64,000 nucleotides of DNA from Ilex aquifolium (taxonomy: Eukaryota; Streptophyta; Magnoliopsida; Aquifoliales; Aquifoliaceae). The translations under genes and the position numbers were made by a program. Positions 1 to 64,000 of this stretch are shown one piece after another (the first letter of the stretch is position 1; each line of letters opens with the position of its first letter). The notes beneath the pieces were generated by a model. It was not told where the DNA came from. It ran no database searches and saw nothing but the letters and a program-made list of their open reading frames with translations. The DNA is taken from assembly GCA_951799425.1 (NCBI GenBank), contig OX637396.1:35084701-35148700 (forward strand), given 5' to 3'.

Positions 1-839
1 CTCTTGGGCGTGGACTCCCAGTTTGTTTTTTTTTTTTTGGCTTGTGCTGGACGCCGCCCTCTTGGGCGTGGAGGACTCCTTCCTCCCTTTTTTTTTTTTT
101 TTAACTTGGACTCCCTGGGTGCCGCCCCTGCACACCGCCTTTTTTTTTTGCTTTGGCTTGGGTGTCGCCCTCGTGGGCGTGGACATTTTTTTTTTTTTTT
201 TTAATGCAAAGTGAGGAGGGACTTTGGCGAGGCCATCCCCATGGGTGACGCCAGCGCCTTCTTTGCTATGGACCCCTGTATGACATAAAATGTAGGGGGA
301 GACTTGGTGGGTGGCGCCAGTTTGACAGGCGAGGCAGTAGCATTGCAGGCGGTTTTGGGCGACACCAAGAGGTTGGCAGGGCGTCTTGGGCGACACCTTG
401 AGTCTTGCTATGGGTGGCGCCTCTCTGGTGCTTAGCCATTGGCTGACCTTGTCTCTGATTACAGACGTCATGTTGATAGAGCGATGATGGAGACTCCTTG
501 TGCTTTTAGGGTGGTGTCTTCTCCTCCTCTCAAGAGGGCGAGGTTTGATTCCCCCAGTGCTTCTCAATTAAGGTCCGATGGCTAGATTGCTTTCTGGGAG
601 AAGGGACCCGGTGGTGCCCCCACTCTTTCCCAGACTGTGGCTCATGTGTGTACCAGAGCTAACTGTTGTACTACTGTGGGAGTTGAGACTCCAATGCGGT
701 CTTGCTACAGGGACTGCAGCCTAAGCTTCAAAAGTGTGCCTGGCAAAAACAATGTTATCCCAATATACAAATATTTAACATGATTACCTGGAGAGAGAGG
801 TAGGCTGTTTGCATGAGAGCAAAGTCATTGTAGACGTCC

Positions 840-1210
840 CGTAGGAGGGCCGCATGAGCTGAGGCCGAGCTACTTTTAGTCTCGGAGGATGGCTGTCGTG
901 GCAGACTACATAGGCCGAGCTACGTATAGTCTCGGGAGATGGCTGTCGTGGCAGAGGCTTACTAGGTGACTACTTGCGCGAGAGCAGAGTCATAGGCCGA
1001 GCTACGTATAGTCTCGGGAGATGGCTGCCGTAGCAGAGGTGACTACTTGCGCGAGAGCAGAGTCATAGGGGCCGAGCTACGTATAGACTCGGGAGATGAC
1101 TGCCGTAGCAGAGGCTTACTTGGTGACTACGTGCACGAGAGCAGAGTCATAGAGGCCGAGCTACGTGTAGTCTCGGGAGATGGCTGCCGTAGCAGAGGCT
1201 TACAAGGTGT
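840..1210. repeat. Tandem repeat of a GCCGAGCTAC-containing unit
   Basis: The core GCCGAGCTACGTATAGTCTC recurs five times, starting near 863, 913, 995, 1071 and 1154. Each copy is followed by a GGGAGATGGCTGYCGT block and a GCGAGAGCAGAGTCATA block. Unit length varies (about 50, then about 76-83 bp), which suggests unequal exchange. It lies inside the retrotransposon internal region. Confidence 0.85.
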
Positions 1211-1378
1211 GTCCCGCACTCCTCTTTGGATTTCTTCCTTTATATTTTTGGCTTTGAATGCCTATAGGTGGCTGTTGTTTTGCCCTGCTTGTTTACAGAT
1301 ACGCTGAAGATCAGGGAGGTAATTGATGTCCAGGCAGCGGAGAGGCGGGCACATGAGGCTGCTGAAGAGCAGTTAAGA

Positions 1379-1490
1379 TTTGAGCGACAGGCACGAGAGG
1401 ATGTCGCGTAGCTTGCACGGCAGGCACGAGAGGATGCCGTGAAACTGTTAAGGCTCGAGCGGCAGGCACGAGAGGATGCCGCTTAGAAGT
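1379..1490. repeat. Short tandem repeat, GGCAGGCACGAGAGGATG unit
   Basis: Three copies of the block CGGCAGGCACGAGAGGATGCCG (first copies slightly altered) occur in about 110 bp, separated by short variable spacers. It is part of the repeat-rich interior of the LTR element. Confidence 0.75.
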
Positions 1491-1611
1491 TGAGGCTAAC
1501 GCATGAAATGGCTGCTCAACTTGAGGCTGACCTTCGAGTAGCACTTGAGAGAGCTACTAGGTCAGAGACTCAATCCATAGAGATGGAGGAGATGAGAGAT
1601 GATGCTGAGGA

Positions 1612-1835
1612 GTTGGGCGCCTGGTGGGCCCCTACTGTTGGGCGCCTTGTGTTGGGCATCAGCTGCTAGGCGCATGAGGCTAGACTCCTGAGACTGGGCA
1701 CCTGTTTCTGGGCGCCTGAGATTGGGCGCCTGAGGCTGGGTGCCTGAGATTGGGCGTCTGCTGCTGGGTGCCTGAGATTGGGCGCCTGGTGTTGGGCGCC
1801 CGAGGCTGGGTGCCTGCTTCTGGGTGCCTGGTGAG
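1612..1835. repeat. Minisatellite of GGGCGCCTGAGATT-like units
   Basis: A run of roughly 15-17 bp units built on TGGGCGCCTGAGRYT is repeated more than ten times, and a second small block of the same motif lies at 2255-2350. The motif also resembles the GGCGCC blocks inside this family's LTRs at 3720-3790 and 33815-33940. Confidence 0.8.
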
Positions 1836-1861
1836 AGGGGGCGAGACAACTCGTCTAGGCG

Positions 1862-2240
1862 ACACCATGGGAACGCTCGAGGTGGAAAGGGCGAGACCCT
1901 TCGTCGGCATCATGGGGGTGCCCAAGGTGGAGAGGGCGAGACCCCTTATCTAGGCACCATGGGGGCGCCCAAGGTAGAGAGGGCGAGACCTCTCGTTGGC
2001 ATCATGGGGGCGCCCAAGGTGGAGAGGGTGAGACCTCTCGTTGGTTTCATGGGGGGCGCCCAAGGTGGAGAGGATGAGACCCCTTGTCTGGCGGCATCAT
2101 GGGGGTGCCCAAGGTGGAGAGGGCGAGACCCCTGGTCTAGGCACCATGGGGACGCCCAAGGTAGAGAGGGCGAGACCCCTATCTGGGCTGCATCATGGGA
2201 GACACCCAAGGTGGAGAGGGCGAGACCCTTCGTCGGCATC
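1862..2240. repeat. Tandem repeat, GGTGGAGAGGGCGAGACC unit
   Basis: About eight copies of a 40-50 bp unit, each containing GCGCCCAAGGTGGAGAGG followed by GCGAGACC and a CATCATGGG or CACCATGGG block. The apparent open frames over this block are products of the repeat. Confidence 0.85.
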
Positions 2241-2350
2241 TACTACTGAGGGCGCTTGAGGCATTGGGTGCCTGAGGCGCTAGGTGCCTGAGACTAGGCG
2301 CCTGAGATTGGGCGCTGAGGTTGGGCGTTTGCTGCTGCTGGGCGCCTGGT

Positions 2351-2940
2351 GATGTTCGCCTTTTGTCTACCTTGTTGTGAGGCCAAGTTCAGACTTTTGT
2401 AAACTGTCTGCAAATTTTAGGAAAGCACAACAATTCTGGACACAATAATCTTCGCAGAAAGTTATTTCATAAAATAATAAATAACAGAATAAATAATCTA
2501 AAACGATAAAGGATAGATGATAGTCATTGGCATTCTTTCTCGTCCTCCTACGCAGGTACATGAGGAGGGAGAACACGTGAGTTCCCTGTACGCTGAGGAG
2601 GGACTACTGGGCGAGGGGCACCCTGGTGTGGCCTTGGGGCGCTCTGGCGAGGCCTCCATGGTGGGGTGCTGCTTGGCTCCTTGAGTGATTAGGTTGTTGC
2701 TCCTCTCCTGTTGGAGGGAATGGGGCTCCTCCAACAGGGTGAGGGGTGACGCCTCCTTAGAGCAGTTGCATGGTCTGTAGGAGCTGTTGCCCGACGACGG
2801 GGGTCTCCGTAGCAGATGGCTCCGAGGGTGCGAGGGGAGGCGGAGCCTCCTCCTGGTGTGCCGGGTTGTTGTCCCCCGGTTGTTAACTCATTGATCGGGT
2901 AGTGATTGTCATGGAATAGCAAGGTGGTAGAACACTTAGT
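2351..2940. other. Non-repetitive part of the retrotransposon interior
   Basis: This is unique, moderately GC-rich sequence between the tandem repeats and the primer-binding site. Minus-strand open frames here (up to 105 codons) resemble no family I recognise and are probably not translated. Confidence 0.4.
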
Positions 2941-2943
2941 CGG

Positions 2944-2962
2944 TTCCCACAGACGGCGCCAA
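2944..2962 (-). other. Primer-binding site of the LTR retrotransposon
   Basis: Read on the minus strand, the sequence just inside the LTR is TTGGCGCCGTCTGTGGGAA. This is the TGGCGCC-type tRNA primer site common right after the 5' LTR of plant retrotransposons. It sets the orientation: the LTR at 2965-3926 is the 5' LTR of a minus-strand element. Confidence 0.75.
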
Positions 2963-2964
2963 AC

Positions 2965-3926
2965 TGATGATGCACAAATTGGTCTTCGTGCAAGATCAAC
3001 AGTCAAGAATGTGTACGGGTATGATTAATAAGCAATTAATAGGCAATCAATGACAATCAATGGCAAAGTAGTAAATAATAGATCAACACAGAGATTTATA
3101 GTGGTTCGGTCCGGTTGACCTACGTCCACTCTCGGGAACGGCAGCGGTGGCCTGGTGTTCTTTATTGATGAATAATGGTACTCCGAAGAGTTACAGTGCA
3201 TTGAGGGAGATAGACTTGGTGTAGAGAGACAAAGCTCTCAGTGGAGAGAGGTGTAGTGTATGTAGAGAGCTCAAGGTGTAGAGGTCTCAAGAAGGTGATG
3301 AACATGTCACCGGACGGTGTATATCGGAGTTACAGTGCTTCTAGAGAGAGAGCAGTGTGTATGAGGGTAAGTGTAGGGGTTTCAAGGCGTGTCCTTCATA
3401 TGGAGAGGACTTACATTATATAGGTTGGGACAGGCGGTGAGGCGGTCACTATAATTTAGTAAGTACAGTTATGGTAGAACTCTACCATTTTGGTAAGTTC
3501 TATTTTGGTAGGACTTGATCTTCTCAATCTTCATCCCGGTATTCTCTCCCTCGTGCTCCTATTCAGTCGGAGGAAGATCTTGGACTGGTCTTGACCTGTC
3601 TTGACTTGAGTTGGAGTGGGCCACGTTCGTTTGGACTTGCATTGGAGTCATTCCCATGGCACTAAGGTGGACTGAGGGGAAGACAACGGAGGAGGACGAA
3701 TGAGGGCTCAAGGGGCTGCCTATGGGCGGCGCCCTAAGGGACCCTATGGGCGGCGCCCATTTGGGGACCTTGGGCGGCGCCCCCTTGGTCCTGGTGCTGG
3801 CCTCTTGCTTCATTTGGTGCTTTGACATCCTTCTAGATGGGTTGACCCAGCCTTGATTTAGAACTTCCTTCGGGCTTTCTTGGTTCATTTAAATTGGGCT
3901 TGGCCCAGTCAATTTCGGGCTCGTCA
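2965..3926 (-). mobile_element. 5' LTR (962 bp) of the minus-strand retrotransposon
   Basis: On the plus strand the LTR starts TGATGATGCACAAA and ends GGCTCGTCA, so it has the standard TG...CA ends in either direction. The boundaries were fixed by comparison with a related solo LTR at 33704-34561, which is in the opposite orientation and shares both termini, the CATCAATAAAGAACACCAG-type block and GGCGCC-rich arrays. The primer-binding site adjoins the 2965 end. The base pairs after 3926 are AAAAT; the partner target duplication would lie outside the window. Confidence 0.85.
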
Positions 3927-3931
3927 AAAAT

Positions 3932-4020
3932 AACCAAACTATGCAGCACTGGAAATTCTCCTTGTTGTAGGACCCCATCTTCTAAACCACTGTCCACCCC
4001 TACTCTGGATGTTCTTCTCC
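3932..4020 (+). repeat. Left part of a relic segment duplicated at 30.4 kb
   Basis: From about 3965 this matches 30411-30470 (TTGTAGGACCCCATC and what follows). The match resumes after the hAT element at 6107, so 3965-4020 plus 6107-7230 is one interrupted paralogue of 30411-31600. The stretch at 3935-3955 (CCAAACTATGCAGCAC) also recurs near 54105. Confidence 0.75.
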
Positions 4021-4136
4021 ACAAGTGTCCATGGGCCAGGTTACCCACGGATCTCATTATCCAACTCAAAAAAAATAGGTTCGAAATTCAATAGACCCGA
4101 TAGTTGGCCCGTTCGAGCCCAAGTCCGAGCTCAATA

Positions 4137-5468
4137 TCTATATATATGCTACTAATAAAAATACCTTAAATGTAAAACTTTTGATTCACTATTTTACCCT
4201 TATAAAAAATTTTAAATACCACACTATCCTTCTATAGTTAAATATCTAAATTATCATCATATCCTTATGTGTTTAAATCTCCAAATTACTCCTAATATCT
4301 CTTTTAATTCTCTATTCCTTATCTATAAATATCAGTATCAATGAAATTTTTTAATTGACTATGTTACCCTTAAGAAATATATGCATCATTATAATTTTCA
4401 ATAAAACGTTCAAAAAATCTTCAAAAATTTTATCAATCTAAAATTACTCATTTCAAATGTAAAGATAACATTATGCCTATATATATAAATTTTTTCATCC
4501 AAACTTTTAATCATTTTATTTTTAAAATAAAAAATAATCTTTCTATATATGTAAATTTTTTCATCCAAACTGTTAATCATTTTATTTTTAAAATAAAAAA
4601 TAATCTTTCATGTGGTTGTTTTTTAAAATAGTTTATGTTAAATCAACATAATTCTTCAATCATAGTAAACTTTTTATTTTTTATTAAGAGTTTATATAAA
4701 AATATATTATAGTGTATTTTTAAGTAAAACTTGAATTTTAGAATTTTAATGTTCTTTTAAAATATATATTATAGAGAAGTATATTATATTTTAGGGTAAA
4801 TAGTATTTTTAATCCCTAAAGTACGCATATTTTGTCAATTTGGTCCTCATTGTATCAATTATGTCAATTTAGTATGTACATTTTTTAATTAGTGTTTAAA
4901 TGATTCATACACAAATAATATGCTAAGTTTTTAATAGAAGTGATCAAGTGTTGGTCACGTGATACTGTCTGAAGAAATGACATATAGTCATTTCTGTCAA
5001 ACACCTTAATGGACCATCTGGTTAAAAGGCCATTTAAATAAGAATTGAATATTTTAGGAATAAAATTCATATATTGAGAACTAAATTGACAAAACGCACA
5101 CACTGTAAAGACCAAAAGTACTATTAAACTTATATTTTATCCCTATTGACCTAACTAATTCCTAATTATAGTAAGTATTGATTAGAATATTGATAAATAT
5201 TTTTATTTTATTCAATGTATTATAAGTTGAAACCAAATCAAATGATTTTCAAATGAATTATTTTTATCTTTTTTCTTATAGTTAGAATAACAAATTGTTG
5301 GAACGAGACAAATTTTTTTGAATTTTATAGTATAATACGAGTAATAAAAACATTAATTTTGATAAACTTGAGATGATATTTAATTTAGGTACACATATAC
5401 CTAATATTTTTTATTAATATTTTATATACGAAAATTATTCACGTCCAACACACGTGACGCATTGCTAG
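4137..5468 (+). mobile_element. Non-autonomous Helitron, 1332 bp, nested in the hAT element
   Basis: The left end is TCTATATATATGCTACTAAT preceded by A. The right end is CTAG followed by T, so the insertion is between A and T with no target duplication, as expected for Helitrons. A hairpin (TCACGT, loop CCAACAC, ACGTGA; 5439-5457) lies 7 bp before the terminal CTAG, the usual termination structure. There is no Rep/helicase frame. A second, reversed element with the same left-end style lies at 35486-35933. Confidence 0.8.
4793..5144. mobile_element. MITE inside the Helitron
   Basis: The ends are inverted and imperfect: AGGGTAAATAGTATTTTTAA at the left, and the complement of TTTTATCCCT with matching inner sequence at the right. 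Both arms continue into a TTTTGTCAATTTGGTCCT / complementary block. It is the deepest layer of a four-level nest (relic segment, hAT, Helitron, MITE). Confidence 0.65.
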
Positions 5469-6106
5469 TCCTTAAAAAGAGGGTTTGGGCTTGCCCCCAA
5501 ATCCATTACTCGGCCCAATAGCCCCTGCAAATATCCTTTAGAACCTGGGCCAAGAACCCGCCCGCCCACACAGCCCATCCACCCTTCCTTTGAAAAAAAG
5601 TTAGAATGTTAGACCATTGAATTTGAAACTTTTAAATAAGTCTCTCAATGTCAAAATTTAAAGTTTTAAAAATTTAGATACTATAAATAATGTATTATTT
5701 TCTTTTCCATGTATTAAGTATATACGTTTTAAAGCGTAGAGTTGTGCAAATGATAGATAAGTGGGTAGGTGTCAACCTAATTGAGATGTGCTCATTCTAT
5801 TGTGATGTAGTTTCTCCTCTATTCAAAAATAAAATTATTCATAATTTAATTTTTATCCATTTTAACTATTGATTCAAAACTATAATTTACAAAAATATTC
5901 ATTATTTTTAAATAAATTATATATAAAAAAACCCGTGAGTAGGCCCGCCCAATAGGCTCGCGGGTTGGGCTGTGGGTAACCTACCTCTACTCGAAGCCCG
6001 GCCCGTTTGATAATTCACATGGGTAAGGACTTGGGCCTACCCTACACAGGTGTAGCCCGAAAAAATTTAGCGGGCCTAGTCCGGCCCGGCCCATGGACAC
6101 CCCTAT

Positions 6107-6748
6107 TCCTCTCCTTCCATCCCCTAAAAGCTCCACTTAACCCATTTCCCCAACCCTTCACTTGAAACCTCCTTCAGTCCTATCCTCCTACCCCGAAGAC
6201 CAAACACCATCCAACACTAATTCTTCCCCCGGACAAAAACCCCCTTCCCACCGCAAGCTTTCCCCATCTCCCCTCACACCCTGACCATTGAAAAACCCCT
6301 CATTCTGAACACCTCCAACCAGACCCTTTTCCTTATATAATAAATCCATTCTTTTTCATATAATTTGGTAATTTGTTCATTAATTTGTTATTTTGGGGTG
6401 TTTAAAATAGGTGAAAATATGGTATTTAAATGTTAAAGGTTTCATTAAAATTGGTTGTCAACTCATGGGCTTGCTTATTAGTTGTCCTGAAACCTGAGAG
6501 CCTTTTTGTAATTTTCGAAAGCAATGGGCAGAATTGTAGACCTCGAGGATTGCTTATGTAATTTTATCGAGTTTCTTTCTTGGGGTTGGCGTATGGGATT
6601 TGTGCTTATGGATAAAATGTATGATAGGTTCATGAAGTCACTTCAACTTCAAGAAAAGTTTTACATCATCTTATCTTTTGTCCTCACCTCCTTGTTTGTG
6701 GATTCTTGGACATGTTTCATCATTTTTTTCTCCTCTAATCAGATGATT
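6107..6748 (+). repeat. Relic copy of plastid-L1 (PRPL1) intron-1 flank
   Basis: This parallels 30464-31107 almost throughout, and its last part (about 6618-6748) also parallels PRPL1 intron 1 at 58437-58572 (shared block ATAGGTTCATGAARTCACTT). The third copy diverges exactly where the LINE fragment begins. The open frame at 6524-6811 crosses the junction and resembles no protein. Confidence 0.7.
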
Positions 6749-6900
6749 AGGTCCAATAACATGCCAATATTTCTAAAAAAAGAGAGTTGGCACGTCATAA
6801 GATCCGGGTGACTTCGTAAGATATATTGGAAATAGAACTCTAGTTACCTTATCAATACAGAAGTTCTAACAACTAGTTGTCATTAAGGGCAATTTTGTCT
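6749..6900 (-). pseudogene. LINE reverse-transcriptase fragment (relic)
   Basis: This is the decayed twin of the fragment at 31107-31260. Read on the minus strand it gives remnants of the plant non-LTR reverse-transcriptase N-terminal motif, ending ...FF*KYWHVIG. A stop is visible and there is no start. It sits between the PRPL1-intron relic and an NLR N-terminus relic. Confidence 0.65.
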
Positions 6901-7059
6901 TTCTGAACACAATTGTCTTTTTGGACTTCAAAACTCTCTACTTAGACCTACAGACCTAGAAGTTGTTTGCGTTGGATTTGTGGTTTATTTTTCCTATTTC
7001 ATAATGATTCAAGTAAATATTCAATAAAAACAGAGAGAACTATTGATAAAAATTGAAGA

Positions 7060-7200
7060 GTGATCGACGATTTGGATGATCTATTGGACGAAATTGTGAC
7101 AAAAGTATTGGGACACAAACTGAATTTGGAGCCAATAAGGTAGGATACTAATTCTTTTAGTGAAGGATTTGAAAATCTCTTCTTCTTCCTCCCATCTCTG
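7060..7200 (+). pseudogene. Relic of an NLR coiled-coil (Rx_N) domain
   Basis: The plus-strand reading gives DDLLDEIVTKVLGHKLNLE followed by a stop, and then a ...FFFLPSLHQNP tail. This matches the stretch of NLR2 around DVDDLVDDIATEALEHKLKS (about residues 74-95) and the following FLP segment. About 45 codons survive, with no NB-ARC region. The same relic recurs at 31430-31560, so it was duplicated after decay. Confidence 0.7.
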
Positions 7201-7229
7201 CATCAAAATCCATGTATGCTACTTTCACC

Positions 7230-7909
7230 AAATTTATTGATATAATCTGCTTCATAACTCATTAATGTCGTTTTGGGTTAGTAATGAGTCACAATAAAAA
7301 TTAGGCAAGTTAATTAAGTGATTAAATTGGGTTAGAGTGATATAATTATTTTCGCTCAACAAAACTTAAAATAAGGAGAAGTTATTAATTCAAGGTCCTT
7401 ATCGTTGATTTAAATTAATTACATACGTAAATTATTAGTTGAATCATATAAAGTATCATGATATTAAATCAACATATTCGTTATTTTTATCCTATCTATC
7501 TTGACATAAATAACCGGTGAGCTAAAAACCCAAGGCTAAGACATCATCTCCCAATCAAAACATTTATATGTAGGTCCCCATAAAAAAATACCCACTCTAT
7601 TTGTATGGTAGAAAAAAAAGGGAAAATTTCTCTAATACTATATAAATTCATATAATACTAAATCAAATTGTTTAATATTCAATCTAATGAATTGTGTTAT
7701 TTTCACATTCATACCGTATTGAATTTGTATTATATTATAGTGCTGTGTCAATTTCTCTTGAAATTGCCAAGAGCAACATTGTCAATGTGAGAAAGTGTGG
7801 GAACTTTCACTTTGGGTCCAATTTGGCTGGCTGGCTTGAAACTAATTGTAGTTGACAAGCATTAAAATATTGTGCTGTGCTTCAATCTTTACTTGCACGT
7901 TAATTTGTT
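7230..7909. other. AT-rich intergenic DNA
   Basis: I see no gene, RNA or clear repeat end here. There are only short frames and simple A/T runs. Confidence 0.5.
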
Positions 7910-8190
7910 GGGGAAATCTTATTTTACACCTTGAAAGATTTAATTTTTTTTAATTTACACCCCTCAAAGATTAGATTTTTCACATTACACTATTCATGTA
8001 TTAAAATGTTATAATGTGACTCTTTCATTCCCTTCCGTTTTTTCTTCCATCAAAATATCACCCCACTGACTTTGATACAATGAGTAATGAAAACTAACAG
8101 AAGAACTGTATTGCAACACTTTTAATACATTGAGAATATAATATAAAAAATTTAATCTTTGAGGTACAAAATAAAAAATCTTAAATCTTA
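7910..8190. mobile_element. MITE-like element interrupted by a solo LTR
   Basis: The left arm (GGGAAATCTTATTTTACACC, then CCTCAAAGATTAGATTTTT) is roughly inverted against AAATTTAATCTTTGAGGTAC and AAAAAATCTTAAATCTTA at 8148-8190. The expected terminal bases are displaced by the LTR inserted at 8191. The ends and target duplication could not be fixed. Confidence 0.45.
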
Positions 8191-8903
8191 TGATGATACC
8201 TTAAATAAATTTATTACACGAGCTCAGAAGGTGAGCTCAGCTCGGGCACTCAGGTAATATACGCGGAGCTCATCCGGTAATGGTCTGAGCTCATCCTGCC
8301 AGAACTAAAGCTCCCAGCTGGAGACATAAACTGAGAAATGACGAAAGGGCAGCAAGATGACAGCAAATATCCTCATCATGGGAAATTTAGCTGATCCACG
8401 GCGTGAAACCAGTTACCGGCCAGGATCCTCTCCTAAAATCAAGGAGAGAATCCCATGATAAAAGGCAAAGACCTCGCCATTCGGAGCCAACCATAGGAAG
8501 CCCAGGTAACCCCGAGATTATAGATGAAGATAGGGGGCAATCCCTTGAATAAAAGAGGTAATTTCGAATTAGAGGTAAGCATGAGGCTATAAAAAGGGAG
8601 GGCTAACCCCCATTGAAGGGGGACGATGAAAAACCCTAATACCCTGAGTATTCGACTGTAACACGTTCAATTGAATCAATAAGAAAGAGAGGAGCCACAG
8701 ACTCCATTACAGAGTGGACTAGCCGAGCTCAGGCCGGTGAACCACTATAACCTTGTCTTGTTATCATTCCCTCTTTCCCCAAAGTCTTCACCTGCATTAT
8801 TGGACACGAGCCTTGCAGCTTAGACACCTCATAAATCACCACGCAGACCTTTTACATCGAACGTTCCAGTTCCATAGCTCATCCGCGTGGGTTTACACCA
8901 TCA
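8191..8903 (+). mobile_element. Solo LTR, 713 bp, with 5-bp target duplication
   Basis: It starts TGATGATACC and ends ACACCATCA, so the outer bases TGATG/CATCA are inverted. Identical 5-bp copies TCTTA flank it (8186-8190 and 8904-8908). Inside are a TATAAAAAG box at about 8589 and a possible polyadenylation context (CAATAAGAAAG near 8677), in the order expected for a plus-oriented LTR. No internal region adjoins it, so it arose by LTR-LTR recombination. It carries GAGCTC-rich blocks. Confidence 0.85.
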
Positions 8904-9051
8904 TCTTACAAGATGGAAATTGTCATTCACCCTAATTTGTTTGAGTCATCTTCCTAAAATGGGGATGTGTACATTTGGTCTAACATACGTGAATGCAAAG
9001 CAGTTTTCTCTTTTTTATTTTTTATTTTTGGTAAAACTTGGTAGTCCCGTA

Positions 9052-9522
9052 GAGTTGTTAAACGATCCGGATGGCTCGCGAGCAGCTCGGGCTCGGTTTG
9101 GCTTATTTAGTATTCGAGCCAAGCCTGAGCTATTCATGCGCCGACTTGTTTTTTCTACCTGTACGTAATATACATATTAATTATTACAGATCTTAAGGTT
9201 ATTTCAGTAAAATTAGTAAAAAAATTAAGTTTGTATATTTTTGTTGTGATTTAGAAGTATTTTATGCTCAGATTTGTGTAAATATTTAGATTTGTGCGTA
9301 GTTTTGTGAAATTTTTTGAGTGGGTATTTGAAATTTGTGGATTTGAATTTTTTTTGAATGACTTGTTGTTTGCTCGAGTTGGGCTCAAATTCAGTTTGAA
9401 CCAAGCTTGAATAATATTTTGAACTCAATAGTCGAGTTCAAGCCGAATTTAAACAATCATTGAATAGCATGAGCTGAGCTTGAGCGTAGCCAAACTCGAA
9501 AGGATCCGCTCGATTAACACTC
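9052..9522. mobile_element. hAT-like MITE with GAGCTCG-rich subterminal regions
   Basis: The left end GAGTTGTTAAACGATCCGGA pairs imperfectly with the right end (complement GAGTGTTAATCGAGCGGATC). Both arms continue into inverted GCTCGGGCTCGG / CCAAACTCGAAAGG-type blocks. The interior is AT-rich and non-coding. I could not find a clean target duplication. Confidence 0.6.
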
Positions 9523-9889
9523 CCTTGTCCTCTATGGGGCTTCTATCATTGCAAGATTTCAGAAGCGTTAAATGCATGGACTTTCATTCCGCATGAGTAA
9601 AGAGGAGAAACAAAATGCCCGTCATATTGTTCTTTGTTTCAAGTAGTTTTTTTTTTTTTTGTTTTGATTAATGAAAAAAAATACCCAACAAATATAGAAT
9701 AATTAGTCGTGCCCCGTACAAAGCAAGTTTTTGGGTTTTTTAGGTGTGGGTACAATTTATTAGACTTATTTAGGCAAAAGTGTATGGATAAGTTGTTTAT
9801 TCCATTAAGTACAATTTTTATAAAACTTTTTGTGTTTAGGTACAAAATTCAAATGAATTAAAATCTTTTTTACCTAAACACCCTCCCTT

Positions 9890-10139
9890 AAATTATGCAT
9901 TCTTAATTGACAGTTATATATCTAATCAAATATGTAAAGATTTTATTAGATTCTTTCACTATCTCTCCCCTATTTTCTCTCCATCTCTCTCTCTTTCCCC
10001 TTTACTTTCTCTATCTCTCCCCTATTTTCTCTCTATATCTATCATTGATAATTTAATTTATTTTCAAATATGTAAATATTTGATTTATTTTTTCATCTCT
10101 CTCCCCTATTTTCTCTCTCTCCCCTTATTTTCTGTAACA

Positions 10140-10193
<54 letters not shown>

Positions 10194-10975
10194 ATTTTCT
10201 CTCTTTATTTATATCAACATTACAACAACATAATTACACTAATTAGTTACATCAATCAGTTACAATTGTCTTATAATACACCAAACAGTTATTCATGCAT
10301 TATAATAAACCAAACAGTTACACCAAACAATTACACAAATTTATAATATCAACTCAATTTGTCATTCAGTTGTTTACATAAACTTAATAGTTGCACTATT
10401 TAGTATCGCGACATCGTTACACCAATCATATATATCAAATTTAATATAATGATAAAGTCTTTTGTGTAATGATAAACCCAATTTGGTGTATATAATTGAT
10501 GTAATCATGTCGTGATACTAAATGGTGTAACTCTTTGATTTATGTAAATAACAAAATGACAAATTGAGTTGGTGTTGTAATTTCGTATAATTGTTTAGTA
10601 TAACTGTTTAGTTTATTAGAACACATGAATAACTGTTTAGTATATTATAGGGTAATTGTAACTAATTGGTGTAACTGATTAGTATAATTGTGTTATGTAA
10701 CATTGATATAAGGAGAGAGAAAAAGGGAGAGAATAAGGAAATAAGGGGAGAAGGAGTGAGAGAGAGAGAGAGAGAGAAAAAAATAAGGGGAGAGAGAGAT
10801 GAAAAAATTAAATCAAATCTTTAATATTTAAAAAAAAATTATCAATATGAGAGAGAGAGAGAAATAGATAGAGAGAAAATAGGAAAAAGAGAGTGAAAGA
10901 GTAATGAAGAGAGAGGAGAGAGAGTAATGGAGTAATAAATACCCTTTTAGTCTTTTTTCAAAAAAATGCACTTAA
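9890..10975. repeat. Long imperfect palindrome (fold-back element)
   Basis: Sequence from about 9890 to 10445 is the imperfect inverse complement of about 10465 to 10975. Examples are CTTTCACTATCTCTCCCC against the gagagaaaat/gagtgaaagag side, and CACCAAACAGTTATTCATG against CATGAATAACTGTTTAG. The arms are about 0.5 kb around a centre near 10455, with divergent microsatellites in each arm. It is non-coding. Confidence 0.75.
10141..10190. repeat. (TC)n microsatellite
   Basis: About 25 uninterrupted CT/TC dinucleotides. The serine/leucine-rich frame across it is an artefact. A shorter (GA)n lies in the opposite palindrome arm near 10758-10778. Confidence 0.95.
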
Positions 10976-11389
10976 GGCCAAATAAGTTTTTTTAATATAG
11001 TTTAGCTCAAATAAGTCTAAATTTTTGTATCGGCTTTTAAATTACCCAAAGTTTTTTTTAATGTATGAGTTCAGTTAGTATGGTTAAAAAAATTAAAATT
11101 TAAGTTAGTTAGGGTGGTTAAAAATTTAAATTTAAATTAGTTACCATAGGTAAAAAGTTAAAAATTTAAATTTAAATGAGTTACTGTAGTTAAAAAATTA
11201 AATTATAATATAAATCGTCTATCCATCAATCTACTAAGTATCTCCAATTCACGGGATATGAATGAGCCGTAGAGCATACTAGGATCTAAACAATCTGGGT
11301 CGTTATTATACTTTTCTAATTGAGGAACTGAAACAGATCAAACAAGAGACTCTATTTTATTATTATAGATTAATGAGGTGGTTTTAAAA

Positions 11390-11805
11390 GGACAACTTCA
11401 TCATAAAACCACATCCTTTTGTCCTCCACCCAATTTGATCATTTCGTCTACTCACGAAAATGCGTGCATAACCTACATTTGACTGGATAGAAAAAGAGAT
11501 TAATCGAGGTACGCGTAAGCTGGCCCGAACACCCCTGATCGTTAAACCAAAAAAAACGCTCAGCAATATCTTCTTCCATGTCCACATAAATACAAAAATG
11601 GTAGGAACAGCTTTTTTTGGTCAGCACACGAAAATGCATAGCAAATGCTCGGACGCCTAGATAAAAACTAAAAATCTCGTTCATGAAACACTTATCATTG
11701 CAAGGTCTCGAAAGACTCACATTTACAAATTTTATCTCATATGTGTAAAAATTTCTTACCCAATGCAAACCCATGACACCCAATTCAAAAAAACAAAACT
11801 TTTTT
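11390..11805. repeat. Dispersed NLR-upstream repeat, copy 1
   Basis: It contains the block ACTCACGAAAATGCGTGCAT and CACACGAAAATGCATAGC, related to copies at 12820-13000, 13975-14110, 41690-41790 and 46000-46120. The last of these lies about 1.3 kb upstream of intact NLR2, so the repeat is probably duplicated NLR upstream DNA. The 154-codon minus frame at 11448-11912 matches nothing I recognise. Confidence 0.55.
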
Positions 11806-12660
11806 CGTTGTCTCAAGGCCCACCCTCTCTTTTGAATTATGTGGATCACTCTTTGCTTACACGTTAGGAAGACAAATATAATTATTTTCACTTGTAAACT
11901 TCTTATTTTCACTTGTAATTTAAGTAATAATCTTGGAACTTTTTTTTTTTTTGTCTATTTTCCAAGGAAACAACCTCTATAGAATCTTGCATAAGATATT
12001 TTTAAGTACAACTCATTGATGCGGACAACTACTTTATTAATGTTGTCATTCCTTTCAATCTAACCACTATTTCACATCAAAGATCTCAAATTTAACCTAA
12101 GAAATAAAAGGCTACAAATTACATAACATTTAGGTGATAGACAATTCATCTATTAGGAGAAAATATATGTGTTCTCTTATTATAACAAACATTAAAATTA
12201 AAAACTCGGGTCAATGGCTTACCCCAAGACCAGCTCTGTCTTTGGTTACTGGTGAGGCTGGTGTTATATGATAGGAAGATGATTCGGAGTTTGTTCAAAT
12301 ATTAACACGATAAATTTGAAAATTGTTTAACTTGCATGGGTCGAAAACCTGTTGGAATTTATATTAAAATTTCTTGATTTTGTCCTTCATTTTAATTCAA
12401 GCTTTTAGTCAGTTTAGCATTATTTTTCATTCCCAGTCAACTTCATTTAATTAAATTTTTGAACATTGCTGTAACACAAGTGGAAAAAAAAATATTGCCA
12501 TATCACCAAACTATACAAAGTTTGGTAAACGTCTAGTTCTGTGCAGAGTCATCAAGAGGAAAAGGAAAAACACAAAGGACATAAGTTATTACTTTAGTCT
12601 ATCTAACAAACAATAATATATTCCTCTGCTGAAGAAATACACCTTTTCAACAGAGGAAAA
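11806..12660 (+). repeat. Empty-site copy of NLR upstream DNA (ghost promoter)
   Basis: This is a paralogue of the NLR1 upstream region without its transposons: 11806-12245 matches 15831-16245, 12236-12575 matches 21916-22224, and 12590-12660 matches 23325-23400 and 47195-47245 (shared block CAATAATATATTCCTCTG). It ends where the NLR leader would follow, with no NLR coding sequence after it. It preserves the empty target sites of the Mutator-like element and the G-rich element. Confidence 0.8.
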
Positions 12661-13369
12661 TTCCACTTTTCTTCTAATTTATTTTATTCTAAGAAAAATT
12701 TAGAGAGAAGTTTCGACAGAATGAGATCAAATTACAATTTGATAGTCAAAGTTACGATTAAATAAAGTTTAAAAACTTGGAATCGATCCTAAAAACGTTG
12801 GAATTACTCCCAAGTTTTCAAAGGCCGGTCTCATCATAAACCACTTCCTTTGGTCCCCCACCCACCTTCATCATCTTGTCTACACACGAAAATGCTAAGC
12901 AATGTCCTCTTCATTGTCCAAATACATACAAAATTGGTAGGACCAGCTTTTTTTGTTCTGCACACGAAAATGCATAGCAAATGCTCGGAACCCCTAGACC
13001 ACTCATGCAATAATGTAATACTTGGGTCAAAAAGAGTTCACAGAATGAAGTTAAGACAGATCAATCTATAGCCATAAAACATTGGTGTAGATATTCAATG
13101 TAACGACTAACGATTGTCATCACGTCATCGTTGTTATATGGTGTTGCTAACCAATAATAAACCAGCAAGTGAAAAATATAAACTCTACTAATCCCACATG
13201 GTAGTTACTGATGTGGAAGTCATTGGTGATTATAGAATTTGGTTAGATCCCCTAGTTGCTTATTCATAATTGATTGGTGACACCACGTGGTAGTGATAAC
13301 GTGATGCCACAATTACATTGAATATTTTCTCCTTTCTGGGATACCTTTTTGTCGCATACTTCAATTTTA
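12661..13369. other. Intergenic DNA with a dispersed repeat
   Basis: It holds the dispersed ACACACGAAAATGCTAAGCA repeat (about 12820-13000) and otherwise AT-rich sequence without a gene. Confidence 0.5.
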
Positions 13370-14880
13370 TTTCCCAAAATGCGTGCCAAGTTGCTCTTTG
13401 TTTTTTAACCATTAGTGCCCAATATTTAATTTGCACAAAAATTGAAAGCAATTTTTTGTTTTGGTGGATGAAATAACAATAACAAAATTAGGACAATGGG
13501 TTGGTTTTAAAGAGAAATGCTATGTCATTAAAATTTTTGCTAAATTTTAAATCCCATATGATGTGGCACATTAATAGTCATTAAATGATTAGTGAAAGTT
13601 TATGAGACTCATTGATCCAATGATTTACATTGATTTGAGATTAAAAAAAAAAATATAAAGCAATAACAGTAGGACCAATTTTAACCGATAACGTTTTATG
13701 TATTTTTTAAATCCTTTTAATTATTTTCGCAAGTAGCGTTTATTTTATGGTTATGTTTTTTTTTCTCTTGTTTGTGTTTGTTACCTTCTTCTGAACTTAA
13801 TCACATTGCGCGCACACAATTACACTCACACACACATATTAAAATTCTTAAGAAAAATTCCTCTTCCCTTCTACTTTATTCCTTTGAGAAAATTTTTGAG
13901 AGAGAATTCCGTAAAATTGTTGTTTGTTTTAAGCAATTTTTTGTTTTGATAAATGAATAGAAAATGTGGAATAATGAGGTGGTTTTTAAATGGCCGACCT
14001 CCTCTTAAAACCACTTCCTTTTGTCATCCACCCACTTTGATCATTTCATCAACACACGTTAATGCTAAGCAATTTCCTCTTCATTGTCCACATACATACA
14101 AAAGGAAAATGCTAAGCAATTTCCTTTTTTATCAGAAAATGTTTTTATTAAATGTGTTGGCAGCACCATATCCTATGAAAAATCATTTTGATCTACATTT
14201 TGTGGGACCAATAGTGATATGATGGGCTCGCCAGAAGAAATAATCCCCACTTCTCTTCTACTTTATTCCTTTTGGAAAAATTATAAGAAATTTAAGACTC
14301 AATAAGATCAAATTACAATTCATTGAGGTCAAACTTACAATCCAATATGAAGTTTAAAAACTTGGGATTGGTCCTGAAGAGTTGGGATTAATCGAAAGTT
14401 TTTTGATCACTCTTAAATCGACCCTTTTGAGTCATCAATAAATTTATTTGATTTGTAACTTGATTTGATTAAGGCATAACAACAAAACATTATCCTTAAG
14501 GACCAAAAGTGTTATTAACTCTTTGGATTATATGGATTACCTTTTGCTTAAATATTAGGAAGATAAACATTAAATATTTTCACTTGTAAACTTCTTATTT
14601 TAACTTGTAATTTAAGTACTTCTTATTTTCACTTGTAATTTAAGTACTAATCTTAAATATTAGGAATCTAATTGAGTTGAACTGCACGTTCTTTAATTCA
14701 ACTTGTTCAAAAAACGAGCTTAAAAATCATATGAAATTTAGGTCAATTTGTAATTTGAATGAACCTATAATAAATCAAGCCCGAGTCAAACTCAAGCTGC
14801 TTGGATCCTTAATCAGTCTAATTCCAGGAATGATCCCCCACTTCTCTTTTACTTTATTCCTTTCAGGAGAAAATTGAAAA
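13370..14880 (+). repeat. Decayed copy of the DNA upstream of NLR2
   Basis: The order of blocks parallels 45400-47030: a GGACAATGGG..GGTTTTAA block (13494 / 45430), a GTTTTGATAAATGAATA block (13941 / 45628), the dispersed ACACACG/AAGCAATTTCC block (14050 / 46050), an AAGTTYAAAMACTTGGGAT block (14350 / 46322), and AGGAATCTAATTGAGTTG ending at a TTGGATCCTT block (14662-14815 / 46850-46995). A third partial copy lies at 41200-41540. No gene is present. Confidence 0.75.
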
Positions 14881-15380
14881 AAAATTACAATTCAATAATA
14901 TCAAATTATAATTTAGTGAGGTTAAAATTATGATCCAATGAAGTTCCAAAACTTGGGATTAATCCAAAGCTTTTTTGATCAATAGTAAGTCAGCAAATTG
15001 AATCGTCAATAAACTTATTTGAATCGTAATTTGATATGATTAAATTATAATTATAAAATATTGTCCTTGAAAAATTCAATCCCTTTTTTTTTTAGGGTAA
15101 GTAGATAGTCCCTTATTTTCTGAATGAGTCAGGTAATAAGTAGTCTATTACTTACTTCTAAAATTCTTTTTGGTTCTATGTAATGAAAGACATGTTCTGA
15201 AATTCAATTACAACGGATCATTTGTTGTATGTTCGACGAGGAAGTTTCTGAGTAGCTTCCCTTTAAAATTATTGCTACAAAATTCAAGAGCAATATGGCA
15301 CCATGAAAATTAACAATAAGAAGCAAGTTACCAACTCGCATTAAATTAAAATATAGCACTTTTCCAAACTTTTATCTACA
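14881..15380. other. AT-rich intergenic DNA
   Basis: I see no gene. A second, shorter version of the 14290-14480 sequence is recognisable at 14880-15070 (ACAATTCAATAATATCAAAT against 14305-14330). Confidence 0.45.
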
Positions 15381-15749
15381 CTAGCAATGTAACACGTTCG
15401 TTGCACGTAAATAAAGTTATATAATATTATTTTTATAAAAAATGTGAATTATATGTGTAATTAAAGTAAATAATAATTTAATTGTCGAATAATTAATTCA
15501 TATTGTAATTATTACTAAATTTAATTATTGATTTATTCTATAAATTTTTGAGTAACTAATTTGTCATTTATTTAGGTATTTCTTCGATCCCTTTAAATAT
15601 TTGCACATCTAATTATATTATAGAATTATTAATTTTTATTTTGTTAAATAGATTATATTATTGCATACCAAAAAATAAAATATACCATATATTTGACCGT
15701 TGAATTCAACTTGATAACTACATGTGCATATAATTTAATATATATAGGA
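15381..15749 (-). mobile_element. Small Helitron-like element, reversed
   Basis: On the minus strand it would start TCCTATATATATTAAATT (preceded by A) and end in CTAG followed by T. An ACGT...ACGT inverted block lies 10-20 bp before the end. It resembles the clearer Helitrons at 4137-5468 and 35486-35933, but the hairpin is weak. Confidence 0.45.
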
Positions 15750-15830
15750 TTTTACGTTTTCAGATAAATATAAAAAATTGTATGTATTTGTACTACTAAT
15801 AAATAAATTAAAAAAAAAAAAAAACCTTTT

Positions 15831-16245
15831 CGTCGTCTCAAGGTCCATCCTCTCTTTCGAATTATGTGGATCACTCTTTGCTAACACGTTAGGAAGACAA
15901 ACATTATTATTTTCACTTGTAATCTTCTTATTTTCACTTGTAATTTAAGTAATAATCTTGGAACTTTTTTTTTTTTTGTCCATTTTCCATGCAGACAACC
16001 TCTATAGAATCTTGCATAAAATATTTATAAGTACAACTCATTGATGCAGCCAACTGCTTTATTAATGTTGTCTTTCCTTTCAATCTAACCACTATTTCAC
16101 ATCAAAGATCTCAAATTTAATCTAAGAAATAAAAGGCTACAAATTACATAACATTTAGGAGAAAATATGTGTTCTCTTATTATAACAAAAATTAAAATTA
16201 AAAACTCGGGTCAATGGCTTAGCCCCAGGACCAGCTCTGTCTTTG
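15831..16245 (+). repeat. NLR1 upstream DNA, left of the Mutator-like insertion
   Basis: It closely matches 11806-12245. The last 10 bp (16236-16245, TCTGTCTTTG) are the left copy of the target duplication made by the insertion at 16246. The paralogous sequence continues at 21926. Confidence 0.85.
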
Positions 16246-16784
16246 GAGCTTTTCCCCAAACCCATTCTCCCTCAAAACTTAATTCCTCAATCCAGTCGGT
16301 TTTAAACTTATTTCTCAAACCCAATTTTTTTTTAAAAACGTCATTTGAAATGACGCCTTCAGATGTAAAAACGTCATTTGGAATGACGATTTGAAATTGA
16401 AATTTTTTTATTGAAAACGTCATTGCAAATGACGTTTTTAAAATCATCATTTGTAATGACGTTTTTTAACATGAATTTAACAGACCATAGTTAACAGACG
16501 TTAAAAACTAAAAAGGGCTTAAATGACGTTTTTAAAAACGTCATTCTAAATAACGATTTAAACATTTATTGCCCTCCCTTAAAATTTCCCAAATCAGTCG
16601 TTAGGTCAAAATTTTTCAAAAATTTCATTCACCCACTCAGCTCTCCTCCTCCTCTCCAACGACTCTCTGAGATCTCCTCCTCTTCAATCAGCCAAGTTAC
16701 TCCGACGAAGCATGGAATGTTCAACAGCTCCACAGCTGGTCCACCAACGATTGAGCAGACCATCGAGCACCGACTGAGCAGACC
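16246..16784 (+). repeat. Left terminal inverted repeat of the Pack-MULE
   Basis: This arm is matched by the inverse complement of 21391-21915. Between 16335 and 16550 it contains several copies of the near-palindrome AACGTCATTTGAAATGACG and variants, then a TC-rich stretch. The inner limit is where the CATCGAGCACCGACTGAGCA match ends. The predicted frame at 16717-17037 is low-complexity and is not supported as a gene. Confidence 0.88.
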
Positions 16785-17036
16785 AACCACTCTCTCAGCT
16801 CACAGATCCCTCTCTCAGTCGGTCTCTCCTCCTCCTCCAACCAGTCAGCCAGATCCCTCTCTCTCAGATCGCTCCCTCCTCCTCCTCCTCCTCCAATCAC
16901 TCAGCCACTGTGTTCCCCTATCTCAGATCGATCTCTCCTCCTCCTCCTCCAACCAGTCAGCCACGATCGTCGCCGACGAGACCAGTCCGACAGGTGCCCA
17001 TCTTTCTCTCTCTAGCAATCTCTCTCTCTCTATATG

Positions 17037-17039
<3 letters not shown>

Positions 17040-17082
<43 letters not shown>
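17040..17082. repeat. (TA)n microsatellite
   Basis: About 21 uninterrupted TA units inside the Pack-MULE, just inside the left arm. Confidence 0.97.
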
Positions 17083-17083
<1 letters not shown>

Positions 17084-17791
17084 CGGTAATTTATGTATAA
17101 TATCCGATCCAGTAGAATATTCAATTTGTTGTGGGTATTTATGTTTGTATCTGCCATGAAATGAAGCTCTGTTGTGTATGAGGATTTGCTGTTATGCTAC
17201 TATGCAGCAGAGTTTTGCCCAAGTGCCTCTGTTCATGTATTTTTTTCTCACCTTCCATCCAAAATCCAATTACTGTGTTGTTTACTTTTATGATTCATTA
17301 AATTGCTTCCACGGTTGATTATAATTGAATTATAAAACCATAGAGGTCATACCAGAATCTAGAGAGTTTTTCTATTAATTTGCAGATTGGCAACACAGTT
17401 CAACCCAGCAAATTGTTAATTTTGCTTCTAATTAGACTAGTTGATGGATACGTACGTTGTACGTAGACCATTCTCAACAACTGTTTTAGATTTTTTTGTA
17501 GTTGACAAAAAGTAATCCTTTGTTACAATTAACATTTTTTAAAATTTGTATGTGCGTACTTTATATAATGTGGTTTGATGGTCACTAAATTATACTTTTA
17601 TATGGATTTAGTGGTCAAAAGGTGAAATAAACAATTTTAAAAAATTAATAACTCAAGGTGAAGTAGACATAAAAACTTATATGCAATTACGAACCTGTAA
17701 GATAAATATTTTATGAGTTGAAATTCTGTTTTGGGTTTTTTGTAATTGCCCATGGCCTTGTCTGAGTTATGAAGTTGATAGAAGTTTGCAG

Positions 17792-17926
17792 GGTTTTGCA
17801 GAAATCGAGCTGATTCAGGTTATGAAGTTGGGATTAGTCTGTACCTCTGAAACGCCTTCGAGGAGACCAAACATGGCTGAGGTTGTTCAGATTCTTGAGT
17901 CCATCAGGAATGGATTGCAACCGTAG
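17792..17926 (+). pseudogene. Captured C-terminal exon of an LRR receptor-like kinase
   Basis: After a splice-acceptor-like TTTGCAG the frame reads GFAEIELIQVMKLGLVC, then TSETPSRRPNMAEVVQILES and IRNGLQP before a TAG stop (45 codons including the stop). The core LGLVCTSETPSRRPNM is kinase subdomain XI, with its invariant arginine, of plant LRR receptor-like kinases, and AEVVQILE is the usual end of that domain. Nothing upstream encodes the rest of a kinase, so this is a last exon with its 3' untranslated DNA carried inside the Mutator-like element. The exact parent kinase is unknown. A functional protein is unlikely, but the frame is undamaged. Confidence 0.8.
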
Positions 17927-18457
17927 CAAGGGAATTAGAGAGTTGTTTTTGGACTGCCTCTTGATTCATTTTGGATTTTTACCATTGTCAATTGTTCCTT
18001 GTAATTTCTGTAACAAGTTCATTGATTTTTTGTATCCAATTTGCAAATTGTTCCTTGTAAATTTTTGTATCCAAGTTGTAGGAAGGGGGAGAGGGGTGAT
18101 TGAGACAGGGGGCAAAAACCTTTCTGTTCTGAAGGCAAAAACCTTAAAAACAAAACAAAAGTATCTGCTATCGTCAACACAACTTCATCTTGAGCTGATT
18201 CCTCTCTGGTCATGAACAAGCTTGATATATTACAACAAGAACTATTACAAAGAAAATAACCATAAACGTATGATAGGTTTATTGAATACTGAAAATCATT
18301 CATAGGAAAACAAAATCGGAAAAAATATTGAGAGTAACCAAAGCCACTTGAAAGAGCTTAATCACTTGCTATGTACAATTACCAAAGCTTAATCACTTGT
18401 TATGCCCCGACATCATTCAAAACAGTCTTCAGCACTGGAGTTATCTCTGCCTTCGTC

Positions 18458-18633
18458 TTATGAACCATCACTGTTGGCATCAAACGTTAAAATAAGTTCT
18501 AGTAGGTCTCGTCCAGCGGATGAATTCTCTCCATTCCGATCCGGACTTGTCCCCTGCCTTTGCAGTGAAAACAATTGCAGCATAAGGTCCTGCGGTGAAA
18601 CCATGTGGTGTAACCCAGCCCCTTGCCTTGGGT
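18458..18633 (-). pseudogene. Captured exon-like frame of unknown origin
   Basis: On the minus strand a frame of about 58 codons follows a pyrimidine-rich stretch and AG. It contains HHMVSPQDLMLQLFSLQRQ and GRDLLELILTFDANSDGS and ends at TAA. The composition is protein-like (amphipathic leucine-rich helix, acidic end) and an acceptor-like signal precedes it, so I read it as the last exon of a captured host gene. I do not recognise the family. It lies in the same direction as the PPR fragment upstream at 19310-19534, so one minus-strand chimeric transcript could join them. Confidence 0.45.
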
Positions 18634-19300
18634 CTCAGCTAGAAACAGAAAGTGTAAAGTCATCAGCGCAACTATGGAGGTGGGAAAGTAAATTAAACTA
18701 TTATCCTAGGACAATAATATATATGCAGTATGATCCTAGTTCCATGGTTTCCAATTGACATGCATTATCAAGGTGATGGCAATTATTTGTACTCCATAAA
18801 CAGTTGAGCATTACATGAAATAGATTACATGTCATACATGGTAGAGTGTTCAAATATGTACCACTTGGGTAACTTGCATGCATTTAGATAATTTATTTTC
18901 CTCTTTTCATCATTCGGGTTACTTTGGTTATTGTTTTGCTTTAGCTTATCATTTAAACATAATGGTCCAACAAATCTAATTATCCAAGCCATACCCCAGC
19001 ACCAGGAAATTAAAATATGATCAACAAATCCATAACACTAGCAAAGGCATCAAAATAATATAATTGGCCAAAATTAAGTGACATCACAAGTGAGAGCAAA
19101 TACATAAATAAATACCCTTTCATTTACTGAACTAAGTGACGCCAGTAGTGACAGAAATTAAATAAATAAAAGATGGACATCACCATAAAAGTATGCAGCT
19201 GCTAAAACCAGTCTCCCCCACTCATTTCTCACTACCGTACCACCTCCTGCACTAGAGTTCACACAGCACTAAGCAGTCCTGAGTGCAATAGTTTATTTAC

Positions 19301-19534
19301 TTATCTTACACAAGTACTGGGATTTACATGATGATTTGTTTTCTCTCGTAACAAATCAAATGCCTCAAGAGCTTCTTTGAAAAGGTTTTGCTTGCATAAG
19401 GAGCTTATGTAATCATTGCTTGACTGTTGGGTAACGAAGTTAGGTAACACCAGAGATTGAATCCCACAGTTGAAACTAACAACACATGGATGCCGCAATT
19501 GACGTTCCAAACTTTTTATCATTGGCAAATGCAA
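19301..19534 (-). pseudogene. Captured N-terminal piece of a PPR protein gene
   Basis: The frame begins MHLPMIKSLERQLRHPCV and runs through SSNDYISSLCKQNLFKEALE to FDLLREKTNHHVNPSTC. NDYISSLCKQNLFKEALEAFDLL is the typical start of the first pentatricopeptide repeats of a plant organelle RNA-binding PPR protein, and HVNPST the start of the next. Coding similarity stops at 19310, where GTAAGA (a good splice donor) begins. The in-frame stop lies just beyond. A full PPR protein is several hundred residues, so only the first exon-sized part is here, as expected for a Pack-MULE capture. It is on the opposite strand to the kinase fragment, so the two came from different genes. Confidence 0.75.
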
Positions 19535-19539
19535 ACTAC

Positions 19540-21290
19540 TTGAGCCCCCAGATAACCTTTACATATATTAAGAGCAGATAATATAATGATTCAACTCTTG
19601 CTACAATGATGCATATGATATCTAAAATAGTCAAAACAATTCTTGAACCGGCATCCCCAAGGAAAATCATGATGATAATGATGAGTAAAAATATACTCGG
19701 TAAACATTTGCTTTCAGGAGAGGATTGACATAGCATTTGAGGGCTGATAGAAAATTGTTGGGGAATCAAAATACTATCACTTAGGCACTAATAAAGGAAA
19801 TAGAAATTGGTGTTAACAGCAAACATTGTCATACAAATAGCAAAATCAATATAAAATCCAATAAGAAAATAGGCATAGGTGACAGAAGCTAATAAGTACT
19901 TTTTTCAAACAAGGTTGAATAGTAGATGAAGTTGCATTCGTTCTGCAATGTTATAGTTCATTCAGTCACCTAGTATGCATTTCAAAAAGAGATTTATCAA
20001 CAATTTTGAACTAATTCAGTTCCCTTCGCAGGCACATTTTTCAATAGCGCAAAGAATACCCCCATAAGCTTTTCAATTATCTATCCTTTGCCTACATTTT
20101 TTTCACCGGTATCATTTGTCTAGCTGATTTCTTTAACCCATATTCCAAACAACATAATGATATCAATCTACAGTCCGTAAAGGCATTCAGTTCTATCAGT
20201 ATTCAGAATAAGCTGGATATAAAAAACATGAGACACAATTAAACAATTATTCTAAAAGGCAATGAAAAATGACTTTATGAATCCATTATCATGTCCATAA
20301 AAAGTTAACCAAGTCAAGAAAATTTGTAAGGAGAAGAAACAATTCATGGGAATAAGTCCCTGATGTCTGCCCATATAAACACATTTTTTAATAAATAAGG
20401 GAGTGAGTTAGTAAGCTTTGATTGTAGTCGCAATATTACTAATAAATTTGACAAGTGGAACATAAATGGAAACACACAATTTGTAGCTTCAAAAGATATT
20501 AGAATCAAATGTCTTGACAATTTACATTCAAAAACGAACTGTCTAGGGACAAACACCAGCAAGAATAAGGTCATCAATACAGTATACCTTCCTCAAATAC
20601 CTCCAAATGAAAGTTTTAAGAACTAACACCTAAATGCGATTGCTATCTCAAAAATCTTACCAGCTGAAACCTATGCCTTCGTATCAGACTAATATGATAA
20701 CCCAATGCTGATGTCATCTTCTCGCTCCAGCCCATGTACGTAAAGTTGACCATATAAACAACATGCACAACACTCAAATAATTGCAACGTAACTCATCAA
20801 AGAATTAAATTTATTGTCTCCTTCCAAAGTGTAAAAGCATCATTGGTTTAATGGCGGCTTTATTCTTCAAAACCACAAGTGGTAGGAGATAAATAGAAAC
20901 TGACCAGCAACAAAGAATCTAAAAGTAGTATTTAACTGATTATGTTATGCACATTAGTCAAGTTTGTCTAGAAAGGCAATGATTTAAGATTGATGCATCG
21001 ACACAATATTTGTATCTTACAATAAAACAGAAAAATGAAGTGTAAAAGCAAATATTGAAACCTATGCATTGAATGCATCCGAATGCAATGACCTCCTTCA
21101 AACACATTCTAAGGATGCAAAAATAAGGGAAGTCATGAAATGGAGCAAAACAGGAGGCACAGAAAGCAAAATTCGACTGACTGATTAGGCTGGAATGGAG
21201 AATGGATTTAGGCAAAATTCGATTGAGGGCAAAATTAGATTGAGGGCGTCATTCGATTTAGGCTGGAATGGAGAATGGACATACTCAGTG
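19540..21290. other. Pack-MULE interior without recognisable coding sequence
   Basis: AT-rich, intron-like sequence with only short frames. It may be intron or upstream DNA carried with the PPR fragment. I could not assign it. Confidence 0.4.
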
Positions 21291-21390
21291 GTGGAAGCAG
21301 TCGTTGCTCAGTCGCAGGTGGAGGCAGTCGGTGCTCAGTCGCAGGTGGAGGTAGTCGGTGCTCGATGGTCTGCTCAGTCGGTGCTCAGTC

Positions 21391-21915
21391 GGTCTGCTCA
21401 GTCGGTGCTCGATGGTCTGCTCAATCGTTGGTGGACCAGCTGTGCAGCTGTTGAACATTCCATGCTTTGTCGGAGTAACTTGGCTGATTGAAGAGGAGGA
21501 GATCTCAGAGAGTCGTTGGAGAGGAGGAGGAGAGCTGAGTGGGTGAATGAAATTTTTGAAAAATTTTGACCTAACGACTGATTTGGGAAATTTTAAGGGA
21601 GGGCAGTAAATGTTTAAATCGTCATTTAGAATGACGTTTTAGGCTTTTTTTATTTTTTAACGCCTGTTAACTATGATCTGTTAAATTCATGTTAAAAAAC
21701 GTTATTACAAATGATGATTTTAAAAACGTCATTTGCAATGACGTTTTCAATAAAAAAATTTTAATTTCAAATCGTCATTCCAAATGACGTTTTTACATCT
21801 GAAGGCGTCATTTCAAATGACGCTTTTAAAAAAAAATTGAGTTTGAAAAATAAGTTTAAAACCGATTGGATTGAGGAATTAAGTTTTGAGGGGGAATGGG
21901 TTTGGGAAAAAGCTC
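21391..21915 (-). repeat. Right terminal inverted repeat of the Pack-MULE
   Basis: This is the inverse complement of 16246-16784 with scattered substitutions. It carries the same near-palindromic GTCATTTGAAATGACG array at 21610-21835. Just inside it, 21295-21420 holds extra direct copies of GTCGGTGCTCAGTCG / GATGGTCTGCTC that are absent from the left arm, a local tandem expansion. Confidence 0.88.
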
Positions 21916-22224
21916 TCTGTCTTTGGTTACTGGTGAGGCTGGTGTTATATGATAGGAAGATGATTCGGGGTTTGTTCAAATATTAGCACGATAAAATTTC
22001 TTGATTTTGTCCTTCATTTTAATTTAAACTTTTAGTCAGTTTAGCATTATTTTTCATTCCCATTCAACTTCATTTAATTAAATTTTTTAACATTGTTGTA
22101 ACACAAGTGGAAAAAAAATATTGCCATATCACCAAACTACACAGAGTTTGGTAAACGTCTAGTTCTGTGCAAAGTCATCAAGAGGAAAATGAAAAACACG
22201 AAGGACAAAAGTTATTACATTAAT

Positions 22225-23320
22225 GGCCCGTTTGGTAACTTCATGTTTTCGTTTTTTTTTTGTTTTTGTTTTCATTTTATGGCCAAAAACAAAATAAAAA
22301 CATGTTTGGTGAATATTTTTTTTTTTTTTTTAATTGCTCTGTTTCAAAAACAAGGTCCACATATAGAAACACCTAAAATGATGTTTTTGAAAACATCAAA
22401 AAAATAAACACGCGCGAGTCAATTAAAGAGGTCTGGGCTTCGATCTTCCTTAACAACAAAATATGAATTTTTTTCTTGAGTATATAAAAGGCATCTCTCT
22501 TTTCATCTCTCAGATCTCTGTTATCTCTCTCTCTGCTGAAGACGAAGCCGACGGAAGACGAAGAGAAGCCAGACGCCATCTCCAGCCCCTCCCTCTCCCT
22601 CTGTCGCTCTCACTCTCTCTCTCAACCTTCTTTATTTTAGTGGTGGTGATGGATTTTGGAGAGTGGTGATGGGTTTCGCTAGTGGTGGTGGGGTTGGTTG
22701 GTGGTGGTGGGTTTGGGTGGTGGTGGGTTTTCGGGGATGGGGGGTGGATTGGATGGATGTGGATTTCGGGGATGGGGTGGGGTTGGGTGGCTGTGGGTTT
22801 CGGGGTTGGGGGGTGGGTTGGGTGGGTTGGGTGGTTGTGGGTTTCGGGGATGGGGGTGGGGGTTGGGTGGTTGTGGGTTTCGGGGTTGGGGGGTGGGTTG
22901 GGTGGCTGGTTTTCAGTGGTGGCTGGGTGGCTGGTTTTCGGTGGTGGGGGTGGGTTGTGGGTTTCGGTGGTGGGGTTGGGGGTGGGATTGGGTGGTCAGT
23001 GAGGTAGGGGGTGGGCTTCGATGGTGGGGGTTGGGTGGTCAGTGGGGTAAGGGGTGGGTTTCGGTGGTGGGGGTTGGGTGGTCAGTGGGGTTAGGTGGTG
23101 GTTTTGGGTGGTTATTGAGGTAAGGTGGTGGAGTTTGGGTGGTGATTTTTTGATATAATACCAAATATATTTTTTATTTTTGTTTTCATAATTTTTTAAA
23201 TATAAATGACTACCAAACATGTTTTAGATTTTTAATTTTTATCACAAAAAAAAGCAAAACTTAGTTCTATTTTTTTTATAAAAAAAAAACATAAAAACGA
23301 AAACATTACCAAACGCATCC
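22225..23320. mobile_element. Inverted-ended DNA element inserted just upstream of NLR1
   Basis: The ends are GGCCCGTTTGGTAAC and the complement GGATGCGTTTGGTAATG. TTAAT flanks both sides (22220-22224 and 23321-23325). The empty copies at 12575-12600 and 47190-47215 join the two flanks directly. It ends 182 bp before the NLR1 start codon. The interior holds a leader-like TC-rich stretch (22490-22630) and a G-rich minisatellite. GGCCCGTTTGG ends are common in PIF/Harbinger- and hAT-like MITEs; the 5-bp duplication leaves the superfamily open. Confidence 0.78.
22650..23150 (+). repeat. G-rich minisatellite with many G-quadruplex-capable runs
   Basis: About 500 bp of GGGTTTCGGGG, GGTGGGTTGGGTGG and GGTTGGGGGTGGG units on the plus strand give dozens of closely spaced G-runs of three or more. 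All three reading frames stay open because of the composition and encode Gly/Trp/Val-rich strings, which I do not consider genes. It lies 350-850 bp upstream of the NLR1 start. Confidence 0.9.
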
Positions 23321-23502
23321 TTAATCTATCTAACATACAATAATATATTCCTCTGTTGAAAAAATACACCTTTTTTTTTTCTTTCATCGCATAGACTTTC
23401 AGGAGGCCTTAATCACTACTGTTGAAACCCATCCTTCACACACCTCCATTTTCTCTCTGTGTTCCTCTTGTTCCCACTCCATCTCCCAAAACCGAAAACA
23501 AA

Positions 23503-26500
23503 ATGGCTATTGCTGAAGTTTTCCTGGGTGCAATTTTAGCTGTGCTATTCCAGAGATTGGCCTCTCGCGAGCTGTTCAACTTTGCTCGCATCGCGGGAAT
23601 TGATTCCCAATTGAAGAAATTACGCAAAGTGCTGATGACTATTAAAGCGGTACTCAACGATGCAGAGACTAAGCAAATAAGTGACGAAGCTGTGAATCTG
23701 TGGCTGGCGGATCTAGGGGATCTGGCTTATGATGTGGATGATCTTGTCGACAAGATCAATACAGAAGCTTTGGCCCATCAATTGAAGTCGGAGACCGAAG
23801 CAGCAGCTACCACAAGCAAGGTTCGGAACTTCCTCCCTACTTGTTGTAGCAGTTTCCCTAGATCTGTTGAGCTCAAATTCAAGTTCGAGTCCAAGATTAA
23901 GGATATCACTATCAAATTACAAGAAATTGCACAACGGAGAGATGATCTGCGTTTGATAGCCAGTCCCGAAGTAAGGTCAAACACAGGAACAGAGAGGTTG
24001 CCAACAACTTCTTTGGTGAATGAATCGCATGTCTATGGTCGGGAAAAGGAAAAACAAGATATACTCGAATTGGTGCTCAAGGATGAAGCATGTAATGATG
24101 AAGCTTGGGTCATTCCAATAGTTGGGATGGGTGGTGTGGGCAAGACCACTCTTGCTCAACTTGTGTACAATGATGACAAGGTTAAGGATTATAAGAAAGC
24201 ATGGGTGTGTGTTTCTGAAGAGTTCGATGTATTCATGATAACCAAGATTATTCATAAGGCAGTGACCGAGGAAACATGTGACATCAACGACCTCAACAGG
24301 TTGCAAGTGAGTCTCAAAAAGAAACTTTCTAAAACTAAATTTCTTATTGTTTTAGATGATGTCTGGAATGAGAACTACGAAAAATGGGATCTCCTCTGTG
24401 CTTCTTTCCGAGTTGGGCAACCTGGAAGTAAAATTATTGTTACAACTCGGAATGAAGGTGTTTCACGTATCATGCGTTCTGTTCCTCCTTACCCCCTGAA
24501 TGTTTTGGCCGAAGATGATTGTTTGTCTTTGTTGGCTCAGCACGCATTGGGCAAAAGAAATTTTGAGGACCATCCAAACTTGGAAGCAATTGGCAAGGAA
24601 ATAGTCAGAAAGTGTGGATGTTTGCCCTTGGCAGCAATGACACTAGGAGGCCTTCTACGTAATATACATAGCCCATATGAGTGGAATGCTATATTGAACA
24701 ACAAAATCTGGGAATTATCCAAGGACGAGACTCCCATTCTGCCAGCTCTCAGATTAAGCTATCAACATCTCCCTTCTCAGTTGAAGCAAATGTTTGCATA
24801 TTGTGCTATATTTCCAAGGACTACGAGTTTGAAATGGATGAGTTAGTTTTGTTATGGATGGCCGAAGGATTTGTGCCACAATCAGAAGAAATGGAAGTGG
24901 TAGGTGGAAAGTGTTTCGAGGAGCTATTATCAAGGTCCTTCTTCCAACGTTCAGGTGGCACGGAATCAAAATTTGTGATGCATGACCTTTTGAATGATCT
25001 AGCTCAGTATGTTGCTGGAGAAACATGCTTTAGATTGGATGATAATATGGAGGGCAATGAACGGTGTAAGATTTCTGAAAAAGCTCGTCACTCATCATTG
25101 ATTCGCCACAAATACGAGGTCTATAAAAGATTCAAGCCATTTCATGAACTTCAGGGTTTGCGGACTTTCATATCGCTGTCAAATGGCTGTTGGGCCAATT
25201 ATTTAAGCAATAGCGTTTTGGTCAAGCTAATATCAAACTTACGGTGCTTAAGAGTCTTATCTTTGAGTAGGTACAAAATAAGTGAGCTACTCAACTCCAT
25301 TGGGGATTTGAAGCATCTGTGGTACCTTAATTTATCTTGGACCTCGATTGCATCATTGTCAGAATCAGTGAGTACTCTCTACAATTTACAGACACTGTCA
25401 TTAAGAGGTTGCGAACAACTTCGTAAGTTGCCCACAAACATTGGAAATTTGGTGAACCTGCGCCATCTTGACATTCGAGGTACTCCAAATTTAAAAGAGA
25501 TGCCTTCAGGGATCAGTAGATTGAAATGTTTGCAAACATTGCCAAAGATTATTGTTGGCAAAAATAATGGATTTGGACTCGGAGATTTGAATGGCTTATC
25601 GCTTCTAAGAAGTGAGCTTTCCATTGAAGGGCTAGAAAATGTTACGAAAATGCGGGATGCAGAGGAGGCCAATTAAAGTTGTAAGCAGTATCTTAATGAG
25701 TTGGAATTCAAATGGGACCGCCCTTACATTGTAGATTCTCAAAATGAAGGGCTACTAGTTAGTGTGTTGGGCACGCTACGACCACATAGAGAATTGAAAA
25801 GTCTTAGAATTGAGTTCTACAGGGGCATTGCATTTCCTAGTTGGATTGGGGATCCGTCCTTCTCTAAAACAGTGTACCTTAGCCTTAAAGGTTGTACAAA
25901 ATGCGTGTATTTACCACCACTTGGCCAACTACCCTTGCTCAAAGAACTATACATAGAAGAAATGGATTCTGTAAAAAGCGTTGGTGTAGAGTTCTATTGC
26001 AGTGGTAGCACTTTGGAGATTCCATTTCTCTCGCTCGAGATTCTGCGGTTTGACAAGATGCCAAAATGGGAGGAATGGTCTTTTTCTTATGGTGTTGATT
26101 TTAGAGGACTTTTCCCTCGCCTTCGTGAGCTTTCTATATGCAGTTGTCCTAAACTGGTGAGTGTTCCACACTTCAGCCTTCCCCTTCTTCTTGATTTAAT
26201 CATAAAATATTGTGACGGGGCGGTGTTGAAAAGTTTCACTGGATTATCCTCATTAACCAACTTGACAATTTAGAATATGTCGGGACTAAATCATTTGCCG
26301 AAGGAGTTCACAAATGAGTTGGTGTCACTTAAAGTTCTTGAAATTAATGATTGTGCCACGTTGGTGACTTTGTGGCAGAATGGGATTGCACCAGAAGAAT
26401 ACCTTTCGAGTTTGCAACCCCTAAGGGTCCGCCATTGCCCTCTACTTGTGCAACTGTTAGATGAAGATCGAAGGCTACCTTGTAATCTTGAAAGTTTGGA

Positions 26501-27752
26501 TTTAATGGGATGTGAAAATCTGAAGAGGTTGCCTTATGGACTTAAAAGCCATACATATCTCAAGAAGGTGGATATCTGGAAGTGCCCAAAGCTTGTTTGG
26601 TTTCCAGAGGACAGTCTCCCGCTCATGCTTAGTCATCTTTTCGTTACAAACTCCTATTCTCTGGAGTCCATCCCTAATTGTTTCACTCGTCTTGAAGTGT
26701 TGGGGCTCTCGGATTGTTCGTCTCTGAGTTCCTTGCCGACAGACACTCTTATCTTTACGCTTAAGCATGTTTTCATCCGCCATTACGAGTCGGAGTGGCT
26801 TAAAGAGATGGTCAAACAGAGCATCATGTCAGGAAGCTTTGGGATCAGTAATTGGCCCAATTTGGAGAGTTTTACAGTACGAATGTCGGGGTTTAAATGT
26901 GAGTTGAGGTATCAAATCGACCACTTGCTCTCAGGAAGTGGTTTGCTCACTCCCAACCTAACAAGTCTTCGCATCTCTAAGTTTGAAAATCCCTTTTCCT
27001 TTCCTAGCCAAAGTCAAAGCCTCATCTTCCTTAAATCACTCAAAATAAAGGATTGTCAAAGTCTTGAGTCCTCTCCTGACCAAAATTTTCCCCCCAACCT
27101 AGAAGAGCTATATATCTCCAATTGCAAAGAACTTAAGCCTCTATCAGAGTGTGGCCTACAAAGTCTCTCCTCTCTTCGGCGTTTCACCATGAAAAGTGTT
27201 TATCCAACGATAACTTCCTTCCCGGACTCATGTTTTCTTCCTGCTACTCTAAAATTCCTTCGTATTGAGGACTTCTCGAATCTCAAGTCTCTCTTTAAGG
27301 GCCTCCAAAACCAGACCTCTCTTGAGATGCTAAAAATCTGCCTTTGCCCTAAGCTTGAGTCTCTCTTTGAGGGGTTCCAGAAGCTGACCTCTCTTAAGCA
27401 TCTGGAAATCATAAGGTGCGACAAGTTGGGTTCCTTGCCGAACGGAACGATACTTGACACACTTTCAAGCCTGACGATAATCAACTGCCCACTTCTTGAA
27501 GCACAATTTTCCAAGGAGAAAGGAGTTGATTGGCCCAAGATCGCTCACATCCCCTACGTTGATATTATTATTTCTAACAGGTACCATTCACGTTGCATTT
27601 CTTTCCTTATGATCTGCTTGCCCCTGTTTTTAAATTTTTTTTTTGGCTTGGATCCTCTGTTTTTACGTTGCATTTTTTTTTTTTGCCTCTGTTTTCAATT
27701 TGTTTTAATCATGTCTATGCCTATAAAGACAAAAAGGGAAACTTACACTTAG
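23503..27752 (+). pseudogene. NLR1: broken CC-NBS-LRR resistance gene (RPP13-like-1 type)
   Basis: The start ATG at 23503 (ACAAAATGGC) matches that of NLR2; the upstream in-frame codon is TTG. Coiled-coil (Rx_N), then GMGGVGKTTLAQL (P-loop), LIVLDDVWNENYEKWD (kinase 2), GSKIIVTTRNEG, CGCLPLAAMTLGG (GLPL), FVMHDLLNDLAQY (MHD) and LRRs are all still readable. Compared with NLR2 the lesions are: an in-frame 6-bp loss near 24190 (DFFDSKAW becomes DYKKAW); a 1-bp loss in the A-run near 24816, shifting the frame to a stop at 24844; TTA to TAA at 25674-25676; AAG to TAG at 26271-26273; and a 4-bp gain near 27565. The body of the LRR domain is otherwise open, so decay is recent. It keeps an 87-bp LRR block (about 26382-26468) missing from NLR2. 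A protein truncated after the NB domain could still be made. Confidence 0.92.
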
Positions 27753-29330
27753 AATCCCAACACTATGACCCAAATCTCATTTTGGTCCTCTATAATCAAT
27801 TTTGTCATATTTCCCTTATATTAATTGGTTTCATTCACATGGCCCCAAATCCCAATGATTGATAACTCATGCATGAAAATTGACTAAATTGCATGCCACT
27901 TTATTGCTGCAAAATTCAGTGGTTTTGATGCATTTCCATCTAAAGCAAAATGAAGCTTTGGATTTAGGATTATGAGAAACCAGTTCATGTAGTTAAAAGT
28001 TCAATGGGAAAAACCAATAATAGAAGAGGTGATGTAAAATTGTGGTCATAATTTATTAGTGTAATCTATCCAATTGAAAGCAAACTAAGACTTATTTTGA
28101 TAAGTGTTCACCTATCGTTTAACGCAGCTAAACTTCCTGCTTTGTGTTGATGTTTACCGGAGGAGATGAGGCCTGTTTTGACGAGCAACTTTCTTATGTG
28201 CCGACCACAGATGATTTCGGTTTGATTTGTTCTTGTTAATTGTTTTCCTGCCATTTGTTTCCTCTTTATATTTTGTATTTCCATGTATTATATTATTGTC
28301 TAAGAGTGCACTAGTTGTTTGTAATTTATACTAGGATATGTAACTGCCAATTTTTTTTTTCTTTTTTCTGTTTTTGTTTTTTGGTGAGTTGCCAACTTCA
28401 TGCTGTAAATGATTGGTATCAAGTTTAGGTATGAGACCTTACACTTTTAAGTGTAACTGCTTGTGGTTATCCTATGATCAAAAAAAGTTTAGCTATGAGA
28501 TTATAAGTCAAAAACTTATGAAGGATTTTGCACATTTGTCCGATGGGGATTGTAATTTGACTATTCCTTGTTTAGCTAGTGAGCTAATAGCAAAGCTTTC
28601 ATGATCTTTGGAACTATTATTTGTTCTTTGTCATTGAAAGAAATTATAAATGTGTAAATAGAAATGTGCAGATAAAAAAAAAAAAAAAGAGAGAAGAATT
28701 AGGCAAGCAATGCAACGAATAATGTGGTTTACAAGAAATTTATTGTTGTATTGTATAGAGTTGTTGATCATCCTTATCCTTGGTCTATATAGGGTGTACT
28801 TATCTAACTGACCAAACAATTTTTTTGGGGTCAAATTGTCAGCATATTGTATTGATTTATATCTAAATACTATTTGTTAAGGTAACGGATTCAAGGATTC
28901 AGATTATTATTAGACATATTTATCGAAGACCTTTTTTCACTTGCTAATACATGGATCCAATTGGCATTGAAGTGCAATCTATTCAGACCGAAACCCAACT
29001 TATGCTATGGTGAACCAAGTAATAAATGAAATTTTATCGAGCAAAATATAGTACACTTGAGAGCTTCCCTGATCAAAATATGGTTCTCAAAGTGCATTCA
29101 ATTGTCATTCTTGCATAGCATCAACACAAGCTATTGCATCACATTGTCCCCCAACAACATAGTCATCGACTCACTAGCCTCGCTACCAGCCCCCAAGTTA
29201 CGAGCTTCACTACAATCCTTCCAGGTGGTCGAAAGGTATACGTTGCAATTTGCACTTCATGACTTTACAAAGAGCCTTTCAGTTTCCTGGTAATTTTCAA
29301 CATCAAAGCAAGTTCTGAATACTTTTCTCA
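27753..29330 (+). other. NLR1 3' flank, paralogous to 51560-52870
   Basis: Blocks match NLR2's downstream DNA in order (GGATTATG.GAAACCAGTTC, GATGATTTCGGTTTGATT, TTGCACATTTGTCC, GCTATTGCATCACATTGTCC). About 290 bp near 27640-27930 are extra in NLR1. The position equivalent to the NLR2 intron acceptor TTTACAG (51811) reads TTTACCG here (near 28158), so that splice site is lost. There is no independent gene. Confidence 0.7.
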
Positions 29331-29411
29331 TCGAGATTTTTCCTGATAGCAATAATTCTATTGAATAATTTCGTTAGCCACGACACAACCTAGTACAAAA
29401 TTAATTATGTT

Positions 29412-31106
29412 GCTGAATTTAACCTAAGGAAACAATTTAGTACAATCTCTGAAGTTTGTTCAGAGGCAGATTAAGAGGTTGTTTGATAACTCAATTCAGC
29501 ACTTAAAACTAAATGTATTCCTTATTTTTGAATTAAGCTTGTTTAATAATACAAGACCAACATCACTTGGCGAATTAAGTTGCACTTAAAAATGAGTTAA
29601 AATTTTAAGTCAATTGGGACGGACTTAATGCTCTCGCTAAATTAGCTAAGCAGTTGGTGTTTCAGTATCTAATTTTCAGTTTTATCAAACACCACCTAAA
29701 TTGCGTGTATTTTTTCGATTTTTGTATTAAACTTGGGAATAATTGGTATGTGCGGATTGAATCAACGGGCTTTGTTTATTTTCTTCTTAAATTGTGATTG
29801 TAGTATTCGCATATTTTTTTTGATCAGTGTAGTATTCACATATTAGAAAATTGCTTTTAGTGAAGCATAGCCAAATTTTGCTTTTGCCTTTTAAACTGCA
29901 ACGGTTCAAGGGTTGAAACATTTAATGGGATTTGCTTTATTTAGGCCTCAGTTGGTAATCTATTATAGATATGCAAAATATTTGACCAGCAATGTGGGGG
30001 ATATTATTATAGCAAACGTAAGTCCTAAATAGTTGTTGCCCAGTTTGTTCTTAGTTTACCATTTCTAGTGCCATTATTCTTCAACAATGTACATGAACTA
30101 TGCTCTTGGTTTGCACTTATTACACTCTACTTGTGGTATGAAAATTTCCAATCAACCCCAATAAACTAATGGTCAAATGACATAGCTGAGAGAAACTGTC
30201 AAATGACCGTTTTACCCTTTGAAAGCCAAAAACTCAAACCCCAAACCTTAACTCCAAAATCCAAATCCAAACCATCGAGATGGCAACATAAAACCCAATT
30301 CACTAATTCCATTTTCTCTCCAATCTCCTCCCTAAAACGACCTTATTGGTGTTAGAACCCCCTCTTACCATCTCTAATTCTCACCCTCTTCTCTCAATCC
30401 CTTTCTCCTGGTTGTAGGACCCCATCTCCTAAACCACTGTCCACCCCTACCTTGGATGCTCCTCTCCTTCCATCCCCTAAAAGCTCCACTTAACCCAATT
30501 CCCCAACCCTTCACTTGAAACCTCCTCTCCCCCTACCCCAAAGGCCAAACACCATCCAACACTAATTCTTCCCCTAGACAACAACCCCCTTCCCACCTCA
30601 AGCTTTCCCCATCTCCCCTCAAACCCTGACCATTGAAAAACCACTCATTCTGAACACCTCCAACCAGACATTTTTCCTTATATAATAAGTCCATTCTTTT
30701 TCATATAATTTGGTAATTTTTTTCATTAATTTGTTATTTTGGGGCGTTTAAAATAGGTGAAAATATGGTATTTAAATGTTAATGACTTCATTAAAATTGG
30801 TTGGTCAACTCATGGGATGGGGCTTGCTTATTAGTTGTCCTGAAACTTGAGAGCCTTTTTGTAATTTTCGAAAGCAATGGGCAAAATTGTAGACCTCGAG
30901 GATCGCTTATATAATTTTATTGAGTTTCTATCTTTCTTTGGGTTGGGGTATGGGATTTGTGCTTGTGGATAAAATGTATTATAGGTTCATGAAATCACTT
31001 CAACTTCAAGAAAAGTTTTAAATCATCTTACCTTTTGTCTTCACTTCCTTGTCCGTGGATTCTTGGACATGTTTTTTCATCATTTTTTCCCCTCTAATCA
31101 GTTTGT
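29412..31106 (+). repeat. Relic of PRPL1 intron 1
   Basis: It parallels the real PRPL1 intron from about 57263 to 58572: shared blocks CTCTGAAGTTTGTYCAGAGG, GCAACGGTTCAAGGGTTGAA, ACATGAACTATGCTCTWGG and CCCCAATAAACTAATGGTCA. The real intron has two extra pieces (57418-57595 and about 57830-58010) that are absent here. The stretch 30411-30960 is instead shared with the relic at 3965-4020 and 6107-6610. PRPL1 exons are missing, so it is a fragment, not a gene copy. Confidence 0.8.
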
Positions 31107-31260
31107 TAGGTCCAATAACATGCCAATATTTCTGAAAAAAGAGAGTAGGCGCGCCATCAAATCCGGACGACTTGGTAGGATACATTGGAAATAGAGCTCT
31201 AGTTACCTCATCGATATGGAAATTTTGACTACTGTTTGTCATCAAGGGCAATTTTGTCTT
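31107..31260 (-). pseudogene. LINE reverse-transcriptase fragment
   Basis: The minus strand encodes IDEVTRALFPMYPTKSSGFD followed by GAPTLFFQKYWHVIG. This is the N-terminal part of the plant L1-type reverse transcriptase domain (usual form: ...AL..M...K.PGPDG.PALFFQKYW..VG). Only about 50 codons remain, with no other LINE parts. Its start coincides with the point where similarity to the PRPL1 intron ends. Confidence 0.75.
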
Positions 31261-31429
31261 TATGAACACAATTGTCTTTTGGACTTCAAAACTCTCTACT
31301 TAGACTTATAGATCTAGAAGTTGTATGCGTTGGATTTGTGGTTTATATATCCTATTTCATAATGATTCATGTAAATATTCAATAAAAACGGAGAGAATGA
31401 TGGATAAAAATTGAAGCAGTGGTCGACGA

Positions 31430-31560
31430 TTTGAATGATCTATTGGATGAAATCGCGACAGAAATATTGGGACACAAGTTGAGTTTGGAGCCAATAAGGT
31501 ACGATACTAATTCTTTTAGGGAAGAATTTGAAAATCTCTTCTTCTTCCTCCTATCTCTTC
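31430..31560 (+). pseudogene. Relic of an NLR coiled-coil domain
   Basis: It reads DLNDLLDEIATEILGHKLSLE followed by damage, equivalent to NLR2 around DVDDLVDDIATEALEHKLKS. It is the twin of 7060-7200. Both lack everything after the first coiled-coil helices. Confidence 0.7.
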
Positions 31561-31569
31561 ATCAAAATC

Positions 31570-32175
31570 CATGCATGATAAGTTAATTAGGTCATTAAAT
31601 TGGGTCAGAGTATATAATTGCTTTTGCTCACAAAACTCAAAACAAGGAGAAGTTATTAATTTAAGGTGCTTATGGTTCATTTAAATTAATTACATACATA
31701 AATTATTAGTTGAATTCTATTGAAATGGGGACTTATGTGTTACTAACCATGTCAATTACAATTAGGTGTCATTGTTAACGTTATTGTGTCTTAAATTTCT
31801 TTAGATTGTAGCAGTGTCCACCAAATAGTCGACCACATCAAATTTTGACATCCCACGTACATACATGATCTCTAATAATTAATTTTGATGTGACATATTG
31901 AGGTTAATATACAATTCCCAGGGTCAAAGTGACCTTTTGATATCTTTATAGATGGAAAATCAAACATGGTCCAGTAATTGGGGCATATCACCATAATTCA
32001 AGGTGCAATTTCAAATTTTTAATCTTTTAAATTGTAAACTATTTTATATCCACTAAAATTTAAATATTGAATTGAATTAAATTATTTGACAAATATAAAG
32101 AGTTAAAGTCTGAATATTAGTATTATTATAATTTTACTCTTCTCTTTTAACCATCTCACTGTAACCACCTTATTC
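31570..32175. other. AT-rich intergenic DNA
   Basis: No gene or defined repeat was seen. Confidence 0.5.
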
Positions 32176-32470
32176 TTACCACCACCATGGTAATGGTGGT
32201 GGCGATGGCGGTGGCGACACAATGATGGTGGTGATGGTAGAGGCACAATAGTGGTGGCTGTGGCGGTGGTTGTAGTAGTGTGGGGGCGGCAGTGGCACAA
32301 TGGTGGTAGTGGTGGTGGGCCTGGCGGCGACACAATGATGACGGTGGTGACAGTGACAATGGTGGTGACAGTGACACAATGGTGGCAATGGTGATGGTGG
32401 TAGTGGCGGTACAATGGTAGTGGTGGTTGTGGTAGTAGTGGTGACGGCAGCGGCGGCGGCACAATGGTGT
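32176..32470. repeat. GGTGGY trinucleotide-type low-complexity block
   Basis: Imperfect GGT/GGC/ACAATGGTGGTG repeats. Long His/Thr/Pro-rich minus-strand frames overlap in all three phases, which is a composition artefact, so no gene is called. Confidence 0.9.
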
Positions 32471-32999
32471 TGGTTGTGGATGGTGCGGTATTGAAAAGTT
32501 AAGAGAGTAAAATGCATTGAGAGTATATTTGTCAATTATGAAAATTTTATAAAATTCTTACGAACTATGATTTTCAGTATTAAGTGATAAGTAAGTGACT
32601 TGTAACTTAAAACTTTAGGCTATTTTTAAGAAGTGCTTAAAATATTAAGTAATATGAGTTTTAAATCATCAAATGTTTTTAATTCATTAAGTGCTTAAAA
32701 TATTTAGTTTTAAGCATTTAGTGATGTTATCAAACAGTCCATAAGGGAGAAGAGAAACCAACTAACTGATATCCAAATATAGTAATAGATATAAAGCAAT
32801 TAAATTAAAACTCAACAACGAGATCTATAGCAAAATTAGGGTAATATAAAAAAATAATAAAAACCTAGACGTACTGAAAGAGATATTAAATAAGGGATTT
32901 CACTTCCGTAACGTCTTTTACTTTTTTGGTACCATACCAAAAAAATAAAAGGTTTATGTGCTTGACATCTGTATGTCAAAAGCTCACAATCGGTTCCAC

Positions 33000-33380
33000 C
33001 AATTTTCCCCCAAAAATGGTAATTTATCCCACAAAAGTGGTACACTTCCAAAGTGGTACTTTACCCCAAAAAAAAGTGGTACCTTACCCCCAAGCAGCTA
33101 TCACTTACCCTCAAAAAGTGGTATATTTTTTCAAAACGTAGTACCTTACCCCCCAAAAAAGTAGTACCTTACATCCAAACAATTGTAACTTACCTCCAAA
33201 AAATGGTACCTTATAACCAAATAGTTGTATCTTACCCTCAAAAAGTGGTAATTTACCCCCAAAAAAATGGTATCTTACACCTAAACAGTTGTAACTTAAT
33301 TACCTCCAAAAAATGAAACCTTACTCCCAAACAGTTATACCTTACTCCCAAACAGTTGTATCTTACCCCCACAAAAGTGG
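33000..33380 (+). repeat. Degenerate tandem repeat, AAAGTGGTACCTTACCCCC-type unit
   Basis: About fifteen copies of a 20-40 bp unit with the core AAARTGGTAYCTTACCYCCA, alternating with a AAACAGTTGTAWCTTACC variant. Open frames across it (lysine/valine/tyrosine/proline-rich) are repeat products. Confidence 0.85.
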
Positions 33381-33524
33381 CATACTATTTGTTTACCATC
33401 CAAGTTCACTATAACTAAGTTGAACTTGCTAATTCTGTGTTGATTTTATATCAACTTAGTGTCTAGATTTGTAGGCCTACTTATGTTTCATGCTAAAATA
33501 CAAAGAATATTTGTGTCAAGAAAG

Positions 33525-33630
33525 AGGAAAGAGGTGTTGGATGTGCATATAAGTCTCATTTGTGGTGAATTTGTGTCAGGAAAGAGGTGTTGGATGTCAT
33601 ACAAGTCTCCTTTAATTTAGGTTGTCCATG
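33525..33630 (+). repeat. Short direct duplication
   Basis: GAAAGAGGTGTTGGATGT followed by ATACAAGTCTC or ATATAAGTCTC occurs twice, about 50 bp apart. Confidence 0.7.
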
Positions 33631-33703
33631 GGCTAGCTCCCAATGCAACCCGAGTATGGCCCAAGATGGGCCACACTCTTTCGGACTTTGGCTAAACTAA
33701 AGG

Positions 33704-34561
33704 TGACGAGCCCAAATTTTCCTGGGCCGAGCCCAACAAAAATAAATCGAGAAAGCCCAAACAAAGAGAAGGCTTCAAGAGGTCAACGCCCAAAGCTGGA
33801 AGGCATGGTAGCCCTTGGGCGCCGCCCCTGGCAGCCCTTGGGCGCCATGCATGGCTGCACTTGGGGGCCACCTGGGCAGGTCCCTTGGGAGCAGGTCCCT
33901 TGAGAGCAGGTCCCTTAGGCGCGGGTCTCTTGGGCGCCTACCTCTTTGTACTCCCCTTGCCTTGGTACTCCAATATGAAATTCAGCCCACCTCAACTTAA
34001 GGTCCAGCCTAAAGTCCAAGCTCAATATCAAACTTTCCTCCGACTGAATAGGAGCACGAGGGAGAGAATGTCGGGATACGAAGATCTATTCCTACCTTAA
34101 CTGTGCTTACCAAAGAGGTCTACTTTTACCATGATCGTACTTACCAAAATAGTGGAAGATCTCTTCCTCACGGCACTGCCTCACCGCCTCACCCTAGCTA
34201 TATAATGTAAGCCCTCTCAAGGGTAAAAGGAGACCCAAGAGATCTGACACGCCTCCAAGACCTCCAGTACCTTACATACTGCACCATACACACATCTCTC
34301 TCTCTCTCCAAATACTGTAACACTCCCGGAGAATGCTCTTCCGGCGACTCTTATTCATCAATAAAGAACACCAGACCACCGCTGTCATTCCCGAAAGTGG
34401 AATAGGTCATCCGAGACCGAATCACTATAAATCTTTGTGTTGATCTGTTGTTTATTGCTTTAAGTCTCATTGATTGCTATTGATTGCTTGTTAATTGTTC
34501 ATTAATTACACCCTTATTTCTTAACTGTTGATCTTGTCAAAGACAATTTTGTGCATCATCA
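33704..34561 (+). mobile_element. Solo LTR, 858 bp, same family as 2965-3926
   Basis: It starts TGACGAGCCC, ends GTGCATCATCA, and is flanked by perfect AAAGG copies (33699-33703 and 34562-34566). It contains TATATAATGTAAGCCC (a possible TATA region near 34199) and AATAAAGAACACCAG (near 34360), in plus orientation. No primer-binding site or interior adjoins either end, so it is a solo LTR. GGGCGCC arrays at 33815-33940 are shared with the LTR at 2965-3926. Confidence 0.9.
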
Positions 34562-34566
34562 AAAGG

Positions 34567-35485
34567 TTTTGGCCCGTAGACTAGCCCGGACTTGAATGGT
34601 GGAGTTAATATCTGTAGGGCAATAATATTTTGAAATCCAAGAAAAAAATTGAGCATTCTAAAATGATAAAACTTTTACACTGTCATTTTAGAGAGCTAAT
34701 CTATAATATAAAGCAAGATATGCTTCATTAAATTCATTCGATGGTCTCAAATAGACTCATCTTACAGCCACCAACATCCCTCTCAAAATCATTCACATCG
34801 TGCCTTCAGGTACGGATTACCCCTAGTAATATATAGTGAACTGTGTATTTTTGTGCACAACCAGTCCCAAACTCTCAGATAAAGGAAGAGAGTCGTATTA
34901 AGTAGTTGATAGCTAACGTAAAACTCTTCAGACCATATCTAAACATGAATCAAAAGAATATTTCACGTAACCCATGGTTTAACAGAAAGTATTGGTCATG
35001 ATAGAGCACAATGACAAAAAAATAATTCATGTAACCGATCCCTAAAATATTAGGACAAGACTTTTGTTGAGTTGTGTTGTAACAGTATATATTGAGGTGT
35101 GACTATCATTTATCTATTAAATATAATGTGTCAACAATGGGATAGAGTATATTGGTCAAAAACTCTATAAAGTAAAATATTATTAAAATTTAATTATTTT
35201 TATTATTTTCATATGTTTGTTTAGAAAATTTCAAATATAAAATAGAAAGAAATATGCATTAATACAAATTAAAAAAATTGGGTCGAGCTAGAAGCACGCT
35301 AGCATATATTGGTTTAGTATCCGAGTTGGCTTGACCAGAGCCTTGGTACCGAGCGATTTTCTAGTCCAACCTTTGTGAGTCAACAGATGTCGATTAGGAT
35401 AGATATAGATGCCTTTGGGCCTTCATTGATATGGACCGTTGTTTAGAATGTATTTGTATGATTTATAGAGAGTTTTATTGATCTA
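34567..35485. other. AT-rich intergenic DNA
   Basis: I see no gene, RNA or repeat boundary in this stretch. Confidence 0.5.
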
Positions 35486-35933
35486 CTAGTAATACACGAT
35501 GTACGTCGCACATGAGTAATTTAAATAATTTTTTTTTGCTGAATCTATGAAAATATAAATTTTATGTGTAATTAAACTTATAAAAAATATAGATTATATT
35601 TGTAATTGAATTGAATAAATAAGTTATGTGTCGGAGAATTAATTTTTACTAAACCTAGTTATTAATTTATACATATATTATACATAAATTTAAGTTACTA
35701 TAGTTGATATTGTAATTAAAAACCTAAAGCTATAAGTATAAGTAGAGCAAATAGCTAAAGACCTAATGCTATATGATAAGAGAGTTTTAATAGGACATGG
35801 AAGGAAAAATGATGACATTAATAAGAATATGTGGGGTATAACTGAATTAACATAATTAAATAGAGATGAAATAGAAAATCAAAAGTTTTTCACATATACT
35901 GATATTTATAATTAGTATAGATATAAATATAGA
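35486..35933 (-). mobile_element. Small non-autonomous Helitron, reversed
   Basis: On the minus strand it starts TCTATATTTATATCTATACT (preceded by A) and ends CTAG followed by T, and shares an AAACTTTTGATT block with the left end of the Helitron at 4137. A GCGA/TCGT-type weak stem lies just before the CTAG. It is 448 bp and non-coding. Confidence 0.6.
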
Positions 35934-35955
35934 TATGTAGTGAGAATATGTAATT

Positions 35956-37910
35956 TAAAGACGTTATTTACCTTTGGTTAAGGGGAGGAGCAAGATTAGG
36001 GATTTTGAGGATATAATTTTGAAGTTTAAGGCAAAGTTAGAGAGTTGGTATGCGAAATTGCTATCTAATGCAGGAAGGTTGGTGTTGGTGCAGGCAGTAT
36101 TGAATGCAGTTCCTGTGCATTTGATGTCTTGTCTGAATTTGCCTAAAGAGGTTTTGAGTAGATTAAATTCTTTGATGGCATCTTTTATTTGGTCTAGTAA
36201 GGCTGGTGTGAAGAAGAGGCATTTGGTCTCTTGGGGGAATATAACTAAGCCAAAGCAGGAAGGGGGGTTAGGGATTAGGAGATTGGAGGATGTACAGGCT
36301 CCTTTTGAGGATGAAACAGGTTTGGGGAATTTTGCAAGGGAAATCTTTGTGGGCAAAAGTTTTTTCTACGAAATTTCTGAATAATCAGTATATGATGAGG
36401 CATAGGGTGCAAGGGAAAGCGAAATGTTTTCGTATGTTGCAGCCTTGGTTTTCTTCTGTGGTGTCTCATTCTTTGGACATTATAGGGGATGGGGCGTCTA
36501 TGGATTTTTGGTGTTCCAATTGGCTTGGTACTGGTTCTCTCATTGATAGGGTGAGTGATGTTCCACAGTACTTTCCAAAAATTGCAGAGGTATTTGATGG
36601 AGAAGGGTGGGATTGGCAGAGATTGGGGATGCTGATTAGTGATGAGATAAAGACAGAAATTTTGAATGCTAATGTTTGTTTGTCTGATAATTCTGATTTT
36701 TTGGTATGGAGGTTAAGTGATTCAGGTAGTTTTTCTGTCAAAACTGCTTGGCAAGTGGTGAGAAATTCTGATGAAGTGGATGAGGTTGCTAAAGTAATTT
36801 GGAAACAGGTTGCTCATCCTAGCGCTAAGTTGTTGGGTTGGAAAATTTTTAAGAATGCTATTCCAGTGGATGTTTGTTTTCAGAGATTGGGTGTAAGCCT
36901 TGCAAGTAAATGTACGTTATGCTGTAAAGGAGTGGAATCTGGAATTCATGTTTTTATTCAATGTGAATATACTGTTAAGGTGTGGCAGAGATTGGCTGGT
37001 TTTTTTGGTTTTCGATTAGTGGTAAACGAACGACCTATGGAGAGGATGATGAGACTGCTAAGAGTGTATAAAAGGCAGCCAATGAGTCATTTTCTTATTA
37101 GAAGTTTAGCTTTGACTGTTTTTGGCAAGTGTGGAGGGAGAGAAGTAGTAGAGTGTATGGGGAAGGTTGTTTGTCAGAATACTCTATTTTTCGTAGAATC
37201 TGTGCTATTCTTCGGCTACAGGCTTTTGGGGTGAAACCTAAAGCCCTTGAGAATGAGGAAGGTAAGAAGATATTGAATGATTTGGGGGTAGATTCTGGTA
37301 ATAATGTTCGAGTAAGGGCAGTGTGGGTGTGTTGGTCTTTGCCAGATGATGGGTGCTTAAAATTAAACGTGGATGGCGCGTCAAAAGGAAACCCAGGGAA
37401 AGCGGGTGGAGGTGTTGTGGTAAGAAATCAATGGGGAGGTTTAGTTCTTGCAACATCTTTCTTTTATGGAACTTGCTCAAACATGGAGGCAGAACTTAAT
37501 GCTTTAAAAGATGGACTGTGCCTTATTGAGAGGTATGGGTTATCTGTGAATCAGATACAGATTGAAGCCGACTCGGAAGTGATGGTGAATATGGTAATGA
37601 AAGGCCATCTGCGAGCATGGAAATATTGGGGGAAGTTAAGGCAAATAATAAATGAGACTTTGGGGAGACTGAGGTTCAGTCTTGTGCATGTGTACCGTGA
37701 GGCTAATTCGTTAGCTGATTTCTTCGCTAACTGGGCTGTCCAGACTGAAAAAACATACAAAATCAAAATTAGTGTTTTTTGATTTTGTATGTTTTTTTTG
37801 GAATTTTAAGAGCAGGTCTGTCTGCTTCTTCCCAAAAGTGTAATTCTTTTTGCATATGAAATAAAATTTCTTGATTTGTTAAAAAAAATAATAAATAAAG
37901 ATGTTACTTA
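35956..37910 (+). mobile_element. 5'-truncated LINE (L1-type) retrotransposon
   Basis: This is the 3' third of a plant LINE. It begins within the reverse-transcriptase domain and ends in an A-rich tail (37881-37899). It is flanked by a near-perfect 15-bp duplication: TAAAGACGTTATTTA (35956-35970) and TAAAGATGTTACTTA (37896-37910), two mismatches. A 5' truncation, an A-rich 3' tail and a target duplication together show LINE integration by target-primed reverse transcription. A possible late stem-loop precedes the tail around 37740-37800 (GTTTTTTGATTTTGTATG direct copies). Confidence 0.88.
35974..37782 (+). pseudogene. LINE ORF2 C-terminus: RT thumb, zf-RVT and RNase H, two frameshifts
   Basis: Three overlapping frames make one decayed protein. 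The first (to about 36300) has the RT C-terminal motif LSNAGRLVLVQAVLNAVPVH and SFIWSS...GGLGIRRLEDVQ. After a frameshift near 36295-36305 the second has the zf-RVT region (GSFSVKTAWQVV, then CTLCCKGVESGIHVFIQC). After a second shift near 37125 the third has WRERSSRVYG and an RNase H domain with all four acidic positions visible: NVDGASKGNPG, MEAELNALKDG, IEADSEV and REANSLADFFAN. Such RNase H tails are typical of plant L1-type LINEs. The element cannot move by itself; a stand-alone RNase H frame (37129-37782) remains open. Confidence 0.9.
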
Positions 37911-39930
37911 GAACGACCTTTTTTACAATAAAAGAAAAAACTTTTTTTTTTTCAAAAATACCCAAATTTAAAAAATAAGATTAAAATTGCACGACTTTGA
38001 CAAATAAATTTTGGAAAAACAGGCGAGAGGTCCACATTCTGAAATGTTTTTGTCTTTAGGTCCAGCCTAAATACTTTTAAGGTCAAAAGTCCGTAAAACT
38101 AACCATTGATAAAAATATCCTTAAAGAAACAGATTATTAAAAAACCTTCATTATTATCACATTCTTATATTTATTACCACTACCAGTATCATCTCATTAT
38201 CATTTGCCACCCCCACCACCACCGTTGGACACCGCCACTCAACACCACCACCATTACCACCATCATCATTTAATATGTAATTTGGTTCACTATTGTTTAG
38301 AATTAGGAGTTCACTTCATACTGAAAAAATAAAAGGTTTATGTGCTTAACCTGTACATCAAAAACTCACAACCAGTTCAACTGTGAAGATTCAAAAAATA
38401 GAGGGGGTGTCCTTGAAGATATGATAAACTAGAAGGAGTATAGCTAAAATTTACCATTTACTTTAAATCAGGTCTGATCGTGAGTTATACTTAGTGGTCT
38501 TGATTTATGTTTACTGATCCTACATAGCTAAAATTAGGACTGGTCCATGAAGAAACATTACCGATCGTAATTTTGTATCCAAATCAGGATACAAAATTAT
38601 TTTGATGCATTGGGTATCTAGGAGTAATATATATATATATATATAAGGATAAAAATAATTAAAAAAGACTAATATGTCTCTAATAAAAGCCTTGTCTTAG
38701 AGAGACTTATTAAGATTCTTATACATGTGTTTAAATAGGGTAGTATTGTTGGATAAGTCAAACCCTTCGTACATATATAATTATATTTAGGTTTGTAGGG
38801 TCTTTTGGTGAGAAGACTTGTGGAGAAGCCTGTCCGGTGAACAAAGAAGGAAGAAAAAATAACGTGAAAGAGAGAGAGAGAGAGAGAGAGAATAAAGAAG
38901 AAGGAAGAAGATAAGTGGGTTAGGTTCCTTAAAGGTATAAGTTTATTATTTATTTGATGGGTTTTATAGTTTATTCAATCACGTGATATTAAATTTATGA
39001 TAATGATAATGCATAATATGTATATATACACATACAAAATAAGTTTCATGGTATTCGTCTATTATTATTGAAATTATTAGATTGAATTTAGATTTGTAGT
39101 TGGTTAATCAATAGGTTGAAAAAGAAAAGAGATTGGAGTTGTTGCGACAGTACAAACAACCTGGGAATTTCGTAGGTGGAAGAAGACAAAGTTCAGAAAT
39201 TACATAATTCACCCCTTTAACTTCAAGGAACTTTAGTTGGATCCCTATATTCTTTGAAATTTAATTTTTAACCACTTTTTACTTAGTAAGTTGCAAGAAT
39301 AGAATTCTGGAAAATTTATGGCAGCCTCGAAAACAGAAAATTCGTTTTTCAAAGAAATTACACTTTGACCCCAAAAGTATCAAAAATTATGATTTGACCT
39401 CAAAACTTTAGAAACTTTTTCTAAACTGCCTAGAATACTTTTATACCCTATTACCTCGTATTAGAAAGAATATTTATATGTAAATGATATATTAAGTATA
39501 TATCAATGGGTAAAAAGTACGTAAAATAAATACAGAATCGCAGAATGACGAAGTTAGAAATAGAAATTGATCACTATATATTATTTTGAATTAGATGGTG
39601 ATTGCATTGAGGTTGAGGAAGATGTCTTTGAATTGAATTTTGGAAATCAAGGTGAATAGTTTACTACTTCTTTTGGGATGATTTTCTATATTCAATGTGT
39701 GGGTGCGTGCGTGTGGATTTTTCATATGTATGATATATGTATTGATGTTTGGGGTTGCAATTAAATGTTTTGAAATTGTGAACTGTTCTACATGTGAATT
39801 TTGGAAAACTTATTGGATGATTTTATATCATTGCTTTGGTGATGAACGGAAAATTTTATGTGCGTTGAGACTAAAACTACAATTTTGGTGTGTATGAAAA
39901 TCATGTTTATAAGACGGGGACTGGGGTTAC
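37911..39930. other. AT-rich intergenic DNA with short microsatellites
   Basis: It holds a (CCACCA)-rich patch near 38200-38270, (AT)n at 38627-38644 and (GA)n at 38869-38892. No gene is supported; the 66-codon frame at 39697 resembles nothing. Confidence 0.5.
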
Positions 39931-39939
39931 CAGTTCTAA

Positions 39940-40130
39940 GTTGTAACAAGATACTTGGCCAGTCATCAGGCTAGTGATGACAAGAGATTAGGCCAGTTAC
40001 CAGACTAGTGGTAATAAGAGACGCGGCCAGTTATCAGGCTAGTGATGACAAGAGACTGAGCCCAGTTACCAGGCTAGTGATAACAAGAGACTAGGCCAGT
40101 TACCAGGCTAGTGGTAACAAACATGATTTG
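39940..40130 (+). repeat. Tandem repeat of about 40 bp, GGCCAGTTACCAGGCTAGTG unit
   Basis: Five units with the core GGCCAGTYAYCAGRCTAGTG followed by RTRACAAGAGACT. The core CCAGTTACC/GGCTAGTGGTAAC has internal inverted symmetry. It lies inside DNA that looks transposon-derived, ending near 40680-40780 in a GC-rich CCACCCTATGTGATCCGG block, but I could not define element ends. Confidence 0.85.
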
Positions 40131-41200
40131 ACAAATGTTATTTGGAATTGAATGTGTGTGTGAGTGTGTTTTGGGTTATACATGTCTTTTCATTTATAAA
40201 GTTATTTGTGATCATGAAATCATTTTGTTTAAATGATTATGTGTGAGGGGTTGGCGTACACTTTGTTGTACTTATGTGTGTATCAAAGTTTATTTTCGTA
40301 TATAAACTGTGTGATTTATTTTCACACCTCATTAGAGGTGGTTGCTATTAACGGGTCATTATGCTCATCCAAATATTTAACATTTTTTAGGTGAGGATCA
40401 AAGTGAGAAATAAGTCCACAGATAAACAAGGGATTAGAGGAATTGAAGATTTATTTTATTGTAGGTCTTCAAGAATAAATGTCCTTTGTAATTTTGAGAC
40501 AAATATTTAATTATTTTGGGAACAATGTTACTTATGTTTAGAGTAGTGAATCTTATGGTTTGATTATTATTTTACATGAATTTAGTAATGATGTTGGTGA
40601 TGTTTATTTTATTCCTCTGGTATTCATTAGGTCGGTGGAATTGATCATTTTACTATTTGTCTTCCGCTGTATTTTGCATTTATTATGCATAGAGTTGATT
40701 GGTTAAAGCCTCGGTGGTCGGTGCACCGCCCACCCTATGTGATCCGGGGTGGGAGTGTGGCACATATGGTTTTTTGTCCGTAAAGATATCATAAGTCTTG
40801 ATGTCACCTTGTCAGCTGACAATTAGTTTAACGTGGGATGACAACTGACAAAAAAAAAAAAATTATCCTCATCGACTAATTGGAGAAAATTTCTACCATT
40901 CAAAGAAACTTCACAGACTACATGGTATGAAATACTTATTATGAAGTTTACAGGAATGTAGATAATGGTCATTAAACAACGGTGCATCATTCTACGATAA
41001 GAGTTTTAATTAAGTTGAGTTTTTCAAGCTTGAATTTGTTCAAATTCAATTTGAAGGCGATTGACTAAGCTCAAACTCGAGTGTCAAACTTAAATTCTTG
41101 CTCAAACTTAATTTGGTAGAAGCTTGTAAACAGTTGAGCCAAACTCAAGCTGAAATTGTGCTCAATTTCATAGCAAAATTTCCCAAAAATCAATGCAAGA
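40131..41200. other. Intergenic DNA, probably transposon-derived
   Basis: No gene was seen. GGGTGGGAGTGTGGCACA near 40750 resembles the terminal part of some plant LTRs on the minus strand, but no partner end was found. Confidence 0.35.
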
Positions 41201-41204
41201 ATAA

Positions 41205-41553
41205 TCAATTTCTCATTTAGAATCTCCCCAAATCTATATAATAGCCTATAAAATCAAATCCTAGAATTTTGGACAAGTGTGTAAAGTCTAGTACTATTTG
41301 ATGATAAGTTGGGAGTTAATCATCTTTCCCATAAGCGATTGTCTAAAATAGAGTTAAAATTATTTATAGATAGAAACCTAATTGCGTTAAACTACATGGT
41401 ACTTAATTCAACTTGTTCAACAAAAACAAGCTTAAAAAATCATATGAAATTCAGTTGAATTTATAATTTGAGCGAACATAAATGAACCAAGTCTGAGTCA
41501 AACTCGAGTGTCTTGGATCCTTTAACGGTCCAATTCCAAGATACCCATGTTGT

Positions 41554-41597
<44 letters not shown>

Positions 41598-41800
41598 CAA
41601 AATGATTTTTGCTAGATTTTGAAGTTAAGACAGTTCTTTCTGTAGTTCTAAAGGCTAAAACAATGGTGTTGATATATCCTCTTGTTGTCCACTCAGTTTG
41701 GCCATTTCGTCTACACACGAAAAAGCTAAGCAATTTTCTCTTCATCGTTGGTTGGTACCACGTGAATACCACATCAATTTGTCGTCCGTCATTTTAATTT
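41205..41800 (+). repeat. Partial copy of NLR2 upstream DNA
   Basis: It parallels 46690-47030 (AATCAATTTCTCWTTTAGAAT, CCTATAAAATCAAA, the AATTCAACTTGTTCAA block and TTGGATCCTTTAACGGTC), followed by the dispersed CACACGAAAAAGCTAAGCAA block. It has no NLR coding sequence after it. Confidence 0.75.
41559..41595. repeat. (TA)n microsatellite
   Basis: About 18 TA units inside the partial NLR-upstream copy; the Ile/Tyr-rich minus frame is an artefact. Confidence 0.95.
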
Positions 41801-43160
41801 AATTTTTTAATCAATTTAGCAATCAATGTAGTTTCATGTAGTTTTTATTTTGGGATTTAATCCAAAATTTCTTAATTAGGAAATGGGGATTTTGATTTTT
41901 TCTGAGATTGTGGATTATGAATTGGAATTTATTGATTTGAGTGACCAATGACAGTTGGCATTTTTGTGTTTCCCCCTCTCTCTCTCCCTCTCTCTCTCCC
42001 CGTTGCCATTATAGTAATGAAGCACTATTAAAGTGAACATTCGCTTGGTCATTTGTTTTTTTGATAAAGTAAAGGTACTCATGTAATATTTGGGTCAAAA
42101 AGAGTTAACACAATGGAGTGGAAAAGAAAAAAAAAAAAAAGGGAAAGCAATTGCATTTAAAAAATAGGGGCCCTCACGCATTCATCAATTGTAAGAAAGA
42201 AAAAGCAGAGCAACCACTTTCGGTGTGGTGGGGAAGGGGGCTAGGAAAAAATGAAAATTTAGGCAATTTTTTTTTTAAAAAAAAAAATAACAGTTAGTTC
42301 ATACCAACTATTGAAATTTTATTTGTTACAATAATTATTTTAATTTATAGGTGGTCAATATGTGGTATATAATTGTAGTATACACTAATTTGGATTAGAC
42401 GTGGGTTATTGTTTTTTTTGGTTATATATTGTCTGTAGACATGAGTAATATTTAGTATTGGGGGGTGACCCGTACTTAAAGACACGGTACAACGTAAGCG
42501 AAAAGTGATGGATTTGGAGAGAGGGGAAATTCAATATAAATAGTTTTAAGAGAGATGTTAGTTGTTATTGGATGAGTTTATTTGAGGCCGTTGAATGAGC
42601 TTATTGAAGTCTGCACTGTTTTATATTATAGATATGTTTTATAGAGTAAATAATAAAAAAATAACACAGGAGAAACAGAAAAAATAAGATAATAATATGA
42701 GAGAGTATAAGATAGATATATAGAGAGTTAGATGAGATATAGGAGTCTTAGAAAAATTTGACATGAGAACCGTCAGATCAATAATCGTCAAGCGATCTGA
42801 ACTGTGGAAAACTCAAGACAAACCAAGCTAACTACTTTATTATATATATATATAGAGAGAGAGAGAGAGAAAGAGAGAGAGATTAAGTTAAATTCTTTAA
42901 TTTTAATTTTTTTCTAGATTATGATTATTTCTCTCTAAAACTCTTAAATTTTAGGATTTTATCATATTAGAACTTTTCATATCATATAAATACACATACA
43001 TACACACATGACCAAATTAAAAATTAATGTAAAATCAAAGTTCTCTAATTTAGATACTTTCTTAGATAATGACTATTTTTATACATCTCTCATATACACA
43101 TGTTCAAATTCATGTGGTTAAATTCAAAACTCCTTAATTGTAAAGTTTTTTTGAAAAAAA
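41801..43160. other. AT-rich intergenic DNA with simple repeats
   Basis: It holds a CT-rich run at 41975-42000, a (TA)n(GA)n compound microsatellite at 42840-42882, and no gene. Confidence 0.5.
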
Positions 43161-44810
43161 GGGAAAATTTCATCCACACCCCCTCTAGTTAGGCTTAAAT
43201 TCAATGACACCCCCTCCCGATTCTGAAACTTCACTGCACTCCCTTCTGGTTTATACTTTCAAATCAAAGACACCCCTTTAACGGTAATATTTAACGGTGT
43301 CAGTGCAAAAAGTAACGGTTTGCCTTTAAATTTTTTGAAAATGTCAAAACTACCCTTCCTATACACCTATAGTCTTAGCTAAAGCTCCTAGTTCTATTTT
43401 TCTTCAACTACTAATGCTCTCAGCTCATCCTTCTGCTCAGATTATGATCTTAGCATAATCCGGCTGCTTCCAATTTTAGGCATCATGGTTAGCATAATCT
43501 CTTCTTTCTTATTATTTGTATTATGCATGCATTTTTTCCTTTTCTTTATTTCTTAATTTCCACTATGTAATTAGATTGCATCGAGGGGTAAGTCCCCCTA
43601 GTTAGGTGTAATTTTATTTTTAATCAATAAAATTCCCTCGCACCGTCGAGGTTTATAAAAAAAAAAATTATATAAAATTTCCCTCGCACCTTCCAGCAAC
43701 AAGTTTTGTGCTGGAAGACATGAGAGACTAAACGTTCAGCTATTTGTTCTTCAAGTCGTTCTCCACACTGATCGTTCACTACATAAGTTGGTAAATTTTC
43801 TTTTCTTGCAAATTTGTAAATGTTTTTTATGCAGATTTTTTAAAATTTTTCATTCAGTTTTTTTTTTAAAATTTTTTTCATGCAGATATTTTTAATTTTT
43901 TCGTGCAATTTTTTTTTTTAATTTTTGTTCACGCAGTTTTTTTTTTTAAAAAAATTTCATGCAGATAGTTTTATTTATTTATTTATTTTTTTAAGCTGTT
44001 TTTTTTTTTTAAAAAATTCATGCAATTTTTTTTTAGATGTTTAAATGTCAGTATATTATGACATAAGGGATGATGAGTTTGACATAAGATATAGTTATAA
44101 ATCATGTTATTGTGAAATTGAATATTCATTTGGTGTTAAATTAAATAACTGATATTAATTTGATAAGGTTAAATGTTAAATTAATAGAATTTAATATATT
44201 AAATTTTAATTTAATAAAAGAAAATGTCAATTTCTTGTTGATTTCATAAAATTAAATAGTCAATTCAAAATAATTTTTTTAGAAATTTTTTTTTTTTTTA
44301 AAAACCGGTGACATCGTACGCTTAACATAATATAAGGAAAAAATTCAAAATATTTTTTTTTAAAAAAAACGGTGACACCGTATGCTTAAATATAATACAA
44401 GGAAAAAAATTCAAAATAATTTTTTTAGAAATTTTTTTTTTAAAAAAAAACCGGTGACATTGTACGCTTAAACATAATATAAGAAAAAAAAATTCAAAAT
44501 AATTTTGTTAAAAAAATTAAAAAAAAATTCGATGACACTGTACACTTAAACATAATAGAAAGAAAAAATTCAAAATAAATTTGTTATATGTGAACTATAC
44601 ATAGGGGGTATTTGTGTCATTTTTCTTATTTGTACCATTGGTGAATATGTAAATCTTTATAAAATTCATGGGCAAAATGGTAAAATGTCTATTTCCGTCA
44701 CGTCCGTTAGCCGACCAACACTGACAGGGGAGGTCAGTGAAATTTCAGAAAAGGTAAGGGATGTCGTTTAAGATAGACCTATTTAGAGGGGGTGTAGATG
44801 AAGTTTTCCC
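43161..44810. mobile_element. 1.65-kb DNA element with long inverted ends
   Basis: The left end GGGAAAATTTCATCCACACC and the right end (complement GGGAAAACTTCATCTACACC) are inverted, and the match continues through a CCCCTCT...CTGAAAYTTCACTG block for about 90 bp. Flanks are poly-A on both sides, so a target duplication cannot be resolved. The interior is A/T-run-rich with a four-unit tandem repeat and no transposase frame. Confidence 0.78.
44290..44590 (+). repeat. Four tandem units with GGTGACAYCGTAYGCTTAAA
   Basis: Each 75-90 bp unit has the core GGTGACAYYGTAYGCTTAAA, then CATAATATAAGRAAAAAATT, then a T-run/A-run inverted pair. They lie within the 43161-44810 element. Confidence 0.8.
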
Positions 44811-45399
44811 TAAAAAAAATTATAATTATCTCTCTCTATATCGCGGGTTCAAATTCAACATCTAAATCACTTAATTGTAATTTTTTTTCAAATTGGGATT
44901 CTCTCTCTCTCATATATATACACACACACAAACGTAACTAAATTCAAAAATTAAACAAATTTCAAAAGGTTTTCATTCACATTTGATATTTATTTATCTC
45001 AATAAAACAGATCTTAGGAAAAAATAAAACAAAATCTATTAGGCTTTAAACAAGGTAAAGGCAATTAAGTGATAAGGTAATAATTAAATCGCAATTTGTA
45101 CTTAATAACTGAAATTTTAGGCCTCAATGGACTTAATAACTGAGATTTTAGGCCTCAATGGACTTAATAACCGAAATGTATGAATTGTGTACTTAAAATC
45201 AAATAAGTTCGTTAAAGTGTATCAACTAACAATTTTTCGTAATTTCCTTGGAAAAATTATCAAAAATGTTGCATGCTTAACTTGAAGGATGATGGAGAAT
45301 ATATGACAAGGCAGACCTCAATCTCTATCATCTTTTTGGAAAGTGAAGCAACATCGATGATGAGAAAATATTCCAACTATTTATAAAATACCATGTGAA

Positions 45400-47375
45400 T
45401 TTTGTGGATGAAATAACCAAAATAAGGACAATGGGGCGGTTTTAAGGAGAAATTCAACGTCCATCGAAGCTTTTATAAAATTTTAAATCCTAAATGACGT
45501 GATATATCAATAATCATTGGATGGTTATTGAAAGTTTATGCGACCCACTGATTTAATGATTTTTATTGATTTAATGTAGAAAATTTAAAGCAAAAATGGT
45601 AGGATGAACGTTCCATGTATTTTTTGTTTTGATAAATGAATAAATAAACCAACAAATATGGAATAATTACCAATAACTTTGTATCTAAAGTTACTATGCA
45701 ATATCAAAAATTGAATATTTATTTTATAATATTCATATTTTAAATAGCAATTTAATTTTTTATGATTTAATTTAAAATTAAAACGAAGAGAGAGAAAAGA
45801 GAGGTTGATGAGATTACTTAACATTGAGGAGTGTATTGATGTGTTGATTGAGTTGTTTGGGTGGAAAATATTTTTAGAATGAATTTTGTACTATTAGATA
45901 AAAGTAGATGTAAATTAGATTAATTTTTATTATTATTATTTTTTTATAAATTAAGAATTTAACTTAATATTAGATAGATGAGGGTGGTTTTCAAAAGGAG
46001 GACCTCATCATGAACAATTTCCTTTTGTACTCCACCCACTTTGATCATCTCGTCTACACAAGAAAAATGCTAAGCAATTTCCTCTGCATTGTCCACATAC
46101 ATACAACAATGGTAGGACCCCTCCACCACTTTTAGGATTAAAGTAAATGAGTCTTACTTTAATTTTGTTTAAGGACAAAAAAAAATTGGAAAAAGTTCAT
46201 TTTCCCCTGAACCACTTTTAAGATTAAAAAAAAAAGAATATTATGGGATCGCTAGAAGAAATGATTCACCAATCAATAAGATCAAATTACAATTTAATAA
46301 GGCCAAAGTTACGATCCAATGAAGTTCAAACACTTGGGATCGATCCTAAAGAGTTGGAATTAATCCCAAGCTTTTTTTGATCAATCCTAAATCAACCCAT
46401 TGAGTCATCACTACACTTGTTTGAGTAGTACTTTGATATGATGAAGTTGTAATTACAAAACATTGTTGTAGAAAAATCTCTTCCCTTTTCTTTTCTTTTT
46501 TTTCCTAACACAGCAATAATGAGAGCACACGAAGAGATGACCGCCTCTAAGTGTAAGGAACAAGAATACTCTGGATCCACGTATAAAAACAAGAGACTAT
46601 TCTGAAAATATATATTATTAATTTAATAATTTGTATTACATAGAGCAATATATAAAGAAATGGACAAAATCTTAATCGTTCATAGAATAATCAATTTCTC
46701 TTTAAGAATCTCTCCAAATCTCTGTGATAACCTATAAAATCAAAAACTAGAATTTTACGGAACCAAAAATCTCTTTGAGTGAAGATATAGAGGCGCATAT
46801 GGTCTCGAACTATTTGGTGATAAGTGGGGGAGTTAATCATTTTAGGAATCTAATTGAGTTAGACTGACGTTACTTAATTCAACTTTTTCAAATAACAAGT
46901 TTAGAAATCATATGAAATTCAAGTCAAATCTATAATTTGAACGAACCTAAAATGAACCGAGCTCAAGTCAAACTTGAGTTGCTGGGATCCTTTAACAGTC
47001 AAATTCTAGGACACCCTTGTTGCACATAAATAAATATTATTTTTTTTTTTTTGCAAAATATTTTTTGTCAATTAAATTTTTGAACATTGCTGAAACACAA
47101 GTGAAAATAATATTGCTATATCTGTATATCACCTAACTATACAGAGAGTTCACTTCAAAAAAAAAAAAACACAAAAAACTATAGAGTGTGGTGAAGTTAT
47201 CTAACAAACAATAATATATTCCTCTGTTGAAAAGAACCACCTTTTTTTTGTCTCCTTCATCGCATAGAATTTCAGGAGGCCTTAATCAGTACTGTTGAAA
47301 CCCATCCTTCACACACCTCCATTTTCTCTCTGTGTTCCTCTAGTTCCAACTCCATCTCCCAAAACCGAAAACAAA
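45400..47375 (+). promoter_or_regulatory. Upstream region of NLR2
   Basis: This AT-rich DNA precedes NLR2, and pieces of it recur at 12.3-14.9 kb, 22.0-23.5 kb and 41.2-41.8 kb. The proximal segment CAATAATATATTCCTCTG (47208-47225), about 155 bp before the start codon, is shared by NLR1, NLR2 and the ghost copy at 12.6 kb and contains a TATA-like AATATATT. Leader sequence 47295-47375 is open in frame but lacks an ATG. No experimental signal can be read from sequence, so the promoter call is inference. Confidence 0.5.
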
Positions 47376-50300
47376 ATGGCTATTGTAGAAGTTTTTCTGG
47401 GCGCGTTTTTAGCTGTGCTATTCGAGAGATTGGCCTCTCGCGAGCTGTTGAACTTTGCTCGCATCGCGGGAATTCATACCCACTTGATGAAATTGCGTAA
47501 AGTGCTGATGACTATTAAAGCGGTGCTCAACGATGCAGAGACTAAGCAAGTAAGTAATGAAGATGTGAATCTGTGGCTGGCGGATCTAAAGGATCTGGCT
47601 TATGATGTGGATGATCTAGTGGACGACATCGCGACTGAAGCTTTGGAACATAAATTGAAGTCGGAGACCGACGCAGCTGCTACCACAAGCAAGTTACTGG
47701 ACTTCCTCCCTACTTCTATTACTGATTTCCCTACAACTATTGGGCGCCAGTTAAAGATGGGGTCCAAGATTGAGGAGATCACTCTCAGATTACAAGAAAT
47801 TGCACAACTGAGAGATGGTCTGGGTTTGAGAGTTAATTCCAAAGAGAAGTCAAACACAAGAAGAGAGAGTTTGCCAACAACTTCTTTGGTGAATGAATCG
47901 CATGTCTATGGTCGGGAAAAGGAAAAACAAGATATACTCGATTTGGTGCTCAAGGATGAAGCATGTAATGATGAAGCACGCGTCATTCCAATAGTTGGGA
48001 TGGGTGGTGTGGGCAAGACCACTCTTGCTCAACTTGTGTACAATGATGACAAGGTTAAGGATTTTTTTGATTCGAAAGCATGGGTGTGTGTTTCTGAAGA
48101 GTTCGATATATTCATGATAACCAAGATTATTCACGAGGCAGTGACCGAGGAAACACGTGACTTCAAGGACCTCAACATGTTGCAAGTGTGTCTCAAAGAT
48201 AAACTTTCTAAAACAAAATTTCTTATTGTTTTAGATGATGTCTGGAACGAGAACTACGAAAAATGGGATCTCCTCTGTGCTCCTTTTCGAGTTGGGCTAC
48301 CTGGAAGTAAAATTATTGTTACAACTCGGAATGAAGGTGTTTCATCAACCATGGGTTCTGTTCCTTCTTACCCTCTGGATGTTTTGCAAGAAGACGATTG
48401 TTTGTCTTTGTTGGCTCAACATTCATTGGGCAAAAGAAATTTTGTTGACCATCCAAATTTGGGATTAATTGGCAAGGATATAGTCAGAAAGTGTGGACGT
48501 TTACCTTTGGCAGCAAAGACACTAGGAGGCCTTCTGCGTAATATACATAGCCCAGATGAGTGGAAAGGTATACTGAATAGCAAAATCTGGGAGTTAGGAG
48601 AGGACAAGAGTCGCATTATTCCAGCTCTGAGATTAAGTTATCATCATCTCCCTTCTGAGTTGAAGCAAATGTTTGCATATTGTGCTATATTTCCAAAGGA
48701 CTACGAGTTTGAAATGGATGAGTTAGTTTTGTTATGGATGGCAGAAGGATTTCTGCCACAATCAGAAGAAATGGAAGTCTTAGGTGGAAAGTGTTTCATG
48801 GAGCTATTATCAAGGTCCTTCTTCCAACGTTCAGGTGGTACGGAATCAAAATTTGTGATGCATGACCTTTTGAATGATCTAGCTCAATATGTTGCGGGAG
48901 AAACATGCTTTAGGTTGGATGATAATATGGAGGGCAATGAACGGTGTAAGATTTCTGAAAAAGCTCGTCACTCATCATTGATTCGCCACAAATACGAGGT
49001 TTATAAAAGATTCAAGCCATTTCATCAACTTCGGGGTTTGCGGACTTTCATAACGCTGCCAATTTGTTTGCGAAATGGCCCCGTGATTGGAGATTATTTA
49101 AGCAACAACGTTTTGGTCAAGCTACTACCAAACTTACGGTGCTTAAGAGTCTTATCTTTGAGTGGGTACAACATAAGTGAGCTACCCAACTCCATTGGGG
49201 ATTTGAAGCATCTGCGGTACCTTAATTTATCTTTTAGCATGATTCAATCGTTGCCAGAATCAGTGAGTACTCTCTACAATTTACAGACACTGTCATTAAG
49301 ATTTTGTTGGAACCTTCGTAAATTGCCCACAAACATTGGAAATTTGGTGAATCTGCGTCATCTTGACATTCGAGATACTCCATCATTAGGAGAGATGCCT
49401 TCAGGGATCAGTAGATTGAAATGTTTGCAAACATTGCCAAAGATTATTCTTGGCAAAAATAATGGATTTGGACTCGGAGATTTGAATGGCTTATCGCTTC
49501 TAAGAAGTGAGCTTTCCATTGAAGGGTTAGGAAATGTTACGAAAATGCGGGATGCAGAGGAGGCCAATTTAAGTTGTAAGCAGGATCTTAATGTGTTGAA
49601 ATTCAAATGGAATAGTGACATTGAAGATTCTCAAAATGAAGGGCTACAGGTTAGTGTGTTTGGCATGCTACGACCACATAGAGAATTGAAAAGTCTTAGA
49701 ATTGAATTCTACAGGGGCATTGCATTTCCTAGTTGGATTGGGGATCCGTCCTTCTCTAAAACAGTGTACATTAGTCTCACAGGTTGTACAAAATGCATGT
49801 ATTTACCACCACTTGGCCAACTACCCTTGCTCAAAGAACTATACATAGAAGAAATGGATTCTGTAAGAAGTGTGGGTGCAGAGTTCTATTGCAGTGGTAG
49901 CACTTTGGAGATTCCATTTCCATCACTCGAGATTCTGCGGTTTGACCAGATGCTACAATGGGAGGAATGGTCTTTTCCTTATGGTGTTGATTTTAGAGGA
50001 CCTTTCCCTTGTCTTCGTGAGCTTTCTATATGCAGTTGTCCTAAACTGGTGAGTGTTCCACACTTCAGCCTTCCCTCTCTTCTTCATTTAATCATACGAT
50101 ATTGTGATGGGACGGTGTTGAAAAGTTTCACTGGATTATCCTCATTAACCAACTTGAAAATTAAGAATATGTCCGGACTAACTCATCTGCCGAAGGAGTT
50201 CACGAATGAGTTGGTGTCACTTAAAGTTCTTGACATTCAAGATTGTGTCGCGTTGGTGACTTTGTGGCAAAATCAAAGGCTACCTTGTAATCTTGAAAGT

Positions 50301-51557
50301 TTGAATTTATTCTCTTGTAAAAATCTGGAGAGGTTGCCTTACGGACTAAAAAGCCATACATATCTCAAGGAGGTGGATATCGACAACTGCCCAAAGCTTG
50401 TTTGGTTTCCAGAGGACAGTCGCCCGCCCATGCTTAGTCATCTTTCCGTTACAAACTCCTATTATCTGGAGTCCATCCCTAATTGCTTCACTCGTCTTGA
50501 AGTGTTGGGGCTCTCGGATTGTTCGTCTCTGAGTTCCTTGCCGACAGACACTCTTATCTTTACGCTTAAGCATGTTTTCATCCGCCATTACGAGTCGGAG
50601 TGGCTTAAAGAGATGGTCAAACAGAGCATCATGTCAGGAAGCTTTGGGATCAGTAATTGGCCCAATTTGGAGAGTTTTACAGTACGAATGTCGGGGTTTA
50701 AATGTGAGTTGAGGTATCAAATCGACCACTTGCTCTCAGGAAGTGGTTTGCTCACTCCCAACCTAACAAGTCTTCGGATCTCTAAGTTTGAAAATCCCTT
50801 TTCCTTTCCTAGCCAAAGTCAAAGCCTCATCTTCCTTAAATCACTCAAAATAAAGGATTGTCAAAGTCTTGAGTCCTTTCCTGACCAAAATTTTCCCCCC
50901 AACCTAGAAGATCTATATATCTCCAATTGCAAAGAACTTAAGCCTCTATCAGAGTGTGGCCTACAAAGTCTCTCCTCTCTTCGGCGTTTCACCACGAAAA
51001 GTGTATATCCAACGCTAACTTCCTTTCCGGACTCATGTTTTCTTCCTGCTACTTTAAAAATCCTTTGTATTGAGCAATTCTCGAATCTCAAGTCTCTCTC
51101 TAAGGGCCTCCAAAACTTGACCTCTCTTGAGCGACTAGAAATTTCCAGGTGCCCAGAGCTTGAGTCTCTCTCTGAGGGGCTCCGAAACTTGACCTCTCTT
51201 AAGTTTATGGACATCACTAATTGCCCTAAGATTGAGTCTCTCTCTGAGGGGCTCCGAAACTTGACTTCTCTTAAGAGTCTGGAAATCCATGTTTGCCCTA
51301 AGCTTGAGTCTCTCTTTGAGGGGTTCCAAAAGCTGACCTCTCTTAAGCATCTGGAAATCACAAGGTGCGACAAGTTGGGTTCCTTGCCGAACGAAACGAT
51401 ACTTGACACCCTTTCATCTCTGATCATACAAAACTGCCCACTTCTTGAAGCACAGTTTTCCAAGGAGAAAGGAGTTGATTGGCCCAAGATCGCTCACATC
51501 CCCGAAGTTGAGATTATTCTAACAGGTACCATTCACGTTGCATTTCTTTCCTTATGA
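47376..51557 (+). CDS. NLR2: intact CC-NBS-LRR disease-resistance protein (RPP13-like protein 1 type)
   Basis: A single open exon of 1393 codons from ATG at 47376 (ACAAAATGGC); the longer open frame begins at a TTG, so this ATG is the first real start. Members of this family act inside the cell as sensors that trigger immune responses to pathogen effectors. Domains: Rx_N coiled coil (about 1-130, with an EDVID-like DVDDLVDDI), NB-ARC with GMGGVGKTTLAQL (lysine 214), WVCVSEEFD, LIVLDDVW (D287, D288), GSKIIVTTRNEG, CGRLPLAAKTLGGLL, YCAIFPKDYEFEMDELVLLW and FVMHDLLNDL (MHD at 495-497), then about 850 residues of LRRs. All nucleotide-binding motifs are intact. It is the functional sister of NLR1. 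An alternative spliced end (donor 51526, acceptor 51811) would replace the last residues by GHQTLF. The ligand is unknown. Confidence 0.95.
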   Translation: MAIVEVFLGAFLAVLFERLASRELLNFARIAGIHTHLMKLRKVLMTIKAVLNDAETKQVSNEDVNLWLADLKDLAYDVDDLVDDIATEALEHKLKSETDAAATTSKLLDFLPTSITDFPTTIGRQLKMGSKIEEITLRLQEIAQLRDGLGLRVNSKEKSNTRRESLPTTSLVNESHVYGREKEKQDILDLVLKDEACNDEARVIPIVGMGGVGKTTLAQLVYNDDKVKDFFDSKAWVCVSEEFDIFMITKIIHEAVTEETRDFKDLNMLQVCLKDKLSKTKFLIVLDDVWNENYEKWDLLCAPFRVGLPGSKIIVTTRNEGVSSTMGSVPSYPLDVLQEDDCLSLLAQHSLGKRNFVDHPNLGLIGKDIVRKCGRLPLAAKTLGGLLRNIHSPDEWKGILNSKIWELGEDKSRIIPALRLSYHHLPSELKQMFAYCAIFPKDYEFEMDELVLLWMAEGFLPQSEEMEVLGGKCFMELLSRSFFQRSGGTESKFVMHDLLNDLAQYVAGETCFRLDDNMEGNERCKISEKARHSSLIRHKYEVYKRFKPFHQLRGLRTFITLPICLRNGPVIGDYLSNNVLVKLLPNLRCLRVLSLSGYNISELPNSIGDLKHLRYLNLSFSMIQSLPESVSTLYNLQTLSLRFCWNLRKLPTNIGNLVNLRHLDIRDTPSLGEMPSGISRLKCLQTLPKIILGKNNGFGLGDLNGLSLLRSELSIEGLGNVTKMRDAEEANLSCKQDLNVLKFKWNSDIEDSQNEGLQVSVFGMLRPHRELKSLRIEFYRGIAFPSWIGDPSFSKTVYISLTGCTKCMYLPPLGQLPLLKELYIEEMDSVRSVGAEFYCSGSTLEIPFPSLEILRFDQMLQWEEWSFPYGVDFRGPFPCLRELSICSCPKLVSVPHFSLPSLLHLIIRYCDGTVLKSFTGLSSLTNLKIKNMSGLTHLPKEFTNELVSLKVLDIQDCVALVTLWQNQRLPCNLESLNLFSCKNLERLPYGLKSHTYLKEVDIDNCPKLVWFPEDSRPPMLSHLSVTNSYYLESIPNCFTRLEVLGLSDCSSLSSLPTDTLIFTLKHVFIRHYESEWLKEMVKQSIMSGSFGISNWPNLESFTVRMSGFKCELRYQIDHLLSGSGLLTPNLTSLRISKFENPFSFPSQSQSLIFLKSLKIKDCQSLESFPDQNFPPNLEDLYISNCKELKPLSECGLQSLSSLRRFTTKSVYPTLTSFPDSCFLPATLKILCIEQFSNLKSLSKGLQNLTSLERLEISRCPELESLSEGLRNLTSLKFMDITNCPKIESLSEGLRNLTSLKSLEIHVCPKLESLFEGFQKLTSLKHLEITRCDKLGSLPNETILDTLSSLIIQNCPLLEAQFSKEKGVDWPKIAHIPEVEIILTGTIHVAFLSL
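50268..50284 (+). other. Site of an 87-bp LRR-block loss in NLR2
   Basis: NLR2 reads LWQNQRLPCNLES where NLR1 has an additional 29 residues (IAPEEYLSSLQPLRVRHC and more) between LWQN and the LPCNLES motif. The difference is a multiple of three and removes about one LRR. The direction (loss in NLR2 or gain in NLR1) is not proved. Confidence 0.8.
51090..51377 (+). repeat. Four tandem 72-bp LRR units in NLR2
   Basis: AAGTCTCTCTCTAAGGGCCT at 51090 and related GAGTCTCTCTCTGAGGGGCT copies at 51162, 51234 and 51306 are spaced exactly 72 bp apart. Each encodes one 24-residue LRR (SLSEGLRNLTSL...LEI..CPKLE). NLR1 has just two (27285 and 27357), so NLR2 carries two more units, probably by unequal exchange. 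The middle pair is nearly identical. Confidence 0.92.
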
Positions 51558-51811
51558 TCTGCTTGCCCCTGTTTTCAATTTTTTTTTTTTTGTTTGGCTG
51601 GGATCCTCTGTTTTCACGTTGCATTTTTAGGATTATGTGAAACCAGTTCATGTAGTTAAAAGTTCAATGGGAAAAATACCAATAGTAGAAATTGTATTCA
51701 TGATTTATAAGTGTAATATATCCAATTGAAAGCAATCTAAGACTCATTTTGATATGTGTTCAACTATCGTTCAACGCCGCTAAACTTCCTGCTTTGCGTT
51801 GATGTTTACAG
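51526..51811 (+). other. Possible small 3' intron of NLR2
   Basis: The donor is AACAG|GTACC and the acceptor TTTACAG|GACACC, 286 bp apart, with a T-rich interior. Splicing would join phase correctly, giving ...IILTGHQTLF and a TGA at 51829-51831 instead of the read-through end at 51557. In NLR1 the equivalent acceptor is CG. The splice is inferred from motifs only. Confidence 0.45.
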
Positions 51812-51831
51812 GACACCAGACCCTGTTTTGA

Positions 51832-53383
51832 TGAGCAAATTTCTTATGTGCCAACCACAGATGATTTCGGTTTGATTTCTTCTTGTTAAATGTTTTGCTG
51901 CCATTTTTTTCGTCTTTATATTTTGTATTTCCATGTATTATATTATTGTCTAAGAGTGCACTAGTTGCTTCTAATTTATACTAGGATATGTAACTGCCAA
52001 CTTTTTCTTTTTTTTTTCTGTTTTTTTTTTTTTGGGGAGTTGCCAACTTCATGCTGTAAATGATTGGTATCAAGTTTAGCTATGAGATCATAAGTAAAAA
52101 ACTTATGAAGGATTTTGCACATTTGTCCAATGGGGATTGTAATTTGACTATTCCTTGTTTACAGCAAAGCTTTCGTGATCTTTGGAACTATTATTTGTTC
52201 ATTGTCATTGAAAGAGATTATAAATGTATAAATAGAAATGTGCAGACAAAAAAAAAAAAGAGAAGAATTAGATAAGCAATGCAACGAATAATGTGGTTTA
52301 CAAGAAATTTATTGTTGTACTGTACAGAGTTGTTGATCGTCCTTAGTCTATATGGGGTGTACTTATTTAACTGACCCAACAAAATTTTTTGGGTCAAATT
52401 GTCAGCATATTGTATTGATGTATATCCAAATACTATTTGTCAAGATAACAGATTCAAGGATTTAAATTATTATTAGACATATTTATCGAATATCTTCTAT
52501 CACTTGCTAATAAATGGATCAAATTGGCATTGAAGTGCAATCTATTCATACCGAAACCCAACTTATGCTATGGTGAACCAAGTAATAAATGAAATTTTAT
52601 CGAGCAAAATATAGTACTCTTGAGAGCTTCCCTGAAGAAATTATGGTTCTCTTCTCAAAGTGCATTCATTTGTCATTCTTGCATAGCATCAACGCAAGCT
52701 ATTGCATCACATTGTCCCCCAAAAACCTCGCCATCTGATGCAAGTTTGATTATCGCAGACAAGTATAAAAACCATATGCTAATTGAAGAGGAAGAGATGG
52801 AGGTTATTTTCCTATATGAGAACTAGTAGTTTCCTGGTCATTCACAACATCAAAGCAAGTTCTGAATACTTGTTGTCTCTCACTCTCTTTCTCCCAATTC
52901 CTTATGCGTTTGGCCTCAATTGCATGCACAATGAATTGTTCTGTTATCTGAGTGCCTGGTGGCTAGAGATAAATACATTCAACAAAGACCAATTGTAACA
53001 TTGGCATCAGAATTTCACCAACAACTCTATATAAAAGGTTTCTAAGTTTATTTCTTTCACATAAAAATATAGTACCAACTGATAGTTGCACTTATTTACT
53101 TAGAGAGAATATAAGCGAAGTAAAGAATCACTGAAGTTTTTTGTCCAACAGTCCATATAAGAGACCATACCAAAGAAAGTTTTGGAAATTCATTGAAGTA
53201 CTTAGACATGAAAGCATTACAGATAGGAAGATGCAAAGCTTACCAATTCATTCTCCCTCATTGGTTCCCCAGCTCCAGATTCGAAACTTCATCATTAACA
53301 ATCTCAATACTCTCAGTTCTTTTGTCTTCCCCTTCAGTTTTGACTGCAGCATGTGAAAACATGAGTAAGAATCAAAACACCCA

Positions 53384-53385
<2 letters not shown>
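51832..53385. other. NLR2 3' flank
   Basis: 51560-52870 is paralogous to 27580-29330. After 52870 the two copies diverge: NLR1's flank joins the PRPL1-intron relic, while NLR2's continues into unique DNA. No gene is seen. Confidence 0.55.

Positions 53386-53415
<30 letters not shown>
53386..53415. repeat. (GA)n microsatellite
   Basis: About 15 uninterrupted AG dinucleotides. Confidence 0.95.
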
Positions 53416-53416
<1 letters not shown>

Positions 53417-53899
53417 AACATAAAACTAATGGTGAGGGAAGGATTATGGTAGACAGAAGTGTTCATGAAGTTGACGGCATGAACTTCTATATCCTAGTCA
53501 TATGTAAAAACTTAGTAGGTTCACTATCAAAACCTTTTCGAATTTTCTTTAGTACATGTTATTGCTATATGACATGTTTTTTTCCTTGGTATAGATATGG
53601 TGGGCTTATAATCGTAAAACATCTCCACCGTTTAGATTTGACCAACTATATGTTGATCTAAGGTTGGCCATATTGTAATTATAAATAATGTGTCAAAATT
53701 GATAGAGCTTTCAATTTTGAAAAAATCAGATAAACCACAAAGGCTTCCGTCATGAAGAACCTTGTTCAGATCTACATCGATATGAACGTAACTAAGAAAT
53801 TAACATATTTCATACAACTGTGGTTAAGATAGAGGCGATCTATACTGCATATAACAACTTGATTATTTCTTAAAATCCCCACATGTTTTTGTTGGTAGT

Positions 53900-54640
53900 A
53901 TTTTTTTTGGTACATAAAGTTAAATTTATTGATGGGAAGAATTAATCGTTACAAGCAAAAAGGGAGAAATCATCAAAACTCCTTTACAAGCAAAAATGGA
54001 ACTCAATCAATCTTACAAAAAAATTGCATTGTATAGGCTATACAAACTATATCATTCTTAACACTGCATATACCCTTTTACTACTCCAATTCTGACATTC
54101 AAAATAGCCAAACTATGCAGCACAGGAAAAACAACACCAAACTAGCAGGGAACATAGCAACATGACAGCATTGAAGAGAAACTCCAAACACAGTGTCCTT
54201 TAAGAAGATAAGCAGTTACCAGGATATTCTATCTTTATACTAGTTGTCTATTGACATAAGCATTAGAGAGTTTCAAAGCACATAATTTGATTGTAATCAC
54301 TTCCCAAATTTCTTTGGTAACAGGGTCCTTCAAGGTCTGCAAAGAGACTCAGTTTCAGATGAAGAGTCTTCAAAGATTTATTTCTCCGTTCAGCAACAAC
54401 TTCTTATATAAATAAATCCAATTGTAAAAAGAGTGCATTACGGGCCATTCTTGTCCATTATTGAACACCAAAGCCCAAACTTCGTTAAGAAAAGGACATT
54501 GGTAGAATAAATAATAATGACTCTCAAGTGCATCCCTGCATATGCAATGTTCATCTACCGAAAGCATAAAATTATTTAAATATGTTTCTTGTACTCACCC
54601 TTCCTTTGATAGTTGACCAAAGAGTAAAGCCAAATGAGGC
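53900..54640 (-). mobile_element. LINE 3' fragment with zf-RVT remnant
   Basis: On the minus strand a frame reads CICRDALESHYYLFYQCPF and LNEVWALVFN, the zf-RVT motif (C..C....ES..HLF..CPF...VW) of plant LINE ORF2. Upstream (54568-54640) in another frame FGFTLWSTIKGRVSTRN continues it. The plus-strand T-run near 53905 followed by GGTACATAAAGTTAAATTTA is the complement of an A-tailed LINE 3' end. The 5' limit is unclear and may reach 55120. Confidence 0.7.
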
Positions 54641-56230
54641 CATATCATAGTTGGGGAAGATGTAGGTTGGTCTAGTGTTTTATAAATCAAGAAGATTCAC
54701 TTCATATCCCTTGCAACTTGTGGTATGATATAGGTTTTCCTTCCTAATTAGTTCTCAAAGAAATATTGTCTTTTTAGAGAAACATAGACAGTGGCACAAT
54801 CTCATTTCTTTTTGAAGCCTTGTATAAGATCTTTATTAAGAATGAAAGTGGTTGCAGATTATTCGGGGGAAGTGAGTTACTTATTCTTCCATTTAGTTTT
54901 AACTAGTTGATGTACCCATGCAGTATTTCGAGTTGTTGTTTTGGTTTTTATTTTCAGTGTACACGAGGGTACAAAACGAAGACTTAAAGATAGTAGAGAT
55001 GTTAAATAGTATGGTTTAGTATATCTACTATCAAGAGAGGACTTGGATAAATTGATGAGTTTTTTAAGGCCACAAATAGAAAAAAAACTCCTGAATATAT
55101 CTTTCAAGCAGGGTAAGGTCATTACATTATATCAAAAGGGATGTGCACTTGTTGATAGAGAACACTTGTAATGTGAGAAATATGTGGGTACATTTGTAGT
55201 ATGTACAATGAACAGTGATCATGTGAGAAATATGTGGATATATTGAGCATATACAACTAATTCTTTCGTTCTATATTTTGATATATTGAAATATTACTAT
55301 TTAAAAATGCGATCAATCGATCATAAAATGAAATTTCTAAACAAAAGACAAATAAAATTAGAACAATTCCACATTAAAGTACTAAAATTTAGATAGTGAA
55401 AAATTACCATCGTACTCGATCCTAAATGTTTCAAATCAAATTGGACAAATTAGAAACATCAGCCACCACTATTACAACCCAAATAAATAAAATTTGACAA
55501 CTCCGCAAAATTCGATTACTCTTCAAATCCTGTAGAGATAATTTCATTGTAGTTTGTCAAGTGGGAGTTTTGAAAGACAAAATGGAAACTATATCTAATC
55601 TCTAACTCACTTGCTGTGTAGGTAAGGGTTTATATCAAAGTTAACGATGCATTTAGATGGGGCCAAATAAGTAATTGAAGGACTAAAATTTACACAAAAC
55701 ATAGTTTAGAAATTTCATCGACACAAATAGGATATTTCAGGAGCCAAATAAGTAGTTAACTCTAATATAATTCTAAAGTTGTTTTCTTTCTCTTCTACCT
55801 TCTCATAAAAGGAAAAGTTTAGATAATTTTCAATTTTATCTTTCAATCTATTGGAGTATATCTAGTAGAGAATGATAGAATGACCAAAGAATTAGACAAG
55901 AGAATATGATACGATACAAAAATATTTACAAATTTGAAATAAATAAAAGCATAGCCAAAGATACGACTATAACAGCAACATATCATTCAACCTCTTTTTT
56001 AAGTCATTTTTTTACTGCTCAAGCGAGAGACACATAACTTCTATACTATTATTCTAATACAGAAACATCTGTCATACGGTGCAGTAAAATACAAGACTTA
56101 TCATATCTTCTTGGGTAAACTAAACTAAACAGAAAAGAATAAACATTTAATTTTGTATCACATTGTTACCTTTTTATTTGATTGAGGATACTATGCAAAA
56201 ATTTTAATTTTAATGGTACAAATTAAAAAT
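54641..56230. other. AT-rich DNA upstream of PRPL1
   Basis: No gene is supported; the 81-codon minus frame at 54877 might be a further decayed LINE piece. The PRPL1 promoter should lie in the right part, but I cannot identify specific elements with confidence. Confidence 0.4.
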
Positions 56231-56349
56231 ATAAGAATCTTTCAGGGTGTTAAATGTCATTAACCCCCTCTTCGTGTTATATCTGGATAGACATATACTG
56301 TATACATGGAGAGATTTTGCTAAACCAAAGGCCAACACAACACTGGAAA

Positions 56350-59300
56350 ATGGCCCGCTCTGCTACACCCTCCAGTCTATCTCTATCCGCGGTCCTTGCT
56401 CAAGAGCTCAACCGTTCTTCTCTGTCATTCAAGCCCACACCACTCTTCTTTACCTCCACCAAGACGTCCAACACTTTCTCTCTCTACCCATTGGTGTTAC
56501 TGTGTAGAGGAAGAAAATCAATCAATTGGGTTGATGTTTCTTTGGCGAAATCTGGGTCTTGCCCAGTTGTTGTGGCTGCTTTGGCTGCTGAAGCTGAGGT
56601 AGCAGAGGCTCTGGAAGACGAAGATGAGGTGGTGGTGGAAGGTGGTGTTGCTTCAACTCCTCCAACAAAGCCCAAGAAAGGCAAAGCTGCACTGCCTCTG
56701 AAGAGTGATAGAGTATGTATTGAACTCATTTCTTGTATTTGTACATGTATTTGGTTATTTGATAAGTAGGTTTTGCTTGACTTCCGTGTTAATCTTAGAT
56801 TTTATTTTCAGAATTTCGAAGTTGAAACCTTGTAGTTCTGCCATTCAATTGTCAATTCGTTACTTATTATTGTTGCTCTAGATTTATTTCAGTTATTTTT
56901 AGACATATCTAGTGATTGACAAGTAGTTTTGCTTTATTTTCATGAGCGATTGCTTTTGTTCGTGAAATTTAGTGTCAAAACCCCTATCGTGTTGCCATTC
57001 AATTAGGACAGAGAACTTATATAATTTTATCCCTTGAATTGTAACTTATAAATACATTTAAGGTTTGCAGTATTCACTTGATTTTCTTCTTTATTCCCAA
57101 CTAAGAGTTTTAGATTGAAAAACGATTTGGTATTACCATTGAAATGGCATTGACACAATGCACGTTAGCTCATATGCATTTGTTGTTCTTGCTCTTCAAC
57201 CCAGTAGGATAGATGTTATTGAGGTACTTGTGGCCTTTGCTTGAATTTTTTTTCTTAATTATGATGCTGAATTTGACCTATAGTACTATCTCTGAAGTTT
57301 GTCCAGAGGCAGACTAAGTTTCGTGTCTTCTTCTGGTTTTTGTATTAAACCCTCGAATAATGGGTATGTGCATATTCAATCAACGGGCTTTGCTTATTTT
57401 CTTCTTAAATTGTGATTTTTTTTTGATAAAAAACAGAAACTCTTGTATTAAAATAGAAAAATATAGTACATTAAGAAAGATTGGATAAGAAATCCAATCA
57501 TAATCAAGGGAGCACAAATTGAAAAGCAACAAACTTTAAGAAACCTATAAATCACATGATACTCTCCATCCCGCTACTATAGCAAAATGCTATAGTATTC
57601 ACATGTTAGCAAATTGCTTTTAGTGAAGTATAGCCTAATTTTGCTTTTGCCTTTTAAACTGCAACGGTTCAAGGGTTGAAACATTTAATGGGATTTTCTT
57701 GATTTAGGCCACAGTTAGTAATCTATTATAAATATGCAAAATATTGGACTAGCAATTTGGGCATATTATTATAACAAACGTGGGTCATAAATAGTTGTTG
57801 CCCAGTTTGTTCTTTGTTAACGAGAATGCTAAAGAAATGGACTAGTATAGACACCATGTGACATTATTTGCACAGGATGACTGTCCATATAGTTAACTCA
57901 GTGTTGTTAGTCCGATGCTTTACCACTTCACGAGGCATTTATTCACACGGCCAATGCATTAGTTTCGAGTTTTGCTTTTAGTTTTAGCTTGGTTATTAGG
58001 TTCGTGCAACAATTAGTTTACCATTTCTAGTGCCCTTATTCTTCAACAAATTACATGAACTATGCTCTAGGTTTGCACTTATTACACTCTTGCTTGTGGT
58101 ATGAAAATTTCCAATCGACCCCAATAAACTAATGGTCAAATGACAAAGTTGAGAGAAACTGTCCAATGACCGTTTTACCCTTTGAATGCCAAAAACTCAA
58201 AACCCAAACCGTAAACCCAAAGTTCAAATCCAAACCACCGAGATCGCAACACAAAACCCAAACTACTAATTCCGTTTTCTCTCCAATCTCCTCCTTACAA
58301 ACACCTTATTGGTGTGAACACCCCCTTTCACCATCTCTGATTCTCACCCTCTCCTCTCTATCCCCTTCCCTTCCGTCGAGGATCATTTATGTAATTCGAT
58401 CAATTTTGTATCTTTCTTTCCTTTCTTTGTATAAAATATATGATAGGTTCATGAAATCACTTCAACTTCAAGAAAAGTTTTACATCATCTTGCCTTTTTC
58501 CTCACCTCCTTGTTTGTGGAATGTGGATTCCTGGACCTGCTTCATCATTTCCCCCCCTCTAATCAGATTGTTAGGTTCATGCTTTCGAATACCTCTCTTT
58601 TTTTTCTGTGTTTCCTCTGTTTACTTACTCATGATGTCAAGTGTGATTAATACTCTTTTTGCTGGAATTTTCAGACGAGATCTAAGAGATTTTTGGAAAT
58701 TCAGAAATTGAGGGAAAACAAGAAAGATTACGACTTAACAACTGCAATATCACTGCTCAAGCAAACAGCAAGCACAAAGTTCGCCGAAACAGCTGAATCC
58801 CATTTCCGCCTCAACATTGATCCCAAATATAATGATCAACAGCTTAGGGCAACGGTGAGTTTTCAAAGCATTGCTTGATTATATGAAGTGCGTATTAGTT
58901 AATATCTCAAACTTTTCTTGTCTTCTGTTGTAGGTGAATTTGCCCAAGGGAACTGGCCAGACTGTAACAGTGGCTGTTCTAACTCAAGGTAGACACACCT
59001 CTCAATTACCTCATACTAGGTTCTGCTTTGAAGGATGATGAGTTCTTTTCATTCTCTTTGCTTATTTCCAATATAACATCTTCCTTTTGGTTTGGAGCAT
59101 GGTATGCTTTTCTTGAGTATGAACAAAAGAAGAAAAGAACTTAACAAGATGTGGGAATGCCAACTCCCTGCTCCTTAATTGCTGCTATGTTAATTTCTAC
59201 CTATGAGTTTTTTACTTAGGTAGTATTTTCATCAGTGAAAATTATTTATTCATAAATAACCATAATATGCTATTATTGCCTAATTCTTTAGAATTAAGAA

Positions 59301-59620
59301 CTTTTTTCTCTTCTTATGAAGACTATACTTACTATAGGCACCAGTTTTATTTATTGACACTTGTGTTTATGCACTTCGCTTGCATGGAAAAGGAATTTGT
59401 GAAACTATTAGGTTCCGTTCATTCTTCCTACTTTCTTACATTTCATAATTGCCATATCTTGTTTGGCCTTCTTTGTGGTTGAATTTCTACAGGGGAAAAG
59501 TTTGATGAAGCAAAGAATGCAGGAGCAGATTTGGTTGGAGGAGAGGACTTGATAGAGCAGATAAAAGGAGGATTCATGGAATTTGACAAATTAATTGCTA
59601 CGCCTGATATGATGCCTAAG
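56350..59620 (+). CDS. PRPL1: Plastid 50S ribosomal protein L1, nuclear gene; exons 1-4 only (3' part not seen)
   Basis: Exons by splice consensus and reading frame: 56350-56712, 58675-58854, 58934-58988 and 59493-59620. The protein starts [20 protein letters not shown], a Ser/Thr-rich, acid-poor N-terminus typical of a plastid transit peptide, then an acidic linker, [15 protein letters not shown], and the L1 core: [79 protein letters not shown] and ATPDMMPK. L1 binds 23S rRNA at the stalk near the E site of the plastid ribosome. The expected continuation (the GRILGPRGLMP motif and the C-terminal half) was not found in 59621-64000, so either a long intron carries it past the window or the gene is broken. 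Start choice: an upstream in-frame ATG (56254) would disrupt the transit peptide. Confidence 0.9.
57418..57595 (-). mobile_element. Short LINE 3' tail inserted in PRPL1 intron 1
   Basis: A T9 run followed by GATAAAAAACAGAAACTCTT is the complement of a LINE A-tailed 3' end. The insertion is absent from the paralogous intron relic at about 29810-29830. A second extra piece (about 57830-58010) is also absent from the relic but was not classified. Confidence 0.6.
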
Positions 59621-62000
59621 GTGTCGCTTTGCTCATCTTTTTGTGTTTAGTGGCATAGACCTGCTTTATGTTCATCAATATATGGTGGTTGAAAGGATCA
59701 AGGGTCAAAATTTAGCTTGGATGTATAGTTTTGGTTAGCTAGGAAATGGAAATGTATCTGGAATGTTTTGGAAACAGAATAGGAATAGGAAAAAGTTTGG
59801 AAGCTAAAACATTAGAATTTCGCTTCTAAAATGTTCCAAAATATGAGACCTTCAATTTTCAATCTTCCATCAAAACCAAGACATTTTGGTCATTTTGTTT
59901 GAAAGGAAATTAAACTAAATTTTGTTCATTGGATGGAATACCCTGTTTTCCCTTTTTTTCCTAAGTGCTGAGGAGAAGTTTAGCAGAAAAATTATAACTT
60001 GGAAAGGTTCTATTCTATACTTGAAGAAGGTTCATTTGTCAAGAATAATTTCCTGTGCAAAGTACTCATCAAGATGAGGAGATGGATGTCTCTATATCTC
60101 TTGTGTTTTCTAATCACTGTTATCATAGGCACCGCTTGTTTTTTATTCCTTTGGACAAATTGTACATCATTTCTTAGGCATCCCTTTTTTTTGTCTTTTG
60201 ATCTTGTGTATATCAATCAATCACAATCTATACAAATATCCAAGGTGATACCTAGTGAAGGTGAAGATGGAGTACCTAGCTACAAATACAAACAATCAAA
60301 GGCGTTGTTGAAAGTATCAGGTGATACGGATATGATCCGATTGAGTTGTATCTGGAAAGACACGTTCTATTCTGAAATTGATATACATTTTGTGTAAACC
60401 ACAGGTCTCACTAGACTCGTGGTTGACTTGGAGACATCTTGAATGATTCGATCTAGTCTTCCGAGTCATTATTGTTGAACCACTATGTATTGCCACTCCT
60501 GTTCAATGACACCACAATAGAACATGAATCTCTCATTGTGTCCAATTTCTTTTCCACCTAGCATCTCGTGTACACCACTTGCTATCGATCTATGACACGG
60601 TCACCAATGCTCTCCAAGTTGATGATCAATTTCATGACCTTGAACCATGATCAAGGCCCAGTGTGCAACTACTATTAGGTAGGTTCCATCCATGGCAATT
60701 TATAGACTTTCTTGACTATTCTTTACTTACATAGACATTAATATGCTTTTGATGGTGCTAAGAACTCTTTGGTACCACTTGTTGATCACCGTCAAGAAGG
60801 AGGGTGTACCATTCTTTCTGCCACAAAACACCACTTTTTCTTTTTGATTTTCTTTATTATTTTTAAAATTATTTGTTACTTTTGCTCATAGTTAAATTCA
60901 TGTGTTATGTATAATATGTGAATTTTTTAAGTTGGATAACTGCTAGCATATGTTTTGATCTTAGTGATGGGTCCTACTATTGAAATTTAAGGGATTTTGT
61001 TTACAATAAATGCATGGGTGAAGGGATTAATTTAACAACTTCAACTGAAACCCTATTTTGAATTACACTTTCCATTACCTCTCTTTTCTATTTTTTACTC
61101 TCTTCTTCTGGCCTAGGCTTTAGTTTTCAACTTTTTATTAGAGTTAATGATTAAACACAATCGAACCTCATAAGCACTAAAACTTGTGGATGATCATCTG
61201 TGGGTTGCCAGAGAAAAAATTCCAGTTTTTTTTTTGATAAGTAATCGCAGCTTTTTGTATAGCTGACATTAGAATCTATACATGACATCAGTGTGTGCAG
61301 ACTAGGAGGCCTAGATGGACACATGCTGAGAATTGTGGTGATTTTTGAGAAATTTTGTGAAGCCTTCGAAGGGGTCTTTTTAATTTTCAAAACTTTTTCA
61401 GTGTTTAGGACCTATTTTCCATATTTGATTTTGGTGGATTTTTAGGCTGTTTCTCTTCGCTCAATCTTATCAAAGGGGTGCCCCCCCTTGAATATGTGGT
61501 TTGTTCCATTTGATTGAGGCAAGCTGCAGTGATATTCCGTTAAGGTTGACATATACGTACGCTCAAGCCAAAGAGCGTGGTTTTCGGGAACAGGATTTCT
61601 CTCTCCGAAGAAAAGCTTTATTCATTCATCACTGCGGGCGAACTAATCAAATTGAAACGTAAACTATATTTCTACCCTATCCCATCCCTAACAATCAACC
61701 TTGATGCAGTATTTAGGTAGTTCTCATCAGAAACCATTGTAACGAAGTAGGTAGATCATATTGGGTCATTGGAGTGAATTAAGCAATTGCGTACAAATAG
61801 ACAGACCAGGCTCATCCTTTTATGTTGAGGTCACAAGTTTGTCTATGATTAAAAGTCTAGGTGGTGTTGAAGCCGACTCATTCATGTTAGTCATCTTAGA
61901 GCTATGATTCAGAACAATGTTCACCAACTCTTCTATAGTCATCTTGTTCATATATCAAAAAAGTTTTAGAATATGAGTTTCCATTATTATATTAAAGTCT
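59621..62000. other. PRPL1 intron 4 or downstream DNA
   Basis: No exon was recognised. A T10 GATAAGTAATCGCAG at 61226 looks like another reversed LINE tail. The 132-codon frame at 59999 has a hydrophobic segment but no recognisable family, start context or splice structure, so it is not called. Confidence 0.45.
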
Positions 62001-62009
62001 TTTGTCTCC

Positions 62010-62605
62010 TCCCAAATATCGTGTCGGATACGATACTCATCGGGTACTTAAGGATATGTATTGGATACACACTAAACATACTCAATAATAAATAAAATAT
62101 GTGGATACTTTACGGATACTTTTATATGTGGAGAAGTATGTGTAACTTTTAGTTTTTCCCTTCCTTTCAATTTCACATGCAATGCAATATATCAACAAAA
62201 ATTATTTATATGACTTTGAAGACATGTGGGTGTTTTTCAAATATTATCCACCATGACACGTCCAACGAGTATACTGTAATCTTAGTAACAAATATTTTCT
62301 AAGCAAACAATCTAATTAAATGTTGGTTCTTATTACTTCAGTTAATCATGTTCACTTTGTAGATGTACCATTATGAGACAATAGGTACCTTTTTGAATAT
62401 AAAAAATTATTAATGTTGTTTATCATTGATAAAAAATCAATAAAATTATAGTTATTAAGTCGTTACATAATAGTACAAATATAAAATATGTATATTTTTA
62501 TAGACGTACTTTGGTCGTATCGATATCTTATTTTTTGAGATTTTGTCGTATTGTCGTAATTATATCGTACCCGTATCTCATATTCGTATCTATGCTTCCT
62601 AGGAG
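62010..62605. mobile_element. Possible MITE with GATACG-rich inverted ends
   Basis: TGTCGGATACGATACTCATC at the left and CGTACCCGTATCTCATATTCG at the right form an inverted, GATAC-rich pair around an AT-rich core, ending in TATGCTTCCTAGGAGG, which resembles the end of the element at 63202. The boundaries are uncertain. Confidence 0.4.
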
Positions 62606-62825
62606 GCAAAACAACTTTGTTAGTGATTTTTTCTAGTTTTTGGTAGATCGGCACTTCACTTTTGCACTCTGACAGCCCTGATTGCTTAATTTTTTGGTAT
62701 AATTAGAATGGTGGTTTTTTTTTTTTTATCAGCTATAAGATTGTTTTATGAGAAATTTTTCAATGGGACTTCCGAATGCTATATTCTCTTGTGAGTATAC
62801 TTTATGGTGTTGTTATCCCTAATGC

Positions 62826-63980
62826 GTGGATGAGGCTAGTTCTATTTTAGTAATAACGAGGGGAATGGGGTTGAGTCATGTAGGGGTTCTTGGTGATAAC
62901 CTCTCTCTTCAGATTACTCCCATTAAGTTGGATGGCATTAACTATTCAACTTGGTTACAATTTTGTACTTTGTCGATTGATGCCTATGTCCTGCTAGGTA
63001 TTTGTATTCAAAGAAGTCATCGTTTTTGTTGTGATAATCATACACAACCATCTATTGCTCGTAGTTTTTTACTTCTCCATACTGTTGTATGGAAGATTTG
63101 GAATGTTATTGTCAAACCTACTCAAAAGTTGATAATAATGCTCAAGTCTATAAACTACTAACAAAGATTCAACAAACTAAGTAGCGGGATATAGTTGTCT
63201 TCTAGGAAGCACGGATACTTCGTGAAGGGTGCCGTGGCAGTGTCTTGAATAGTGAACTCAGTTGGACACAGCTGGCCGATATACAACCAAGATTTTTTTT
63301 TTTTAAAAAAAACATTTGTTAACTATTAAAAATGGTGTATTTTGTATTTTTTGTAATGTAACTTACATCCTATGAATGTTAATGGATGTAATGATGTTTG
63401 ATGAAAATAGTATATGTTTCTTTTTGATCTATTTCAATTTTAATAAAAAAATTAATATTTATTAGGTCTTATTATTAATATTGTTATAAAATATGTTTTT
63501 TTTAATATATTATAATTTTATTATTATCTCAAAAATATATTATTTTATTTCTATTGACCTTATCCTTGTTATATCCGTGTCCTATATTTTCGAATTTTGC
63601 CTTATTCCCGTGTCCGTATCCGTCCTTCCTAGACTGTCACTCAATATTGGGCATAGCTTAATAGTCTTTGCTAGTTGGATTATTATTATGAACTTCGAGG
63701 CCAATTGCCCAACTGATGCTGTTAAGTTTCTGAAGCTGGTTGATAAAGGGTGAGTGCATGATTTTTTTGCTGGACTTATAGTGGATATGATCAGGTTCGT
63801 GATCAAGTTCCTGGTTGTCATTTCCTACTTGGTGACAGCCTTGTGCATCTGTTAAGCAAGAGGATAGTAGGAGGAGGGCCTTTATGCTCCCTCCTATCCC
63901 AAAGAGCAGGTCTGCCTTAGTTGCAGCTCCCCTGCTAGAGATACACAAGGGGAGGCATCTTGGTTTAATGATAAAGATCA
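62826..63980 (+). pseudogene. Copia-type retrotransposon gag relic, split by a MITE
   Basis: Plus-strand pieces in several frames give LSLQITPIKLDGINYSTWLQ (the start of a Copia gag), WKIWNVIVKPTQ, YSKVDNNAQVYKLLTKIQQT (before the MITE), then after it FEANCPTDAVKFLKLVDKG, DFFAGL, SGYDQVRDQVPG and EDSRRRAFMLPPIP. This is the order of the UBN2/gag_3 domain of plant Copia elements. Stops and frameshifts disable it. No LTR, protease or pol is seen before the window ends. It lies downstream of PRPL1 exon 4, possibly in an intron. Confidence 0.8.
63202..63632. mobile_element. MITE inserted in the Copia gag relic
   Basis: The ends are CTAGGAAGCACGGATAC and the complement CTAGGAAGGACGGATAC, a 17-bp inverted repeat with one mismatch, bounding 431 bp of AT-rich, non-coding DNA. 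The Copia gag frame stops at its left edge and resumes at its right edge. The flanks (TTGTCT, CTGTCA) are only partly alike, so the duplication has decayed or is short. Confidence 0.75.
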
Positions 63981-64000
63981 ACTGAAGTGTGAATACTGTA

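Follow-up and report, generated by a model that had tools for sequence, protein, structure and literature searches.

Pack-MULEs, described in rice and tomato, are Mutator-like elements that carry fragments of genes (PMC3310237, PMC4858842). Two further systems are comparable. In Pack-TYPE fusion elements, cargo grows by the joining of material from two elements (PMC8903248), and the gap-filling and FoSTeST Pack-TIRs of animals show microhomology at junctions, template switching and multicopy spread with distinct target duplications (PMC8277862). How Pack-MULE-type elements acquire genes is an unsolved question. Here, we report an element that bears on it, located at 16246-21915 of the window, by which we mean the whole 64,000-nucleotide stretch of Ilex aquifolium DNA that was analyzed. 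Like the Pack-MULEs of rice and tomato, it has long inverted ends, gene fragments from unlinked parents and no transposase; unlike them, it matches seven source loci in 5.7 kb, and its interior is nearly all shared piece by piece with sibling elements, some of them clearly different-ended (PMC3310237, PMC4858842). Its growth by joining material resembles that of the fusion elements, whereas no internal relic of inverted ends was found in it and its tested junctions lie at microhomology (PMC8903248). Together with its siblings, it shares the microhomology junctions and the multicopy spread of the animal elements and probably their template switching; however, their filler is host sequence, and the filler in Ilex seems to be cargo of sibling elements (PMC8277862). 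This sharing of cargo between elements is the newer point of our analysis.

The element is bounded by an exact 10-bp target site duplication (TCTGTCTTTG; 16236-16245 and 21916-21925), as a preliminary description of this DNA had claimed. Its arms, placed by that description at 16246-16784 and 21391-21915, are inverted repeats that align over their whole length at 16246-16787 (plus strand) and 21388-21915 (minus strand), 542 versus 528 bp with one 14-bp indel. The outer 270 bp of the two arms differ at 12 positions, which is no measure of age here because the arms of this MULE family may already differ at insertion. A third copy of the decamer in the window, at 12235-12244, lies within a paralogous stretch that lacks the element; this unoccupied site had been recognized before, one base off, at 12236-12245. 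When the flanks of the element are joined across the insertion site, 692 of 729 ungapped positions are identical to the empty stretch. Searching the genome with the left arm gave 558 candidate places, 40 of which were scored, two of these being the element's own arms.

Target duplications of the Mutator superfamily are 9-11 bp long, the size also of those of rice and tomato Pack-MULEs. Nineteen siblings were sampled, and perfect duplications of 9-10 bp flank all 18 that could be read at both ends (L015 showed one end only). One sibling, L018, has ends 83% identical to those of the element over 558 bp and encodes a transposase in which the MULE domain PF10551 scored above the cutoff (E 1.5e-9), with matches to DBD_Tnp_Mut and SWIM below it; the transposase frames are interrupted by stops. 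Based on these 18 siblings and on the broken Mutator-type transposase of L018, the element is a non-autonomous Pack-MULE of the Mutator superfamily that contains host-gene fragments, as the proposal of a Pack-MULE with fragments of at least two host genes had it, and the source loci lie on other chromosomes. The claim that the interior encodes no transposase also held: tblastn with the L018 transposase ORFs gave no significant match (best E 1.4), and a Pfam search with 10 of the longer frames of the interior gave no family at E 0.01. Among the 40 places scored of 93 candidates, the full interior was matched by the element itself alone, and the combination seen in siblings L022/L023 occurs at two sites.

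The best-matching source loci are all in the same genome, and by sequence comparison the pieces derive from at least five host gene regions. For each of the three fragments listed initially, the best match is an ordinary locus in this genome; the element holds more fragments than these three. A piece of unknown nature (17226-17436) best matches C1:61010753-61010963 (97% DNA identity) and also matches C1:60957380. On the plus strand, an LRR receptor-like kinase piece (17775-18105) covers the final ~49 codons of a gene, which end at 17926, together with 3' flank. Its best match lies at C13:30475883 onward and encodes LRR and kinase domains; a second copy, at C17:19346717, contains a stop. The piece had been read as a receptor-kinase subdomain-XI exon, and its derivation from a kinase gene is correct, but it is the terminal part of the parent's 502-codon LRR-kinase frame and not a separate exon. 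Alone, it matched no Pfam family and, in the PDB, gave only a weak match to the BAK1 kinase (E 0.0009). The minus-strand exon that had been left without an identity corresponds to the final exon of a WD40-repeat gene, captured with neighboring sequence (18134-18772; best match C6:2145018-2146267, with a paralogue at C1:33888198-33889329, 94%); its coding frame alone matched no Pfam family, and another frame of the exon yielded no identity. The kinase piece lacks 118 and 536 bp present in its parent, and the WD40 piece lacks 606 bp. Although these missing stretches appeared intron-like at first, all are without GT-AG borders, and capture from spliced RNA was rejected.

Other pieces include a purple-acid-phosphatase-like stretch (18814-18960; C3:39510469-39510615, 98%), named by eye with no domain search, and a 72-bp LINE scrap (19180-19251) identical to C17:9775151-9775222, an RNase-H-like LINE stretch also assigned by eye, and 99% identical to C6:35794034. 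The start of a PPR gene (19309-19539, minus strand), ~70 codons provided that the first ATG is used, differs at one of 231 bp from C19:24001034-24001264. It had been described as an N-terminal exon ending at a splice donor. The gene assignment stands, and the donor is rejected: the open frame of the parent continues past that point, so that the end is a capture junction, and there is thus no sequence basis for the splicing of 19310 to 18633. The largest piece, 1.63 kb (19536-21168, minus strand), comes from the 3' side of a mitochondrial-carrier gene (C12:25646186-25647814, 96%).

Of the 4378 bp of interior (element coordinates 543-4920), 4239 bp (97%) recur piecewise in siblings and 3231 bp match a locus outside them. 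Cargo block B (16787-19030; element coordinates 542-2785) is present as one reversed block in a MULE at C13:13760367-13783455, with the C1, kinase, WD40 and phosphatase pieces in identical order; the match resumes on either side of a nested LTR retrotransposon, and the reading of this 23-kb element as two elements was rejected in favor of a single MULE. Block C (19022-19539, minus strand) is common to elements at C10:2256714 and C1:32901127, which are 99.8% copies of each other, with 98.6% identity over 518 bp ungapped; its unknown, LINE and PPR parts are co-linear in L022, L023 and our element. The carrier piece recurs in part in L010 on C3 (19679-21168) and in L011 on C7 (20338-20904, 567 bp). 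Shared cargo is 98.6% (L022) and 98.9% (L011) identical, versus 84-90% over the outermost 270-300 bp of the termini, a contrast that is smaller over the full length of the L011 right arm (90.5-92.3% like the element's arms). The ends of the C13 element (93-96%) and of L010 (88-94%) are similar to those of our element, and the halves in common with these two may therefore be shared by descent.

Seven junctions, three in the element, two in L011 and two deletions, have exact microhomology of 8, 4, 3, 5, 3, 4 and 3 bp, summing to 30 bp versus 5.25 bp at random (P 0.0009), in a hand-picked and non-exhaustive set of junctions with both partners known, no filler and no look of an insertion duplication. 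Left out were BLAST overlaps resembling insertion duplications and one overlap at L016 1119-1122. At two breaks in the kinase piece, fillers of 3 and 23 bp stand in place of microhomology.

We consider it likely that the element is a mosaic produced by gap repair with template switching, through which sibling cargo was relayed before insertion. Host-gene pieces would first have been copied into family members, and repair of an internal break or excision gap in one of them would have followed. During this repair, microhomology of a few bases would let DNA synthesis switch to cargo carried by a related element, and pieces would thereby be relayed. In our element, this process would have united a left half of the C13 type, a PPR piece of the L022 type and the carrier-gene 3' piece. 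The finished assembly would then have entered the site it now occupies; a Mutator-type transposase acting in trans and recognizing the ~540-bp ends presumably moved it. The data fit template switching in which siblings supplied cargo as filler, with part of the sharing explained by common descent, and some pieces seem to have been received from related elements. The direction of most transfers is one that we infer; for the PPR piece, the element cannot have been the donor to L022 and L023, because it has 231 bp of the gene and they have 365 bp (the PPR end of L013 is as in L022, plus 38 bp further). We hold in even balance the broader proposal of a cargo-sharing network among the Pack-MULEs of this genome, in which a gene is captured once, its pieces pass between different-ended elements by microhomology-guided template switching, and new mosaics arise mainly from mosaics and not from host genes. 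Tallies of Pack-MULE capture events and of 'chimeric genes' need correcting should elements relay cargo to one another. In this MULE family, source loci, candidate donors, recipients and junctions can all be read in one genome, so that capture order and template switches are directly testable.

Further comparisons speak partly for and partly against the relay. In its favor, the 567-bp L011 piece has 6 differences from the element versus 16 from the parent (equal-rates test: 6 of 22, P 0.026), and 13 differences are common to the three elements. These 13 are unpolarised, however, and the same pattern could come from a parent that changes faster or from an allele outside the sample. The differences shared from gene to element have no clear C-to-T excess. 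Between the element and L022, there are 0/231 differences in the PPR part versus 7/287 next to it (Fisher P 0.019), a contrast that a single transfer would not predict.

An unlikely alternative source of these patterns is a series of independent captures straight from host genes, the shared pieces reflecting repeated capture plus plain descent of some elements. Neighboring, barely overlapping parts of locus L044 occur in L027 (101-283) and in the element (270-416), as such captures would leave them. Block B distances likewise do not favor relay, the element being about equally far from the C13 element and from the genes (WD40, 8/279 versus 7/270; kinase, 3/174 versus 4/186), and in rice, genes derived from MULEs with several parents have been described, at 5-10% (PMC4858842). 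However, compound junctions are common to elements (block C in L022/L023, the block B order in the C13 element), and the L011 piece is nearer to the element than to the parent.

Fusion of neighboring insertions, in which two close-landed elements are mobilized as one, is improbable here. This Pack-TYPE model of Gisby and Catoni has support in maize and rice (PMC8903248), and on C3 a TIR place that bears the kinase is ~59 kb away from the phosphatase-like locus. Against it, a short-word search for inverted-end relics at the internal fragment junctions found the right subterminal stretch alone, and the tested junctions sit at 3-8 bp matches within cargo.

A regulatory or immune role, in which the insertion altered expression of the adjacent NLR or supplied it with new exons, is very improbable: the element is on the 5' side of this CC-type NLR (23503-27752, plus strand) in the same cluster, but the NLR is a pseudogene with a frameshift near 24.8 kb and stops at 25674 and 26271, and its start codon is 1.58 kb beyond the end of the element, which also lies outside the stretch shared with an intact paralogue (open at 47376-51557), 1.4 kb short of it. 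The earlier suggestion that an immune-type kinase had been captured and put into an NLR promoter is not supported, given the same distance, the broken gene and a kinase piece that consists only of terminal codons and 3' sequence.

Finally, the PPR and carrier pieces differ from their parents at 1/231 and 38/1483 sites, respectively (Fisher P 0.053), which hints no more than weakly that the PPR piece was captured later.

We examined the MULE-type element at 16246-21915, an ordinary Pack-MULE in kind whose history is unusually legible (the window is C6:35084701-35148700, and element coordinates are window coordinates minus 16245). As the preliminary description had claimed, it has long inverted arms, the copies of its 10-bp target duplication are exactly alike, and an empty paralogous site exists. 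The arms align end to end (16246-16787 against 21388-21915). Within the window, the target decamer occurs once more, at 12235-12244, in a paralogous stretch lacking the element. When the joined flanks of the insertion site are aligned with this stretch, 692 of the 729 ungapped positions agree, and the simplest reading of these sequences would be a local duplication followed later by insertion.

Searching the genome (800 Mb, 103 contigs) with the left arm gave 558 candidate places; two of the 40 that were scored are the element's own arms. Twenty regions around such terminal inverted repeat (TIR) places, the middle of one large element and one more region yielded 19 siblings. Target duplications are perfect and 9-10 bp long in all 18 siblings with both ends readable (15 scored, two read by eye from the flanks, one scored separately; L015, with a single readable end, was left out). 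One sibling, L018 (C16, 594-9053 of the fetched region, 8460 bp), has ends 83% identical to the left arm and codes for a MULE transposase domain that scores above cutoff; its DBD_Tnp_Mut and SWIM matches fall below cutoff, and its transposase frames are interrupted by stops. In a search of 19 elements, namely the window element and the 18 siblings other than L015, the L018 transposase was matched only by itself and by a fragment in L020, and not in the window element. L020 retains an N-terminal remnant of a Mutator transposase. Other siblings include L016 (C1:15778889-15785563), which carries part of a serine carboxypeptidase gene as two frames parted by an apparent intron, and a 23-kb element at C13:13760367-13783455, enlarged by a nested LTR retrotransposon whose three LTR copies are arranged in tandem.

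Source loci for the PPR, kinase and other pieces were found elsewhere in the genome, "source" meaning the best match in this genome, possibly a paralogue or other allele. A DNA search with element 743-5035 (window 16988-21280) gave 93 candidates; among the 40 that were scored, the best matches lie on C12, C19, C13, C6, C3, C1 and C17. The PPR piece (element 3064-3294) differs from C19:24001034-24001264 at one of 231 bp; the C19 gene continues uninterrupted past the point where a splice donor had been proposed. The kinase piece (element 1530-1860) best matches a 502-codon LRR-kinase frame (C13:30475883 on), of which 118 bp and 536 bp are missing; a second copy of this source, on C17, bears a stop. 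The WD40-gene piece (element 1889-2527), with a source on C6 and a 94% paralogue on C1, lacks 606 bp of its parent. None of these three absent stretches has GT-AG borders. The 3' side of a carrier gene (C12:25646186-25647814) matches element 3291-4923, and small pieces match loci on C3 and C17, judged by eye to be phosphatase-like and LINE-like respectively, and a locus on C1. In the 0.6-3.6 kb fetched for each source, no TIRs were found. Outside-element matches cover 3231 of the 4378 interior bp (element 543-4920), and element ~1175-1478 is a dispersed repeat (77-80% identity).

Siblings hold 4239 of the same 4378 bp. Block B (element 542-2785) is a single block in the C13 element, broken solely by the nested LTR retrotransposon, which has a 5-bp duplication; block C (element 2777-3294) recurs in L022 and L023, element 3434-4923 in L010 (C3), and element 4093-4659 in L011 (C7). 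Over the outer 270 bp, ungapped, the ends are 84-89% identical to those of L022 and L011, 93-96% to the C13 element, 88-94% to L010 and 87-97% to L009. Given such similar ends, common descent may account for the halves related to the C13 element and L010; cargo crossing from element to element is seen more clearly in the PPR block and the L011 piece. L010 also has a cargo, by eye a WD40/CDC20-like tail, that is ~97% identical in L027, L028 and L030, three copies of another element type with different ends.

For the PPR and L011 pieces, the best-supported account is that cargo was probably relayed between elements by template switching, with gap repair as the presumed underlying process. The PPR-gene piece is 365 bp long in L022 and L023, 231 bp in the window element, 115 bp in L013 and 86 bp in L017; L013 has the same capture end as L022 and a further 38 bp in common. 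A single capture, passed on and shortened along the way, would account for all five elements. In L010 the carrier piece starts 143 bp further in than the window element's version. Across the 567 bp common to L011 and the window element, 6 sites separate the two and 16 separate either one from the gene; 13 differences from the gene are common to the three elements. Independent capture straight from host genes would predict ~16 element-element differences under a clock, against the 6 seen (Poisson P 0.004, equal-rates binomial P 0.026), and we consider it unlikely. Since the carrier-piece differences are unpolarised, an unsampled parent allele is a possible source of those shared. Against relay stand the star-like distances in block B (WD40 part 8/279 to the C13 element, 7/270 to the gene), whose common origin is argued by the order of pieces rather than by distance, and a smaller end-versus-cargo contrast over the full arm of L011, whose right end is 90.5-92.3% identical to the window element's arms. 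For these two reasons we hold relay slightly less probable, and independent capture slightly more so, than we otherwise would. An unexplained oddity is that, between the window element and L022 (window 19022-19539), the PPR part shows 0/231 differences and the adjoining part 7/287 (Fisher P 0.019).

Seven junctions were chosen by us as having both partners known, no filler and no insertion duplication. Three of them lie in the window element and two in L011; the others are the 606-bp deletion of the WD40 piece and one of 974 bp in L013. They carry exact microhomologies of 8, 4, 3, 5, 3, 4 and 3 bp, summing to 30 bp against a random mean of 5.25 (P 0.0009; single junctions P 0.0001 to 0.068). 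Two breaks in the kinase piece have fillers of 3 bp and 23 bp, the latter resembling, by eye, the sequence directly upstream, as in slippage. Earlier papers describe multi-parent Pack-MULEs as well as gap-filling and neighbour-fusion models (PMC8277862, PMC8903248, PMC3310237, PMC4858842); narrow-phrase searches of open-licence papers found nothing on cargo relay between Pack-MULEs.

The suggested immune placement in an NLR promoter was not borne out. The CC-NLR at 23503-27752 is broken, with a frameshift near 24.8 kb as well as two stops (25674 and 26271), and its similarity to a paralogous CC-NLR (47376-51557, open throughout, 1393 codons) begins at 23327, leaving the element outside the common stretch; on this arrangement, no immune role of the element would follow. 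Elsewhere, the window contains LINE-type zf-RVT and RNase H frames (36272-37782) and a 1.1-kb direct repeat of 90% identity (6107-7221 and 30460-31580).
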